Shown here piece by piece: positions 1-64,000 of a DNA stretch of 64,000 nt. Origin of the DNA: Thereva unica (taxonomy: Eukaryota; Arthropoda; Insecta; Diptera; Therevidae); contig OX465282.1 in the NCBI GenBank assembly GCA_949987705.1, positions 39,396,039 through 39,460,038 of the forward strand. Direction: 5' to 3'. The translations under genes and the position numbers were made by a program. Numbering within the stretch: position 1 is the first letter of the stretch; every line of letters starts with the position of its first letter. The notes beneath the pieces were generated by a model, which saw only the letters and a program-made list of their open reading frames with translations, was not told the DNA's origin and did no database searches.

Positions 1-536
1 TTATTAATATTTTTTTTTATGTTTTTATTGTAATTTTTAATAACTAAATATTTAATTTTGTGTTTTAAGTGGTTATTTAAGTTAGTGATAGTGACAATTT
101 CGCTCGAGTATTTTATTTTTGTTTTCTTTTTCTTGTTTTTTGTTCGGTGTTTTCTTTTGTTATTTGTGTTGTGCTACGGTTTCTCCAGCTGTTCGAGGTT
201 GGTAACCTTTACCCTTGTGCAATTTTTAATCTTTTTTCTTTTTAAACATTTTTCTTTTACTTCTGATTCTTTTCTGAGGGCATAAAAGAATAAAAATAAA
301 ATTGGGTGGTAATTTTATTTTCAATACCATAACCTCATTTTTTAATATTTTTTCCTTTTCTTATTTTTTTTTCACCTGAGGTTATGCAACGTTTCGAAAC
401 CCATCTGCACTCAAACTGCATAAAATTGTTTTAAACAATTTTGTCTTATTTGTCTTCGCAGTTAAGTGGGGTTTTATCGTTTTCAATTTTTTAATTTTTT
501 TTTGTCTTATTTTAATCATACCATTTTTTTTTTCTA

Positions 537-1919
537 ATGGCGAGTCAACAAGTCTGCAAGCTGTGCTCTTCGGAAATTGTCCGAGATGGGATTTTTTGCG
601 ATGGTGTATGTGGAGGCGTTTTTCACCTCACCTGCCTCAATCCTCAAGTAAGTGGCAAACCTCCGACCCCTAGAGGGTCAACTTGCAATGAATGCTTCAA
701 CATTCAACCCTGCCACGTCCTAAGACTAATGAAAGACATTTCTGATGTCTTTCTCGATGGACATGAAAAAGTCATGGGTCGTTTTAACACCTTCTCTGGA
801 AATGTCTCACATTTTCAGATGTTAGCCGATGATGTCCAGTCGATCAACGTCCGCCTTGATAGCTTATCAGACACCCTTGATTCTGTTGCGTCCAACTCGG
901 GTTCCCTAATGAATAAACTCCAAGAAATTTCTTCCCGGGTTGCAACAGTCTTTGACTCGATCGACGATATACATTCAGCGATTGTCAATCCTGTCACCAC
1001 TTCATCCTGCTCTGTCAACTCCTTAGCTCCTCTTCATCCAATATTAGACGACATTAAAAGGAGTACGAAGCGTGTTCGGGCTGATATTGAATCGCTGTCA
1101 ACAGCAGTGGTGCAAAATCACAATGCCCTGAGTTCTCTATCGCTAAAATTTGAAAATGTTTGTGATAGAATAAACTCCCCCTCGGTGGCGCCAGTATCTT
1201 ATGACGCCTCGCATGTAGGGGAGCAGCTTCTTTCTACACCCTGTCCCACAGCTGTTTCTCTAACGGCGGATGATGCAGCTGCTCTTAACACCACAGCCCT
1301 GAACGACCCGGTCATAACACTTGAAAAGGGCACTTCGGTGGAGACTGCCCCCAGCCTGGCTCATGACCACAAGAAAGCCCGTAGAAAGAATGGAAAACGC
1401 AAACGCAGTCGTAAAGTTAACGTTACGGATGCTGTCACTGCAAATCCCTATCTAAGCTCGTCTATCCGCGCACCCTCACTTCCAATGGGCTCAAACTATA
1501 TCCCAGAACCGGTTGCGGCATCAACCTCTTCTATTAGTATCATTGGACCGTCGGGCACTGGAGATGCTGAGTCTCCGGTAACCTGCACTAATCTGACAAC
1601 GGTACCCAGGCCACGAACTATTTTCATTTCGCGTTTCTCCCCAGAAACTACGTGCGAGGCAATTAAAGAATACCTAATGGGGAAAACTATTAATCCTGCT
1701 ACAGTCTCCTGCAGGAAGATCAGCAATGTCTCCAAACCGGTTGCGTCTTTCATCTTGACTGCACCGCCCAATACCGCTGAAAAGCTTTTAGACCCCACGT
1801 TCTGGCCTCCTGGTGCCTTTTCAAAATGTTTTGTCCCCCGCACGCGCGAGCAGCGCACTCCTGATACTCTACAAGTTTCAAAAAACTTAAGACGCTTTCC
1901 CTCTATTACCAAAATGTGA
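537..1919 (+). CDS. LINE A ORF1 protein (PHD-finger, nucleic-acid-binding)
   Basis: A 460-aa protein. Residues ~8-55 hold a Cys/His cluster (CKLCSSE, CDGVC, FHLTCL, CNEC) spaced like a PHD or related treble-clef finger. The middle is Ser/Thr-rich and probably coiled. Residues ~275-295 form a basic tract (KKARRKNGKRKRSRK), a likely nuclear-localisation or RNA-binding segment. The C-terminus (~355-435) has an RRM-like look (TIFISRF ... SFIL). CR1-type ORF1 proteins bind element RNA as chaperones; that role is inferred here. The ORF is intact, overlaps ORF2 by 55 nt of open frame, and contains a slippery heptamer near its end. Confidence 0.8.
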   Translation: MASQQVCKLCSSEIVRDGIFCDGVCGGVFHLTCLNPQVSGKPPTPRGSTCNECFNIQPCHVLRLMKDISDVFLDGHEKVMGRFNTFSGNVSHFQMLADDVQSINVRLDSLSDTLDSVASNSGSLMNKLQEISSRVATVFDSIDDIHSAIVNPVTTSSCSVNSLAPLHPILDDIKRSTKRVRADIESLSTAVVQNHNALSSLSLKFENVCDRINSPSVAPVSYDASHVGEQLLSTPCPTAVSLTADDAAALNTTALNDPVITLEKGTSVETAPSLAHDHKKARRKNGKRKRSRKVNVTDAVTANPYLSSSIRAPSLPMGSNYIPEPVAASTSSISIIGPSGTGDAESPVTCTNLTTVPRPRTIFISRFSPETTCEAIKEYLMGKTINPATVSCRKISNVSKPVASFILTAPPNTAEKLLDPTFWPPGAFSKCFVPRTREQRTPDTLQVSKNLRRFPSITKM

Positions 1920-4774
1920 GGGGAATCAGATCTAAAACCCAAGATGTGTTTCTGTCGACTTCGGCCAGTGATTTCGATATAATCGCTTTTACAGAAACAT
2001 GGCTATACAGTGGGATTCTTAATGCCGAACTTTTCGACTCTTCCTTCCAAGTTTTTCGGAGGGATAGATATATTGACTCGGAGGCTCGTGGAGGTGGTGT
2101 ACTACTTGCATGTAGTAACCTTCTCAACTGTTGCTTAATAACGCTTCCTGATTTTTCCAACACTTTAGACATTGAGGTCCTCGCTCTCAAAGTCTCCCTT
2201 GTTCATAACAACTTATTCTTAATCTGCTGTTACATCCCACCAGATATGTTCAGCACTCTTGACGATAGAGGTCAAAATCTCTATGATATTCTAATCGCTT
2301 GCATAAATCATATCCAAGATATGATGGATTCCAAAGATGAACTCCTACTTGTAGGTGATTTTAACTTACCCAATGTTAAATGGGTATCGTGCGATGATGA
2401 CGATAACTACCTTCCTGGAAACAACCTTAACTCTAAGGAATCCAGCTTTCTGAATTCCTTATTTTCCTGCGGCTTGTGCCAAATGAGCGGTGTGAATAAT
2501 ATTTTAGGAAGGCGGCTAGATCTTGTATTCTTTTCCGACTCAGACAACATGAATGTTGAGCCTAGCTCAATTGTCTTGTCACCTGTCGATAATTATCACC
2601 CTCCTCTCCTACTGAGCTATTGTTCTGTCTTTAACAATAAGCCAATCCCAGAGGAGCCAACTTTTACCTTTAACTTTAAAAAAGCCAACCTTGAGGAACT
2701 GTCATCCAAGCTCACTTCGGTCGATTTCAATTGGTTGCTCTTACCTAATGAGTTGGATGTCGATGTAGCCAGATTTTACTCCGTCCTGTATGAAACTTTC
2801 GCATCCTGTGTACCTATCGAGCCGTTAAAATCATCCAGATCATCCCCACCGTGGTACAACAACGAGTTGAGACGTACCAAAAACCTGAAGAATAAACTCT
2901 GGAAAAACTACCTGAAGAAGAAAGACACTGCGAGTTTCGATGCATTTCTCAATTGCTATGACCAATTTCATGCTCTCTCCGAAACCCTCTATAAAGAGTA
3001 CCTCAGAAACATGGAAGGTAAAGTGTTTGATGATTCCAGAGCATTCTTTCAATTTATCAACACAAAGAAAAAAGTTGATAATTACCCTTACACCATGAAA
3101 TACGAGAACTCCCTTAGTTCTAATTCAGCAGAAATTTGTGACAATTTTGCATCGTTCTTCCTCAAATCTTTCTCGTCCCCTGTATTCCAACCAGATGAAG
3201 ACAATTTTCGACATATCAATGCAATCCAAGCGGCTCAAAACTTTTCCCTGTCTATAACCAGGGATGATATCTCGAAGCATATAAATGAACTTCCACAAGA
3301 CTTTTCGTCCGGCCCTGATGGAGTCCCTCCAGCTGTTCTAAAATCCTGTGCAGGGGCCCTACTGTCTCCTCTTCTATGTTTATTTCAAAAATCCCTAAAT
3401 AAAGGGCGCTTCCCAACCTTATGGAAGAACTCTTTTATAATACCCGTCCATAAGAAAGGCTGTAAAAACGAAATATCTAATTATAGGCCAATTGCGAAGT
3501 TATCGTCTATACCAAAACTCTTCGAATCTATTATTTATTCTGCTATCGCCCCTATCTGCAAGAGGCTTATCTCAACAAACCAACATGGTTTTCTTGCAGC
3601 CCGTTCCACTACTACTAATTTACTGGAGTTCTCTTCACACACAATTAGAGGCTTTGTCACTGGCTGCCAAACTGACTGTGTCTATACAGATTTTAGTAAG
3701 GCTTTCGACAAGCTCTCCCACTCTATTATAGTTCTTAAACTAAAGAAATTAGGCTTTCCGCATGCCCTTGTGGATTGGTTCCAGTCGTACTTAGCCGATA
3801 GAACCTACCAGGTTCTATTCCGCGGAGTCAAATCGAAGAATATCGAAGCGTCCTCTGGAGTCCCGCAAGGCAGCCATCTTGGCCCTCTTCTTTTTATTTT
3901 ATCAATTGACGATATTGTTACACTGCTAAAGCACTGTAAAATCCTTATTTACGCTGATGACATCAAACTGTATCGCCACATAAGGAGTATAGAGGATTGC
4001 AAACTTCTGCAAGCAGATCTAAACACCTTCTATTCTTGGTGTTCCAACAACAACCTTGAGCTTAATATTAGTAAATGCGAGATCATGACTTTTTGTAGGA
4101 AACGTGGTGTTATAACTTATGACTATACTTTCCTTGACAACAAGGTCTCCCGTACTGAATCTGTAATCGATCTTGGGGTTAGGTTAGAAAGTAAGTTGGA
4201 TTTCTCCACCCACATCAATTATATCTCCTCTAAGGGCAATTCAGTCCTGGGATTTATAAAAAGATGGTCCAAAGAGTTCAACAACCCCCTCGTCACTAAA
4301 CACCTGTACGTATCTTTGGTTAGGCCTTTGCTTGACTACGCTTCCCAGGTATGGTCTCCTTACTACTCCTCCCATGTTAGTAGAATCGAATCGGTTCAAA
4401 GGAAGTTCGTCCGGTTTGCACTCAGCCACCTCCCATGGGATGACCCACTCGCTCTTCCGCCTTATGAGAACAGACTTAAATTGCTCAACTTAAGCTCCCT
4501 TCATAAGCGCCGCGAGGTCGCTGACGTTATATTCGTTCATCGACTGATGAATGACAAGGTGGACTCTGGTTTCTTAAGAAACCGCGCGTCATTTAGAGTG
4601 AATAACTACAACCTGAGAGGTGAACCTCTTTTGCACATTAATTCCTCTAACACCAATTATGGCATGTTCGAACCCGTTAATCGCATGCTTATAAATACTA
4701 ACAACAATAGGAGTGTGTTTAGCTTGCTAACCAGTGAAGTTGTCCTTAAAAGGACCCTTCTCAATGTGGCGTGA
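1865..4774 (+). CDS. LINE A ORF2 polyprotein: AP-like endonuclease plus reverse transcriptase
   Basis: About 950 aa, uninterrupted. The N-terminal endonuclease shows YYQNVRGIRSK, FTETWL, GGGVL, LVGDFNLPNVKW and a degraded terminal SDNH-like block (SPVDNYHPP). The RT core (~aa 455-730) shows SGPDGVPPAVLK, NYRPIAKLSS, HGFLAARSTTTNLLEF, YTDFSKAFD, SGVPQGSHLGPLLF and the catalytic YADD in IYADDIKLY. A thumb/C-terminal region follows. The frame opens after a stop at 1862-1864; the earliest usable start inside it is GTG 1916, which would lose YYQN, so translation probably depends on frameshifting or reinitiation. This protein would carry out target-primed reverse transcription. The length is normal for the family and it looks recently active. 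Confidence 0.88.
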   Translation, partial: YSTSFKKLKTLSLYYQNVRGIRSKTQDVFLSTSASDFDIIAFTETWLYSGILNAELFDSSFQVFRRDRYIDSEARGGGVLLACSNLLNCCLITLPDFSNTLDIEVLALKVSLVHNNLFLICCYIPPDMFSTLDDRGQNLYDILIACINHIQDMMDSKDELLLVGDFNLPNVKWVSCDDDDNYLPGNNLNSKESSFLNSLFSCGLCQMSGVNNILGRRLDLVFFSDSDNMNVEPSSIVLSPVDNYHPPLLLSYCSVFNNKPIPEEPTFTFNFKKANLEELSSKLTSVDFNWLLLPNELDVDVARFYSVLYETFASCVPIEPLKSSRSSPPWYNNELRRTKNLKNKLWKNYLKKKDTASFDAFLNCYDQFHALSETLYKEYLRNMEGKVFDDSRAFFQFINTKKKVDNYPYTMKYENSLSSNSAEICDNFASFFLKSFSSPVFQPDEDNFRHINAIQAAQNFSLSITRDDISKHINELPQDFSSGPDGVPPAVLKSCAGALLSPLLCLFQKSLNKGRFPTLWKNSFIIPVHKKGCKNEISNYRPIAKLSSIPKLFESIIYSAIAPICKRLISTNQHGFLAARSTTTNLLEFSSHTIRGFVTGCQTDCVYTDFSKAFDKLSHSIIVLKLKKLGFPHALVDWFQSYLADRTYQVLFRGVKSKNIEASSGVPQGSHLGPLLFILSIDDIVTLLKHCKILIYADDIKLYRHIRSIEDCKLLQADLNTFYSWCSNNNLELNISKCEIMTFCRKRGVITYDYTFLDNKVSRTESVIDLGVRLESKLDFSTHINYISSKGNSVLGFIKRWSKEFNNPLVTKHLYVSLVRPLLDYASQVWSPYYSSHVSRIESVQRKFVRFALSHLPWDDPLALPPYENRLKLLNLSSLHKRREVADVIFVHRLMNDKVDSGFLRNRASFRVNNYNLRGEPLLHINSSNTNYGMFEPVNRMLINTNNNRSVFSLLTSEVVLKRTLLNVA
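1880..1886 (+). promoter_or_regulatory. Candidate -1 ribosomal frameshift heptamer at the ORF1/ORF2 overlap
   Basis: The bases read A-AAA-AAC in the ORF1 frame (codons AAA 1881-1883 and AAC 1884-1886), which fits X-XXY-YYZ. A -1 slip enters the ORF2 frame, open from 1865 with no ATG before the endonuclease YYQN motif at 1904-1915. Functional use is inferred. Confidence 0.45.
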
Positions 4775-4952
4775 CTCTCTACGTGCTCCACTTCCTTTTT
4801 AGTTTTGCATGCTCCTCTGTTTAATGTTTTTGATCTTTTATGTTTTTAATATTTTATGTTTGCATGTCTCAGCTGAGCCACGGCAGTGGTAAATATTTCT
4901 CAGCCCTGCTGGGAAGTGTGCCTTCTGTCTTAGAAGGGAAACTCTATATATG

Positions 4953-5003
<51 letters not shown>

Positions 5004-5070
5004 GTATGTATATATAGACTTTCATGCTTAGCTGTAAAGTGCGCCTTCTGTGCTAGAAGGGTTAACTCTA
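4775..5070 (+). repeat. LINE A 3' UTR with TA microsatellite and a repeated tail motif
   Basis: No gene is present. An AT-rich UTR is followed by a block containing GCCTTCTGTCTTAGAAGGG (4920-4938), then (TA)n at ~4944-5020, then a second diverged copy of the same block (GCCTTCTGTGCTAGAAGGG, ~5042-5060). The second copy directly abuts interrupted LINE B sequence. Confidence 0.6.
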
Positions 5071-5730
5071 GAATAGAGGGGTTGAATTTGACACGATTCT
5101 TCTCTCCCCAATCTAGAATTAGTTTGATGTCTTTTTTAATAGAGTTGAACATTAGTTCACGATCATCAAGACAGGATCTGGCATGTGTCCGTCTTGTATC
5201 GAAGCTGTACGAGTAACGTAGAGTACCGTCGTCAGCGAAGCTGAGAAGTGGGTTGGAGGGGATTGAAAGTAGGTCATTTATAAAGATGAGAAAAAGGGCT
5301 GGTGATAAAATTGACCCCTGAGGGACCCCCGCAGAGATGGGGTGAGATTCAGATTTGACGCCATCCAATAATACCTTAATTGAACGGCCGGAAAGGAAAC
5401 TCTCAACCCACTTATACAGAAGTGAGTCAATTCCAATAGCTTGGAGTTTAGCTAACAAGGCTGAGTGCCATACTCTATCAAAAGCCTTGGAGATATCCAA
5501 AGCAACCAAACTAGATTCGCCAGATCCATGCAAACTTCGGCTGAGGTGTTCTGTAAGGCAAATTAAAAGATCACCAGTGGATCTTTTTTGACGGAAGCCG
5601 TATTGTTTGTCGCTGATAAGTTGGTTGGATTCTAGATATCCCATAAGCTTTTTGTTAATTATCGTCTCCATGGTTTTGGAGAGAATAGAAGTAATTGCTA
5701 TTGGGCGGTAGTTGGAGGGATCGCTGATCG
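5071..5730 (-). pseudogene. LINE B reverse transcriptase fragment (copy 1)
   Basis: RT motifs in order: SNYRPIAITSILSK, QYGFRQKRSTGDLL, VALDISKAFDRVWH, SAGVPQGSILSPALF and FADDGTL (the catalytic F/YADD box). Homology stops after FNPS near 5075, where the LINE A tail begins. The N-terminal RT portion was lost in the deletion at ~5730. The plus-strand frames across this stretch are antisense shadows. Confidence 0.75.
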
Positions 5731-6593
5731 CGGAAGAAATTAATAAGCCCCAGCCAATTGGCCTTCCCATAATGCCATACAGTTCTTCGAACTGGTTTGG
5801 GAGGGGTGGGAAATTCGAATGGGAAGTTAGCACTGATTAGGCAGTGGTCTGAATTGCCGAGAGGTGAATCAACTTCGACGGAGTAACGCGCTGGATGAGA
5901 AGTTAGAAAAAGATCAAGGAGATATCCTCCTTGACCAACAACATCAGGGACTCTTGTGGGATGATCCACAATTTGTTGCAAGTTATTGATGTCTGCAAAG
6001 AGCTCGACGTCCTTGCCAGAAATACTGGTGCCATTTGAGTAAGTCAGCCATTTAACGTTGTGAACATTGAAATCACCCGCAACGATGATTTCACACTCAG
6101 GATTGGACGACAAAAATCCCGAGATTTGTTCGGAAATAGTATCAAAAGATAAGGTGGAGGCTTCGTTACTTATGTTAGGGCTTCTGTATAGGAAGCAGAA
6201 GAATATGACGTGGCTTTGGAAAATGATTTTAATCCAAAGATAATTAAAATCTGAAGTTGTGCTTGAGTGTATTTTGTAATAAGCCACGTCGTCCCTAACA
6301 TAAATGGCAATACCCCTATGGGGGGAGAGATTGTGCACTAAAGTGTACCCCGACACCTGGTAATAACCTAAGTCATTATCGGGTGATATTTGGGTTTCAC
6401 TTAGTGCGAAGATTGGGGGTTTGTAACTAGATAAGTGGCACTCAACAAAAGAGAAATTCGCTTGAAGTCCACGAATGTTACAAAAGTCAATACCAAAACT
6501 TGACTTGTAACGGGACTTCGGTTGCGCGGGTTCAATCGCCACATTCTTTGGGATATTTTCCGGAATTACACTTGCCGCATCCATCAGAGGCAA
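5731..6593 (-). pseudogene. LINE B endonuclease domain (copy 1)
   Basis: The reading frame shows FCNIRGLQAN, ALSETQ, VAGDFNVHNVKW, YLLDLFLTSHP and GNSDHCLIS, the ordered motifs of the AP-like endonuclease of Jockey-type LINEs. It runs on into the conserved linker RRTVWHYGKANWLGL, then enters the RT region out of frame through the internal deletion. The 5' end near 6593 carries a Met, but ORF1 is not seen. Non-functional in this form. Confidence 0.75.
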
Positions 6594-6660
6594 TAAAATT
6601 TGTCCGCGTCAAAGTGTTATGCCTTTTGAAACGGGGCAAATTTTATCGACCGACAGATTT

Positions 6661-7053
6661 TGGGCGCGGCACCTGCAAGTCCGGGGTCTGAGAGAGGGTA
6701 GGCAGCAAGGGTACTTACTTTTGCCGTTCGTCGGTCGTGTCTTTCGTTGATGTCGTCTAGTGAAGTGTGGTGAACCTTCGCGTAGACTGCAGCGCCGGAT
6801 GAGTTTCTATTGTTTGTTTGTTTTTTATGGGTTTTTGTTCACTATGAATTTTTTTTTGTATGGAATTTAACTTTTTTTATTCATTTTATTTTATTTTATT
6901 TTTTGTTATTTTATTTTAGGGATCACTTCTATTACTGCGAAATTAAGAGACCGGAACAGCAAACGTCCGAACACCTCGCTGTCCCAGTTCTGAATTGCGG
7001 CGTGTCGTTGACTTAATTAATTAGTGCATTTGACATTTGAGCTAGACTTTGAA
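6661..7053 (+). other. BEL/Pao 5' leader, no LTR recognised
   Basis: There is no gene. The stretch contains T-rich runs ending in an acceptor-like TTATTTTAG (~6911-6919) and then leader sequence. No copy of the 3'-flanking sequence (12.3-12.86 kb) is found here, so a 5' LTR cannot be recognised and may be truncated. A 24-bp string at 6988-7011 recurs inside gag at 7719-7742. Confidence 0.4.
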
Positions 7054-10000
7054 ATGGACCAACTTAAGGTTAAATTATTTACAGCCGCGGATCGGTTAGA
7101 GAAATTTCTTACTAATGTGCTGAGGACTGGTAAAGATAAGCGAACGGAATACTTTTTAAACGCGCGTTTGCAATTACTTCATTCTTACTGGTCTACATAT
7201 CTAAAATATCACGATGAATTGTGCGAATTAGTTAATACCCAACAATTAAAGGACGATGACTACTTTAAATCCGACGTTTTCTCACAAGTAGAGTGTTGTT
7301 ATATTGACACTTCAAGTTGGCTCAATGACCAGTTGCAATCTTTCCATGTCCCTCCCACGACTTCCGAAGAATCAAGGTTAAATTCGACTATCAGGCCCAC
7401 TATGGCATCAGCCGTCAAACTACCCAAAATCAATCTTCCATCGTTTAGTGGGGCATATGTGGATTGGCCTGCGTTTCGAGATACATATACATCTTTAATT
7501 CATGACAACGATTCGCTTTCGTGGGTACAAAAAATGCATTATTTGAAATCTTCATTGACTGGAGAGGCATCTAAGCTTCTACAACATTTAGCTCTGACGG
7601 ACGCAAACTATTCAGCGGCGTGGAAAATACTGTCAGATAGATACGATAATATGAGAATGTTGGTTAGTTCTCATCTAATTGCCTTGATTCATCTCACACC
7701 TATGTCGTCTGAAACTGCTTCTGAATTGCGGCGTGTCGTTGATAATTTTACGCAACATGTAAGAGCACTGGAGAATTTAAAGCGACCTGTCGATTCCTGG
7801 AATGATTGGCTTGTGCATTTCCTATCGTCAAAGTTGGATAATTCTACGCGCAAGGATTGGGAAACTTCTCTATCGTCATCCACTCAGCTTCCATTATTTC
7901 AGGACTTAAAATCATTTTTAGAAAGCAGGATTCACACACTCAATGCTATCAAATGCGCAGGGCCAAGTCGCCCCCTTACTAAATCTGCACCTGCTGCTAC
8001 CTTTAAAGCAACATCAAACAGCTTTCACTCGTCGTTGTCTAACCGATGCGTGTTATGTCAACAAAGACATGTTGTAATGTTCTGTCCACAATTCAGAGCG
8101 AAATCAGTAGATGGTCGCATCGCTTTTGTAAACAATAAAAACTTATGCTTCAATTGTTTAAGGTCGAATCACAATACCTTGAGCTGCAGTTCCAGCAAAC
8201 GATGTCAAATTTGCAATAACAATCATCATACAATGTTACACAAATCGAGTCTGCCCATAGTTCCTGATACTGCTACACCAGACAAGCCTTCATCTGCGTT
8301 TAATCAGGTAGATTCCTCTGGTTCAACTACTTCTGCTATGTTATCTCATGCTAACCCTAAAGTTCAAATATCTAGTAATGTCAACGCACACTTGGTTAAT
8401 AATTATCAACCAACTACCACAATTTTATTGGCCACCGCAATTGTACTAGTTCGATCATATGATGGTCGCTTAATTAAAGCCGGAGCTCTATTGGATCAAG
8501 GATCGGAGTCCAACTTCATAACTACTTCATTAGTGAATTATCTGCGGCTGCCAAAACGGAAAGTTAATATCTCACTTACTATGGTTGGTGCTTTTGAATC
8601 TGATGTTATAAAAACTTGTGTAACTCATGAAATTATTTCCTCGGTGGATCCCAAATGCTCTTATGCTGTTCAGTCTTTAGTCTTGCCTATACTCACTCAG
8701 CCACCCCCATCAAGGCATATTGTACGAGATAATTGGCCCCATATTTCAGGCCTAGAACTAGCAGACCCGGAATTTGCTACGCCATCACGCATCGATTTAA
8801 TACTGGGTGCCGAGATTTATGCAAGACTTATTCGAGGTGAGATTAGAGTTGGTGACGCTGACGCTCCTGTGGCTCAGTTGACATCATTAGGTTGGATCCT
8901 CTCCGGTAAGGCTGGCGCAGCCCCCTCGGGAACTCCCACCTTTACTAGTTTACACTGCAGTACCACGGATTTAGACGTCTATCTGAGAAAATTTTGGGAG
9001 ATAGAAGAACCACCAAAAACAAGCAAACTTACTCAGGAAGAAGAGGAATGTGAGAGGTTCTTCGCAGAGTCACATTATCGCAACCAACAGGGGAGATATG
9101 TAGTTCGGCTTCCTCTAAAACAGTCTCCACTAGTCTTAGGACAATCAAACGATATAGCCTTCTCTGCCTTAAAACGATTGGAACACCGATTTTCAAAGGA
9201 TCAAACTCTTTATGAGTCATATTCGTCCTTTATGGAGGAGTATCTGCGTTTAAATCACATGACTAGAGTGCACAATCCCAACGACTATACAAAAGCCAAT
9301 TACCTGCCACACCATGCCGTTGTTAAAATGAGTAGCTCTACTACTAAGTTGCGAGTAGTTTTTAATGCATCCCAGAAAACTTCCACAGGTCTTTCACTCA
9401 ATGATATTTTGCATACCGGTCCTAAACTCCAAAAGGATATCATCGCTATTCTCTCAAAGTGGCGTTTCTACCCATTTATTTTTGCAGCTGACATCGAGAA
9501 GATGTTTCGTCAAATACTTGTCGACGAACGTGACCAGGATCTTCAGCATATACTATGGCGAGAATCACCTTCACATCCACTGCAAGACTTTCGGTTGTGC
9601 ACAGTTACATATGGTACGGCCTGTGCTCCCTACCTAGCATGTAAAACCCTACAGCAACTCTCAGTTGATTATTGCAGTGAGTATCCGTCTGCAGCTTGTA
9701 TTCTGAAGGACAACGTCTACGTTGATGATGCTTTATTCGGGGCCTTTACCAAACAAAACGCCATCAACCTCAGAAACGAACTTCGTCACCTATTATCGTT
9801 GGGTGGGTTTAATCTCCGTAAATTGATTTCCAATTTTCCTGAATTGATCGCTGACATTCCGGAGGCGGATCGAGAGCTAAGGGCATCGGTACAGGTTGTG
9901 AGAGATCCACAAATCAAAGCTTTAGGAATTAATTGGAGTCCTACAACTGACCAGTTTAGCTTTCTAATTAATCTACCAGTGACACATACCATCACCAAAA

Positions 10001-10686
10001 GAACCGTGTTGGCGGATGTAGGTCGTCTATACGACCCTCTTGGATGGCTTTCTCCTGTCATCATTAATGCAAAAATCTTCATTCAACAACTCTGGCTGGC
10101 TAAAGTCCAGTGGGATGGCGCTTTGCCTAAAGACTTGACGGAATATTGGATTAACTTCAAGCAGAGTTTAACTATACTCCAAGAAATTCACGTGGAGCGG
10201 TGGATAGGAACTTCTAAGGAATCTCACATTGGATTGGAGATTCATGGATTCAGTGATGCTTCGCTGCAAGCGTATGGAGCAGTAGTCTACTTGCGAGTGT
10301 TACATGATTTCGACAACGTACAGATCTCTTTACTTCTGGCCAAAACGAGAGTAAGTCCTATCAAGACTGTATCACTGCCACGACTGGAGTTATGTGGTGC
10401 TGCGCTACTCGCAGAACTCGTTCCTTACCATCAGCATGAGTTGAAACTTGAAGACGTCCCGGTGTATTTGTGGACTGATTCCACCATCGTACTAGCATGG
10501 TTGCGCGAACATCCATCAAAATGGAAAGTATACGTCGCGAACAGAGTAGCACAGATACATCTTCTCATTCCTAGTGCCACTTGGCGGCATGTACGATCAA
10601 GCGACAACCCTGCAGACTGTATAAGTCGAGGTATCCCTCCAGAGCAACTCAAGGACTATAACTTATGGTGGTCCGGCCCACCTTGA
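7054..10686 (+). CDS. BEL/Pao polyprotein, first part: gag, A17 protease, reverse transcriptase, RNase H
   Basis: The first ATG in frame is 7054; the frame is open slightly upstream. Gag resembles the DUF1759 group (KLPKINLPSFSGAYVDWPAFRDTY, ~aa 125-155). Zinc knuckles follow (CVLCQQRH, CFNCLRSNHNTLSC, CQICNNNHHTMLH, ~aa 335-405). The Pao-type protease has ALLDQGSESNFI. RT shows VVFNASQKTSTGLSLND, FAADIEKMFRQI and the catalytic YVDD in NVYVDDALFGA. A later block, RLYDPLGWLSPV, and RNase H-like GFSDASLQAYGAV and LWTDSTIVLAWL complete it. The frame ends at TGA 10684, but the same frame continues through the integrase, so this is probably a single nonsense change in one polyprotein. Confidence 0.87.
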   Translation: MDQLKVKLFTAADRLEKFLTNVLRTGKDKRTEYFLNARLQLLHSYWSTYLKYHDELCELVNTQQLKDDDYFKSDVFSQVECCYIDTSSWLNDQLQSFHVPPTTSEESRLNSTIRPTMASAVKLPKINLPSFSGAYVDWPAFRDTYTSLIHDNDSLSWVQKMHYLKSSLTGEASKLLQHLALTDANYSAAWKILSDRYDNMRMLVSSHLIALIHLTPMSSETASELRRVVDNFTQHVRALENLKRPVDSWNDWLVHFLSSKLDNSTRKDWETSLSSSTQLPLFQDLKSFLESRIHTLNAIKCAGPSRPLTKSAPAATFKATSNSFHSSLSNRCVLCQQRHVVMFCPQFRAKSVDGRIAFVNNKNLCFNCLRSNHNTLSCSSSKRCQICNNNHHTMLHKSSLPIVPDTATPDKPSSAFNQVDSSGSTTSAMLSHANPKVQISSNVNAHLVNNYQPTTTILLATAIVLVRSYDGRLIKAGALLDQGSESNFITTSLVNYLRLPKRKVNISLTMVGAFESDVIKTCVTHEIISSVDPKCSYAVQSLVLPILTQPPPSRHIVRDNWPHISGLELADPEFATPSRIDLILGAEIYARLIRGEIRVGDADAPVAQLTSLGWILSGKAGAAPSGTPTFTSLHCSTTDLDVYLRKFWEIEEPPKTSKLTQEEEECERFFAESHYRNQQGRYVVRLPLKQSPLVLGQSNDIAFSALKRLEHRFSKDQTLYESYSSFMEEYLRLNHMTRVHNPNDYTKANYLPHHAVVKMSSSTTKLRVVFNASQKTSTGLSLNDILHTGPKLQKDIIAILSKWRFYPFIFAADIEKMFRQILVDERDQDLQHILWRESPSHPLQDFRLCTVTYGTACAPYLACKTLQQLSVDYCSEYPSAACILKDNVYVDDALFGAFTKQNAINLRNELRHLLSLGGFNLRKLISNFPELIADIPEADRELRASVQVVRDPQIKALGINWSPTTDQFSFLINLPVTHTITKRTVLADVGRLYDPLGWLSPVIINAKIFIQQLWLAKVQWDGALPKDLTEYWINFKQSLTILQEIHVERWIGTSKESHIGLEIHGFSDASLQAYGAVVYLRVLHDFDNVQISLLLAKTRVSPIKTVSLPRLELCGAALLAELVPYHQHELKLEDVPVYLWTDSTIVLAWLREHPSKWKVYVANRVAQIHLLIPSATWRHVRSSDNPADCISRGIPPEQLKDYNLWWSGPP

Positions 10687-12288
10687 TTAAGGCAGCACCC
10701 ATCAACCTGGCCCGTATCTACTGAAAATCTGTCAAACAATATGCTATACGAGGAACTTCGGCCTCCAGCAACCTTTATTTCTAGACAACAAACTGTTGAG
10801 TTCTCCTTCGCATTACTTTATCGCTATTCATCCCTACAAAGGTTGCTACGAATCACGGCTCTTTGTCTACGATTCGTTAAAAATCTATCAGGAACTGAAG
10901 ATCAGCGCACTACAGGCCCTTTAGGGCTGGAAGAAAGAAATACTGCGCTGGCCACTTGGATCAGGGTTATCCAGCAGCATAGCTTTCCGGAATATAAGCT
11001 ACTATGCAACAAACAGCCGTTACCATCTACAAGCAAACTCCTGAAACTACACCCACTTATGGATAATCAACATATTCTACGTGTTGGAGGACGATTAAAG
11101 GAATCACTGCTTAACTATGATGAGAAATATCCAATAATCTTACCTAAAGACAACTATTTTACTCAACTAGTAATTCAACACGCCCATCTTTCCACCCTGC
11201 ATGGTGGAGTTCAACTTACTCTACACCACCTACGCACTAAGTATTGGATAGTTCATGGGAGAAGCAAGATACGTAAGCTGGTGAGGAACTGTGTTATCTG
11301 CTACCGGTACAGAGCGAGGACAGCCACACAATTTATGAGCGATCTGCCCCCAGACCGAGTACGGCCTAGCAAACCATTTTTAGTCACAGGTGTGGACTAT
11401 GCTGGACCTTTTAATATCACGCCTATTAGACGAAGAGGGTGTAAAAGTACAAAAGCATACGTCGCAGTATTCATATCCCTTGTAACCAGAGCCGTACATC
11501 TTGAGTTGGTAATGGACTTAACAGCAGAAGCCTTCGTGGCAGCGTTTAGACGCTTTGTCAGCCGGCGAGGGAACTGCTCCCGGCTTTACAGTGATAACGC
11601 TACGTATTTTGTCGCCGCGGACAAGCAGCTCTCTACCAACATTAAACAATTGATGAAGGATACTACGACTGCCAACGCCTTACTAGATATTGGAACTGAA
11701 TGGCATTTTATGCCACCCTCTGCCCCTCACTTTGGTGGCATTTGGGAGTCTGGAGTGCGATCATTCAAGCACCACTTGCGGCGCATAGCTGGTGACCACA
11801 TCCTAGCCGTGGACGAAATGTTAACACTGCTCACACAAATTGAGGCGTGCCTTAATTCCCGACCAATGCATGCACTCAGCGACGATCCTAGTGACCTTTC
11901 TGTCATTACTCCTGGTCATTTCCTGGTCGGAGAAGCTCTGTGCACAATCCCGACTCCTAGTATACTGCACACTCCCATTGCACGACTTAACCGCTGGCAG
12001 CTTGTTCAGCATATGTACGAGAGTCTATGGAAAAGGTGGTATAAAGACTATCTCCAGCATCTACAGATTCGACACAAATGGACGCAGAACCAAAACCCAA
12101 TCGAAGTCGGGAACCTAGTATTAGTGAAGGATGACAGGCTTCCACCAGCTAAGTGGCTACTCGGCCGGGTAACTGAAGTCCACCCCGGAAAAGACGGGCA
12201 TGTCCGTGTTGTAACACTTCGTCATAAGGATGGGTTCTATAAGCGTCCTATCACGAAGCTTTGTGTGCTTCCTATTGAAGGTAATTAA
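10687..12288 (+). CDS. BEL/Pao polyprotein, second part: integrase
   Basis: Same reading frame as the upstream part, separated from it only by the TGA at 10684-10686; the first internal ATG is 10741. It has the HHCC-type zinc region (HLSTLHGG ... NCVICYRYRA), then the catalytic core with acidic residues in GVDYAGPF, YSDNATYF and GIWESGVRSFKHHL (D, D, E). A C-terminal segment with WLLGRVTEVHPGKDGHVRVV is the usual DUF5641-like tail of Pao integrases. It would insert cDNA into chromosomes. In this copy it could be made only by readthrough or reinitiation. Confidence 0.85.
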   Translation, partial: LRQHPSTWPVSTENLSNNMLYEELRPPATFISRQQTVEFSFALLYRYSSLQRLLRITALCLRFVKNLSGTEDQRTTGPLGLEERNTALATWIRVIQQHSFPEYKLLCNKQPLPSTSKLLKLHPLMDNQHILRVGGRLKESLLNYDEKYPIILPKDNYFTQLVIQHAHLSTLHGGVQLTLHHLRTKYWIVHGRSKIRKLVRNCVICYRYRARTATQFMSDLPPDRVRPSKPFLVTGVDYAGPFNITPIRRRGCKSTKAYVAVFISLVTRAVHLELVMDLTAEAFVAAFRRFVSRRGNCSRLYSDNATYFVAADKQLSTNIKQLMKDTTTANALLDIGTEWHFMPPSAPHFGGIWESGVRSFKHHLRRIAGDHILAVDEMLTLLTQIEACLNSRPMHALSDDPSDLSVITPGHFLVGEALCTIPTPSILHTPIARLNRWQLVQHMYESLWKRWYKDYLQHLQIRHKWTQNQNPIEVGNLVLVKDDRLPPAKWLLGRVTEVHPGKDGHVRVVTLRHKDGFYKRPITKLCVLPIEGN

Positions 12289-12857
12289 AAGTTAATTTTA
12301 AACTCGTATATTCACAGCCGCCATCATGTTTAACTCCAAAACTTAATCTGGGACGTCATGGCGGGCGGATCTAGTTCGTGACATTCGTGCTTTTACACGA
12401 GGCGAGCGGAATGTTCGAGATTCTTTCAACATTTCAACATTAAAATACATTAAAATACCGAACTAATTAGAATAACATATAAATTAATAATTTTTACTAA
12501 CTGGCAACACTTGGTTGTCTATTTATTCAAGTATTGATAACTGTTAATCCTATATCAACCGAGCTCATTGTATATATTGAACTGTTACTTGTTTTCTGTA
12601 CTATCGGATAAGAAAAATTGTTAGTCAGTCGCTTTGTAACTGCTGGACTCGAAATAAACGTGTAAGCGCCGATCGATCGTTTTACTTGTTAAAAACCCTG
12701 CTGTACCCTCGTCCTGTGCGAGAAAAGGTGTTAATCGTTCTAAGACGATATTCGGTACCTTAATCATTCTTAAGCTCGTCCTGTTGCGAGTCTAATTTCT
12801 GGAGGATCGTCCAGCGCGATCCGCATACTTTCAGAAACAAACTCAATTTGCTAGATT
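12289..12857 (+). other. BEL/Pao 3' non-coding region (probably contains the 3' LTR)
   Basis: No gene is seen. There is a purine-rich GGCGGGCGG near 12360 that could serve the plus-strand primer, and AATAAA at 12653. LTR ends could not be assigned because no second copy exists in the window. Confidence 0.4.
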
Positions 12858-12921
12858 TTTGACGTGACAACGTCTATTAAAACGATGAACGCCGGCTGCA
12901 TGCACGAAAAATGATGACTCA
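12858..12921 (+). repeat. Helentron 5'-end-like segment flanking the tandem LTR element (left)
   Basis: Starts GACGTGACAACGTC and ends ATGATGACTCA. The same ~60-bp segment recurs at 25609-25660, beyond the LTR element, with one main difference (CTGC versus CCGC). The last four bases, CTCA, are the left target duplication of the LTR element. Confidence 0.7.
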
Positions 12922-14297
12922 TGTAACGGTCGGTTGAATCCCCCTCGCGGTAATTTGGAAAATTTCTATGAAATCACTTGCCTCAGAACAAAATTTACAA
13001 AATTTGCAAATCAAGTAGGGGAGAAAAGGAAAAATAGGAAAAAATCGGAGGAGACTTGTCAGTTTGGTTTTGTTTTTTTTCGGGGAGGGTGGAAAATGAT
13101 AGACTGTGGCTTGCAACTAGCACGATTTAATGTGTAAATTTGCAAATAATAAATATCCAGTCATATCTACCTCCTTTATATAGTTCCACTATTGTTGGTC
13201 GAATCAGTTAAATAAAACGGGGTTTCGAGTATCCCTCAGTAAGAAGAAATCAATCCAGGAAAAAAATTAAGTGAACTTTGGGCAAGCAGAAGAAAAACCG
13301 TAGGTACTACCCTGAGCAGCGAAACGAGACCTCCTGGCAGGAGTGCGGAAGTAGAGGAATATCCCCTTTCTGGAAATACAAGTATTCACCATACAAAAGA
13401 GAACACAATCCATCTGTAGCTGCAAGCGGCGAAGCTCATCGTCCAGGTATAATTTTCTTGTCATTTTTTGTGCAGTGGAAGAAAGTTTGGTGCGGGAGGT
13501 AGCCAAATTAAATCAGTTTCAAACCACGTCTGCTATTTATCTTCTGGAGCAAGGTCAAGGCAAGAAGTGATAAAAGTCTCATTCTGCGAGAGGAAGCTGT
13601 CATTTTATAATAGCCTAACGATTGGAAACCAAGCAAAGACTTTATAAATGGTTGTGCTTTCACTGTTCCCGTACAACTTTCACGTTGCGATGACACCAGA
13701 TTGTTATGTACTAATTTAAACGAAAGTTCCTTTTCATTCTTTTTTTATTCATTATATAATAAAAACACCACGACACACACCTGACAACAAATTACTATAA
13801 TTAATCTAATTTTATCATTAAATATTGGCTTAAATTTTTTTATTTGTTGCAAAATAATTTTTCTGGTTGTTTTCACATAATTTATGCGTAATTATAATTG
13901 AACACGATATTTGATATTTGTGATACCACTTGTGATTAAAACGAGGCGAAATTGGTACCAATACGACGCGTTTTAAAAATCATTTAGCATACGGAAGTAT
14001 CCCGACAAGGGAAATTGTAAATGTTTTTATTTGAAAAAATGTACATGTGTTGATATATGATGACATTGTTCTAATCGTGACCCCTTGAAGATTGATGTTA
14101 CCTATTGGTGTTTCTAGTTATTTTGTTAATGTGTCTGCAATAAACGAGAAAAATTGTTAAGCTATTAAGAATGAACTCAAGTTGTTAGATTTTTTCTTGG
14201 GAATGGTTGGGACGGATGACTTCCTTTTCAGGGTTTGACGCGTCGCAGACGATGATCGGAAAAGGATGATGGCGGAATTCAAGTTACATAGTCACAG

Positions 14298-14303
14298 GTA
14301 AGT
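14298..14303 (+). promoter_or_regulatory. Conserved splice donor in the LTR
   Basis: CAG followed by GTAAGT, with the GT at 14298 (also 19823 and 25347). The context CAGGTAAGTGGTGAACCA is shared with the diverged LTR fragment at 28149-28166. A pyrimidine-rich acceptor ending TTTTTTTTTCAG lies at ~14730. Splicing is inferred. Confidence 0.5.
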
Positions 14304-14325
14304 GGTGAACCAGCCTCGGTAAGCC

Positions 14326-14379
14326 CCGGCCACACACCCCACGACCCCTCCGGCGAGCTAGACAACTCCGTGTGGCCGG
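14326..14379 (+). other. Conserved RNA stem in the LTR (CCGGCCACAC / GTGTGGCCGG)
   Basis: Perfect 10-bp arms at 14326-14335 and 14370-14379, present in all three LTRs. They are also found at 28181-28190 and 28226-28235 in a related LTR whose surrounding sequence has diverged. Confidence 0.55.
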
Positions 14380-14522
14380 CGTAGGAGTTCCGGATTTTCT
14401 TTTTATTCTTATGTATGGTGTTGGCTCCTTGGCCATGCTCTTCCGGGCTTTTGGCTAAGGGGGTAACACCTCGCATAAGTGGCGCCCACTATTTAGATCG
14501 CGCCATTATGCTGTTACATAAA

Positions 14523-14534
14523 TGGCGCCCAACG
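14523..14534 (+). promoter_or_regulatory. tRNA-Lys primer-binding site, unit 1
   Basis: TGGCGCCCAACG, four bases after the LTR end. It is complementary to the 3' end of eukaryotic tRNA-Lys(CUU), including the CCA. This is the same primer class used by Gypsy-type errantiviruses. Confidence 0.75.
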
Positions 14535-15710
14535 ATGCTTTTAAAGCCCGTTGACTGTCCTACACGGACCCTGAAGTTTGAATTTTTTTTGTTTAGTACC
14601 ACTTGTGCCTTCACGGACAACATTTGATTTTTTTGTTTATGGTTCACCACTGTTACCCAGCGCTCGCTGTGGGCTAAGGTAGTACCGCGAAGCCTTAGTC
14701 CTTGTCTGTCGTGTCGATTTTTTTTTTCAGCATCTGTGTCCAAATTCTAGGTGAATTTTTATTTGTCTTCGCTTTTAGGCCTACCCGTTCTATTCAGCGG
14801 TAACTTCTTCTTTTTGGAGTAGCTTCGAACCATGCTGACCTGCACGGCTTGCTAACAAGCGAGTGGTCGCTTGGCTATGCGTGCAGGTGTAGTAGGGGTT
14901 CATCCCTGTCCTGTTTCTAGGGTCGGCGACTCTGGTATCAGGCGTGATACCGCCTGCCACTGCGTCGGTCCTTGAACAGGATCATCTTTTAATTTTCCTG
15001 GTGGAAGTTGAAGTTGGGACAAGGGCTTAACCGTCTTTGGTAACAGGCGTGTTAACGCCTGCCACTGCGCCCCTTGTTCCTTCGGAAGGTCCATTCAGCT
15101 TTTTAAATTCTAATTTTTTGTTTACGTCCTGAGTTTTTTCCGTCTGGTTCATCCCAACTGATTGATTTTCCGAAAGGTAGCTCAGTTGTGGTTGAACAGC
15201 GGATTCCCCAAATTTTTTTATTTCTGAAGAAGTTTCCCTTTCGTGACTATGCCCTTTGACTTTTTGTTTCCGTCCTTCGTTCGGGGCAGACCTGAAGCTG
15301 GGTCGGCGACCTGGATGACACCTGGTGATGACTATGCTTCATAGTTTTCACCAGCTGGCATCGAGGCCATCGACATGCGGGAGTCCTGAGGGGAATTGTT
15401 ATCCGTCTCAACCATTCCTCGCTTATACTGAATTAAAGCCCATAATCACCTCACCTACACTACCATATATAGGCACTAATACACTTTGGCTGTTTTATCG
15501 CTATTCACTAATCAGCGTTGGTTGTGTTTTTTTTTGAGGTATACTCACATAATTTCAATATTTATTTGATTTGTTATTAGGCATTTGTTGTTATACTAAT
15601 TGCTGTTGATTTTATTGGCTGTTCTATTTTAATCTATTTTCACAAAAAAAAAATTTTTTTTTCCTCTTCGATTCTTCGGGGCGTGGTGGTTGCTACTGTC
15701 CTCGGTAGTC
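14535..15710 (+). other. Leader of the internal region, unit 1 (no protein recognised)
   Basis: About 1.2 kb with no recognised coding domain. It has a pyrimidine-rich acceptor-like site at ~14730 and a duplicated motif (GGCGTGATACCGCC at ~14942 and GGCGTGTTAACGCC at ~15047, each followed by TGCCACTGCG). Both motifs are imperfect palindromes. No gag homology is seen. Confidence 0.5.
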
Positions 15711-16262
15711 ATGGTTGATACTTGCGGACGCACGTATTATGGCCTGCCCCTTGCGCACAAGAAGCTGCGTAGGCCACATTGTCGTTCGACTCTATCTCCG
15801 TTTGCGAAGGAATTCGTTCCTAAGGCTAAACGGGTTGTCATGTCACACTCACTGGACGAGGTCACAGCATTGAGTTATCTTTTCGAGGTGATGAATAGGT
15901 TAACAGATATTCCGGGATCGTTCGATACCATTGCGTCGAGAATCTTAACTATATTTTTCGATATTAAGAATAATCCCTGGGTGTTAAGTCAGGCAATGGA
16001 GGGTATCTTCTATCGTTGCGTGGCGGAACCGGCGTTGTGCGTTACGGGAGCAAAATTATATGGGCTGCTGGATTCAATGAATCCCGAAAAGGGTAGTGCC
16101 TTTAGAAGTCTATTTAGATTACTGTTGGCCGAGCTGCAGAGGCTACTTAGGCAGGACGGACTGAATGGTCGTAGGTTACGAGGGGTCGAGTTGTTCTTGT
16201 CGGCCGTAAGTACCCATACCCTTCGACGATCAGTTAAGGCGCCCGGAAAAAAAGTCAACTAA
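15711..16262 (+). CDS. Captured PAIP1-like protein (PAM2 motif plus MIF4G-like region), unit 1
   Basis: 183 aa from the first ATG. Residues ~26-38 read STLSPFAKEFVPK, matching the PAM2 consensus (L-x-P-x-A-x-E-F-x-P) that binds the MLLE domain of poly(A)-binding protein. Residues ~48-168 resemble the first part of a PAIP1-type MIF4G domain: LSYLFEVMNRLTDIPGSFD, a helix ending in GAKLYGLLDSM, then FRSLFRLLLAELQR and LRGVELFLSAV. In metazoans PAIP1 bridges PABP and eIF4F to stimulate translation of polyadenylated mRNA. The protein is short for PAIP1, so the C-terminal part of MIF4G may be missing. No introns are visible, consistent with capture from a spliced transcript. Reasonably sure of the family, not of activity. 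Confidence 0.68.
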   Translation: MVDTCGRTYYGLPLAHKKLRRPHCRSTLSPFAKEFVPKAKRVVMSHSLDEVTALSYLFEVMNRLTDIPGSFDTIASRILTIFFDIKNNPWVLSQAMEGIFYRCVAEPALCVTGAKLYGLLDSMNPEKGSAFRSLFRLLLAELQRLLRQDGLNGRRLRGVELFLSAVSTHTLRRSVKAPGKKVN

Positions 16263-17247
16263 TGCATTTTTCATTATCGTTTTGTTGGCGCCATCATTTT
16301 TTTATACGTTAATTTAGAGTAAAATTAAATATAACAGATCTACACATATATGTGTTTTTTTAAGACGGTTATTTGGTAAAGTTTAATAAGGAAATATAAT
16401 TTTACAAATTTAAATGCAACGAATTTGTAGTATTAACGATTTTATCATCAGGATTTTAGTGGTCTAAACATAACCAAGTCCTTTTACAATATTTATCAGT
16501 CAAAATCAGTTGTGCGGAACTCTGCTTAAATTGTCAGTGGTCGGCGAGAATTTTTTTTGGTTTGTAAGGTTATTTTTAAAGCCGGATTTATTTCCATCTC
16601 AACTCGAAATGTTCGAAGCAAAAATGGTTCAGTATCCAAGATGATGTATTAACGCTTTAATTCCCACCGTGCAACCCCAGCGCCAAAAATCTCGAAAACA
16701 GCCTTAATGGTATTAAAAAGAATAAAGAAAGAATCCATTCGAAGTGACTTGACTTCTAACGCACACTCCCGGTGCGGCCTCGGCCCGGCGTTTATAATTA
16801 AATTCAAGTTTATATTTGTCAAGAAAACTTCAGGGTCACGGAATCTGCAGTCATGGTTGCTGGTAATAAAGCAAAGCATCGATTTTTTTATTGATTGAAG
16901 TTTATATTAAGAAATCGCCAGTGAAAACTAGAAATTATGCGGTATTTTTTTTGAAATTTTTGGACAAGAAATTTTTTTCATTGTGACCTCCACCATCTTG
17001 AAAAACTGCTGTCACCCCTTGTATGAGTTCGGTGTATGAGATTTATTAAGAACAACAAAATTAGAGTCGGACATACAGAGTCCGAATGGTTCTAAAGGGT
17101 AACAAAAGATAACCTACAAGGAATTGCTTGTATTTAAGAATAATTCTTAATTGTTTACAGTGTTGATTGAGATTTATCGAATATTTCGGGAAATAATTTA
17201 AACATTGGTGTGTCGCACACACTGGTGCCGCTGCAGCCCCACTGGTA
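16263..17247 (+). other. Non-coding stretch of the internal region, unit 1
   Basis: AT-rich with no recognised protein. A short inverted pair, GTCGGACATACAGAGTCCGA (~17067-17086), and stop-rich frames are all I see. A 206-aa antisense frame (17061-17681, minus) mirrors the ORF on the other strand and is not favoured. Confidence 0.4.
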
Positions 17248-17667
17248 TTGGAAGTAAATTCAGATTCCTTTGTTGGTGAATTTAATAGTTTATCTAGGAA
17301 AGGTACAACAAATAGTATTGTGAAGCGATTGGCAAAATTATTTACACCAAGAAGTCCGCTGGCTCGGCCGACAACAATCACAATGGACACAGTTGGCACC
17401 AATAATATGCGCCAACTGCCGCAACAAATGCTTACGTCAGAAGAGGCCCTTGAAGCAATGAACGCCCAGGAGAGTGAGGTTATTATTGAGCCACCAGAGG
17501 CTGATAGTTTAGCTGCTAATGATGTTACTAATATGCAAATTGCTCCAACGCCTGATCTAACTGCAGTGAGCATGGATGACCCTAGTTCAGTTTGCTGTGA
17601 ACGTGATCGATCAGAAGCGACCTTCTCATCTGCTGTGGAGAATCTTTCAAAATTAGAGGATTCGTAA
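17248..17667 (+). CDS. Unidentified acidic ORF in the tandem LTR element, unit 1
   Basis: 139 aa from a TTG at 17248; the frame is open further upstream (a short Ala run precedes it) and the first ATG is 17383, so the true start is unknown and it may be an exon. It is rich in Ser, Thr, Glu and Asp. A basic patch, VKRLAKLFTPRSPLARP, precedes a low-complexity acidic tail. I do not recognise the family. It is repeated with an identical deduced protein in unit 2. In a second frame just downstream (17669-17869) another open segment begins QPEAKSLRFFLHSELVRS and ends at TAA, probably from the same captured gene after a frame change. Confidence 0.4.
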   Translation: MEVNSDSFVGEFNSLSRKGTTNSIVKRLAKLFTPRSPLARPTTITMDTVGTNNMRQLPQQMLTSEEALEAMNAQESEVIIEPPEADSLAANDVTNMQIAPTPDLTAVSMDDPSSVCCERDRSEATFSSAVENLSKLEDS

Positions 17668-17668
17668 T

Positions 17669-18010
17669 CAGCCTGAAGCAAAGTCTCTTAGATTTTTTTT
17701 ACACAGTGAACTGGTTAGAAGCACCTCAGCAGAACCTGCACTCCATCGAGAAGACATCCGAAAAATTGAACCTATTCAGAATTGGGGTCGTGACTTAACG
17801 CTCCTAGGGTTCCAATCAAACCTCACAACGAAAATTGAGAATCTTCACAAGCTGAATAACTTATTATGGTAAAGTGAGCAATTAATGTTATTGGAAAAAC
17901 TGCACTTCTTGGAATCGCTCGATAACCTAGGTTTAACACTAACTTTTATCGGAGAACTAACTGGTGTTGGAAGTCTTCGAAGAAATTACCCCTTGCAAAG
18001 TAAGTCCTAA
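17669..18010 (+). pseudogene. Second captured coding remnant, unit 1 (unidentified)
   Basis: An open segment reads FFLHSELVRSTSAEPALHRED ... LLGFQSNLTTKIENLHKLN and stops at TAA 17870-17872. The next stretch resumes with SEQLMLLEKLHFLESL and FIGELTGVGSLRRNYPLQ. It then meets AAAGTAAGT near 18000, which looks like an exon end and splice donor. This reads like degraded host coding sequence; the source gene is not recognised. The same text is at ~23194-23536 in unit 2. Confidence 0.4.
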
Positions 18011-18301
18011 CAGTTTTGTCACAGCTAGAATAACTTAATGAAAAAAATATTAACATTTCGGATAGGATGCATCCGTGAAAGATTTTTAAGTCAAACCGAG
18101 AGCGCTTGGTACAAGAAGACAGTAGATACCAGGATTATTTTAGACCTTTCTCGCCCGTTTTACCTCTTTATTTAATACGTTTCACATAAGATCCATTAAC
18201 AGATAAATCAGTTAACTTTAATGATAGATTTGAATTTTCGGAAGAACTTATATTGTATAAATGGCTGATTGAAAAGCAATCAACCTCAGCTATATCTAGA
18301 A

Positions 18302-18370
18302 GCCCGGCTAGCTCACTAGAACATGAGACTCCTATTCTCAGGTCGTGAGTCGAGTCCCACATTGGCGCCA
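18302..18370 (+). pseudogene. tRNA-Lys pseudogene with CCA tail, unit 1
   Basis: 69 nt matching tRNA-Lys(CUU) in order: GCCCGGCTAGCTCA, the anticodon stem ATGAGACTC...TCTCAGG, a T-arm GTGAGTCGAGTCCCAC, and an acceptor end TTGGCGCCA. Bases are missing from the D-loop, T-loop and acceptor stem, and the anticodon is altered, so it is not a functional tRNA. The genomic CCA suggests reverse transcription of a mature tRNA. It sits ~76 bp upstream of the next LTR, and tRNA-Lys is also the primer class of this element. Confidence 0.7.
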
Positions 18371-18446
18371 AAGATATTAGACCTACGGCGACCGTTTTTT
18401 TCGGCTCCTCACTGCCTCGCGAGTCGGCTTTGTGGACCCGAGGGTA

Positions 18447-20043
18447 TGTAACGGTCGGTTGAATCCCCCTCGCGGTAATTTGGAAAATTTCTATGAAATC
18501 ACTTGCCTCAGAACAAAATTTACAAAATTTGCAAATCAAGTAGGGGAGAAAAGGAAAAATAGGAAAAAATCGGAGGAGACTTGTCAGTTTGGTTTTGTTT
18601 TTTTTCGGGGAGGGTGGAAAATGATAGACTGTGGCTTACAACTAGCACGATTTAATGTGTAAATTTGCAAATAATAAATATCCAGTCATATCTACCTCCT
18701 TTATATAGTTCCACTATTGTTGGTCGAATCAGTTAAATAAAACGGGGTTTCGAGTATCCCTCAGTAAGAAGAAATCAATCCAGGAAAAAAATTAAGTGAA
18801 CTTTGGGCAAGCAGAAGAAAAACCGTAGGTACTACCCTGAGCAGCGAAACGAGACCTCCTGGCAGGAGTGCGGAAGTAGAGGAATATCCCCTTTCTGGAA
18901 ATACAAGTATTCACCATACAAAAGAGAACACAATCCATCTGTAGCTGCAAGCGGCGAAGCTCATCGTCCAGGTATAATTTTCTTGTCATTTTTTGTGCAG
19001 TGGAAGAAAGTTTGGTGCGGGAGGTAGCCAAATTAAATCAGTTTCAAACCACGTCTGCTATTTATCTTCTGGAGCAAGGTCAAGGCAAGAAGTGATAAAA
19101 GTCTCATTCTGCGAGAGGAAGCTGTCATTTTATAATAGCCTAACGATTGGAAACCAAGCAAAGACTTTATAAATGGTTGTGCTTTCACTGTTCCCGTACA
19201 ACTTTCACGTTGCGATGACACCAGATTGTTATGTACTAATTTAAACGAAAGTTCCTTTTCATTCTTTTTTTATTCATTATATAATAAAAACACCACGACA
19301 CACACCTGACAACAAATTACTATAATTAATCTAATTTTATCATTAAATATTGGCTTAAATTTTTTTATTTGTTGCAAAATAATTTTTCTGGTTGTTTTCA
19401 CATAATTTATGCGTAATTATAATTGAACACGATATTTGATATTTGTGATACCACTTGTGATTAAAACGAGGCGAAATTGGTACCAATACGACGCGTTTTA
19501 AAAATCATTTAGCATACGGAAGTATCCCGACAAGGGAAATTGTAAATGTTTTTATTTGAAAAAATGTACATGTGTTGATATATGATGACATTGTTCTAAT
19601 CGTGACCCCTTGAAGATTGATGTTACCTATTGGTGTTTCTAGTTATTTTGTTAATGTGTCTGCAATAAACGAGAAAAATTGTTAAGCTATTAAGAATGAA
19701 CTCAAGTTGTTAGATTTTTTCTTGGGAATGGTTGGGACGGATGACTTCCTTTTCAGGGTTTGACGCGTCGCAGACGATGATCGGAAAAGGATGATGGCGG
19801 AATTCAAGTTACATAGTCACAGGTAAGTGGTGAACCAGCCTCGGTAAGCCCCGGCCACACACCCCACGACCCCTCCGGCGAGCTAGACAACTCCGTGTGG
19901 CCGGCGTAGGAGTTCCGGATTTTCTTTTTATTCTTATGTATGGTGTTGGCTCCTTGGCCATGCTCTTCCGGGCTTTTGGCTAAGGGGGTAACACCTCGCA
20001 TAAGTGGCGCCCACTATTTAGATCGCGCCATTATGCTGTTACA
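18447..20043 (+). repeat. LTR 2 (shared central LTR)
   Basis: 1597 bp. The clearest difference from LTR 1 is TTACAACTAG versus TTGCAACTAG near 18641. It serves as the 3' LTR of unit 1 and the 5' LTR of unit 2. Confidence 0.9.
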
Positions 20044-20047
20044 TAAA

Positions 20048-20059
20048 TGGCGCCCAACG
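20048..20059 (+). promoter_or_regulatory. tRNA-Lys primer-binding site, unit 2
   Basis: TGGCGCCCAACG at the same four-base offset from the LTR end as in unit 1. Confidence 0.75.
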
Positions 20060-21236
20060 ATGCTTTTAAAGCCCGTTGACTGTCCTACACGGACCCTGAA
20101 GTTTGAATTTTTTTTTGTTTAGTACCACTTGTGCCTTCACGGACAACATTTGATTTTTTTGTTTATGGTTCACCACTGTTACCCAGCGCTCGCTGTGGGC
20201 TAAGGTAGTACCGCGAAGCCTTAGTCCTTGTCTGTCGTGTCGATTTTTTTTTTCAGCATCTGTGTCCAAATTCTAGGTGAATTTTTATTTGTCTTCGCTT
20301 TTAGGCCTACCCGTTCTATTCAGCGGTAACTTCTTCTTTTTGGAGTAGCTTCGAACCATGCTGACCTGCACGGCTTGCTAACAAGCGAGTGGTCGCTTGG
20401 CTATGCGTGCAGGTGTAGTAGGGGTTCATCCCTGTCCTGTTTCTAGGGTCGGCGACTCTGGTATCAGGCGTGATACCGCCTGCCACTGCGTCGGTCCTTG
20501 AACAGGATCATCTTTTAATTTTCCTGGTGGAAGTTGAAGTTGGGACAAGGGCTTAACCGTCTTTGGTAACAGGCGTGTTAACGCCTGCCACTGCGCCCCT
20601 TGTTCCTTCGGAAGGTCCATTCAGCTTTTTAAATTCTAATTTTTTGTTTACGTCCTGAGTTTTTTCCGTCTGGTTCATCCCAACTGATTGATTTTCCGAA
20701 AGGTAGCTCAGTTGTGGTTGAACAGCGGATTCCCCAAATTTTTTTATTTCTGAAGAAGTTTCCCTTTCGTGACTATGCCCTTTGACTTTTTGTTTCCGTC
20801 CTTCGTTCGGGGCAGACCTGAAGCTGGGTCGGCGACCTGGATGACACCTGGTGATGACTATGCTTCATAGTTTTCACCAGCTGGCATCGAGGCCATCGAC
20901 ATGCGGGAGTCCTGAGGGGAATTGTTATCCGTCTCAACCATTCCTCGCTTATACTGAATTAAAGCACATAATCACCTCACCTACACTACCATATATAGGC
21001 ACTAATACACTTTGGCTGTTTTATCGCTATTCACTAATCAGCGTTGGTTGTGTTTTTTTTTGAGGTATACTCACATAATTTCAATATTTATTTGATTTGT
21101 TATTAGGCATTTGTTGTTATACTAATTGCTGTTGATTTTATTGGCTGTTCTATTTTAATCTATTTTCACAAAAAAAAAATTTTTTTTTCCTCTTCGATTC
21201 TTCGGGGCGTGGTGGTTGCTACTGTCCTCGGTAGTC
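20060..21236 (+). other. Leader of the internal region, unit 2
   Basis: Near-identical to unit 1 positions 14535-15710, with one extra T in a T-run near 20115 and one C-to-A change near 20966. No protein is recognised. Confidence 0.5.
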
Positions 21237-21788
21237 ATGGTTGATACTTGCGGACGCACGTATTATGGCCTGCCCCTTGCGCACAAGAAGCTGCGTAGGC
21301 CACATTGTCGTTCGACTCTATCTCCGGTTGCGAAGGAATTCGTTCCTAAGGCTAAACGGGTTGTCATGTCACACTCACTGGACGAGGTCACAGCATTGAG
21401 TTATCTTTTCGAGGTGATGAATAGGTTAACAGATATTCCGGGATCGTTCGATACCATTGCGTCGAGAATCTTAACTATATTTTTCGATATTAAGAATAAT
21501 CCCTGGGTGTTAAGTCAGGCAATGGAGGGTATCTTCTATCGTTGCGTGGCGGAACCGGCGTTGTGCGTTACGGGAGCAAAATTATATGGGCTGCTGGATT
21601 CAATGAATCCCGAAAAGGGTAGTGCCTTTAGAAGTCTATTTAGATTACTGTTGGCCGAGCTGCAGAGGCTACTTAGGCAGGACGGACTGAATGGTCGTAG
21701 GTTACGAGGGGTCGAGTTGTTCTTGTCGGCCGTAAGTACCCATACCCTTCGACGATCAGTTAAGGCGCCCGGAAAAAAAGTCAACTAA
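21237..21788 (+). CDS. Captured PAIP1-like protein, unit 2
   Basis: 183 aa, identical to the unit 1 protein except at residue 31, inside the PAM2 motif, where Phe becomes Val (STLSPVAKEFVPK). That position is variable in the PAM2 consensus, so PABP binding could be kept. Both copies remain open, which fits a young duplication and does not by itself show selection. Confidence 0.68.
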   Translation: MVDTCGRTYYGLPLAHKKLRRPHCRSTLSPVAKEFVPKAKRVVMSHSLDEVTALSYLFEVMNRLTDIPGSFDTIASRILTIFFDIKNNPWVLSQAMEGIFYRCVAEPALCVTGAKLYGLLDSMNPEKGSAFRSLFRLLLAELQRLLRQDGLNGRRLRGVELFLSAVSTHTLRRSVKAPGKKVN

Positions 21789-22772
21789 TGCATTTTTCAT
21801 TATCGTTTTGTTGGCGCCATCATTTTTTTATACGTTAATTTAGAGTAAAATTAAATATAACAGATCTACACATATATGTGTTTTTTAAGACGGTTATTTG
21901 GTAAAGTTTAATAAGGAAATATAATTTTACAAATTTAAATGCAACGAATTTGTAGTATTAACGATTTTATCATCAGGATTTTAGTGGTCTAAACATAACC
22001 AAGTCCTTTTACAATATTTATCAGTCAAAATCAGTTGTGCGGAACTCTGCTTAAATTGTCAGTGGTCGGCGAGAATTTTTTTTGGTTTGTAAGGTTATTT
22101 TTAAAGCCGGATTTATTTCCATCTCAACTCGAAATGTTCGAAGCAAAAATGGTTCAGTATCCAAGATGATGTATTAACGCTTTAATTCCCACCGTGCAAC
22201 CCCAGCGCCAAAAATCTCGAAAACAGCCTTAATGGTATTAAAAAGAATAAAGAAAGAATCCATTCGAAGTGACTTGACTTCTAACGCACACTCCCGGTGC
22301 GGCCTCGGCCCGGCGTTTATAATTAAATTCAAGTTTATATTTGTCAAGAAAACTTCAGGGTCACGGAATCTGCAGTCATGGTTGCTGGTAATAAAGCAAA
22401 GCATCGGTTTTTTTATTGATTGAAGTTTATATTAAGAAATCGCCAGTGAAAACTAGAAATTATGCGGTATTTTTTTTGAAATTTTTGGACAAGAAATTTT
22501 TTTCATTGTGACCTCCACCATCTTGAAAAACTGCTGTCACCCCTTGTATGAGTTCGGTGTATGAGATTTATTAAGAACAACAAAATTAGAGTCGGACATA
22601 CAGAGTCCGAATGGTTCTAAAGGGTAACAAAAGATAACCTACAAGGAATTGCTTGTATTTAAGAATAATTCTTAATTGTTTACAGTGTTGATTGAGATTT
22701 ATCGAATATTTCGGGAAATAATTTAAACATTGGTGTGTCGCACACACTGGTGCCGCTGCAGCCCCACTGGTA
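21789..22772 (+). other. Non-coding stretch of the internal region, unit 2
   Basis: Same content as 16263-17247, with a one-base deletion in the T-run near 21885 and an A-to-G change near 22407. No gene is seen. Confidence 0.4.
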
Positions 22773-23192
22773 TTGGAAGTAAATTCAGATTCCTTTGTTG
22801 GTGAATTTAATAGTTTATCTAGGAAAGGTACAACAAATAGTATTGTGAAGCGATTGGCAAAATTATTTACACCAAGAAGTCCGCTGGCTCGGCCGACAAC
22901 AATCACAATGGACACAGTTGGCACCAATAATATGCGCCAACTGCCGCAACAAATGCTTACGTCAGAAGAGGCCCTTGAAGCAATGAACGCCCAGGAGAGT
23001 GAGGTTATTATTGAGCCACCAGAGGCTGATAGTTTAGCTGCTAATGATGTTACTAATATGCAAATTGCTCCAACGCCTGATCTAACTGCAGTGAGCATGG
23101 ATGACCCTAGTTCAGTTTGCTGTGAACGTGATCGATCAGAAGCGACCTTCTCATCTGCTGTGGAGAATCTTTCAAAATTAGAGGATTCGTAA
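22773..23192 (+). CDS. Unidentified acidic ORF, unit 2
   Basis: 139 aa with the same deduced sequence as the unit 1 copy, and the same caveats: TTG at the listed start, frame open upstream, family not recognised. The captured remnant and the stop that follow it (to ~23536) are also duplicated. Confidence 0.4.
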   Translation: MEVNSDSFVGEFNSLSRKGTTNSIVKRLAKLFTPRSPLARPTTITMDTVGTNNMRQLPQQMLTSEEALEAMNAQESEVIIEPPEADSLAANDVTNMQIAPTPDLTAVSMDDPSSVCCERDRSEATFSSAVENLSKLEDS

Positions 23193-23826
23193 TCAGCCTG
23201 AAGCAAAGTCTCTTAGATTTTTTTTACACAGTGAACTGGTTAGAAGCACCTCAGCAGAACCTGCACTCCATCGAGAAGACATCCGAAAAATTGAACCTAT
23301 TCAGAATTGGGGTCGTGACTTAACGCTCCTAGGGTTCCAATCAAACCTCACAACGAAAATTGAGAATCTTCACAAGCTGAATAACTTATTATGGTAAAGT
23401 GAGCAATTAATGTTATTGGAAAAACTGCACTTCTTGGAATCGCTCGATAACCTAGGTTTAACACTAACTTTTATCGGAGAACTAACTGGTGTTGGAAGTC
23501 TTCGAAGAAATTACCCCTTGCAAAGTAAGTCCTAACAGTTTTGTCACAGCTAGAATAACTTAATGAAAAAAATATTAACATTTCGGATAGGATGCATCCG
23601 TGAAAGATTTTTAAGTCAAACCGAGAGCGCTTGGTACAAGAAGACAGTAGATACCAGGATTATTTTAGACCTTTCTCGCCCGTTTTACCTCTTTATTTAA
23701 TACGTTTCACATAAGATCCATTAACAGATAAATCAGTTAACTTTAATGATAGATTTGAATTTTCGGAAGAACTTATATTGTATAAATGGCTGATTGAAAA
23801 GCAATCAACCTCAGCTATATCTAGAA

Positions 23827-23895
23827 GCCCGGCTAGCTCACTAGAACATGAGACTCCTATTCTCAGGTCGTGAGTCGAGTCCCACATTGGCGCCA
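23827..23895 (+). pseudogene. tRNA-Lys pseudogene with CCA tail, unit 2
   Basis: Identical by eye to the unit 1 copy and at the same distance from the following LTR. Confidence 0.7.
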
Positions 23896-23971
23896 AAGAT
23901 ATTAGACCTACGGCGACCGTTTTTTTCGGCTCCTCACTGCCTCGCGAGTCGGCTTTGTGGACCCGAGGGTA

Positions 23972-25567
23972 TGTAACGGTCGGTTGAATCCCCCTCGCGG
24001 TAATTTGGAAAATTTCTATGAAATCACTTGCCTCAGAACAAAATTTACAAAATTTGCAAATCAAGTAGGGGAGAAAAGGAAAAATAGGAAAAAATCGGAG
24101 GAGACTTGTCAGTTTGGTTTTGTTTTTTTTCGGGGAGGGTGGAAAATGATAGACTGTGGCTTACAACTAGCACGATTTAATGTGTAAATTTGCAAATAAT
24201 AAATATCCAGTCATATCTACCTCCTTTATATAGTTCCACTATTGTTGGTCGAATCAGTTAAATAAAACGGGGTTTCGAGTATCCCTCAGTAAGAAGAAAT
24301 CAATCCAGGAAAAAATTAAGTGAACTTTGGGCAAGCAGAAGAAAAACCGTAGGTACTACCCTGAGCAGCGAAACGAGACCTCCTGGCAGGAGTGCGGAAG
24401 TAGAGGAATATCCCCTTTCTGGAAATACAAGTATTCACCATACAAAAGAGAACACAATCCATCTGTAGCTGCAAGCGGCGAAGCTCATCGTCCAGGTATA
24501 ATTTTCTTGTCATTTTTTGTGCAGTGGAAGAAAGTTTGGTGCGGGAGGTAGCCAAATTAAATCAGTTTCAAACCACGTCTGCTATTTATCTTCTGGAGCA
24601 AGGTCAAGGCAAGAAGTGATAAAAGTCTCATTCTGCGAGAGGAAGCTGTCATTTTATAATAGCCTAACGATTGGAAACCAAGCAAAGACTTTATAAATGG
24701 TTGTGCTTTCACTGTTCCCGTACAACTTTCACGTTGCGATGACACCAGATTGTTATGTACTAATTTAAACGAAAGTTCCTTTTCATTCTTTTTTTATTCA
24801 TTATATAATAAAAACACCACGACACACACCTGACAACAAATTACTATAATTAATCTAATTTTATCATTAAATATTGGCTTAAATTTTTTTATTTGTTGCA
24901 AAATAATTTTTCTGGTTGTTTTCACATAATTTATGCGTAATTATAATTGAACACGATATTTGATATTTGTGATACCACTTGTGATTAAAACGAGGCGAAA
25001 TTGGTACCAATACGACGCGTTTTAAAAATCATTTAGCATACGGAAGTATCCCGACAAGGGAAATTGTAAATGTTTTTATTTGAAAAAATGTACATGTGTT
25101 GATATATGATGACATTGTTCTAATCGTGACCCCTTGAAGATTGATGTTACCTATTGGTGTTTCTAGTTATTTTGTTAATGTGTCTGCAATAAACGAGAAA
25201 AATTTTTAAGCTATTAAGAATGAACTCAAGTTGTTAGATTTTTTCTTGGGAATGGTTGGGACGGATGACTTCCTTTTCAGGGTTTGACGCGTCGCAGACG
25301 ATGATCGGAAAAGGATGATGGCGGAATTCAAGTTACATAGTCACAGGTAAGTGGTGAACCAGCCTCGGTAAGCCCCGGCCACACACCCCACGACCCCTCC
25401 GGCGAGCTAGACAACTCCGTGTGGCCGGCGTAGGAGTTCCGGATTTTCTTTTTATTCTTATGTATGGTGTTGGCTCCTTGGCCATGCTCTTCCGGGCTTT
25501 TGGCTAAGGGGGTAACACCTCGCATAAGTGGCGCCCACTATTTAGATCGCGCCATTATGCTGTTACA
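23972..25567 (+). repeat. LTR 3 of the tandem retroelement
   Basis: 1596 bp. It differs from LTR 2 by one A fewer near 24311 and one G-to-T change near 25205. It ends GTTACA and is followed by CTCATTGTCC; CTCA matches the left flank. Confidence 0.9.
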
Positions 25568-25817
25568 CTCATTGTCCCGTTATGTCCCGTAGTAATTTTG
25601 ACGTGACAACGTCTATTAAAACGATGAACGCCGGCCGCATGCACGAAAAATGATGACTCATTGTCCCGTTATGTCCCGTTATCTCCCGAAGTAATTTTAA
25701 AAATTTGATCGTAGTAATCTTAAAAATTTGATTAAAATTGTCAATATTTAATTAGATTAAACTTGTCAAATTGTCAACAATAAGCAAAGCAAGCCAAACA
25801 CCCTGTCTCCTAACTGG

Positions 25818-26205
25818 GTGCCGGTGTATATGAAAATAGTGAACATTACACTGACGAAAACTGTGAAATGCAAACGAAAACAGTTTCCTTGCGTTCCTGC
25901 TTGTGCTATTACCATTCACAACTCGCAAGGTGGAACGTTTACTGTTATTGTTTGTAAATACTCCTCGGAGCAACCACAACAGTTGGTGTACGTGGCGCTG
26001 AGTCGGGTAACGAATATAGACGGCTTGCACATCATCACGGAAAAAGATGCGCCTTTTATCTTCAAACATGGACGGGATGGGAACGACTCACAGACTACGC
26101 GAGATGTCCGTAACGAATACATTCGACTCCGTGGACACACCCTTCAAACAATCACTTCGAAAGCAGTGAAATTTTTTGATGACGGTAACAACGCTGGGCA
26201 AGCTC
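25818..26205 (+). pseudogene. Helentron PIF1-like helicase, C-terminal end
   Basis: The deduced sequence has RKQFPCVPACAITIHNSQG and QQLVYVALSRVTNIDGLHI, the terminal helicase motifs (TIHxSQG and YVALSRV) of PIF1/Helitron helicases, here with HNSQG. The tail DVRNEYIRLRG leads into LINE B sequence. N-terminal Rep and the earlier helicase motifs are absent here. The full protein would unwind DNA for rolling-circle-like transposition. Confidence 0.7.
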
Positions 26206-27064
26206 AACCCCTCAACCCCTGTGTCAAATTCAACCCCTCCAAAACCAAGTACTGTCTTATCTCCAAAAAGAAGCTCAACACCTCTCCACCCTTGAGAGTG
26301 GATGGAGTTCAACTAATGGCCGACCATCCTTGCACATCTTAGGCGTGACATTAGCGAAAGACTTGGGATGGAATGACCACATATTCCAAATCGCCAAACA
26401 AGCATCGCAGTGCTTGGGATTTCTTAAGAGGTGCAAGTTCCTTTTCCAGCCATCGGCTAGTGCTGTTATTTATAAATCCTACATTCGGCCTCTTCTCGAA
26501 TATAACTCCCTCGTTTGGGGCGCCACCCCACTAACCACCTTGGCATGGTTAGATAAAGTGCAAAAAAGGGCGCTCAAATTAATTGATGACGACACCGCCT
26601 GCTCCACCATCGACCCCTTGAGCCACCGTAGGAATGTAGCATCACTGACAAAATTTTATCGCTACTATCATAGTGACTGTTCTTCCTAGTTAAACGCTCT
26701 CCTGCCTCCACGGCAATCTTATACCCGCAACACCAGATTAGCCCACTCGTCTCATTCCCTTCACCTGCAACTACCCCTTTCACGCACTCAACAAGATATG
26801 AATTCGTTTGTTAATAGAACAACTCGACTGTGGAATAACTTCTCGCAGTCAGTATTTCCGAACTCTTACAACATCCAAGAGTTCAAACGCAGGGTTCATC
26901 ACCACCTTCTTCAATACCCCCCCGTACCTTTTAATCCTTAACCTATACCCCCCCTCACCCCTCCCCCGTACTAAGCTTACTGCTAGACATTGCACCATGA
27001 CGTGACAAATGACATGACGGACTAGTAGTACAAAGGGTGACTTAGCACTGCCACATAAAAAAAA
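26206..27064 (+). mobile_element. LINE B copy 2, 5'-truncated
   Basis: Begins in the RT C-terminal part (VKFNPSKTKYCLIS), continues through LGVTLAKDLGWNDHIFQIAKQASQCLGFLKRC and TTRLWNN, and ends in the shared 3' tail (GACATTGCACC, then poly-A at ~27055). A frame change and a stop at ~26686 disable it. Typical incomplete LINE integration. Confidence 0.8.
26330..26689 (+). pseudogene. LINE B RT C-terminal fragment (copy 2)
   Basis: About 119 aa matching the C-terminal ORF2 region of the copy at 58.3-58.7 kb (IYKSYIRPLLEYNSLVWG, LDKVQKRALKLI, SHRRNVASL). It stops early at TAG near 26687, while homologous sequence goes on in the DNA to ~26940. Confidence 0.7.
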
Positions 27065-27070
27065 GCTGTA

Positions 27071-27676
27071 GTGACAAACCTTAATGTTCAGAGTTTGTCT
27101 GCGCACTTCGCCGATATTGAAACGGATCCCGTGATACCAAGATCGGATTATTTGGTATTGACTGAAACGTGGATGCGTGACAATTTTGATCCAGTTCCAA
27201 TCAATAATTATGAATGTATAACCAGGCAGAATAATCGATCGGATTCTGATACAAACGCAGCTGGTGGAGTGGCAATCTATCGAAAATCAACATCAACATG
27301 CACGGACAAGCTCACTGCTGATACAACGTTTAAAATTGTACTTGGCGCAGTGTATATTCATCCTGGAGCAAGTGTCTCAAACATTAGTATTGCTGCACCA
27401 AGCACTCTTTCCGTATGTGCATCCGATCATGCAAGTTGATACCAATGTACCAATTCTTCTTTGTGGTGACTTCAACACAAACGTGAAAAATGATGATACA
27501 TTCCTCAAATTCATGAAGGATATGTACAATCTCGAATGCACATCATGTTACTAAGTCAACAACGCTGAGAGGAGCAACCCTCGATTTGACTTTTTCAAGG
27601 CACATTACACTCATTTCATACTTTTCCTATCATCGACCTATCCTTAACAGAATAACACAGATTGCAAGAAGTTAAA
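27071..27676 (+). pseudogene. Helentron C-terminal endonuclease domain
   Basis: Frame 1 gives NLNVQSLSAHFADIE, YLVLTETWM and GGVAIY. After a frame change near 27400, a second frame gives VPILLCGDFNTNVK. A third segment, ending near 27676, gives LDLTFSRHI and SYHRPIL. These are ordered AP-endonuclease motifs of the type fused to Helentron helicases. At least two frameshifts make it non-functional. Confidence 0.65.
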
Positions 27677-27959
27677 TATCAGACATGTATAAAAGCTGTA
27701 AATGAATTTGTTACTACACATTGTTACTTGTAAATAATCTGTTCATTAAAGTAATAAACATACATATTTGGATACATTAGTGCAAATAAAAGCTAATTTA
27801 TCAATCAAAATGAATATTTCATTTCACTCCTTTTTGTATCCATACAAAATAATGACAATTTAATATAAATGGTTCAATTTTATTCATAAAAGTATGCAAT
27901 CATTTCATCAATGTTTTCTCATGACGTTGTCACGTTAAACTATCGTCCGTAAACCCTCT

Positions 27960-28396
27960 TTACAGACAACAAATTTTTTTTGGAATGGTTGTGGCGGAAT
28001 TTATTTCTCCTCCAGGTTTTTAGGTGGTGTATTTCCTTGTCAGGTGATGGTTATCTATACTATCAACTGGCAAGGGAACGGACGACGAAGACTCGGCTCC
28101 GGCGATGCCCGAAGGATGATCTGAACGGAAGATGAATTATCATAGTCCCAGGTAAGTGGTGAACCATGAGAAGTATAGGCCCGGCCACACACCCCACGAC
28201 CCCAACTGGCGAGCTAGTGAACTCCGTGTGGCCGGCAGCATGTCCCCCTAACAGAAGGATCGGCAATTGGGGGGAACCGATTTGTTTTATGTCTGGGATT
28301 GCGCTCTTGGTCAGGCTTTTCCGGGCTTCTGGCTAAGTGGGGCAATACCTCGCATAAAGGGCGCCCATTGCATACTCGCGCCATTACGTTGCTACA
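27960..28396 (+). repeat. Partial LTR related to the tandem LTR retroelement
   Basis: Diverged copy of the last ~430 bp of the 12.9-25.6-kb LTRs. Shared blocks include CAGGTAAGTGGTGAACCA, the CCGGCCACAC/GTGTGGCCGG stem, GGCGAGCTAG, GGGCTTCTGGCTAAG, CGCATAA and GGCGCCCA, ending GCTACA. No primer site or internal region follows, so it is a solo or truncated LTR of a sister family. It holds no gene. Confidence 0.65.
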
Positions 28397-28739
28397 AAAT
28401 TATTCTTTATCATACCGTTATATATTTAAAAAGTTCACCCAATGTTGCCAGACGTTGCCTATTGAACGTAAACCTCCTCCACTCATAGTGTGAGGTCTAT
28501 TATATGCATACACAGCTGTGATTATTCTGACGAAATTTTCAATGAAACTTTAATACTGATAGAGGATTTATGAATATCAATCAACCGCAAAGTTCAAATT
28601 CGACACGATTCAGAAATGCTGTGTAGAACAGAGAGTTGGGGCGAGAACAGTAATTCAACGTAAATCAGCTAAAACATTTCGTTTAATCTCAGGCAAGACA
28701 GTTAGTTGCTGATCAATAAAATCCCACGACAAAGGAAAT

Positions 28740-28991
28740 AGCGTGATTTTTTCCTAGATGCTACAGGTGCTACAGGCCATACATGTCTTATCAATTTGAT
28801 TTTGGCATCGACTCGATTGCAGAATGGGATTGCATTTGCAGTGACATCACGAGAATTGCATCAACTCTACTTGATTGGGGACGTACAAGTGCATTCAGTC
28901 CGCAAGCTCTCATTGAATTTGAACCAGATAGAAACATCAGCAAAAATGTCCGTATTGCCACAGTCCTTAAAACGTGCAAAAAAAGGAAAGA
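28740..28991 (+). pseudogene. Helitron-type helicase pseudogene, Walker A part
   Basis: One frame reads DATGATGHT-CLINLILAST, a decayed P-loop in the position of GGTGKT, then QNGIAFAVTSRE, as expected for a Helitron PIF1-like helicase. It is cut at 28992 by a minus-strand Helentron, and the Walker B part resumes at 30322. Upstream stretches to ~28430 look like further decayed helicase but are not clear. Confidence 0.6.
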
Positions 28992-29119
28992 GGTGTCAAG
29001 GGACACCCGGATGGAACGAAGTTCCTTTCGATTAATTAGTGAAGTAATTGTAATAAAAATTTTGTTTTTAAGTTATAATACTATTTTTTTATTATTAATA
29101 AATATAATGTAATATAAAC

Positions 29120-29302
29120 TTAATCAGTAAGCTCAATTTTAGTAATAATTGGCTTGTGGTAACTGAAGTAGGAAACATATGTTTGGGATTCTATTTTATT
29201 TAAATGTCTTGAAAAAACTGCATCAATGGTAGTATTATATTTTGTTGTTGATTCTGCTGGATTATTGTTTACTCTTACGATATTCTGTACATCTTTGTGC
29301 AT
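29120..29302 (-). pseudogene. Helentron endonuclease tail (copy 1)
   Basis: The reading NNPAESTTKYNTTIDAVFSRH ends in FSYHKPIITKIELTD, the C-terminal block of the endonuclease domain. The N-terminal part is lost. It matches the longer copy at 38965-39420 almost residue for residue. Confidence 0.65.
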
Positions 29303-29390
29303 TTGGCTTTTTCCTTGATGTTACAGTTTGTACCTCAGTAGTCGACGCTATAGTTGATTCGCTACTGAAATAAAAAAAAGCAAAATAATG

Positions 29391-29511
<121 letters not shown>

Positions 29512-30321
29512 ATATATATACTCTCTCGACTTCGTAAACACATCAGCCTATAGGTTAGAACACGCACGGCTTGCTAAATACATACGCATTGATATTGTAA
29601 TATTAAAATATAATTTGCTTTAAATTTATTAAAGTTATGACGCGTACACTTGCTAAACACACAATAATGGAGAGATTATAACGCGTATGATATAGATAGT
29701 ATAATGCGTACTTGCTAAAAATACCTAAGCATTTATTTTTGTCTGTATTAAATCTCTACTTACCTAACTCCATCAGCAATATTCGGAACTTGTGCAGAAA
29801 CACTGTCAGGATTCATTATTGTTATGGCACTTTTCGAGAATGTCAAAAATTTGGAATCACATCAAACATTTACAAGTCCTGCGACGATCAAAAGATTGCC
29901 ACGGCAATTTCACATTTGCATTTGCTTTTAAGAGACTGCTTTGTTGCACAGATTATAATCAAATTATTGACTTATCAAAGGGTTTCCGAACACTTTACGC
30001 AACCGTCAAAATTTTCTTAGAACACTTGATTCAAATCAAAAGCCAGTCATTGACACTTTCGAATTTTATTATTTATTATGTACAAAAAACCTGTATACAC
30101 TCAAAAAAATAATCGTCGCGACACCACACTGTACAATGCGAAATAGAAAGACGAAACGAAAATAACTGGCTTGCTTTCTATGAGAGAGAGAGAGACAGAC
30201 AGGGAAACATGCGCACGCTGCACGGCCCAACTATACCAAAAAGTGTCGTTACAACTTTTGGTCTTAATTTTTTCCGTCTAGCCCCCTTTCGCAACGCGCG
30301 ATAAGGAACTTCGTTCCAATT

Positions 30322-30690
30322 ATAATTTGGGACGAATGCACCATGAACGGATCGCTCGAAGCGCTTGATAGGGCTCGGCTCGGCAACTTTGGCTGTTATA
30401 TCTCGATCAACGCCTGAAAATGAGCTAAACGCTTGCTTGAAAGCATCATACCTTTGGCACAGTTTTGAAAAAATAAATCACGCTCCAACGGATATGCTAG
30501 AAGATGCCCCATTTCAAAACAATTTTTGGACAATGGAAATGGCGAAACTCCAATCGAAAGCAGAACATTTTATTATTTTATTTTTCGGAATCAAACATAC
30601 GAAAAAATATCTCAACCGCAAAATAAACGGAACCTATAGTGTGCACCAAAAGAATTGGAAATATAAACACAGGCCATTTCATACACATTG
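30322..30690 (+). pseudogene. Helitron-type helicase pseudogene, Walker B part
   Basis: Begins IIWDECTMNGSLEALDR, the Walker B (DE) motif, and later RSTPENELNACLKASYLW and NNFWTMEMAKL, which follow the usual order of Helitron helicases. It resumes directly after the Helentron that splits the gene. A stop at the end of the first block and frame changes make it inactive. Confidence 0.6.
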
Positions 30691-31870
30691 AAATTTCGTG
30701 TATGGATAAAATTTAGCGGACGTGCATTATAATTTCCTCTTCGAAATTCGTTTACGGGCAAAAACACTCCTAGCCTCTGACCGCGACAAGAGTGGCAGTG
30801 AAACCGCTGAATTGTGATGGGGGATATAAATAAGAGTGATTTGGGTTTTTAAACGAACGGAGTTACACTTTTCTCTTCGAATGTACTTTCGTGGTGGGCT
30901 TTGAGACTCTCACTGCCCATCGATTCCCAATTGTTTTGGCGCACGCCATACTATTGGCTTATGGGTGCAGCGAGGCGCACCGGATTCCGATTGAATGAGC
31001 GAGCCGAGCTAGCGCGAAGTGCTTGGGGGGTGGGTGAACGTTACTACTTGCAGAGCGCTTCGTGGACCTATATGAACCTGTTTGCTTCGCATAAATGAAC
31101 CGAATAACTAGGCCCAATATTCGGTTCGGTACATTTTTGACCGAATATTCGTATTCGGTCCAACCCATATTCGGGGCATCTCTAGTATAAACGGTATGCC
31201 ATACAAAATTGTTAGCTTTACCCACACAAACTCAATGGAATATGCATATATAAACTGTTTATTTTAAAATTTTATGCAAACGGCAAAATTAATTTTTGAA
31301 TATTTGAAAAAGTCTTTTGAGATGCTTTATTTAGTGTAAAAGATTTTATATTCTTTTCAAATACAATTTATTTGCAGTAAAGGGTTCAGCTCATTTGTGC
31401 AGTTTTTAAATGGTTCGGGTTTGAAATAAGTTGCTGTGTAACTAAAGAACAGTGGCTGTTCATGGCAAAGGGTAGCATCATGTGCAGAGAATTCTATCTG
31501 AATGTGTATAATTTAGAAATGCCGCCCTTTTATTTTATGCTTTTTTCAGGTCACAAGTGCTTAACAAGTGCTGCTCCTCCGCCCTACCTTTTTGAGGACT
31601 ACAAACATATAATCGAATTTAACTGCAAGTAACTTTTGCAGATATTAGCTGCTACTGCTATTTATTACGATAGTAAAAATAATGTAAATTAACATATAGT
31701 TAATTAAGGTAATATTAGCTATAATGTCACCAAAAACTAAAACTATCTTCAATGAGTGATTTCATTTAATCATTCATACATATCTTAAGTATTTGCCATT
31801 GGAGCTCCGGTTTACAAAATAATTTTTACTTTTTTTGTAAACAGCTTCACACAACCACATTTTTTTAAGG
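30691..31870. other. No gene seen; one transposon-end-like palindrome
   Basis: Short open frames here have no recognised domain. At 31132-31153, GACCGAATA-TTCG-TATTCGGTC forms a perfect 9-bp stem, and GGGGCATCTCTAG follows at ~31174. This resembles the end of a hAT-type element. The opposite end was not found. Confidence 0.3.
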
Positions 31871-32186
31871 AGGATGATACACGGGTCAACATGTTGATCA
31901 ACACGAGCTGTTTCTGCGCATTTCGTGGGTCAAGAGAAGGGTAAGGGCGAAGTTTGCGGTGTTGACTGCAACTAGAAACGATTTCTATTTTTCCTCCAGT
32001 TGCATGAAAAATGTTTATGTATGCGTATTTGTCAAGCGATTGTGGGTGGAAATAATTTGGGATACACACCCACACTTATAAAATCGCATTGTAATTATAC
32101 AGAGTGTAGCGTGTTGAGTCTTGTATCACCTCCGTTCAATAAACTGATAGTGAGTTGCATCAACACGGAGACTCGTGTATCACCCC
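31871..32186. mobile_element. Possible MITE with GATACACGGGTC-like inverted ends
   Basis: Left end GGATGATACACGGGTC and right end GACTCGTGTATCACCCC are imperfect inverted matches about 316 bp apart. No coding capacity. Target duplication not resolved. Confidence 0.4.
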
Positions 32187-32370
32187 ACTAAGTTTGAATG
32201 TGTGAGAACATGATCATCCATCGCATATCCTCACTTATTTCTGAACTTCGCATAAAACTTTACCCGCCAAAAAATTCAGTTGTGGCACACAACGGAAATA
32301 TGTGAAGTGCGCAAGACCAAATATGCACGCACACAAACCCAATTCGAGGAAATCCGCAGTGCGCATGGCT

Positions 32371-32435
32371 ATAACCACTGACATAGTAACTATACTATGT
32401 ATGTCAGTGTCTATACTATAAATGTCAGTGGTTAT
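32371..32435. repeat. Perfect short foldback
   Basis: Arms ATAACCACTGACAT (32371-32384) and its exact complement (32422-32435). A third partial arm, ATGTCAGTG, sits in the loop, so alternative hairpins are possible. The rest of 32187-32575 shows no gene. Confidence 0.6.
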
Positions 32436-32575
32436 AACCTTCTATATAGAAAGCCAACATTGAGTGATTAAATGTGTTAATTGTAAAGGTAGCCACTTTG
32501 TTTACATTCGCGGTGGTTATGTCGTGTTTCATTAGAAAAAAAGTTATGAGTTTTTCATGTTGTGCGGTGGTAATT

Positions 32576-33273
32576 AATGAGGCAAATTACACGGCATAAC
32601 ATTTCTTCCATCAACACTTCCAATAATTCCAATAAACCGGTTTTATAGGCAAGGAGTCGCGGGGAAGTTTGTTACTGGTGCATCCCAAAAAATTCTCGAC
32701 TGCACAGAGCAACACACTAACACAATCATAATTTCATTCTCGGGGCTACGAAAATGGCTTAGCTTAGCTTGACAGTTTGTACACAGCTACATAGACAATA
32801 GAATTGTTACACGAAAAAATGCAGAACACTCAGTTTATCGTGTAATTCGTATAAAGCCTGCACTACACATCGAAAGATACATCCGGGAGATGATCCACAG
32901 ATGCATCCGGGAATAAATCCGCGAGCCGTCCAGACGTCCGCGTATCAATCAGTCTGTGTTGATCATCGGAAAACGCAAGACATAAAAAAATCGTCCACCT
33001 GCATTAAAAATGCGCACAACACTAATGCGTCGGCAGATGTGTGGACACAAGCCTTGCGTTCGCTCTGATGTCTGGCTCAAAATCCGTCAAGAATGGATTC
33101 AGGACAGACGTATCTCCGGATGTTAAATATTGTCCGGAGACGAGCAAAAACCCCCTCTACACATCGGCGGATGTATCCAGGGCTGAGGCATCTTCCGATG
33201 TGTAGAGGAGGCATAACACGCACAAACCGGTTTGTTACAGCAGAAAGTGTTATGCCGTGTAACTCACCTCAAT
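32576..33273. mobile_element. Non-autonomous DNA element with ~30-bp inverted ends
   Basis: Left TIR contains TTACACGGCATAACATTTCT (32587-32606); right TIR contains AGAAAGTGTTATGCCGTGTAA (33242-33262). Internally, 33154-33167 and 33195-33208 form a perfect 14-bp hairpin (CCTCTACACATCGG). No coding region is recognised. Confidence 0.5.
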
Positions 33274-33275
33274 AG

Positions 33276-33817
33276 GTGTGTTCGATGACTGCTCCAGCTC
33301 AACTTTAAACAGAAAAAATCAGCAATTTGCGTTCTTTGAGACTTTTTGACAGATCTTTTCTGCTCCCATTTGCCTTGCTCTGCGTTTTTTGAGCCTGCTC
33401 TGGGTTGAGAATTCTCACTTTTTCTGCTCCACCAAATTTGTAGGAGCAGGCAGAGCAGCCAAATTCTTCTTCTTCTTTTTCTTTTGACAATTGTCAAATT
33501 GAAAGCAGGGAAAATCGGAAAATTGATTTATGAATGATTTATTTGGAAAATTCTTGGAAATATTAAAAAATACACATCAATTTTTGTAAAAATAGCATTT
33601 CGATGCTATTCAATTGTTTTTATTGGTATATATTTCTTCTTCTAAAATTGACATTCGAATCTAACCTCTAAAAACAGAATTTTGAGCAGAATTTAGCAGA
33701 AAGGTGTTTTTTGAGCTTGTTGCTATTATCTGATTTTTTCTGCCATCAATTTGACAGCCGCTCCCAATTGAGCTGCTCTGCTCTGCTCTGAATTTTTTAA
33801 GCAGTCATCGAACACAC
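33276..33817. mobile_element. MITE with 18-bp perfect TIRs
   Basis: TIR GTGTGTTCGATGACTGCT at 33276-33293 and its exact complement at 33800-33817. The 542-bp interior has no ORF of interest. It abuts Copia RNase H sequence on the right. Confidence 0.65.
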
Positions 33818-34128
33818 ATAATAAAAATGTAAGGGCAGAGCTGTTGAGTCTTGCTTTCTAGATGTCCATAAGATGGGTCCTCCTCCTAGTATGAAAATGT
33901 ATACAGTTTGCGATTTTGCATCGGAGTCTCCGCCGTAACTTGAATCGACAAAACCGTATAGAGGCTTATCAGTTTTCCTATACTGTAATGATACGTTTTG
34001 TGTACCTTTGAGATATCTGATGATACCCATTCCAGGGTCCCAATGCGCCTTCCTTGGGTCAGTGCAATACCGGGCTAAAAGATTAATTGGATATGCTATA
34101 TCCGGTCTAGAAAATGTTGATAGATATA
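33818..34128 (-). pseudogene. Copia RNase H fragment
   Basis: Deduced GMGIIRYLKGTQN, YGFVDSSYGGD and ILWTSRKQDSTAL match the conserved Copia RNase H pattern (RYLKGT, DAD-W-GD, W-S-KQ). The reading runs from the RT piece at 34695 across a MITE, and stops at the MITE at 33817. Confidence 0.75.
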
Positions 34129-34694
34129 GACCATGTTTACGCGAAGATATTTAAGCTTATAACATCGTTATCAGTAGTAATTTTAAAAGCGTTTACGCGC
34201 AAATATTTTGGTTCGTGTCACTGCTATCCGTAGTAGTTTTAAGAACGTTTACGCGCGTTAAAATTTGTCCACCAGCAGATATCAGTTTTTAAAGTACCTA
34301 CTTAGATCTAATATAAACTGTCAAGCTGACAGTCAAATAAATAAACAAATAGATTGAAAGAAGTTTAACTAAATTTTATCATTAAATGAACATAAATCGA
34401 GATGTATTAATCCTCATAAACCATCATAGGCAAGTTCTGCAGCGTTTATTACGTAAATAAACTTTCCTTTCGTTTAATTTAAAATTACAGTTTCCTTAAT
34501 GTTTTTACTAAGACTGTCAAACAACTGTTTACGCCTGCTACTTAACTCAGTTTTCCTTAATAAAGTTGTTACCTTAGCACATTTATTTAAGCTTAACACC
34601 ACTAACGAAAGCAGTATTAAGGGGCGTTTACGTGTATGAAAATCAGCGTTAAGGTTGTTATAAACAGTTTTAGAGGCTTCGCGTAAACATGGTC
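34129..34694. mobile_element. MITE inserted in Copia, ATA target duplication
   Basis: TIR GACCATGTTTACGCGAAG at 34129-34146, complement ending 34694. ATA lies on both sides. Removing the element plus one ATA rejoins the Copia reading frame at GSLLYLSTFSRPDIAY. Several internal GCGTTTACGCGC-type subrepeats. No coding region. Confidence 0.75.
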
Positions 34695-35130
34695 ATAGTA
34701 AACTTCCAATGAGTTCTCTATATTTTCTTTCATTAATTTTTGTTATTCCTGTTCCTTCCTTTGGTTCTTTGGACAATTTAACATTTTGAGGAATCGGTGC
34801 TCTAGTAGGTTTGCAATTTTCCATATCATATTTTTTTAACAAATGTTTGACATATCGACTTTGACTGACGACAATTCCATCTAGATGTCGAGAAATTTCA
34901 AGGCCGACGCAATAGGTTGGAAATCCCATATCGCCAATTTCAAAATTTTTCGATAAAGTTTCCGTCAATTTTTGGTCCATTGAGTTATCGTTGGTTGCAA
35001 TTATTAAGATATCTTCTACATAAACTAATACGTATTGTGATGATTTATGCGCCATCTGTTTGTGAAAAAGCATAATCAACGATTGTCGATAACAACTCTG
35101 GTTGATGCTAAAATTGGAACGCGCGATAAA
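34695..35130 (-). pseudogene. Copia reverse transcriptase fragment
   Basis: Shows FIARSNFSINQS, YVLVYVEDILIIATN (the YVDD box with Asp changed to Glu), GLEISRHLDGIVVSQ, RYVKHLLKKYDM and KYRELIGSLLY. The catalytic change, loss of the RT N-terminus and the MITE make it dead. It begins where the Gypsy LTR starts (35131), so Gypsy sits inside Copia. Confidence 0.75.
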
Positions 35131-35524
35131 TGAAGACAACTTCAAGCTTCTGGACGAAAAGAAAAGAACATACCACTAGGCTCGAGAAAAAGGACTCGAG
35201 AAGGTTCCAGAAGTTAAATAAAGGTGGAGCTTGGATATAAAAGCGGCTTGCAGGCGCTGAGAGAGTCAGTTTAGATTTGAAAGGCGATAAAAGTGTTCTA
35301 AAGTGAAAACAGTGAAAAGTGGGGATTTAAAAGTGAACTATAAAGCGATAGATAGAGTTTAATAGTGCGAGTTATTAAATTTAAAGTGATTATAGTGAAC
35401 TGTAAGAATTGTGTTTGTAATTGAATTGTGTTTCGGTTTGTAATAAATAAATTATTGTGTGGATAATTAAAAAGTGTATTCCTTAATTAATCCTACGAAT
35501 CCGTTAAGCCAAAAAAACGTAACA
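35131..35524 (+). repeat. Gypsy 5' LTR
   Basis: TGAAGAC...TAACA, 394 bp. The left edge is set by loss of Copia homology; the right edge by the primer site. It has a TATAAAAG box near 35238 with a TCAGTTT initiator-like site ~30 bp on, and AATAAATAAA near 35443. Confidence 0.6.
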
Positions 35525-35526
35525 AT

Positions 35527-35544
35527 TGGTGTCAGAAGTGGGAT
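35527..35544 (+). promoter_or_regulatory. Gypsy primer-binding site
   Basis: TGGTGTCAGAAGTGGGAT, two bases after the LTR; a primer site often seen in insect Gypsy-type elements. Primer tRNA not verified. Confidence 0.65.
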
Positions 35545-35636
35545 TAATTAAGAGATAAGTGAAATAAGTGAACTTGAACAATAATTGTGATTGGAATTTA
35601 AATTTTGTGCGTGAGAAATAAGGACTTATAAATAAA

Positions 35637-37019
35637 ATGGGTCGAAAGCTAGTGGATTTGCGCACTGTAGAGTTGAAAAGAGAATTAAGTAAACGCTCGT
35701 TGTCAACGGTGGGGGCTAAAAATGCCCTAACCGCCCTGCTTCGAGAAGCTATGGTTAACGAAGGTAAGGATCCTGAAACCTACGTTTTTGAAGACGAGGT
35801 AGAAGCGGAGCCAGAAGAATCGACAGTGAGTATGTCAGAACTTTTTAAGACATTGATGGTGATGAAAGAGGCGCAAGAACGGTCTTCAGCTGCGCAAGAA
35901 CGTGCATCAGCGGAGATGAAGGAAGTGCAAGAACGTGCATCAGCGGAGATGAAGGCAGATGTGAAATAATTACAAGAACGTTCAACTATAGAAATCAAGG
36001 CGGAAGTGTTGGCGTTAAAGGATGAACAGAAATTGTTAGCAGTAGCTCATGAACACTCGTAAGCTGAACTCAAAGAGTCTATGGAAGAGCAGAAGAACCA
36101 ACTGGAGCAGAAAATCGAATCATTCTCCCTCTCTGTCGACTACAAGCTAGATAACATGAAAGAAAATGTAATGAATGATCTGGAAAATCTCGAATCTTCC
36201 ATCAAGGCAAATGTGAGGAATGATCTGGAAAATCTCGAATCTTCCATCAAGGCAAATGTAAGGAATGATCTGGATAATCTCGAAACTTCCATCAAGGCAA
36301 ACGTAAGGAATGATCTAGGAAAACTCGAAATTGAACTAGAAACCGTCAGAGCCGATCTAGAAAGGGTAAAGATTCATCACCCAGTGACGGCATCTCACGA
36401 AGTCATCAGAGTTAGGAAACTGCAGCCTCCAACTTTCGACGGACAAAGCCCGTGGTCTACTTACAAGCTCCAATTCGAAGCAGCAGCAGGCAATTTCTGG
36501 ACTGAGGAGGAAAAAGCAACGGCTTTAACGTTGTCCCTAAGGGGCACAGCAGCAGAAATATTGCAGTCAATACCAGCAGAACATCGCAACAGCTACGGGT
36601 TCTTAGTTCAAGCGTTGGAAATGCATTACGGTGATCAACACATGCAAGAGGTTTATCGACTTCAACTTCGCAATCGACTTCAAAAGCTAGGAGAAACTTT
36701 ACAACAACTATGCGCCGATATCGAGAGGTTAGTGCATCTGGCTTATCCTAGTTTCGGCCAAGATTACATCAACGAAGTAACAAGAGAGACTCTTCTTAAC
36801 TCTTTTGCCGACCGGGATCTGCAAATGGCAGCCAGATTGGCCGGAAAGAAGACTACCCAAGAATTTTTGGCATATGCTCTGGCATACGAGGCAGCGAGGC
36901 AAGCAACAAGGAGTACAGTCCACCTCAGGGGAATCAATGCGACTGAGAACATTTGCCATCGAATCAACACCTTCAAACCCTTAAAATTGCATAGTCAACA
37001 TAAAATCCTAAATTTATGA
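35637..37019 (+). pseudogene. Gypsy gag with SAP-like N-terminus and coiled-coil repeats, two stops
   Basis: One frame from ATG 35637 to TGA ~37019, broken by TAA at 35967-35969 and 36060-36062. The N-terminus (VDLRTVELKRELSKRSL...GAKNALTALL) looks like a SAP DNA-binding motif. A Glu/Ala/Lys-rich coiled coil follows, with near-perfect 45-bp tandem repeats (NDLENLESSIKANVR, 36174-36320). The capsid-like part (~36430-36900) shows PPTFDGQSPWSTYKLQFEAAA, LRGTAAEILQSIP and LADRDLQ-like text. No zinc knuckle is reached. Confidence 0.7.
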
Positions 37020-37227
37020 TAACCACAGCGCGCATGTGCAGCCACACATGCGCAAATCGTAAACCGTATCAGGTTACAATGCCTCTAAGAGTTTCAACGT
37101 AATTTCAAGATAACCAACGGAGTGGGTTATTTTGCTGATAAAGCACGGCTTCACTAGGCTAGCTGGAAGAAAAGAAATTTAACCAAGTTGAGTTTCGTCA
37201 GGACCTTCATTCCGAGCAGTTCGGAAT

Positions 37228-37640
37228 CAATTCACTCCGTGCGTTTAGTACGATAATCATTATTGTTTCTTTACTTTTTTTGTGTTGAGATAAATGTAAA
37301 ATCTCAAAGTTTAAACATAAAATTAATCAATTCACTCCGTGCGTTTAGTTCGGTAGTCATTACTCTTTCTTTACTTTTTTGTGTTGAGATAAATGTAAAA
37401 TCTCAAAGTTTAAACATAAAATTAATCAATTCACTCCGTGCGTTTAGTTCGGTAGTCATTACTCTTTCTTTACTTTTTTGTGTTGAGATAAATGTAAAAT
37501 CTCTAAGTTTAAACATAAAATTAATCAATTCACTCCGTGCGTTTAGTTCGGTAGTCATTACTCTTTCTTTTACCTTTTTGTGTTGAGATAAATGTAAAAT
37601 CTCTAAGTTTAATTTTGAAATTTGAATAAAACTTTTATTA
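37228..37640 (+). repeat. 99-bp tandem array, about four copies
   Basis: The unit contains TCACTCCGTGCGTTTAGT and TGTGTTGAGATAAATG; copies start at ~37233, 37332, 37431 and 37530. Since 99 is a multiple of three, a 107-aa frame persists through it, but this looks like a by-product of the repeat. Bases 37020-37227 show no gene. Confidence 0.85.
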
Positions 37641-37679
37641 TTGTGTACTCCGTACGTTTTTATTGAACTACTAGCTGGG

Positions 37680-38606
37680 ACCCGGTGCGCCTACGCTGCA
37701 CCCAAAAGTCTATAGTAAACAATAAAAACCATCTATTGACTTAATATTTTTCGAGATATGAATTTTACACAGATGGAATGCCTCAAAGAACATGGGTCTT
37801 GCGTCGGCCGCCATGAATCGGTATATTGAGTCTACTACATTGCTTATTGTATTCTACTTATCATACCCTTTCATTTGATACCCATGTCGAGGTGGTTGTG
37901 AAGAAAGTGGTACACCGCCCTCTTGAGACGGCCGCCATGGATCTAAAGATATATTTTGTATACTACATTGCTTATTGTATTCTCCTTAACACACCCTTTC
38001 ATTTGATACCCATGTTGAGGTGGTTGTGAAGAAAGTGGTAATCCGGCCTTTTGAGACGGCCGCCATGGATCTAAAGATATATTTTGTATACTACATTGCT
38101 TATTGTATTCTACTTATCATACCCTTTCATTTGATACCCATGTCGAGGTGGTTGTGAAGAAAGTGGTACCCCGCCCTCTTGAGATGGCCGCCATGGATCT
38201 AAAGATATATTTGTATACTACATTGCTTATTGTATTCTCCTTAACATACCCTTTCATTTGATACCCATGTTGAGGTGGTTGTGAAGAAAGTGGTAATCCG
38301 GCCTCTTGAGACGGCCGCCATGGATCTAAAGATATATTTTGTATACTACATTGCTTATTGTATTCTACTTATCATACCTTTTCATTTGATACCCATGTCG
38401 AGGTGGTTGTGAAGAAAGTGGTACCCCGCCCTCTGTGAAGAAAGTGGTACCCCGCCCTCTTGAGACGGCCGCCATGGATCTAAAGATATATTTTGTATAC
38501 TACATTGTTTATTGTATTCTACTTATCATACCCTTTCATTTGATACCCATGTCGACGTGGTTGTGAAGAAAGTGGTACACCGCCCTCTTGAGACGGCCGC
38601 CATGGA
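37680..38606 (+). repeat. ~128-bp tandem array containing GCCGCCATGG
   Basis: GCCGCCAT starts at 37807, 37931, 38059, 38187, 38314, 38468 and 38596. The 154-bp spacing is caused by an inner 26-bp duplication near 38420-38450. The unit includes TTTCATTTGATACCCATG and GTGAAGAAAGTGGTA. Similar wording occurs at 49.7-50.3 kb. No gene. Confidence 0.85.
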
Positions 38607-38756
38607 TCATTTTAGTTTCAATAGCGTCATGGCCTACCTATTGTTTGACAGCTGCGTAAATTTGAAATTTTCATTAAATGTAATGATTCAATTTAATGAC
38701 AATTTTACATTTGTCAAACAATGAAGTAGGCCATGAAGCTATTGAAACTCAAATGA
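38607..38756. mobile_element. 150-bp foldback MITE
   Basis: The two ends (38607-38655 and 38708-38756) are long imperfect complements, for example AGTTTCAATAGC and GGCCTAC on the left against their complements on the right. No coding capacity. Confidence 0.7.
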
Positions 38757-38964
38757 AGTGAAAATTCCTAAAATTACCATTTTTGTTTGGATTTTGCAGC
38801 TGTTTTTTTGGTTAAAGGTATAAAAAAAAACAAAGAGGTGTCAAGGGACACCGGGATGGAACGAAGTTCCTTTCGATTAATTAGTGAAGGAATTGTAATA
38901 AAAATTTTGTTTTTAAGTTATAATACTATTTTTTTATTGTTAAAAAATATAATGTAATAAAAAC

Positions 38965-39420
38965 TTAATCAGTAAGCTCAATTTTAGTAATAATTGGCTT
39001 GTGGTAACTGAATTCGGAAACATATGTTTGGGATTCTATTTTATTTAAATGTCTTGAAAAAACTGCATCAATGGTGGTATTATATTTTGTTGTTGATTCT
39101 GCTGGATTGTTTATTCTTAAATCAAATTCTTCCTCTAGAAACTGTAGTAATGGTTTTGATTTTTCATTACTGAAGTTGATGTTAAAATCACCGCCCAAAA
39201 TGAGTGGAACTTTATCTAAATTTTTGTTGTATCTGCTAAGTGTTCGAGATACATCTTTAGAATACTCTAGCAGTGCTCGATGAATGAACTCCTGAATATC
39301 TATTAATTTGTTATTTGGTGAGACATATATGACTGCCATGATTAAGGTAACGCCGTTTTCCATTACACACTCTGCTGCACATAAATCTGCAACACTTGTA
39401 CTTGCAACAAAAGCAACAAA
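38965..39420 (-). pseudogene. Helentron endonuclease, C-terminal half (copy 2)
   Basis: Reads LIMAVIYVSPNNKLIDIQEF, VPLILGGDFNINF, NNPAESTTKYNTTIDAVFSRH and FSYHKPIITKIELTD. These match the GDFN and S-H terminal motifs of AP-like endonucleases. The N-terminal half is replaced by the minisatellite, which extends the frame with low-complexity Val/Phe sequence that is not genuine. Confidence 0.65.
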
Positions 39421-40070
39421 AACAAAAAAACAAAAAAAAACAACAAAAACAACAAAAGCAACAAAAACAACAAAAACACCAAAAACAACAAAAGCAACAA
39501 AAACAACAAAAACATCAAAAACAACAAAAACAGCAAAAACAACAAAAATAACAAAAACAACAAAAACAACAAAAATAACAAAAACAACAAAAATAACAAA
39601 AACAACAAAAACAACAAAAGCAACAAAAGCAACAAAGGCAACAAAAACAACAAAAACAGAAACAACATAAACATCAAAAACAACAAAAACAACAAAAATA
39701 ACAAAAACAACAAAAACAACAAAAATAACAAAAACAACAAAAACAACAAAAGCAACAAAAGCAACAAAAATCACAAAAACAACAAAAGCAACAAAAACAT
39801 CAAAAACAACAGAAATAACAAAAACAACAAAACAACAAAAACGACAAAAGCAACAAAAACAACAAAAACAACAAAAACAACAGAAACAGCAAACACAACA
39901 AAAATAACAAAGACAACAAAACAACAAAAACAACAAAAATAACAAAAATAACAAAAACAACAAAAACAACTAAAATAACAAAAACAACAAAAACAACAAA
40001 AGCAACAAAAACAACAGAAACAACAAAAACAACCAAAACAACAAAAATAACAAAACAAAAACAACCTGTA
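39400..40070 (+). repeat. Minisatellite of CAACAAAAA-type units (~670 bp)
   Basis: Imperfect 9-bp units (CAACAAAAA, CAACAAAAG, TAACAAAAA). Long open frames on both strands result from the absence of stops in the repeat. Confidence 0.9.
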
Positions 40071-40296
40071 TACACTCAAAAAAATAATCGTCGCTACACC
40101 ACACTGTACAATGCGAAATAGAAAGACGAAACGAAAATAACTGGCTTGCTTTCTATGAGAGAGAGAGAGACAGACAGGGAAACATGCGCACGCTGCACGG
40201 CACAACTATACCAAAAAGTGTCGTTACAACTTTTGGTCTTAATTTTTTCCGTCTAGCCCCCTTTCGCAACGCGCGATAAGGAACTTCGTTCCAATA

Positions 40297-40452
40297 ATGT
40301 ACGTGCAGCAAACACGCCAATGGAAATTCGGAACACATTCAAATCTTATTTTAATGGACCTGGTGCTGTAGATTGGCAAAACAAATATTATAAAGAGCAT
40401 TTAATATATTCAATAAAAGTGATACAAATTAATATATTACCTGTTTTTTGAG
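40297..40452 (+). pseudogene. Harbinger transposase C-terminal fragment
   Basis: One frame reads ANTPMEIRNTFKSYFNGPGAVDWQN, the C-terminal signature (IR-F--YF---G-V-WQ) of HARBI1-like nucleases. It stops at TGA near 40450. Everything upstream is lost at the Helentron boundary. Confidence 0.6.
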
Positions 40453-40590
40453 TATTTCGCTTATTTCATTCCATAAAGTATTCTTTAATTGAGTCTTCCG
40501 AAAATCTTTTAAATGCAAATTATACAAACACTCATGATTTTTAACAAAATCTATTAATATTTCATCTTGTTCACTTGACTATTGCAAAGC
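40440..40590 (-). pseudogene. Harbinger accessory MADF-domain exon
   Basis: Minus-strand reading DEILIDFVKNHECLYNLHL then KNTLWNEISEILKKQ, a MADF (Myb/SANT-like) pattern, ending at CAG|GTAATA, a splice-donor-like site. PIF/Harbinger elements commonly encode a Myb/MADF DNA-binding partner beside the nuclease. It is too short to show the full domain. Confidence 0.6.
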
Positions 40591-41158
40591 CTAATTTTTC
40601 AAACACATTGTTGCACTGTAAATATCAATAAATTATAGAAAATATAATTGTATGCAAAACATTGTGCAAAATAAAAAAAAAACTTTTTTATTTCTAAACG
40701 TGTACAAAAATTAAACACGTCTCCACCGCTAAACTACAAAAACGCTGACAAACAGTTCTACACCGTAAAGCGCTACCGCTACAAATGTGACGGCAACGCT
40801 ATCTTACGTGACGATCTGCAGTAACGCTATCTTAGAAACCACTACCGCGATATTCCACAGAACAATTTTTTGTGACGTCACTCACCGAAATAATACGGCC
40901 GCTACATGACGGTGCCGCTTCGTAGGAAACCATAGCTTAACGCTTTCACGCCTAAAGGTATGGTTTCCTAAGAAGCGGCACCATCATGTAGCGGCCGTAT
41001 TACTACGGTGAGTGACGTAAACAAAACGGTGTACAAAAATACGGCGAAAAATACGGCGACAATAGTTGTAAAGTAATACGGCCGCTACATGACGGTGCCG
41101 CTTCGTAGAAAACCAATGCTAGATTTCACAGTCATTTTGAATAATTCAATCGGTAAAA

Positions 41159-41471
41159 ATGGATGATCTTGAGGTCGCAGTTCTAATTTTCTTAGAAGTT
41201 GAGAATCTGAAGAAGAGTTTCAAAGAGACAGCGAATCCAAATTCAAATGTCGAACAGAAGAAGGTGCCTATTAATATTTTAGTGTTTCGTCATCTGCATA
41301 ATAATGCGAATAAATTCAGGGAATTCTTTCGCCTGACTCCTGTGTTGTTCGATTATGTGTTAAGTTATATAAAGGACGATATTATCACAAAGCCATCAAA
41401 TAGATTGAAGAATCCATTGTCACCAGAGCACAAATTGTGTCTCTTTGTTCACTTGACCATTGCAAAATCTG
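41159..41471 (+). pseudogene. Harbinger transposase N-terminal fragment
   Basis: From ATG 41159. MDDLEVAVLIFLEVENLKK leads to FREFFRLTPVLFDYVLSYIKD and NPLSPEHKLCLFVHLTIA, the N-terminal region before the DDE nuclease of HARBI1-like proteins. The frame leaves homology at the MITE (41472). No catalytic residue is present. Confidence 0.7.
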
Positions 41472-41811
41472 GGGGCGGTTCGTGTATGGCGAACGATGAT
41501 AATCGAACGAAAAGAAATTGAAGTCGAAAAATTTTGTCGACGAAAATTTTAGCGTTCGCATAGGTCGAAAGAAATTTTTTCGTGTCCCTGATAGAAACCA
41601 CAATATTGAAAGACGCAAAATGTTACAACTGCTGTAAAAATATACAACTATTTATTATTTGAAGATTATTAATCATAATAAGGCAAAACTCGATAGCCCA
41701 CGACCTTTCGAGTGCCTTTCGTCGGCTTCAGACGAAAATTTTAAATTTTTCGACCTACGCGAACCCGAGACGAAAAAAAAATTTCGTTTTCGACATACAC
41801 GAACCGGCCCC
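41472..41811. mobile_element. 340-bp MITE inside Harbinger copy 2
   Basis: Left end GGGGCGGTTCGTGTATGGCGA, right end complement of GGGGCCGGTTCGTGTATGTC. It separates the transposase exon from the 3' part. TG may be duplicated at the edges. No coding region. Confidence 0.6.
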
Positions 41812-42157
41812 TGATATTTCGAACACATTGTTGCACTGTAAATATCAATAAATTATAGAAAATATAATTGTATGCAAAACATTGTGCAAAATGAAAAAAA
41901 CCTTTTTTTATTTCTCAACATGTACAAAATTTAAACACGTCTCCACCGCTAAACTACAAAAACGTTGACAAACAGTTCTACACCGTAAAGCGCTACCGCT
42001 ACAAATGTGACGGCAACGCTATCTTTCGTGACGATCTGCAGTTACGCTATCTTAGAAACCACTACCGCGATATTCCACAGAACAATTTTTTGTGACGTCA
42101 CTCACCGTAATAATACGGCCGCTATATGACGGTGCCGCTTCGTAGGAAACCATAGCT

Positions 42158-43743
42158 TTAGCCGCTGGACCGATTTTGATGAAATTTGCAACAGACATAA
42201 TTTAGACCTTGGAGACGGACATAGGCTACTTTTTTTTGGAGAAAAAAGGGTTGAAGGGGGTGAAATGGGGTTCAATAAGTTGTAAGGGGATTTTTTTTCT
42301 TTACTTTTTTTCTATTGTATAAAAAGTAACTGATTGACAGACAACGCACAACCTAAACCGCTAGAGCTAAAGGGCTGAAATTTTGACAGTGCATCCGTAG
42401 CGATTTTTCGAAATTCATCCCCTAAGGGGGTGAAATAGGGTCAACTCAAAACCGCTGGAGCTATAAGGCTGAAATTTTGACAGTGCATCCCTATAATGAC
42501 GTGGACATCCACTAAGAAGGGATTTTTTGAAATTCATCCCCTAAGGCGGTGAAATGGGGTTTACCCAAACCGCTGGAGCTATAGGGCTGAAATTTTGACA
42601 GTGCATCCCTTTAATGACGTGCAAATCCACTAATAAAGCGATTTTTCAAAATTCTTCCCCTAAGGGGGGGAAATGGGGTTTACCCAAACCGCTAGAGCTA
42701 TAGGGCTGAAATTTTGACAGTGCATCCCTATAATGATGTGGACATTCACTAAAAAGCGATTTTTCGAAATTCATCCCCTAAGGGGGTGAAATGGGGTTTA
42801 CCCAAACCGCTGGAGCTATAGGGCTGAAATTTTGACAGTGAATCCCTTTAATGACGTGGACATCCACTATTAAAGCGATTTTTCGAAATTCTTCTCCTAA
42901 GTGGGTGAAATGGGGTCAACCCAAAACCGCTGGAACTATAGGGCTGAAATTTTGACAGTGCATCCCTATAATGGCGTGGACATCCACTAAAAAGCGATTT
43001 TTCAAAATTCATCCCCTAAGGGGTTGAAATGGGGTTTATCCAAACCGCTAAATTTATAATGCTGAAATTTTGACAGTGCATCCCTACAATATCACGGACA
43101 TCCACTAAAAAGCGATTTTTCGAAATTCATCCCCTAAGGGGGTGAAATAAGGTTTACCCAAACCCCTGGAGCTATAGGGCTGAAATTTTGACAGTGCATC
43201 CCCAATGGGGGTTAACCCAAACCGCTGGAGCTAAACGGCTGAAATTTTGACAGTGCATCTCTATAATGACGTGGACATTCACTAAGAGGCGATTACTCGA
43301 AATTCATCCCCTAAGGGGGTGAAATGGGGTTAACCCAAACCTCTGAAGCTGAAGGTCTGAAATTTTGACAGTGCATCCCTATAATCACGTAGAAATGAAT
43401 GACTCGAAATTTACTTTACTTAATATTCATTTGTGATTGCTTCATAATTTCATGCACCCACGTAAATAGGCGAACAAACTCAACGAACGTTCGTCATACC
43501 CTAAAATGTCACTTCCTTTGATGACATATACATGCCAATCTCTGCTTCAAAACCTGCAGATTTGTTGAGCAGAGGTGATATACGCAGCAATTTGTTTACC
43601 ATATTTATCAAAAAAATGCACTATAATAAATCCTTTTTAGGGATAATAACAGCTGACTTTTTTGTTTGTTTTTTTTTGAAGGAAAACATTGCACATACAG
43701 TTTTTATTTAAAGGCGTTGCAAGGCACGCGGGTTTTATGCTAG
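42158..43743 (+). mobile_element. Non-autonomous Helitron with internal tandem array, copy 1
   Basis: The 3' end reads GGCACGCGGGTTTTATGCTAG followed by T, the CTRR terminus and T flank of canonical Helitrons. The last ~330 bp match the copy ending at 63510. The 5' terminus is not clear. The CTAG end falls in the Copia integrase reading at FIDD. Confidence 0.6.
42350..43390 (+). repeat. ~119-bp tandem array within Helitron copy 1
   Basis: Roughly nine to ten units with the core GGCTGAAATTTTGACAGTGC and the spacer GCGATTTTTCGAAATTCATC-CCCTAAGGGGGTGAAATGGGG. Some units are shortened. No gene. Confidence 0.85.
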
Positions 43744-43975
43744 TCATCAATAAAAGTTAAATAATAAAGTGATTTTGACATAGATTCGGTCTTCATGGGA
43801 CCACATATGTCGGAATGAATTAGTTCTAATATTCTATTAGTTTTATTACCTTCATGATTTTGGAAAGGCTTAGCGGTTTGCTTTGAGCGTATGCATGTTT
43901 CACATTGCAATTCATCATTTGTAAAGGACATGGCCCATTTTTGTATGGGCGTGTGCATAGCTATCGAACTTAGTG
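43744..43975 (-). pseudogene. Copia integrase N-terminal fragment
   Basis: Reads CETCIRSKQTAKPF (Cys pair of the HHCC zinc region) and ELIHSDICGPMKTES with the first catalytic Asp, then YYLTFIDD before the Helitron end at 43743. The rest of the integrase is missing. Confidence 0.7.
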
Positions 43976-44127
43976 TACACCAATAATTTTTGGTGTTTTA
44001 TATTCGTGAATATTGGCACATTAATTTGTTATAAATAAAAAACTCAAGGAACTTGTCATTAAAACAGACTAGACATAAACAGTTTCATTAAATATTTTAA
44101 TCAGATCGCTTGCAATAAGTGGTTTTA

Positions 44128-44334
44128 TGCTAATATCTCTTAAACGGCAGGTCCTATCATAAAATAGTGTTTATAGGGGATATGAGTAATTTAAGTCTTT
44201 AAAACTGCTATATCTCATGAACGGCAGCTCGTACAAGAAAATGTATAATATCATTTTTTGTAGATAATCTCATGATCTACAAACTCTGTAAACGCTATTT
44301 AATGATAGGACTTGCCGTTTAAAAGATATTAGCA
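44128..44334. mobile_element. ~207-bp foldback element
   Basis: Left arm GCTAATATCTCTTAAACGGC and right arm (complement of GCTAATATCTTTTAAACGGC) continue as imperfect inverted repeats over ~45 bp each. A related AACGGCAG motif lies in the centre. No coding region. Confidence 0.55.
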
Positions 44335-44559
44335 CAAACCCGAATTTTCTGTTTTTAGGGTAGCATACAACCAATTTTACGAAACATCAACAATGATAAC
44401 CAGTTAATAGTAGGTTACCAGGGGGGCAAAATCGTACCGTCACCTCCTCGCTGGTGCCTCCTGGATAACCAACCGACGACGGACGTACTCAGTGCCCGGG
44501 GGTATAGCTGGGCCACCCTATCCGATGGGGTATAATTAACGGATCCGGTCCTCCTGGTA

Positions 44560-45573
44560 GTGGGGTTGGGCGTTGGGCTAACTACCGGACCCTGTAAAAA
44601 CACATCAGTTAAGACACCCGATGCAAAGCCTCGGAACGGACGGAAAAAACGGCAACGACTACGGCAACAGCACCTGGAAATGATTTTTGGAACATGGAAC
44701 ACGCGAAGTATGTACCGAACTGCATCAGTTAAGTCACTACTAGACGAAGTGAGCAGATATAAAATCAAATTACTCGCGTTACAAGAGATCAGATGGATAG
44801 GAAACGGGACAATGGACCTTGGCAACTACAGGATATTCTACAGCTGCGGAAGGGAGCACCACTTAGGAGTAGGCTTCGTAATACACAAGTCAATCATAGA
44901 TAATATCATAGAGTTCAAGCCAATCAGTGAACGTCTATGTTCAATACGACTCCGAACGAAATTCTTCACCCTCACAATCATAAATGTACATGCGGAGACG
45001 GAGGAGAAAGCGGACACGACAAAGGACACTTTCTACTACAAGCTTGAACACGCATATGACACGGCCCCTTCCAATGACATCAAGATGGTGATAGGAGACC
45101 TCAACGCCAAAATTGGAAGAGAGAACTGGTACAGACCAACCATTGGAAAAGAAAGTCTCCACGAAACATCAAATAATAACGGACAACGTGTTATCGATTT
45201 TGCAATGAGCAAAAATATGATCGTCAGCTCAACATATTTTCCAAGAAAGGACATTCACAAATACACATGGCAATCTCCCAGCGAAAGGTACTGCAATCAA
45301 ATAGACCATATACTTATAGACAGAAGGGAAGCTTCCAGTATCCTTCAAGTAAGATCCTACAGAGGTGCGAATTGTGAATCGGACCACTTCCTAGTTAAAG
45401 CTAGATTCAGATGTCGGCTGTCCACTCAAGAACAAAGAAGCAACAAAGTAAAGAAATTCGACGTTGACCGCCTCCAGGAACAGACCGTATTGGAGAGATA
45501 CCAGGCAACGTTAGCAGAGAGGATAGGTCCAAGCCTAAACATAAATAATGAAGACACAATTGAGGGAAAATGA
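44560..45573 (+). pseudogene. RTE endonuclease domain
   Basis: Open from a GTG at 44560 (first in-frame ATG just before IFGTWNTRSM, ~44681). Motifs: GTWNTRSM, LLALQEIRW, IINVHAETEEK, MVIGDLNAKIG, IDHILIDRRE and CESDHFLVKARF: the full AP-like endonuclease including the terminal SDH. It ends at TGA 45571-45573, after which the same frame continues (RTILTDVTKETVGYK), so this is one nonsense change. Confidence 0.8.
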
Positions 45574-46499
45574 ACAAGACTGAGGACGATACTGACAGAT
45601 GTCACGAAGGAAACTGTAGGCTACAAACGCACTGCCAGAGCCAATGATTGGTACGACGAGGAATGTAAAACAGCTATAGAGGCCAGAAATAGAAATAGGA
45701 AAATTTACATAGAGAGACCGACGAGGAGCAAGAAACTGAAATATGAAGAAACAAGAAGAACCGCAAAAACATCTGCAGGAAGAAGAAAAGGCAATTCCTC
45801 AACAATCACATCCTGAGAGCAGAGGAAAACTTTGCCCGAAACAAAACCAGGGAAGCATATAAGGAAGTAAACTTCTTCAAGAAAGGCTTCAAACCCTCCT
45901 CCGGCATATGTAGAACGAAAGAAGGCACTATAGTTACAGGCAGCGAAGATGTAAAGAAAAGATGGAAGGAATTTTTTAGCGAGCTGCTGAACGCAAACGA
46001 GAGCATCCGACACGTACCAGAACCCCGTCCACAACATAACGATGACACCAGAGAAACAAACGAACCCACTCTGGAAGAAGTACAAAGTGCCATACGACTC
46101 TTAAGAAATAAAAAATCTCCAGGAATTGATAACATCCCAGCAGAGCTGATCAAGCAAGGAGGCGAACCGCTTTCAGCAGCTATACATGAATTACTATGCT
46201 GCATATGGAGGAACGAAAAAATGCCTGAAGATTGGGAGCAAAGCATTATCTGCCCAATACACAAGAAAGGAGATAGATTCAACTGTGCAAATTACAGAGG
46301 CATATCTCTTTTAAGCACAGTGTATAAAATAATGACCAATATAATTAAGGCCAGACTGGAACCTTATGCAGAAGCCGTAATAAGTGAATACCAAGCTGGA
46401 TTTAGAAGAAATAGGTCAACGATGGATCAACTTTTTTCAATAAGGCAAATCCTCCGAAAATGCTGGGAATACAACATCGACGTGTATCAACTTTTTTAA
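45574..46499 (+). pseudogene. RTE linker and first half of RT
   Basis: The first frame continues to a stop near 45815; after a frame change near 45775 the second frame carries RWKEFFSELLN, KKSPGIDNIPAELIK, WEQSIICPIHKKGD, NYRGISLLSTVYKI and YQAGFRRNRSTMDQLF. It ends at TAA 46497-46499, created by one extra T in the run in QLF. Confidence 0.8.
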
Positions 46500-47580
46500 A
46501 CAAGCATACGACAGCATCGACAGGGAAAAAATGTATGCGACAATGCTGGACCTAAACATACCCCTAAAGATAGTGAAACTGACTAAAATGACAATGGAAA
46601 ATACAAGGTGTGCAGTCAGAATACAAGGAGAATTGACGGAGTCCTTCCCAGTCAAGCAAGGCCTAAAGCAGGGCGATGGGCTGGCACCCATGCTATTTAA
46701 TCTCTGCCTTGAAGGAGTAATTCGCAAAGTAAACATAGATGCGAACGCAACTCTGCTTAACAAATCAAAACAGTTGGCAGGATATGCCGACGACATAAAC
46801 TGCCTTGCCAGATCACTGTCATACCTTAGAGAAGTATTCACAGAATTAGAAGATGGAGCTAAACACATAGGGCTGCAAATAAATGCAGAGAAAAGCAAGA
46901 TTCTAATTCAGTCAAGGGTGGAAAGAAGAAGAAGAAACCACAACACCACCTGGGGGGAATATAACTTCGAACGGGTAAGCCAATTTAACTACCTGGGGTC
47001 CACAGTCAGTGAAGACAACGATGAAACGATAGACGTACAAAGAAGAATAAACGCCGCAAACAGAACATACTTCTCACTACTGCCAGTAATGAAATCCAGA
47101 GATATCCACAGAAAAACAAAAATAAGAGTCTACAAAACCATCATACGTACAGTAGCTACGTACGGTTGTGAAGCATGGAGTATCTCCCAAAAATCCGCCG
47201 ACAAGTTGGATATATTTGAGAGGAAGGTTCTCCGAAGGATATACGGCCCAATTAATGAAGACAATGCATGGAGAATACGCTACAATCACGAATTGTACGA
47301 CTTATACAAAGAATGTAAACTTTCGACTCATGCCAAGCTACTGCGTTTACGTTGGGCCGGTCATGTCCAAAGAATGGAAGACTCAAGGATACCAAAAAAA
47401 TCCCTGTATCTACTACCAGATGGCAAAAGACCAGTTGGCAAACCACGGTCAAGATGGGAAGATAATGTTAAGACCGATGCAGCGAAACTGCTCAACGCGA
47501 GAAACTGGAGACAAGCTGCGGAGCAGAGAGACGTCTGGAGGAAGAAGCTGAAGGAGGCCAAGGCTCGAATTGGGCCGTAG
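46500..47580 (+). pseudogene. RTE RT catalytic half and C-terminus
   Basis: Resumes after the T-run indel with KQAYDSIDREKMY (catalytic Asp region), then FPVKQGLKQGDGLAPMLFN, the YADD in AGYADDINCLA, and the C-terminal blocks RRIYGPINEDNAWRIRYN, GHVQRMEDSRIPKK, GRPRSRW-like PVGKPRSRWEDNVK and NWRQAAEQRDVWRK. It stops at 47578-47580, 17 bp before the element end. Confidence 0.82.
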
Positions 47581-47725
47581 AGCCATCGAAGAAGAAGTAG
47601 GTTACCAAAATTCCCTTTAGATCGGTCTTCATTTAGCGGTTGCGGAAGACATAACACTCCGACGTGGTTGTCTTCTGCTAATTTCGACGGTTGTGACTCA
47701 GTCGGCTGCTTAAAAAAAGTGAGCT

Positions 47726-47928
47726 CATACAACATCCAAGAGTTCAAACTAGAAACTCACTGCCTCCTCCACATGCATCCTCCGGACCACTTTTAACCTA
47801 TCACATAATTTTTCTATCCAAAAGCTAAGCTTACTACTAGACATTGCACCATGTAGTAAACGACATAACGGACTGGTAGTATAAGGGGTGGAACCTAAGT
47901 TTAGACTCTTTCACATAAAAAAAAAGAT
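47726..47928 (+). mobile_element. LINE B copy 3, 3' end only
   Basis: Starts in the last ORF2 codons (TACAACATCCAAGAGTTCAAAC) and ends with the shared tail CTAGACATTGCACC and a poly-A run. Bases 47608-47725 and 47929-48302 hold no gene I can support. Confidence 0.75.
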
Positions 47929-48302
47929 AACAGATGTTCCTAATGAGGGCATTTGTTGTCCATTGAAATGTCTACAAGTAGTATGCATGGTGTGGAACGT
48001 CCGTTATGCCGTCCATACACGACGAGACATGTTGTTCAACTTGGTTGTGTATTACAAGTTTGTCTTGTGTGGAATTGTTGGCCAGTCAAATTGTGTGTGT
48101 GTGTGTGCAAACAGCACGGACAAGAAATGAACCAAGTTGATCAACATGGCTCCTTGTATTTCGGCGACATTATATTTATCTTTCTCTATGGTGCATTATG
48201 GCGGAAGTTGACAAAAGATTCTTTGAATTCATCTTGAATTACTTATGCCCGATTTCTTCACTTTAAATATATCCACGGGTTTTCTAACTTTAGAATAAAA
48301 AA

Positions 48303-49620
48303 AATAAATGGTTAAAAAAATTTTTTAAAAAAAATTCTTTTCATTAAGGGGTTATATCTATGTGACGGTCAAAAAACAAGGCTTTTTTCAGGATTTTTTT
48401 TTGCATTGATTTTGTGAGAAAGGTATTACAAATAATATACCAATCGATAGGGCAACTCTTCAAGAGTACAAAAAAAATTTTTTTATATGAAGTTTAAAAC
48501 AAAATGGCGGCTGTAGATCATAGTAAAGTATGTAGTATTTTCAAAAGGTGTTCCGCGGCCGGACACATTACGCAGCCCCATCAGCATCTGGAACAATACA
48601 AATTTTTTTTTATTATCTTCATGAGTTTTGCTAGTGAAGTACCCACGATTATATTTTTAGAATTTTTTTTCGCAAAATAGCGGCGGTTTAAAAAAAATTT
48701 GTTTTTTTGACGAAAAAAATCGATTTAAATTGTTTATAATTTTTTTTCTAGTTAACCAATCGCAAAAATCGTGTGTACTTCACTAGATAATCATATTAAG
48801 AAGCTACAGTTAAAATTTCAAGTAAATCGGATGAAAACTGACGGAGTTTGGTGTCCGGCCGATTTCACAAACATGGTTTCGAGAAAAACGCGTTTGAAGT
48901 TTTAAAACGTTGTAGATCTGTGAATTTTTTTTTTGTTTTTAGCCTTTTGGGGAGCTCCCTGGCCCCCTTAGAGGCAAGGGGGTATTTTTCTGGTATTTTT
49001 TACTAATAGTAGGTACCGTTACGCAAATTTTGCGGGGTCTTGGAGCCTCCTACGACCTGTGGAGCCTCCTACGGCCGTGAGAGGCAAAATAGAGGTAAAT
49101 TTTAGTGCATTTTCGAGTTTTGGAGTTGCTTCAGAAAATTAATTCTCAGAAATTGTCTGAAGTATATTAGTATTTGGACTTTTTTTATTCCAATTCTAGG
49201 GATGTTTTGGCATACTTTTAACCAATAAAAAAAAATCGAAAAATTTTTTTTTCTCATAGATATAACCCCTTAACTAAAAAATGTACTGAAAAGTAAAAAA
49301 TAAAAAATATTTTAAAGAAAGCGTGAAATTTCAATTTTAATGAAAAAGTTAATTAAAAGAATGGCGCATTTTTCATCAAAAATTGAAAATATAACTGTAA
49401 ATCGCGTGAGATTTACAATAACCCTCAATTTTTTGCTTTGTTAATTTCAAATTCTAACAAAAATTTTTGATGAAAAATGCGCCATTCTTTTAATTAACTT
49501 TTTCATTAAAATTGAAATTTCACGCTTTCTTTAAAATATTTTTTATTTTTTACTTTTCAGTACATTTTTTAGTTAATGAAAAGAATTTTTTTTAAAAAAT
49601 TTTTTTAACCATTTATTTTA
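48303..49620. repeat. Long palindrome (foldback element) with inserted TTAA MITE
   Basis: Without the MITE, the left arm (48303-48347 plus 49274-49384) is complementary to the right arm (49462-49620), perfectly so over the inner 111 bp. The loop is 77 bp and contains its own stem, TGTAAATC/GATTTACA. No coding capacity. Confidence 0.85.
48348..49269. mobile_element. TTAA-type MITE (piggyBac-like target)
   Basis: 922 bp with TIR GGGGTTATATCTATG and its complement CATAGATATAACCCC, flanked by TTAA at 48344-48347 and 49270-49273. The empty site TTAA is seen in the opposite palindrome arm at 49573-49576. No ORF of note. Confidence 0.8.
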
Positions 49621-49639
49621 TTTTCTACTTTTTAGTTTA

Positions 49640-50632
49640 TTATATGTATTCCGCCATTTTATGATGGCAATTCTATTAGATTTAAAATTACGTCACACAG
49701 TTTACTGTATTCATTTTATACCCATGTCGTGGGCTCGGTGGAACATAATTGCAAAAACGGCCGCCATCTCGGAACAGTCTTCTTGATTTTTTTTACAAAA
49801 AGGTCAAATTTCATTTAGTACTTATACATGATGAGTTGAACTCAAGTTGAACCCAAGTCTAACTACATGTAAACGGGAGTCGAGTTGGGTTAAGGTTGAC
49901 TGAACTCGACTCAGCTCTGCTACCTGGGTTTAGTTGAAATTATGCATACGGACATGAGTTCAGTATTTGAGTAGTTGAATTTAGTTGACAGCAGCATCTC
50001 TGTGTTTGTTTGTGATTTTTTGTAACGTGTATTGCTTCTTTATTATCAACTCACCCTTAACTCAACTATTCATCTCATCATTCATACACATTAACCACCC
50101 GAACTACGAGTGTGTGCAAAATTGGAAGTTGATCGGTTATATTTTCTACTTTTTAGTCTATTATAAGCTTTCCGCAATTTAGTGTTGGCCGCCATTTTGA
50201 ATTTGGAATGACGCCACATAGCTTATTGTGTTCTACCTGTCATATCCTTTCATTTAATACCCATGCCAGAGGGCCGCGGAGCACAATTTCAAAAATCGGG
50301 CGCCATTTTGGAACCGCCATCTTGATATTTTTACAAAATGGCCAGATTGCATTGTCATCCAAACTAAACGTGTATGCAAAATTTCAGCTCTATCCGAAAC
50401 CGGGAAGTGGGTCAAATTTAACTTCCAAGATTTGACGACAAACAGTGTAAGTAAAATAAAAGCGGGCGCCATTTTGGAACCGCTATCTTGATATTTTTAC
50501 AAAATGGCCAGATTGCATTGTCATCCAAACTAAACGTGTATGCAAAATTTCAGCTCTACCCGAAACCGGGAAGTGGGTCAAATTTAACTTCCAAGATTTG
50601 ACGACAAACAGTGCAAGTTAAATAAAAGAATT
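49640..50632 (+). repeat. GCCGCCAT-type repeat region with a 166-bp duplication
   Basis: Units share wording with the 37.7-38.6-kb array (TTTCATTTAATACCCATG, GCCGCCATTTTG). The block starting CGCCATTTTGGAACCGC at 50301 is repeated at 50467 (166-bp period). Bases ~49825-50110 look like separate inserted sequence of unknown kind. No gene. Confidence 0.65.
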
Positions 50633-50828
50633 TAATAACCTTGGATTAAATGTTGGACGGTTTTCTTCATTCGAATCGAAAGTTACGTATACCACAGATA
50701 GTTAACCTATCATTCATATGGCAGCTCTGACAAATGTTTGGCTTTTGCGCAAGTCGTCGAAAAAAATCGCCAAATTATAATGTCAAACGTCGTTGAAATA
50801 ATTTAAAAAACTTTTGATTTGTCATTAG

Positions 50829-50926
50829 GGCCCGTTTTCATCGACCTGGATAATAATAAGACAGAATATCCAAGATATTTATTACCCATGGAATCATGGA
50901 TATAACCGTGTCCATGAAACCGGGCC
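50829..50926. mobile_element. 98-bp MITE with TAG target duplication
   Basis: Ends GGCCCGTTTTCATCGACC and the complement of GGCCCGGTTTCATGGACA, with TAG on each side (50826-50828, 50927-50929). Confidence 0.65.
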
Positions 50927-50929
50927 TAG

Positions 50930-51506
50930 GTGACAGAGAGTATTTAAATTAATGCTCTCATCTATGTATGAAGAATATATAGATATTTATTTTATTTTTG
51001 CAGTTAAAATGGAAAAGGAAAAATAATATAGTGCCAATTTTACCCAAAGTGCAACATGTCGAAAGTTTATTAAAGAATATGTTCCCCAAATTCAATATCG
51101 TAGACTGTTTCTCTAAAATAAATGGTACAACCCAATATGACGAGCCAATATCGACAATTACATATTTTGGCATATTGGATTCTGCCTTAGCACCACACAC
51201 CTAATTTTAATATTTTCCATTAAATTTTCTTCGCTCTCATCGGTAATATTTTGACATTTCGAACTAACCAAGGGATAAACCCTCAAAATTGACGAGATAA
51301 CTTTAATCCTCCGATAAGTCTTAACCCAAGGATAGCAAGAGTGAAGAAACCCAATTTCTCCAGTTAAACTATGGACAACATTAGCAGAGGTATAACCCAA
51401 TGTGAAGAAATCGGGCATTAATCTTCTTAAATAAAACTGACAAGTTCAGAGAGGTTAAAAAGTACGTATTAATTCATTTTTTTATGTTTGTTATACAATA
51501 TATTTA
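50930..51506. other. No recognised gene between MITE and Copia
   Basis: Two open frames (50998-51204 plus, 51158-51418 minus) have no motif I recognise. The stretch may be another decayed insertion. Confidence 0.3.
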
Positions 51507-52182
51507 CTACAAATGTGTACATGGAATGTACTTTTTTGTCCATGTCCTTTTGTTGGGAGACCATACACCATACTGGGCGTTTTCATTTAACAAGCAATTT
51601 GGTTTTATATAATCCACTACCATGTATAGATAATTTTTTCTTTTAGCAAGTGGTAGTACTAAGTTCCTTTTACGATCTTTCAACCAAGCTTTATTTTCAT
51701 TAAAACTGATTTTACCAAATTTACGTGTAAGTTTACTTGTGGATATTAGATTACAGTTTAATTCTGGAACAAAAAGTACTCGATTAAGTTTTATTTCATT
51801 ATGATTATTTCCTATTTTAATATTCAATATTATAGATCCAATACCATATATTTTGAGCAATTGATTGTTCCCAAGTTTAATGTACATATTTAATTTCTTC
51901 AGGTGCTTTGATATCATCAAAAAATTGTTTGTTATTGCAGATATGGGAAGTAGTCCCACTATCAAGATTCCAAATTGACTTAACACTATTGCTATTACAG
52001 GACTGATATTAGTGCAATTTATAGCATGTTCACTTGTTAATATAAATCCAAGTTCTTCTTCAGCTTCACGCGATGTACCAGCTACATTATAAGATCGTTG
52101 TTTATTGTTCCAACAGTTTTTTGTGTCATGTCCCGTTGCCTTGGCTTGTATCGTGAATAATTTATAGTTTTATGGGCAACTG
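51507..52182 (-). pseudogene. Copia zinc knuckle, protease and pre-integrase region
   Basis: From right to left: GHDTKNCWNNKQ (zinc-knuckle end), a decayed protease start near 51985, then IKLGNNQLLKIYGIGSI, NRVLFVPELNCNLISTSKLTR and AKRKNYLYMVVDY, the usual Copia protease to GAG-pre-integrase wording. The reading falls out of homology after NAQYGVW near 51560. Confidence 0.65.
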
Positions 52183-52540
52183 TTATATAGTTTTATGGGC
52201 AACTGTGTTATCATAATTATTGTGGTTGTTGCGTTCACCTACTGCCACTAATCTTTTGTATACATCATCTAATTTTGGCAAGTCATGTTGTGCATCAAAT
52301 GCTGCTCTAATGTCTTTATATTCTTCTGCTAAACTGTCAAGTAAAAGAACCACAAGCAGATCTTCATCAATAAAATTAGGGCTTAATTCTTTCAATTTAT
52401 TTACTGTGCTTTTAAACTCACGAATATATAGGTATATATCAATTGATTGACTTTTTTCCATTTGTAAGTTGACTAATTTTCGAAAATGTGTAACCTTTTG
52501 CCTAGCAGCACTTTTTTCATATAGCAGCACTTTTTTCATT
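52183..52540 (-). pseudogene. Copia gag, second part (UBN2-like)
   Basis: YEKSAARQKVTHFRKLVNLQM, VNKLKELSPNFIDEDLLVVLL and LPEEY-like LAEEYKDIRAAF follow the UBN2/gag pattern. It is the direct continuation of the gag piece ending KEVWECLKGLF at ~59033, so LINE B (52541-59040) splits gag. Confidence 0.72.
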
Positions 52541-52977
52541 GAGTCCGATTACACCGCAAAAAAAAATAAACCGCAATAAACAATAAATATGTATAATCAC
52601 AAAACAACACAAAGAAAAAACATATAACACAAAAAAACTTAATATATCCACCAAATAATAACATAAACCACAAAACAAACAATAACATAAAAAATTAATA
52701 ATAACACGAAAAAACTAAGTGAAGGCTACCAACAACAACAACAATAACCGAAGGACCGACGAACAACAAGTAAGTCTCCTCCACCCGCTTCCCGCGCTTC
52801 CTGCCGGTCGCTCCGGCGCTGCAGCCTTAATCGGTCAGCTGATGGGAGTCGTCTTGTTTTAGCAGGCATAACACTGCAACAAGACTATTCCCGTTAGCTC
52901 CGATGGATGCATCGCCGGTGCGGCCGGCTACAAATGAGGTCATGGACCTCACGCAAAACAGTCCCCAATGTGACAAT

Positions 52978-53545
52978 GATTTTATAATCAATTTTTGTAA
53001 CATTCGTGCGAGTTACTCCTCCATACCCCTGCTATTTTCGCACTGAGAGAAACCCAAGTGTTACCAGATCTTGATTTAGATCGATTTCAGGTGACAGGGT
53101 ATAACTTAGGGCACAACTTTTCCGCCCATAGGGGATTAGCCATATATATTAGGAATGACGTGGCCTTTCAGAAGGTGTACAGTAGTACATCCTCTGATTT
53201 TAATCATCTTTGGATTAAAATAATTATCCATAGCCACGTCATATTTTTCTGTTTTCTATATAGGAGTCCTAATATTAGTAATGAGGCCACCACCGCAGCC
53301 TTCGATGCTATTTCCGAACAGATTTCCGGATTTTTATTTTCCCACCCGGAAAGCGAAATCATTGTTGCGGGTGATTTCAACGTTCACAATGTACATTGGC
53401 AAAATTACTCAAATGGCACCAGTGTTCCTGGCAAAGACGCCGAGCTCTTTGCGAGCCTCAACAACTTGCACCAAATTGTCAAATGTCCGACGAGAGTCCC
53501 TGATATTCCAGGTCAAGGAGCCCATCTCCTTGACCTGTTTCTTAC
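52978..53545 (+). pseudogene. LINE B endonuclease, part before the MULE
   Basis: Begins IINFCNIR, lacks about 16 residues relative to copy 1, and runs through GLAIYIRNDVAF, IVAGDFNVHNVHW and HLLDLFLT, where the MULE inserts. An in-frame stop after the start block (near 53044) splits it further. Confidence 0.75.
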
Positions 53546-54779
53546 GGTAGCACTCGAATTGCACATCTTCCTTTTTTAAGATTTATGATCCCTCGGGTGA
53601 CAGGGGTCCTGAGCCGGCTACCTGACCCCGAGCTAGAGCATGCGTTGTCGTAAAACTCGTCGCATCTACCCAGGACAACGCAAAGAGTGCCCGAGTGAAT
53701 TGGAATTTTTAACGCATGCACAGGAGCAGGTAAAATATGCTCGGTAGAGTGGAATTTACAACGCGTGGGCAGGAGAACTTTGAATGTGTGCGTTTAACAA
53801 AAATATGTTTTCATGTAAGAAAACTTGCGGGGTATTTTAGCACAAGTTTTAAGATATCTATGAAAATTTGTAATTATTAAATTAATTCGATCTTGACTTT
53901 TTCCCAAAGGCAGCCAGAAGAATTTTAGTTTCGGATAATTTTCGAACACATATCTCGTAAAAAGAAATACTTCTGGCAGCCCGGAGGGCTTTTGTCAAGA
54001 AATGGATTAAAATAATATTACTTTAAAAGGTTTTAAGATTAATTGCAACCTGGAGGGCTTTTGTCAATAAATAGATTGAAATAATATTATGTACTATAAA
54101 AAGTTTTAGGATTAAGAATGGATTAACTAATACCACTATAACAATATTACTATTAATATTAAAGCATGCTTACATTAACAAAAAATTAAATTTTCTTAGC
54201 TTTATAAAAATTTGAAATTAATTTAACAAATTCCATGCGATGCATTTCATTTTTTTCCGGGTCTTCTGCTTCATTCATTATTATTACTTACTACCTGTTG
54301 TTGACAATTTCTAGGGAGAGGACAAGGTAAAGTCATACAACAATTATTCAGAAAATCTGATGATGATACCGGAAGGGGTGAAAAGGGAGAAGTTCTTTCG
54401 GAAAAGGTACAAAATTGATAGCACACATAAGCTAAAAAACTGATAGCTCATATCACATCCGACCGTCAAGTGCTCTTGAACAGTTTGCAGTGTTTTTTTG
54501 TGAACATCTCATAGTTGTTTACTTTCTTAAGTGGGTTTTTGATTCATTATACATATTTTCCTATTTGTTTTTCATAAAGTGCGTTTTTCGCTAAGTGTCT
54601 TTTTTGGCTAATATATTTTTTCCATTTTGCAGCGTGATAACAGCTGCTAGTGACTTAATTTTTTAAGTGTTTTTCATTTTATATATTGTTTTAATTTAAT
54701 CATAAAGTGCGTTTTTTGGCTAAGTATATTTTTCTATATTTTTTTCTTTATTTCTTTCTGTTGCTTTTCTCTGTGAACT

Positions 54780-54986
54780 ATGGAGTCCCATTTAATTACA
54801 GAATGTGTTAGTGAACGTGGTCGGAAGGAATTGATGTTCCGTAATTCGCGATATTATTTTGCTCTTACGAAGAAAAACGGAGAGCATATGTGGCGTTGCA
54901 CAGTACGCAAGTGCACCGCTCGTCTTTACACTCGGACTGACCAACACCTCTACAGCAGTCATACACCTGATCATACACACGATTGA
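54780..54986 (+). CDS. FLYWCH zinc-finger ORF of the MULE
   Basis: 68 aa from ATG. RYYFALTKKNGEHMWRCTVR is followed by KCTARLYTR and HTPDHTHD: the W-x-C-x(n)-C-x-A-x(n)-H-x-H pattern of FLYWCH fingers, which bind DNA and commonly sit at the N-terminus of insect MULE transposases. It stops at TGA 54984-54986, 21 bp before the transposase ORF, in a different frame; the two were probably one protein. Confidence 0.72.
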   Translation: MESHLITECVSERGRKELMFRNSRYYFALTKKNGEHMWRCTVRKCTARLYTRTDQHLYSSHTPDHTHD

Positions 54987-55007
54987 TATAAAAAAAACAA
55001 CCGACAA

Positions 55008-55921
55008 ATGCTTAGTAACTCTGCCAAAAAGAAAGCTGCAGAAAACGAAATATCGGAGCTGCCGTTTAAGATCATTAATTTAGCTGTAAAAGAAAACGCG
55101 AATTTTTTTGAAACAATAACCAAAAGCGATCTAAATCTAATTAGAAATAATTTATATTATCAGCGTCGTAAAGAGCATCCCCGGTTACCCGAAAATATTT
55201 CCGAATCCATTGACTACATTAGCAAAAGTAAATACAAAACAATATTCGGCGAAAATTTTCTATTATCTTGTAATATACTTTTTAAAATTATAATATTTTC
55301 TACTCTTACTAATCTGCAACTTTTATGTAACAGCGATAATATTTTTGTAGACGGTACATTTACTTTTTGCGCAAAATTCTTTTATCAATTTTATACAATT
55401 CATGTACAAAACAACGGATTTTATGTGCCATTAGTATATTGCCTTCTGCCAGATAAAACAGAAGTAACTTATAGTAGATTGTTTAGTATAATAGAAAGTC
55501 AATGCAAAAATGTAGGACTAATTTTCAAACCATCTCGGGTAACCGTCGATTTTAAAAAAACGGTACATAAAGTAATAAGAAAGAAATGGTCTAATGCGAA
55601 AATTATAGGATGCAGATTTCATTTATCACAGGCATGGTATAGAAAAATACAGCAGCTAGGACTTTCTTTTGAATATGCACAACGAAATTCAGAAATAGGA
55701 AACTGGTTGAAGTTAACATTTGGTTTACCGTTGTTGCCAGCAGACGGCAAGGTGAAAGATGTACGGTTAGAAATCCTATATTCAGACGTAAAGTTGAAGA
55801 AGTAGAGTCAATTATACAATTTTATAAAACAAAAAAAGCAGAAGACCCGGAAAAAAATGAAATGCATCGCATGGAATTTGTTAAATTAATTTCAAATTTT
55901 TATAAAGCTAAGAAAATTTAA
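55008..55921 (+). pseudogene. MULE transposase, internally deleted
   Basis: Frame one (to 55805) shows IFVDGTFTFCAKFFYQFYTI (first catalytic Asp), PLVYCLLPDKTEVTY, VTVDFKKTVHKVIRKKW (second Asp) and GCRFHLSQAWYRKIQQLGL, ordered MULE motifs. The final Glu region is missing. A second frame from ~55739 reads RRKVEEVESIIQFYKTKKAED and ends at TAA 55919-55921 inside the right TIR. So a deletion with frame change removed the middle and this copy should be inactive. Confidence 0.78.
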
Positions 55922-56634
55922 TTTTTTGTTAATGTAAGCATGCTTTAATATTAATAGTAATATTGTTATAGTGGTATTAGTTAATCCATTCTTAATCCTA
56001 AAACTTTTTATAGTACATAATATTATTTCAATCTATTTATTGACAAAAGCCCTCCGGGCTGCAACTAATCCTAAAATTTTTTATAGTACATAATATTATT
56101 TCAATGTATTTATTGACAAAAGCCCTCCAGGCTGCAATTAATCTTAAAACCTTTTAAAGTAATATTATTTTAATCCATTTCTTGACAAAAGCCCTCCGGG
56201 CTGCCAGAAGTATTTCTTTTTACGAGATATGTGTTCGAAAATTATCCGAAACTAAAATTCTTCTGGCTGCCTTTGGGAAAAAGTCAAGATCGAAATAATT
56301 TAATAATTACAAATTTTCATAGATATCTTAAAACTTGTGCTAAAATACCCCGCAAGTTTTCTTACATGAAAACATATTTTTGTTAAACGCACACATTCAA
56401 AGTTCTCCTGCCCACGCGTTGTAAATTCCACTCTACCGAGCATATTTTACCTGCTCCTGTGCATGCGTTAAAAATTCCAATTCACTCGGGCACTCTTTGC
56501 GTTGTCCTGGGTAGATGCGACGAGTTTTACGACAACGCATGCTCTAGCTCGGGGTCAGGTAGCCGGCTCAGGACCCCTGTCACCCGAAGGATCATAAATC
56601 TTAAAAAAGGAAGATGTGCAATTCGAGGCTACCC

Positions 56635-57373
56635 GTTTCTTACTTCTCATCCGACGCGGTACTCCATCAAGGTTAGCTCACCCCTTGGCAACTCGGACCA
56701 TAAACTAATTAGCGCTTATTTCCCATATCCATCCTTGACCACAACCACCACAGTTCCTAAAAGAACTGTGTGGCACTATGGGAAAGCCAACTGGTTGGGT
56801 CTTATTCGCTTCTTCCAGGCCACTAACTGGGATTTGTGTTTCCATAATGCCGATGCGAACTATGCCGCCCTCTGTGTCACCAAAATTATTCGAGCGGGTA
56901 TGCGCTTCTTCATCCCTCACTCTGTGAAGCCTAGGCCGAACAAATGGTTCAATGGGGAATGTATGAACGCAATCAAAGCTAAAGAAGCCGCCTATAGAGC
57001 ATACAGACGTTCGCCTAATGAGCCACTTCGTCGTGAGTACGTCAAACTTAGAAACTCCTGTAACTCCATCATCAGGAAAGTCAAATCATCATTTGATGAT
57101 AGATTGAGAAGTAAGATTCTTAACTCCACTACAGGCAGCAAAAACTTCTGGTCCTTGGTAACTGCCATCAAGAAGAATTTTACTTCCTCCTCAACACCTC
57201 CTTTTATTCACAACAAGGAAGTGATAACAGAAAGCAAACCCAAGGCCGACCTATTAGCTTCTCTGTTCGCCGCAAATTCTTCTTTACCCGATGCTGCTAT
57301 GTCACCCCCCCACTCTCGAGAATACCACCCACTCAATGGACGGAGTTCACTTCAGGACTCGCGAGGTGTTTAG
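56635..57373 (+). pseudogene. LINE B endonuclease end and RT linker, after the MULE
   Basis: Continues from the 9-bp duplication with SHPTRYSIKVSSPLGNSDHKL (SDH endonuclease end), then KRTVWHYGKANWLGLIRFF and a linker containing KFNGECMNAIK-like WFNGECMNAIKAKEAAY. A change in the C-run at ~57303-57309 moves the true frame into the RT ORF; this frame stops at TAG ~57371. Confidence 0.78.
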
Positions 57374-58970
57374 GTGTCTCAAAGAACTCGACGCCAATAA
57401 ATCCACTGGTCCCGACAAAATCCCCGCTATGATACTTAAAAAATGTGCCTCACCTTTGGCTAAACCTCTGCGCAAACTTTTTGCCCTGTCTTACTTCTCC
57501 GGAGTGTATCCCGACTCTTGGAAACTAGCTCATGTTCAGCCAATCCCAAAAAAAGGTGAAGCCAGCGACCCTTTAAACTACCGCCCAATAGCAATTACTT
57601 CTGTTCTCTCCAAAATCATGGAGACAATAATCAATAAAAAGCTGATGAAATATCTAGAATCCAACCAAATTATACACGACAGGCAATACGGCTTCAGATC
57701 TAAACGGTCTACTGGCGATCTGCTTGTGTGTTTAATCGAGCGTATCAACCAAAACATTCACAGCTTTGGTGAGTCTAGCCTAGTTGCTCTAGATATATCA
57801 AAGGCTTTTGACAGAGTGTGGCACCCAGCTCTGTTGAATAAACTCCAAGCTATTGGTATACACTTAGTTCTAAGGAACTGGATTAAGAGCTTTCTTTCAG
57901 GCCGTTCAATCAAGGTAGTATTGGATGACGTCGAATCCAAACCCCACGCCATTTCGGCCGGAGTTCCCCAGGGGTCAATTCTCTCACCCACACTTTTTCT
58001 AATCTTCATTAATGATCTGCTCTCCATCCCCTCCAACCCACTTCACTGCTTCGCTGATGACGGTACTCTGAATTTCTCTTACTCCTTCGACAATATAAGA
58101 CAAGCACGTGCCAGACCTTGTCTTTACCACCGTCAACTGATGTCGGCTTCGATCAACCGGGATATCGAATCGATTCTTCATTGGGGCGAAATGAACCGCG
58201 ACGAATTCATTGCCACAAAAACGAAGCACTGTCTGATCTCCAACAAAAATTGTACCGACCTTCCTCCTGTCTCGGTGGATGGAGAGAATCTAACGGCTGA
58301 CTCAACTCTCAACATCCTAGGGGTAACTTTAACGGAGCATCTGCGATGGAACGATCACATATTCCAAATCGCCAAACAAGCCTCCCAATGCCTTGGATTT
58401 CTCAAGAGATGCAAGTTCCTCCCCCAGCCAGCCGCATTGGCTACAATATACAAATCTTACATTCGGCCGCGCCTTGAATACAACTCGCATATCTGGGCAG
58501 GCGCCCCAAAAACCACCTTGGCTTGTCTCGACAAGGTGCAAAATCGTGCCCTCAAACTCATTGGTGATGGCCCCTTTCGCGCCTCCATAGACACCTTGAG
58601 CCACCGTAGGAATGTAGCAGCCCTCCCCATACTTTATCGCTATTACCATAGCGACTGTTCCACCGAAATTCAGGACCTCCTGCCTGCACGGCAATACTTT
58701 TCCCGCAACACAAGACTAGCCCGCTCGGCTCACCCCCATACCCTTCAGCCCCCTCGTTCACGCACAATACGGTTTAGAAGTTCGTTTGTGAATAGAACAA
58801 CTCGACTGTGGAATAATCTCCCGCAGTCAGTATTTCCGAACTCGTACAACACCTTAGAGTTCAAACGTGAGGTTCATCGTCATTTTCTTCTACACCCTCC
58901 AGACCCCCCTAACCTTTCCTATTCTCCTCTATTCTTCAAACCAAGTTTACTACTAGACATTGCACCATGA
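57309..58970 (+). pseudogene. LINE B reverse transcriptase, nearly complete
   Basis: An open RT frame with NKSTGPDKIPAMILKK, LNYRPIAITSVLSKIMETI, QYGFRSKRSTGDLLV, VALDISKAFDRVWHPALL, SAGVPQGSILSPTLF, FADDGTL (catalytic), ILGVTLTEHLRWNDHIF and a C-terminus ending FVNRTTRLWNNLPQSVFP. This is the best RT copy of the family here. Upstream damage leaves it without a working endonuclease. Confidence 0.82.
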
Positions 58971-59030
58971 ACTGAACGACATGACGGACTGGTATCTAGT
59001 ACAAAGGGCTACACCTAAGCTTGGTTTTTT

Positions 59031-59325
59031 CATAAAAAAAGGCCTTTTAGGCATTCCCAAACTTCTTTTGAGGTTTTTAAATCACTAATAATGGATGCAA
59101 TGGAAGGCTCAACAGCTAGAACAATTTCGCTTACTGCGTCTTGATCTTTGAGATCCCATTCTGTAATTTTTTGTTGATCATTAAGCGGGCAAACTCTACA
59201 TATTTGAATAATCAAAATTTGTGTAATATTGCCCGCATTTGCAGCTTCCATGTGTTGTAGTTCTCTACATTCAGAGAAACAATTCGTTGCATCGACATCA
59301 CATTTTCCATTGCCACGCTAAGCAC
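59031..59325 (-). pseudogene. Copia gag, N-terminal part
   Basis: Starts at ATG ~59313 (MENVMSMQRIVSLNVENYNTW); after a frame change it gives VCPLNDQQKITEWDLKDQDA and SKEVWECLKGLF. WK-like and W-DLKD-DA wording is typical of Copia gag. It continues at 52540. Confidence 0.72.
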
Positions 59326-59413
59326 TCAGGTTATGAAAAAATTTTGTTTTTCTCTTTCTTAGAAAAAGTGAATATTCACGTCAGAAAAAAAATAATTTTA
59401 TTCTTTTATCGTT

Positions 59414-59427
59414 CTGGGCCCATAACC
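59414..59427 (-). promoter_or_regulatory. Copia primer-binding site (initiator tRNA-Met, internal type)
   Basis: On the minus strand GGTTATGGGCCCAG, directly after the LTR. It is complementary to the anticodon-loop region of initiator tRNA-Met, the internal priming mode known for Drosophila copia. Confidence 0.65.
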
Positions 59428-59600
59428 TGTTGGGATTTTAAATAAAATACACTTTATTTATAATAATATTAAATGTAATTTAGTTTTATTTATAATAATG
59501 AACTGCACTCTATAAACTTCAGGAACCAAGTGAAGTTGGAACCTGTCAAAAGGTTAAAACAATACAAGGGGGATGGAGTTGCCAGGCTCATAATCCAACA
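59428..59600 (-). repeat. Copia 5' LTR
   Basis: 173 bp bounded by TGTTGG and CCAACA. It lies immediately upstream (minus strand) of the primer site and gag. No second copy was found. Confidence 0.6.
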
Positions 59601-59950
59601 CTGCAATATCCACAGACTAGAATGTTTTTATATCCAAGATTAAATATTTATACATAAATGCACAAAATATGCCCCAATTAAATGTCAAACAAAACATTAG
59701 TTTTAGCACTTTCTTTCACCTTTTCTGCACTGTATATCTTAAATAATTACACCATAATGAAGATACTATTTGTAATATTCCTTAGGTCTTTTAAATAAAA
59801 CACGATGCTTACTGCTCGGCTGCTAATTCCAGAATGCCTTTTATTCGAATGTCAAATACAACCTTAGTATTGCCAGATACTACATAACTATCTTTTTTTA
59901 ATACAATTTTTTTTCTTTTACAAGATATGAATAATAAAATTAAATTATGT

Positions 59951-60439
59951 TAAATATAATCCCGATAACGCTGTGTTGCCTCTCGCTGACGTTTGGCCGG
60001 GAGTGGTGCTGTGGTGTTTAATGATGGACTTGCTGCTACTGTAGCGGTTATGGCTGGTGATGATACTGCTATCGATGTTGGGCACGATGATGTCTGTAAA
60101 GATTGTAGAGTTTCGTCTGGGATCTTTTTAAGATGAGCGACGTTTCGTCTATATTGAACATCATTTTTATCAGATTTGATAACGACGTCACCCCATTCTT
60201 TTTAACTACTTTATACACTTCTGGCTCAAATTTTGAATCAAGTTTATTGGTACAGATTTGCCTTTTTGTCAAAACGTTGTCACCTTCCTTAATTGAACTA
60301 AATGCTTTTCTCTTCTTGTCACCATACTATTTTCCTTTTTCTTTATTTTTCTTATCTTGATGATTAATTTCCATTGGTTGATGAATAGATGGAAGTTTGT
60401 CTTTAATATTACGTCCTATCATTTATTCACTTGGGGTCT
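59951..60439 (-). pseudogene. Gypsy integrase C-terminal tail
   Basis: Pieces in different frames read NVLTKRQICTNKLDSKFEPE, VYKVVKKNG and RQREATQRYRDYI, the usual chromatin-side tail (KLDPKFEPxxYKV). The last ends at TAA ~59951. Two or more frame changes. Confidence 0.65.
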
Positions 60440-61003
60440 TCATAGTTGCGGCGTTTTTCTGTACATTGTCAAATACTCGTACAAATTTTCTTTCCAATTT
60501 TTACCTGTGTTTTGGGCTATTTTAATATACTTGAGAAGTGACTTATTTTGAATTTTTACCTCTCCGTTCATTTGGGGCCAATAAGGTATTGTATTTCGTA
60601 ATTCAATGTTGTTTGTATCACAATAATCTTTTAATTCCTGACTGATAAATTGTTTAGCATTATCTGCAGCAATTGAATGAGGAAAACCAAACTGAGCAAA
60701 CATTACTCTCAATCGTGCTATTGTGGCAGAGCTATCAATTTTCGTCATGATTTCAACTTCGAAGTAACGACTATAGTAATCGACAACCACCAAAAGATAA
60801 TGTCCCGATGGCAGAGGTCCCATATAATCCATAGCTAAATGCTTCCATGGTTCTTGCGGTAATGCATATCGTTTCATTGGTTCTGGTGCCGATGGCGCAC
60901 CAACCAGTAAACACCCCAAGCACTTTTTAATACACTGATCAACATGTTCTTCTATTTTTGGCCACCAAATTTTAGCTCGAAGTCTGTGTTTCATTTTAGG
61001 CTG
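60440..61003 (-). pseudogene. Gypsy integrase core
   Basis: Deduced IWWPKIEEHVDQCIKKCLGC (zinc-region Cys pair), EPWKHLAMDYMGPLPSG (first Asp), GFPHSIAADNAKQF (second Asp) and YWPQMNGEVKIQNKSLLK (Glu). The order and spacing fit Ty3/Gypsy integrases. The frame stops at RKTPQL near 60440, where a frame change leads into the C-terminal part. Confidence 0.8.
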
Positions 61004-62070
61004 GTCGTCCACTGGAAGCGTATTAGAGCGGCTACGCGCTTCGGCTACATGAGCGGCTTCAGGCGGCTACAAGCGGCTCTGAGATACGCGGCTACACGCT
61101 ACAGAGGTCGTCCACTGCAAGCTTTTCATGCTGCTCAGTTTGAAGTGAATTTGACATAATAATTTTTATTCCAGGAGAGATACATATATGATAATTATAG
61201 GGAGTGTAATTATCGTAGAACCTTGTGTCAAGGATTAAATTGTGGCTTCTGATGGTGCCTACCTACAGTAAAAATTTCATGAAAAAATAATGGTAATAGG
61301 CTAGTGCAAATAGGTTTTTGGAAAAAAAAATTAATAGCAGGCAAGGCTCAGCAGTTAAATGTGGTCAAGGCTATAACTAAGAGAAAAAAAAACTTTTAAA
61401 CACGAAAAAAGGGGAAATCTTAAAATGGGGATGCTATTTAGGGGTTGAAAACGGTTTTTTGTGATTTGCGGTGAAACATGACCTCCTAGTGGAAAACGCT
61501 TCATGCAAAAGTTGTAGATAATAAAAAAATCTATAACTTTTGTATATAACATATTTTGACATAACCTCAAATTCTATAAGAAAATGGCGGAAAACCGATT
61601 TTTCAGTTTTTAATTTTTTTCTCACGTAAAATTAATTCAATTTAAATGAAAATTTGTAAGAATATACCTTGTATTGTGTTAAATAAGCATGATTTTTTCT
61701 TGGTTTGAAAAACGAATGGTTTCCTAGATATTGACATTTTTCGAAAAAAATACCCTAATTTTGCAAGAACAACTTTATTGGCGTTTTTTCGGATTTCGAT
61801 GTTCAAATAAGTGCTCAATTAACCGTTGAAATGTCTACTTTCAAATGGTCTATATATGTTAATACTTTATTCTTCATTAAACTGCTTAAAATTAAGAAAA
61901 ACCGAAAAAGGACTTTTCGGATCACGAATTTTCAATTTTACAACTTTTTTAACATTTTGAATTATTTCCGTTAATGACGGTTAAATTTAAATGACAGAAC
62001 TTATTTTCATATAATATTACTTAAATTAAATAAAGTTAATTACAGAAAGTGGCACACACCATCCGCAACA
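61004..62070. other. Non-coding region with GGTCGTCCACTG repeats
   Basis: GGTCGTCCACTGGAAGC (~61003) and GGTCGTCCACTGCAAGC (~61107) are direct repeats flanking a CGGCTAC-rich segment that partly folds back. From 61160 to 62070 the sequence is AT-rich, with no protein I recognise. Confidence 0.4.
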
Positions 62071-63510
62071 TCTATCTTCTATCTATCTATCTATATTAAT
62101 AAAAGAAAGTGTGTGTCTGTAAGTCTGTGTGTCTGCTTGTGCGTACCGTCACGCATTGTAGCCAAACTAGAAGAGATAGAAATCTGAAATTTTTTTTGTA
62201 GATGCATGGATATCCCAGAAGGTGGAAGTAAGTTTCCGTTTTTCGCTATTTTGATTAGTTTTTTTTTTTAATTAATTAATTAGTACGATTTGTCACCATT
62301 TTTTACGCTCTACGCCTGGTATCTCGGCTAATGTATATCGTAGAACATTATAAATGCCACCAATTGAAACATTAGACAATTCTGGTTTAAAATTATTTGT
62401 TTCAAATCTCAGAAAGGCGATTTTTCGAAATTCATCCCCTTAGGGGGTGAAATGGGGTTTACCCAAACCGCTGGAGCTATAGGGCTGAAATTTTGACAGT
62501 GCATCCCTATAATGACGTGGACATCCACTAACAAGCGATTTTGCGAAATTCATCCCATAAGGGGGTGAAATGGGGTCAACCCAATACCGCTGGAGCTATA
62601 GGGCTGAAATTTTGACAGTGCATCCCTATAATGACGTGGACATCCACTAACAAGCGATTTTGCGAAATTCATCCCATAAGGGGGTGAAATAGGGTCAACC
62701 CAATACCGCTGGAGCTATAGGGCTGAAATTTTGACAGTGCATCCCTATAATGACGTGGACATCCACTAACAAGCGATTTTGCGAAATTCATCCCATAAGG
62801 GGGTGAAATGGGGTCAACCCAAAACCGCTGGAGCTATAGGGCTGAAATTTTGACAGTGAATCCCAATAATGACGTGAACATCCAGTAACAAGCGATTTTT
62901 CGAAATTCGTTCCCCAAAGGGGGAAATGGGGTTTACCCAAACCGCCTGAGCTATAGGGCTGAAATTTTGACAGTGCATCCCTATAATGACGTGGACATCC
63001 ACTAAGAAGCGATTTTTCGAAATTCATCCCATAAGGGGGTGAAATGGGGTCAACCCAAAACCGCTGGAGCTATAGGGCTGAAATTTTGACAGTGCATCTC
63101 TATAATGACGTGGACATCCACTATAAATCGATTTTTCGAAATTCATCCCCTAAAGGGGTGAAATGGAGATAACCCAAACCGCTGGGGCTGAAGGGCTGAA
63201 ATTTTGACAGTGCATCCTTATAATCACGTGGAAATGAATGACTCAAAATTCACTTTATTTAGGATTCCTTTGTCACTTCTCTTGATGACATATACACACC
63301 AATCTCTGCTTCAAAACTTGCAGATTTGTTGAGCAGAGGTGATATACGCAGCAATTTGTTTACCATGATTATTAAAAAAATGCTCTATAATAAACCTTTT
63401 TTAGGGATAATAACAACTGACTTTTTTGTTTGTTTTTTTCAAGGAAAACAGTGCACATAATAAACAGTTTTTATTTAAAGGCGTTGCAAGGCACGCGGGT
63501 CTTATGCTAG
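62071..63510 (+). mobile_element. Non-autonomous Helitron with internal tandem array, copy 2
   Basis: The 5' end is TCTATC... preceded by A, and the 3' end is GCACGCGGGTCTTATGCTAG followed by T: the A|TC...CTAG|T arrangement of Helitrons. The interior is an array plus a 3' segment shared with copy 1. No Rep or helicase. Confidence 0.7.
62400..63215 (+). repeat. 119-bp tandem array within Helitron copy 2
   Basis: GCTGAAATTTTGACAG begins at 62484, 62603 and 62722, then at about the same spacing to 63197, seven units in all. Same unit as the 42.4-43.4-kb array. Confidence 0.9.
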
Positions 63511-64000
63511 TTTTAAATAAATAAAAAATAAAAAAAATAATATGTACCTACGTATAAATTTTGTTTCACTTGAATTACCCGCCCAAACCCAATTACCCGC
63601 CTTGGGTGGGCGATTTCAAGACTGGCAGACACCACTTAAACGCACTTTACTAGTACGGGCCAAGATTTGTGATGCTGGCTTGTAGAAGAGCACGTGGTGA
63701 TTAAGTTTAAAATCTAAATAAAAAAATGTTTATCGACTAGAATCTGCTCTCGTCGTAAAATAACAAGGTGAAAATCTATGGTAGTATTTTTTCCTAGCAT
63801 TCAACACTGTCGGTAACTCTTATGATTTTACTTTTATTACAAATTTTGGCACGATCATTATAATTGTTAAGCACATATGAGTAACACATATAGTTTTTTC
63901 ACATTTATAAAACTAACAAATTGAACAATTAATTATTTTAATTAAATTTAGGTTTTTTACATTGCGGATTTTCTTTTTCATCGATCGAAATTTCAAATTG
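63511..64000. other. No gene seen
   Basis: AT-rich sequence with a short ACCCGCC/GGGTGGGCG inverted pair near 63578-63612. Nothing else can be supported. Confidence 0.4.

Follow-up and report, generated by a model that had tools for sequence, protein, structure and literature searches.

A non-autonomous Ty3/gypsy-type LTR element of Thereva unica with a PAIP1-like PAM2–MIF4G gene behind a highly structured predicted leader

Architecture of the element and its gag-pol partner

The window, that is, the whole 64,000-nt stretch of Thereva unica DNA analysed (contig OX465282.1, positions 39,396,039 to 39,460,038), harbours at 12922–25567 an array of three LTRs alternating with two internal regions; its ends are of the TG...CA type, and a target duplication of 4 bp flanks it (Table 1). 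The undisturbed insertion site is present as a repeat copy within the right flank. Pairwise comparison of the three LTRs revealed 1–3 differences, and the two internal regions differ at 5 positions. The array is strongly supported as a tandem pair of a non-autonomous LTR retrotransposon of the Ty3/gypsy type. The original prediction of a retroelement with a 183-aa ORF in each internal region, lacking gag and pol, was confirmed by the LTRs, the target duplication and the frame lengths, and both ORFs are intact. No gag- or pol-sized frame was found: the longest stop-to-stop frame of the element comprises 209 codons, and when the internal region was shuffled 500 times, 3 of the shuffled versions had a frame at least that long.

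Table 1. Positions of the element's features within the window
Feature	Position	Strand	Remarks
Target-site duplication, left copy	12918..12921		CTCA
LTR 1	12922..14518	+	1597 bp, TGTAAC...GTTACA
Short uORF	14171..14188	+	MNSSC, then stop; stop 11 nt ahead of basal helix
Basal helix, ascending arm	14200..14220	+	21 bp
Highly structured predicted RNA leader	14200..15418	+	1.2 kb; U5 and 5' internal region
Candidate splice donor	14298..14303	+	CAG/GTAAGT
Internal region 1	14519..18446	+	3928 bp
Putative primer-binding site	14523..14534	+	TGGCGCCCAACG; 4 nt past LTR
Basal helix, descending arm	15398..15418	+	21 bp
Candidate landing tract	15419..15710	+	AU-rich (67%), AUG-free; precedes ORF
Segment without BLAST match in autonomous partner	15649..18301	+	Limits approximate
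PAIP1-like ORF, copy 1	15711..16262	+	183 aa; PAM2 (residues 26-39) and N-terminal half of MIF4G
Open frame	17197..17664	+	156 codons
tRNA-like segment ahead of 3' LTR	18302..18372	+	Also in autonomous partner
LTR 2	18447..20043	+	1597 bp; common to both tandem units
Internal region 2	20044..23971	+	3928 bp
PAIP1-like ORF, copy 2	21237..21788	+	Intact
LTR 3	23972..25567	+	1596 bp
Target-site duplication, right copy	25568..25571		CTCA

The putative primer-binding site (TGGCGCCCAACG) is taken by us to be that of tRNA-Lys. Unlike Ty3/gypsy elements, the window element has no purine-rich tract beside the 3' LTR: none was found in 18387–18446, where purine runs do not exceed 5, and two partner loci likewise end without a polypurine tract.

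The same genome contains a Ty3/gypsy gag-pol partner, which has its leader and ends in common with the window element. Among at least 40 leader matches, 16 loci were fetched. In 13 of these the leader is followed by a frame of 370/377 codons, and 11 of the 13 also have a single 1136/1186-codon frame. The Pfam domain assignment rests on one locus (L140), pieces of which matched Ty3_capsid and CCHC domains of gag and a PR-RT-RNaseH-IN pol. The partner thus has the gag and pol typical of Ty3/gypsy elements, whereas the window element has neither. Its LTR matches that of the window element over the full length in two loci (L130 and L141, 98.7–98.8%) and only over the 3' part in nine (about 90–93%), while no LTR match was present in the stretch examined for L138 and L142. 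The gag of the partner is a different, Ty3-type protein, so that the 183-aa ORF is not a standard gag.

Non-autonomous LTR elements such as maize Bs1 and the LARD/TRIM elements, and gene capture by them, are known. The window element resembles them in retaining LTRs and a priming site without gag-pol, presumably being mobilised in trans. It differs in that its family keeps one gene intact across diverged subfamilies, with signs of selection.

The PAIP1-like gene and its relatives

The 183-aa translation contains STLSPFAKEFVPK, and copy 2 differs from copy 1 inside the PAM2 motif by a single residue (SPF to SPV). Taken singly, the window protein stays below the Pfam cut-offs for both domains: PAM2 scores 17.7 bits (E = 0.0027) against a cut-off of 20, and MIF4G scores 11.9 bits (E = 0.18) against one of 30.8. 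With a vertebrate PAIP1 profile, the two copies ranked on top of 2023 ORF pieces from the window (E = 4e-5 and 6e-5; next best, E = 1.9), and the score of 19.4 bits compares with at most 5.3 in 5000 shuffles. Alignment with hhalign gave E = 1.4e-5 against PAIP1, and a profile of six element proteins (the window protein and five relatives) gave E = 1.9e-14. The likeness to PAIP1 therefore exceeds chance, as indicated by profile ranking, shuffles, hhalign and profile–profile E-values alike, and the best solved-structure match by sequence is also PAIP1. These comparisons strongly support the reading of the ORF as a PAIP1-like PAM2 plus MIF4G gene, as had been proposed; the proposed MIF4G-like region after PAM2 is indeed present, but the window form covers only about its first, N-terminal half. 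Profile searches returned PAM2, MIF4G and PAIP1 matches for the ORF, so that neither outcome named beforehand as refuting the proposal, a lack of such matches or a standard gag, was seen.

PAM2 precedes MIF4G in identical order in PAIP1 and in the element protein. The latter, however, is encoded by an LTR element, has a shortened MIF4G in the window form and, in the six proteins aligned, shows no apparent counterpart of the PAIP1-type C-terminal region; conversely, a conserved N-terminal stretch, T.YGLP....LRRP, is absent from the aligned vertebrate sequences. The window protein is 41–85% identical to its five element relatives and 22–29% identical to four vertebrate PAIP1 proteins, and no homolog was found at E <= 0.01 in a set of 5.8 billion proteins. 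Fold comparisons were also counted as support for the PAIP1 likeness.

A genome search that started from 275 first-look protein candidates gave at least 169 protein matches to the ORF, besides the leader matches mentioned above. All 38 top-scoring copies fetched are open, 35 with 183 aa and three with 200–202 aa. Five divergent copies (L190–L194) sit within LTR elements, and the flanks of L190 and L192 can also be read as 4-bp duplications. In four of the five the frame spans 254–301 aa, with a MIF4G match that extends further in three. The 301-aa relative (L193) exceeds both Pfam cut-offs (PAM2, 21.4 bits; MIF4G, 43.4 bits). PAM2 falls just under the cut-off in L190 (19.8) and L194 (19.9) and reaches 15.1 in L191; MIF4G is below its cut-off in L190, L191 and L192, as in the window protein, with no Pfam match in L194.

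This distribution bears on a possibility that we consider rather unlikely, in which the protein would act as a decoy or RNA protector, its PAM2 titrating PABP from host factors or shielding the element's poly(A) tails from deadenylation without recruiting initiation factors. Consistent with it, the residues invariant in the alignment of the six element proteins include S26, L28, S29, P30, E34, F35, V36 and P37 of PAM2, and window-type copies are intact and numerous despite lacking the second half of MIF4G. However, a long form whose MIF4G exceeds the Pfam cut-off exists in L193, an element with zero mismatches between its LTRs over the part compared, and L192 has no Pfam PAM2 match.

Substitution patterns suggest modest purifying selection on the ORF. 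The observed-over-expected N/S ratio was 0.56 on internal branches (P = 0.038) and 0.68 on terminal branches, the latter not significant (P = 0.23). The dN/dS comparison across copies gave 0.50 between the window ORF and L190, and values against six other copies of 0.34–0.39 in four and of 1.02 and 0.67 in two, so that most of the estimates are below 1. Among the 150 matches listed, which are the best-scoring candidates, 136 contain no stop within the match, at identities down to about 40%.

Captured gene fragments are known in LTR elements, and a host fragment captured once and copied along without function would be an alternative explanation. It gains some credit from the 156-codon frame of the window subfamily, a second frame of unknown origin for which no homolog was found and which lies where the five divergent elements have no match downstream of the ORF. 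The stop-free matches, the mostly low dN/dS values and the conservation of both PAM2 and the N-terminal motif make such a passenger improbable. That many related copies stay open suggests that the element uses the gene for translating its own RNA.

The folded leader and its uORF

The leader of the window element (14197–15418) is predicted to fold with z = -10.5, and z ranges from -8.3 to -13.4 in all five elements compared (24 shuffles each), namely the window element, L190, L192, L193 and L194, which are related and hence not independent. Across the four relatives, pairing is retained in 74 of 84 cells of the basal helix, and each of the four shows a double change from A-U to G-C. Over the whole leader, 10 of 409 pairs show double changes, against 6–13 in slid versions, and so no excess. 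An aligned uORF of 3–5 codons ends 11–15 nt before the helix in all five elements, lengthened by in-frame upstream AUGs to 6 codons in L192 and up to 10 in L193; its spacing to the helix is kept while its peptide varies. Among 15 loci of the partner or its derivatives, 12 have the uORF 9–13 nt from the helix, the ascending arm not being recognisable in the stretch examined in the remaining three. Between helix and ORF there is no AUG in the window element and L190, one each in L192 and L193, and three in L194; none occurs in the first 400 nt of 13 partner loci.

Sections of a 2018 review describe the shunt leaders of CaMV and RTBV as large folded structures whose basal helix is closely preceded by the stop of a short uORF, with a splice donor within the leader, an AU-rich landing tract and the first long ORF downstream (PMC5902531). 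The window element resembles this arrangement in its uORF, predicted helix, candidate splice donor and downstream ORF, with an AU-rich stretch as candidate landing tract, which favours the shunt reading. Membership in the Caulimoviridae, with their non-integrating, LTR-free genome, is ruled out by the LTRs, the target duplication and the integrase-bearing Ty3-type partner. Unlike plant pararetroviruses, the window element integrates, has LTRs and a Ty3-type gag-pol partner, and carries its primer site inside the leader.

It is somewhat doubtful, but by no means negligible, that the leader instead serves as an IRES or is spliced out from the conserved donor at 14298. The candidate donor is identical in the five aligned elements and in an old LTR near 28150, and acceptor-like sites occur downstream, e.g. 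at 14731. A simple scan, however, gave no acceptor between 15290 and the ORF, and the uORF–helix spacing is maintained despite the change in peptide, which neither mechanism needs.

The leaders of L190, L192, L193 and L194 are 91–93% identical, whereas ORF DNA identity in L192–L194 is 58–75% over the aligning parts; for L191, no leader match was present in the 3.2 kb examined upstream of the ORF. This gap suggests that leaders may be swapped by recombination, in which case co-evolution of leader and ORF is not required. The greater conservation of the leader, together with a leader and 3' end common with the gag-pol partner, would also suit a packaging adaptor, a protein connecting partner Gag with leader RNA or with poly(A)/PABP and favouring encapsidation of the element in trans, with the leader mainly a packaging and dimerisation signal. 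This has little probability, given that gag-pol copies, which do without the PAIP1-like ORF, make up 13 of the 16 leader loci fetched and that Pfam matched no Gag- or RNA-binding domain in the element proteins.

A possible encoded translation adaptor

The best explanation, to which we assign a probability of about 0.5, is that this non-autonomous LTR element encodes its own PABP-binding translation adaptor behind a shunt leader. Its RNA would carry first the short uORF and then the 1.2-kb self-folded leader, the AU-rich AUG-free tract and the ORF. Ribosomes would translate the uORF, shunt over the leader and initiate at the PAIP1-like ORF. The resulting protein would bind PABP on the poly(A) tail via PAM2, and its MIF4G part would recruit initiation factors to RNAs bearing the leader. 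The outcome would be more translation of the element RNA and perhaps also of the mobilising partner RNA. A preferential action on leader-bearing RNAs, including the gag-pol RNA of the parasitised partner, is proposed only tentatively.

Several observations count against parts of this explanation. The strong splice donor could excise the folded structure, AUGs occur in the tracts of L192–L194, L191 shows no leader match in the stretch examined, and window-type ORFs have about half a MIF4G.

Mobile elements depend on host translation factors. It would be a new strategy for an element to bring its own PABP-binding initiation adaptor and to retain it while its subfamilies diverge. CaMV TAV is likewise a translation helper encoded by the element itself, a role that the candidate here may share; this candidate differs in being PAIP1-like. 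Passages of the 2018 review present a TAV-like activator as unknown outside the Caulimoviridae (PMC5902531). If the proposal is true, this would be the first such element-encoded activator outside plant pararetroviruses, and a different protein. The minimal PAM2–MIF4G proteins, half-MIF4G forms included, would constitute a natural set useful for studies of PAIP1 function. An LTR element of an animal that combines such an adaptor with a leader of the shunt type would offer a testable case of a selfish element tuning the translation of its own or its helper's RNA with an encoded initiation factor.

The PAIP1-like frame and its family

The 183-aa frame carried twice by the window element was originally predicted to be PAIP1-like. 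As a single sequence, it scores below the Pfam thresholds for PAM2 (0.0027) and MIF4G (0.18), and its top match among solved structures is human PAIP1 (E=0.027). A profile built from 15 vertebrate PAIP1 proteins ranked the two copies first and second among 2023 stop-to-stop pieces (E 4e-5 and 6e-5; next, 1.9); of 5000 shuffles, the best scored 14 bits less than the ORF. The hhalign alignment with PAIP1 (E=1.4e-5) runs from PAM2 into MIF4G. Among 5.8 billion proteins, a set that contains vertebrate PAIP1, none of the 227 candidates reached E<=0.01. In Foldseek, a low-confidence single-sequence model placed human PAIP1 second (E=0.38), with the highest probability among the 50 matches listed; a model guided by the PAIP1 alignment, and thus not independent evidence, placed it first (E=0.013), with eIF4G and DAP5 near the top.

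Copies were sought in the 910-Mb genome assembly, the numbers being those of first-look candidates or best-scored lists. The DNA search yielded 215 first-look candidates, and the best 40 include the two of the window; the other 38 are all open (183 aa in 35, 200–202 aa in three), a fraction biased upward since these are the best-scoring copies. The protein search gave 169 matches, some of them partial, with identities from 100% to 40% among the 150 listed, 14 of which contain an internal stop. Homology of two copies (L116 and L122) to the window ends about 320–360 nt downstream of the ORF.

Five divergent copies (L190–L194) are each homologous to the window element at an LTR end or at the 3' end, and encode frames of 183, 267, 259, 301 and 254 aa, respectively. 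The LTR pairs of L190, L192 and L193 show 1–4 gap positions and no mismatches (the 5' LTR of L193 is cut by the locus edge). For the L193 protein, the Pfam scores clear the cut-offs of MIF4G (43.4 bits) and PAM2 (21.4), and its match to human PAIP1 has E=1.8e-8; the Pfam scan found no PAM2 match in L192 and no MIF4G match in L194. Taken jointly, the window protein and its five relatives align with the PAIP1 profile over 194 columns (E=1.9e-14) and match human PAIP1 among solved structures at 2.6e-13; an N-terminal T.YGLP....LRRP and the residues of PAM2 are invariant, among other stretches. The PAIP1-like identity of the frame and the existence of a family are almost certain.

The measurements of selection cover close copies and L190. 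Changes were counted on a tree of 37 distinct ORF sequences: the internal branches have 25 synonymous, 33 nonsynonymous and 1 stop, where 16.8, 39.9 and 2.3 would be expected (a nonsynonymous count this low has P=0.038), and the terminal branches 19, 32 and 0, where 14.2, 35.0 and 1.9 would be (P=0.23). Pairwise dN/dS of the window ORF is 0.50 with L190 and 0.34, 0.35, 0.37, 0.39, 0.67 and 1.02 with six other copies. These sequence comparisons favour modest purifying selection, which is probable.

The element and its gag-pol partner

Three LTRs (1597, 1597 and 1596 bp) surround two 3928-bp internal regions, and the units differ at a handful of positions. The LTR ends are TGTAAC...GTTACA, CTCA stands on both outer flanks, and the insertion site is a repeat with an undisturbed copy to its right. 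Past the 5' LTR junction, 4 nt into the internal region, stands a primer-site candidate, TGGCGCCCAACG, which we take to fit tRNA-Lys; no purine tract was found ahead of the 3' LTR. Recombination between LTRs yields a tandem of this shape, and at the window locus alone the shape may alternatively stem from an assembly effect; the mobility of the element is settled by the copies elsewhere in the genome.

Features of the locus and of one related copy
Feature	Position	Observation
BEL/Pao element	7024-12288	Directly upstream of the window element; Pao peptidase and integrase frames open; BEL/Pao being known as an animal group, it indicates an animal host
Basal helix of leader	14200-14220/15398-15418	21 bp; pairing probability at least 0.99
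Leader modules	14927-14964, 15032-15069	38 nt each, 87% identical, 105 nt apart
156-codon frame	17197-17664	Coding-like base periodicity; homolog sought, none found
tRNA-like segment	18302-18372, 23827-23897	Just before 3' LTR; Rfam tRNA 15.8 bits (cut-off 29); presumably tRNA-Lys-like with CCA-like end; homology to partner resumes here
Helicase C-terminal piece	25818-26342	UvrD_C_2; perhaps part of a Helitron-like repeat that received the insertion
Old LTR end	28090-28399	71% identity to LTR of the PAIP1-carrying family; CAGGTAAGTGGTGAACC stretch and CCGGCCACAC/GTGTGGCCGG arms unchanged
Gag-like frame	36081-37016	312 codons; PNMA match E=9.4e-5, 22.3 bits (cut-off 25)
Myb/SANT-like frame	L194:2430-3140 (minus strand)	237 codons, downstream of PAIP1-like ORF; E=1.6e-7; either second cargo or nested element

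From the best 40 of 1011 first-look candidates for a 900-nt leader query, 16 loci were examined, chosen from among those with no adjoining ORF match. In 13 of them, the leader is followed by a shared tract of about 230–260 nt, a gag-sized frame (370 or 377 codons), pol and the common 3' end; the PAIP1-like segment (about 15649-18301) therefore occupies the gag-pol position of this partner. Past 15648, the window element shows weak likeness to it by eye. Eleven loci have pol as a single frame (1136 or 1186 codons); in L138 and L142 it is split. Pfam finds Ty3_capsid, Retrotrans_gag, zinc knuckle, protease, RT, RNase H and integrase in the pieces of one partner (L140). The window LTR is matched at full length in L130 and L141 (98.7–98.8%), only in its 3' part in nine partner loci, and not within the stretch examined in L138 and L142. 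Of the three other loci, L128 is a copy split by an insertion, L136 a copy whose PAIP1-like ORF lacks its 5' half, and L143 a leader locus with one 955-codon frame.

Counted without gaps over 71 nt, the tRNA-like segment shows 0–4 mismatches in 12 of 15 partner or derivative loci (L142, 12; L135, 27; L129, 39), and 7, 27, 4, 4 and 42 in L190–L194, the L194 stretch ending inside the segment.

The leader and the proposed role

The leader fold (14197-15418) has z=-10.5 (60 shuffles) vs -0.35, +2.9 and +0.3 for three control stretches of equal length, and z lies between -8.3 and -13.4 in all five elements compared (24 shuffles each). In four divergent elements, the basal helix keeps a standard pair in 74 of 84 cells, some of them having changed from G-U to A-U or from A-U to G-C. 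Four positions account for the 10 non-pairing cells, and one of these positions, 14217/15401, is unpaired in all four elements. Across all 409 pairs of the window-derived structure, 92.3% of cells pair, against 39–48% when slid. For the fold as a whole this does not demonstrate covariation, since double changes affect 10 pairs, a number within the 6–13 of slid versions, and the structure derives from the window. The two 38-nt modules, nearly unchanged across five aligned elements, are possible protein-binding or packaging sites.

A uORF of 3–5 codons at an aligned AUG ends 11–15 nt before the helix in all five elements, encoding four different peptides; in L192 and L193, in-frame upstream AUGs give it 6 and up to 10 codons, respectively. 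Among 15 partner or derivative loci, 12 have it ending 9–13 nt before the helix. The leader itself contains many more AUGs. Behind the helix, the window is AUG-free for 292 nt (chance about 0.009), the first AUG being the ORF start; L192, L193 and L194, as older relatives, have 1, 1 and 3 AUGs before the ORF. In all 13 partner loci, the first 400 nt are AUG-free (counted from near the locus edge in L129, L131 and L141, where the anchor is missing), and the first AUG, which has the same context, opens a frame of 369 codons in 12 loci and one of 40 codons in L138.

For the shunt leaders of CaMV and RTBV, a review (PMC5902531) describes the same take-off arrangement and a landing arrangement like the candidate one of the window element. 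According to that review, the RTBV/RTSV uORF ends 7–8 nt from the helix, uORF peptide and helix-arm sequence are unimportant, TAV increases shunting by a factor of two to three, and activators of the TAV type are not known outside Caulimoviridae. A leader of the shunt type is somewhat favoured.

In L190, L192, L193 and L194, leader identity to the window is 91–93% (no leader match was found within 3.2 kb upstream of the L191 ORF), and alignable ORF DNA identity is 62% in L192, 64–75% in L193 and 58–66% in L194. Such leaders beside ORFs at 58–75% point to strong RNA constraint or repeated exchange with the partner.

The PAIP1-like protein may instead act as a PABP decoy, a less probable reading for which the window form, with half of MIF4G, leaves room; an adaptor role is put tentatively, at a little under even odds. 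The most likely reading as a whole, with a probability of about 0.5, is that the element would express a PABP-binding adaptor, which would favour initiation on RNAs bearing this leader.
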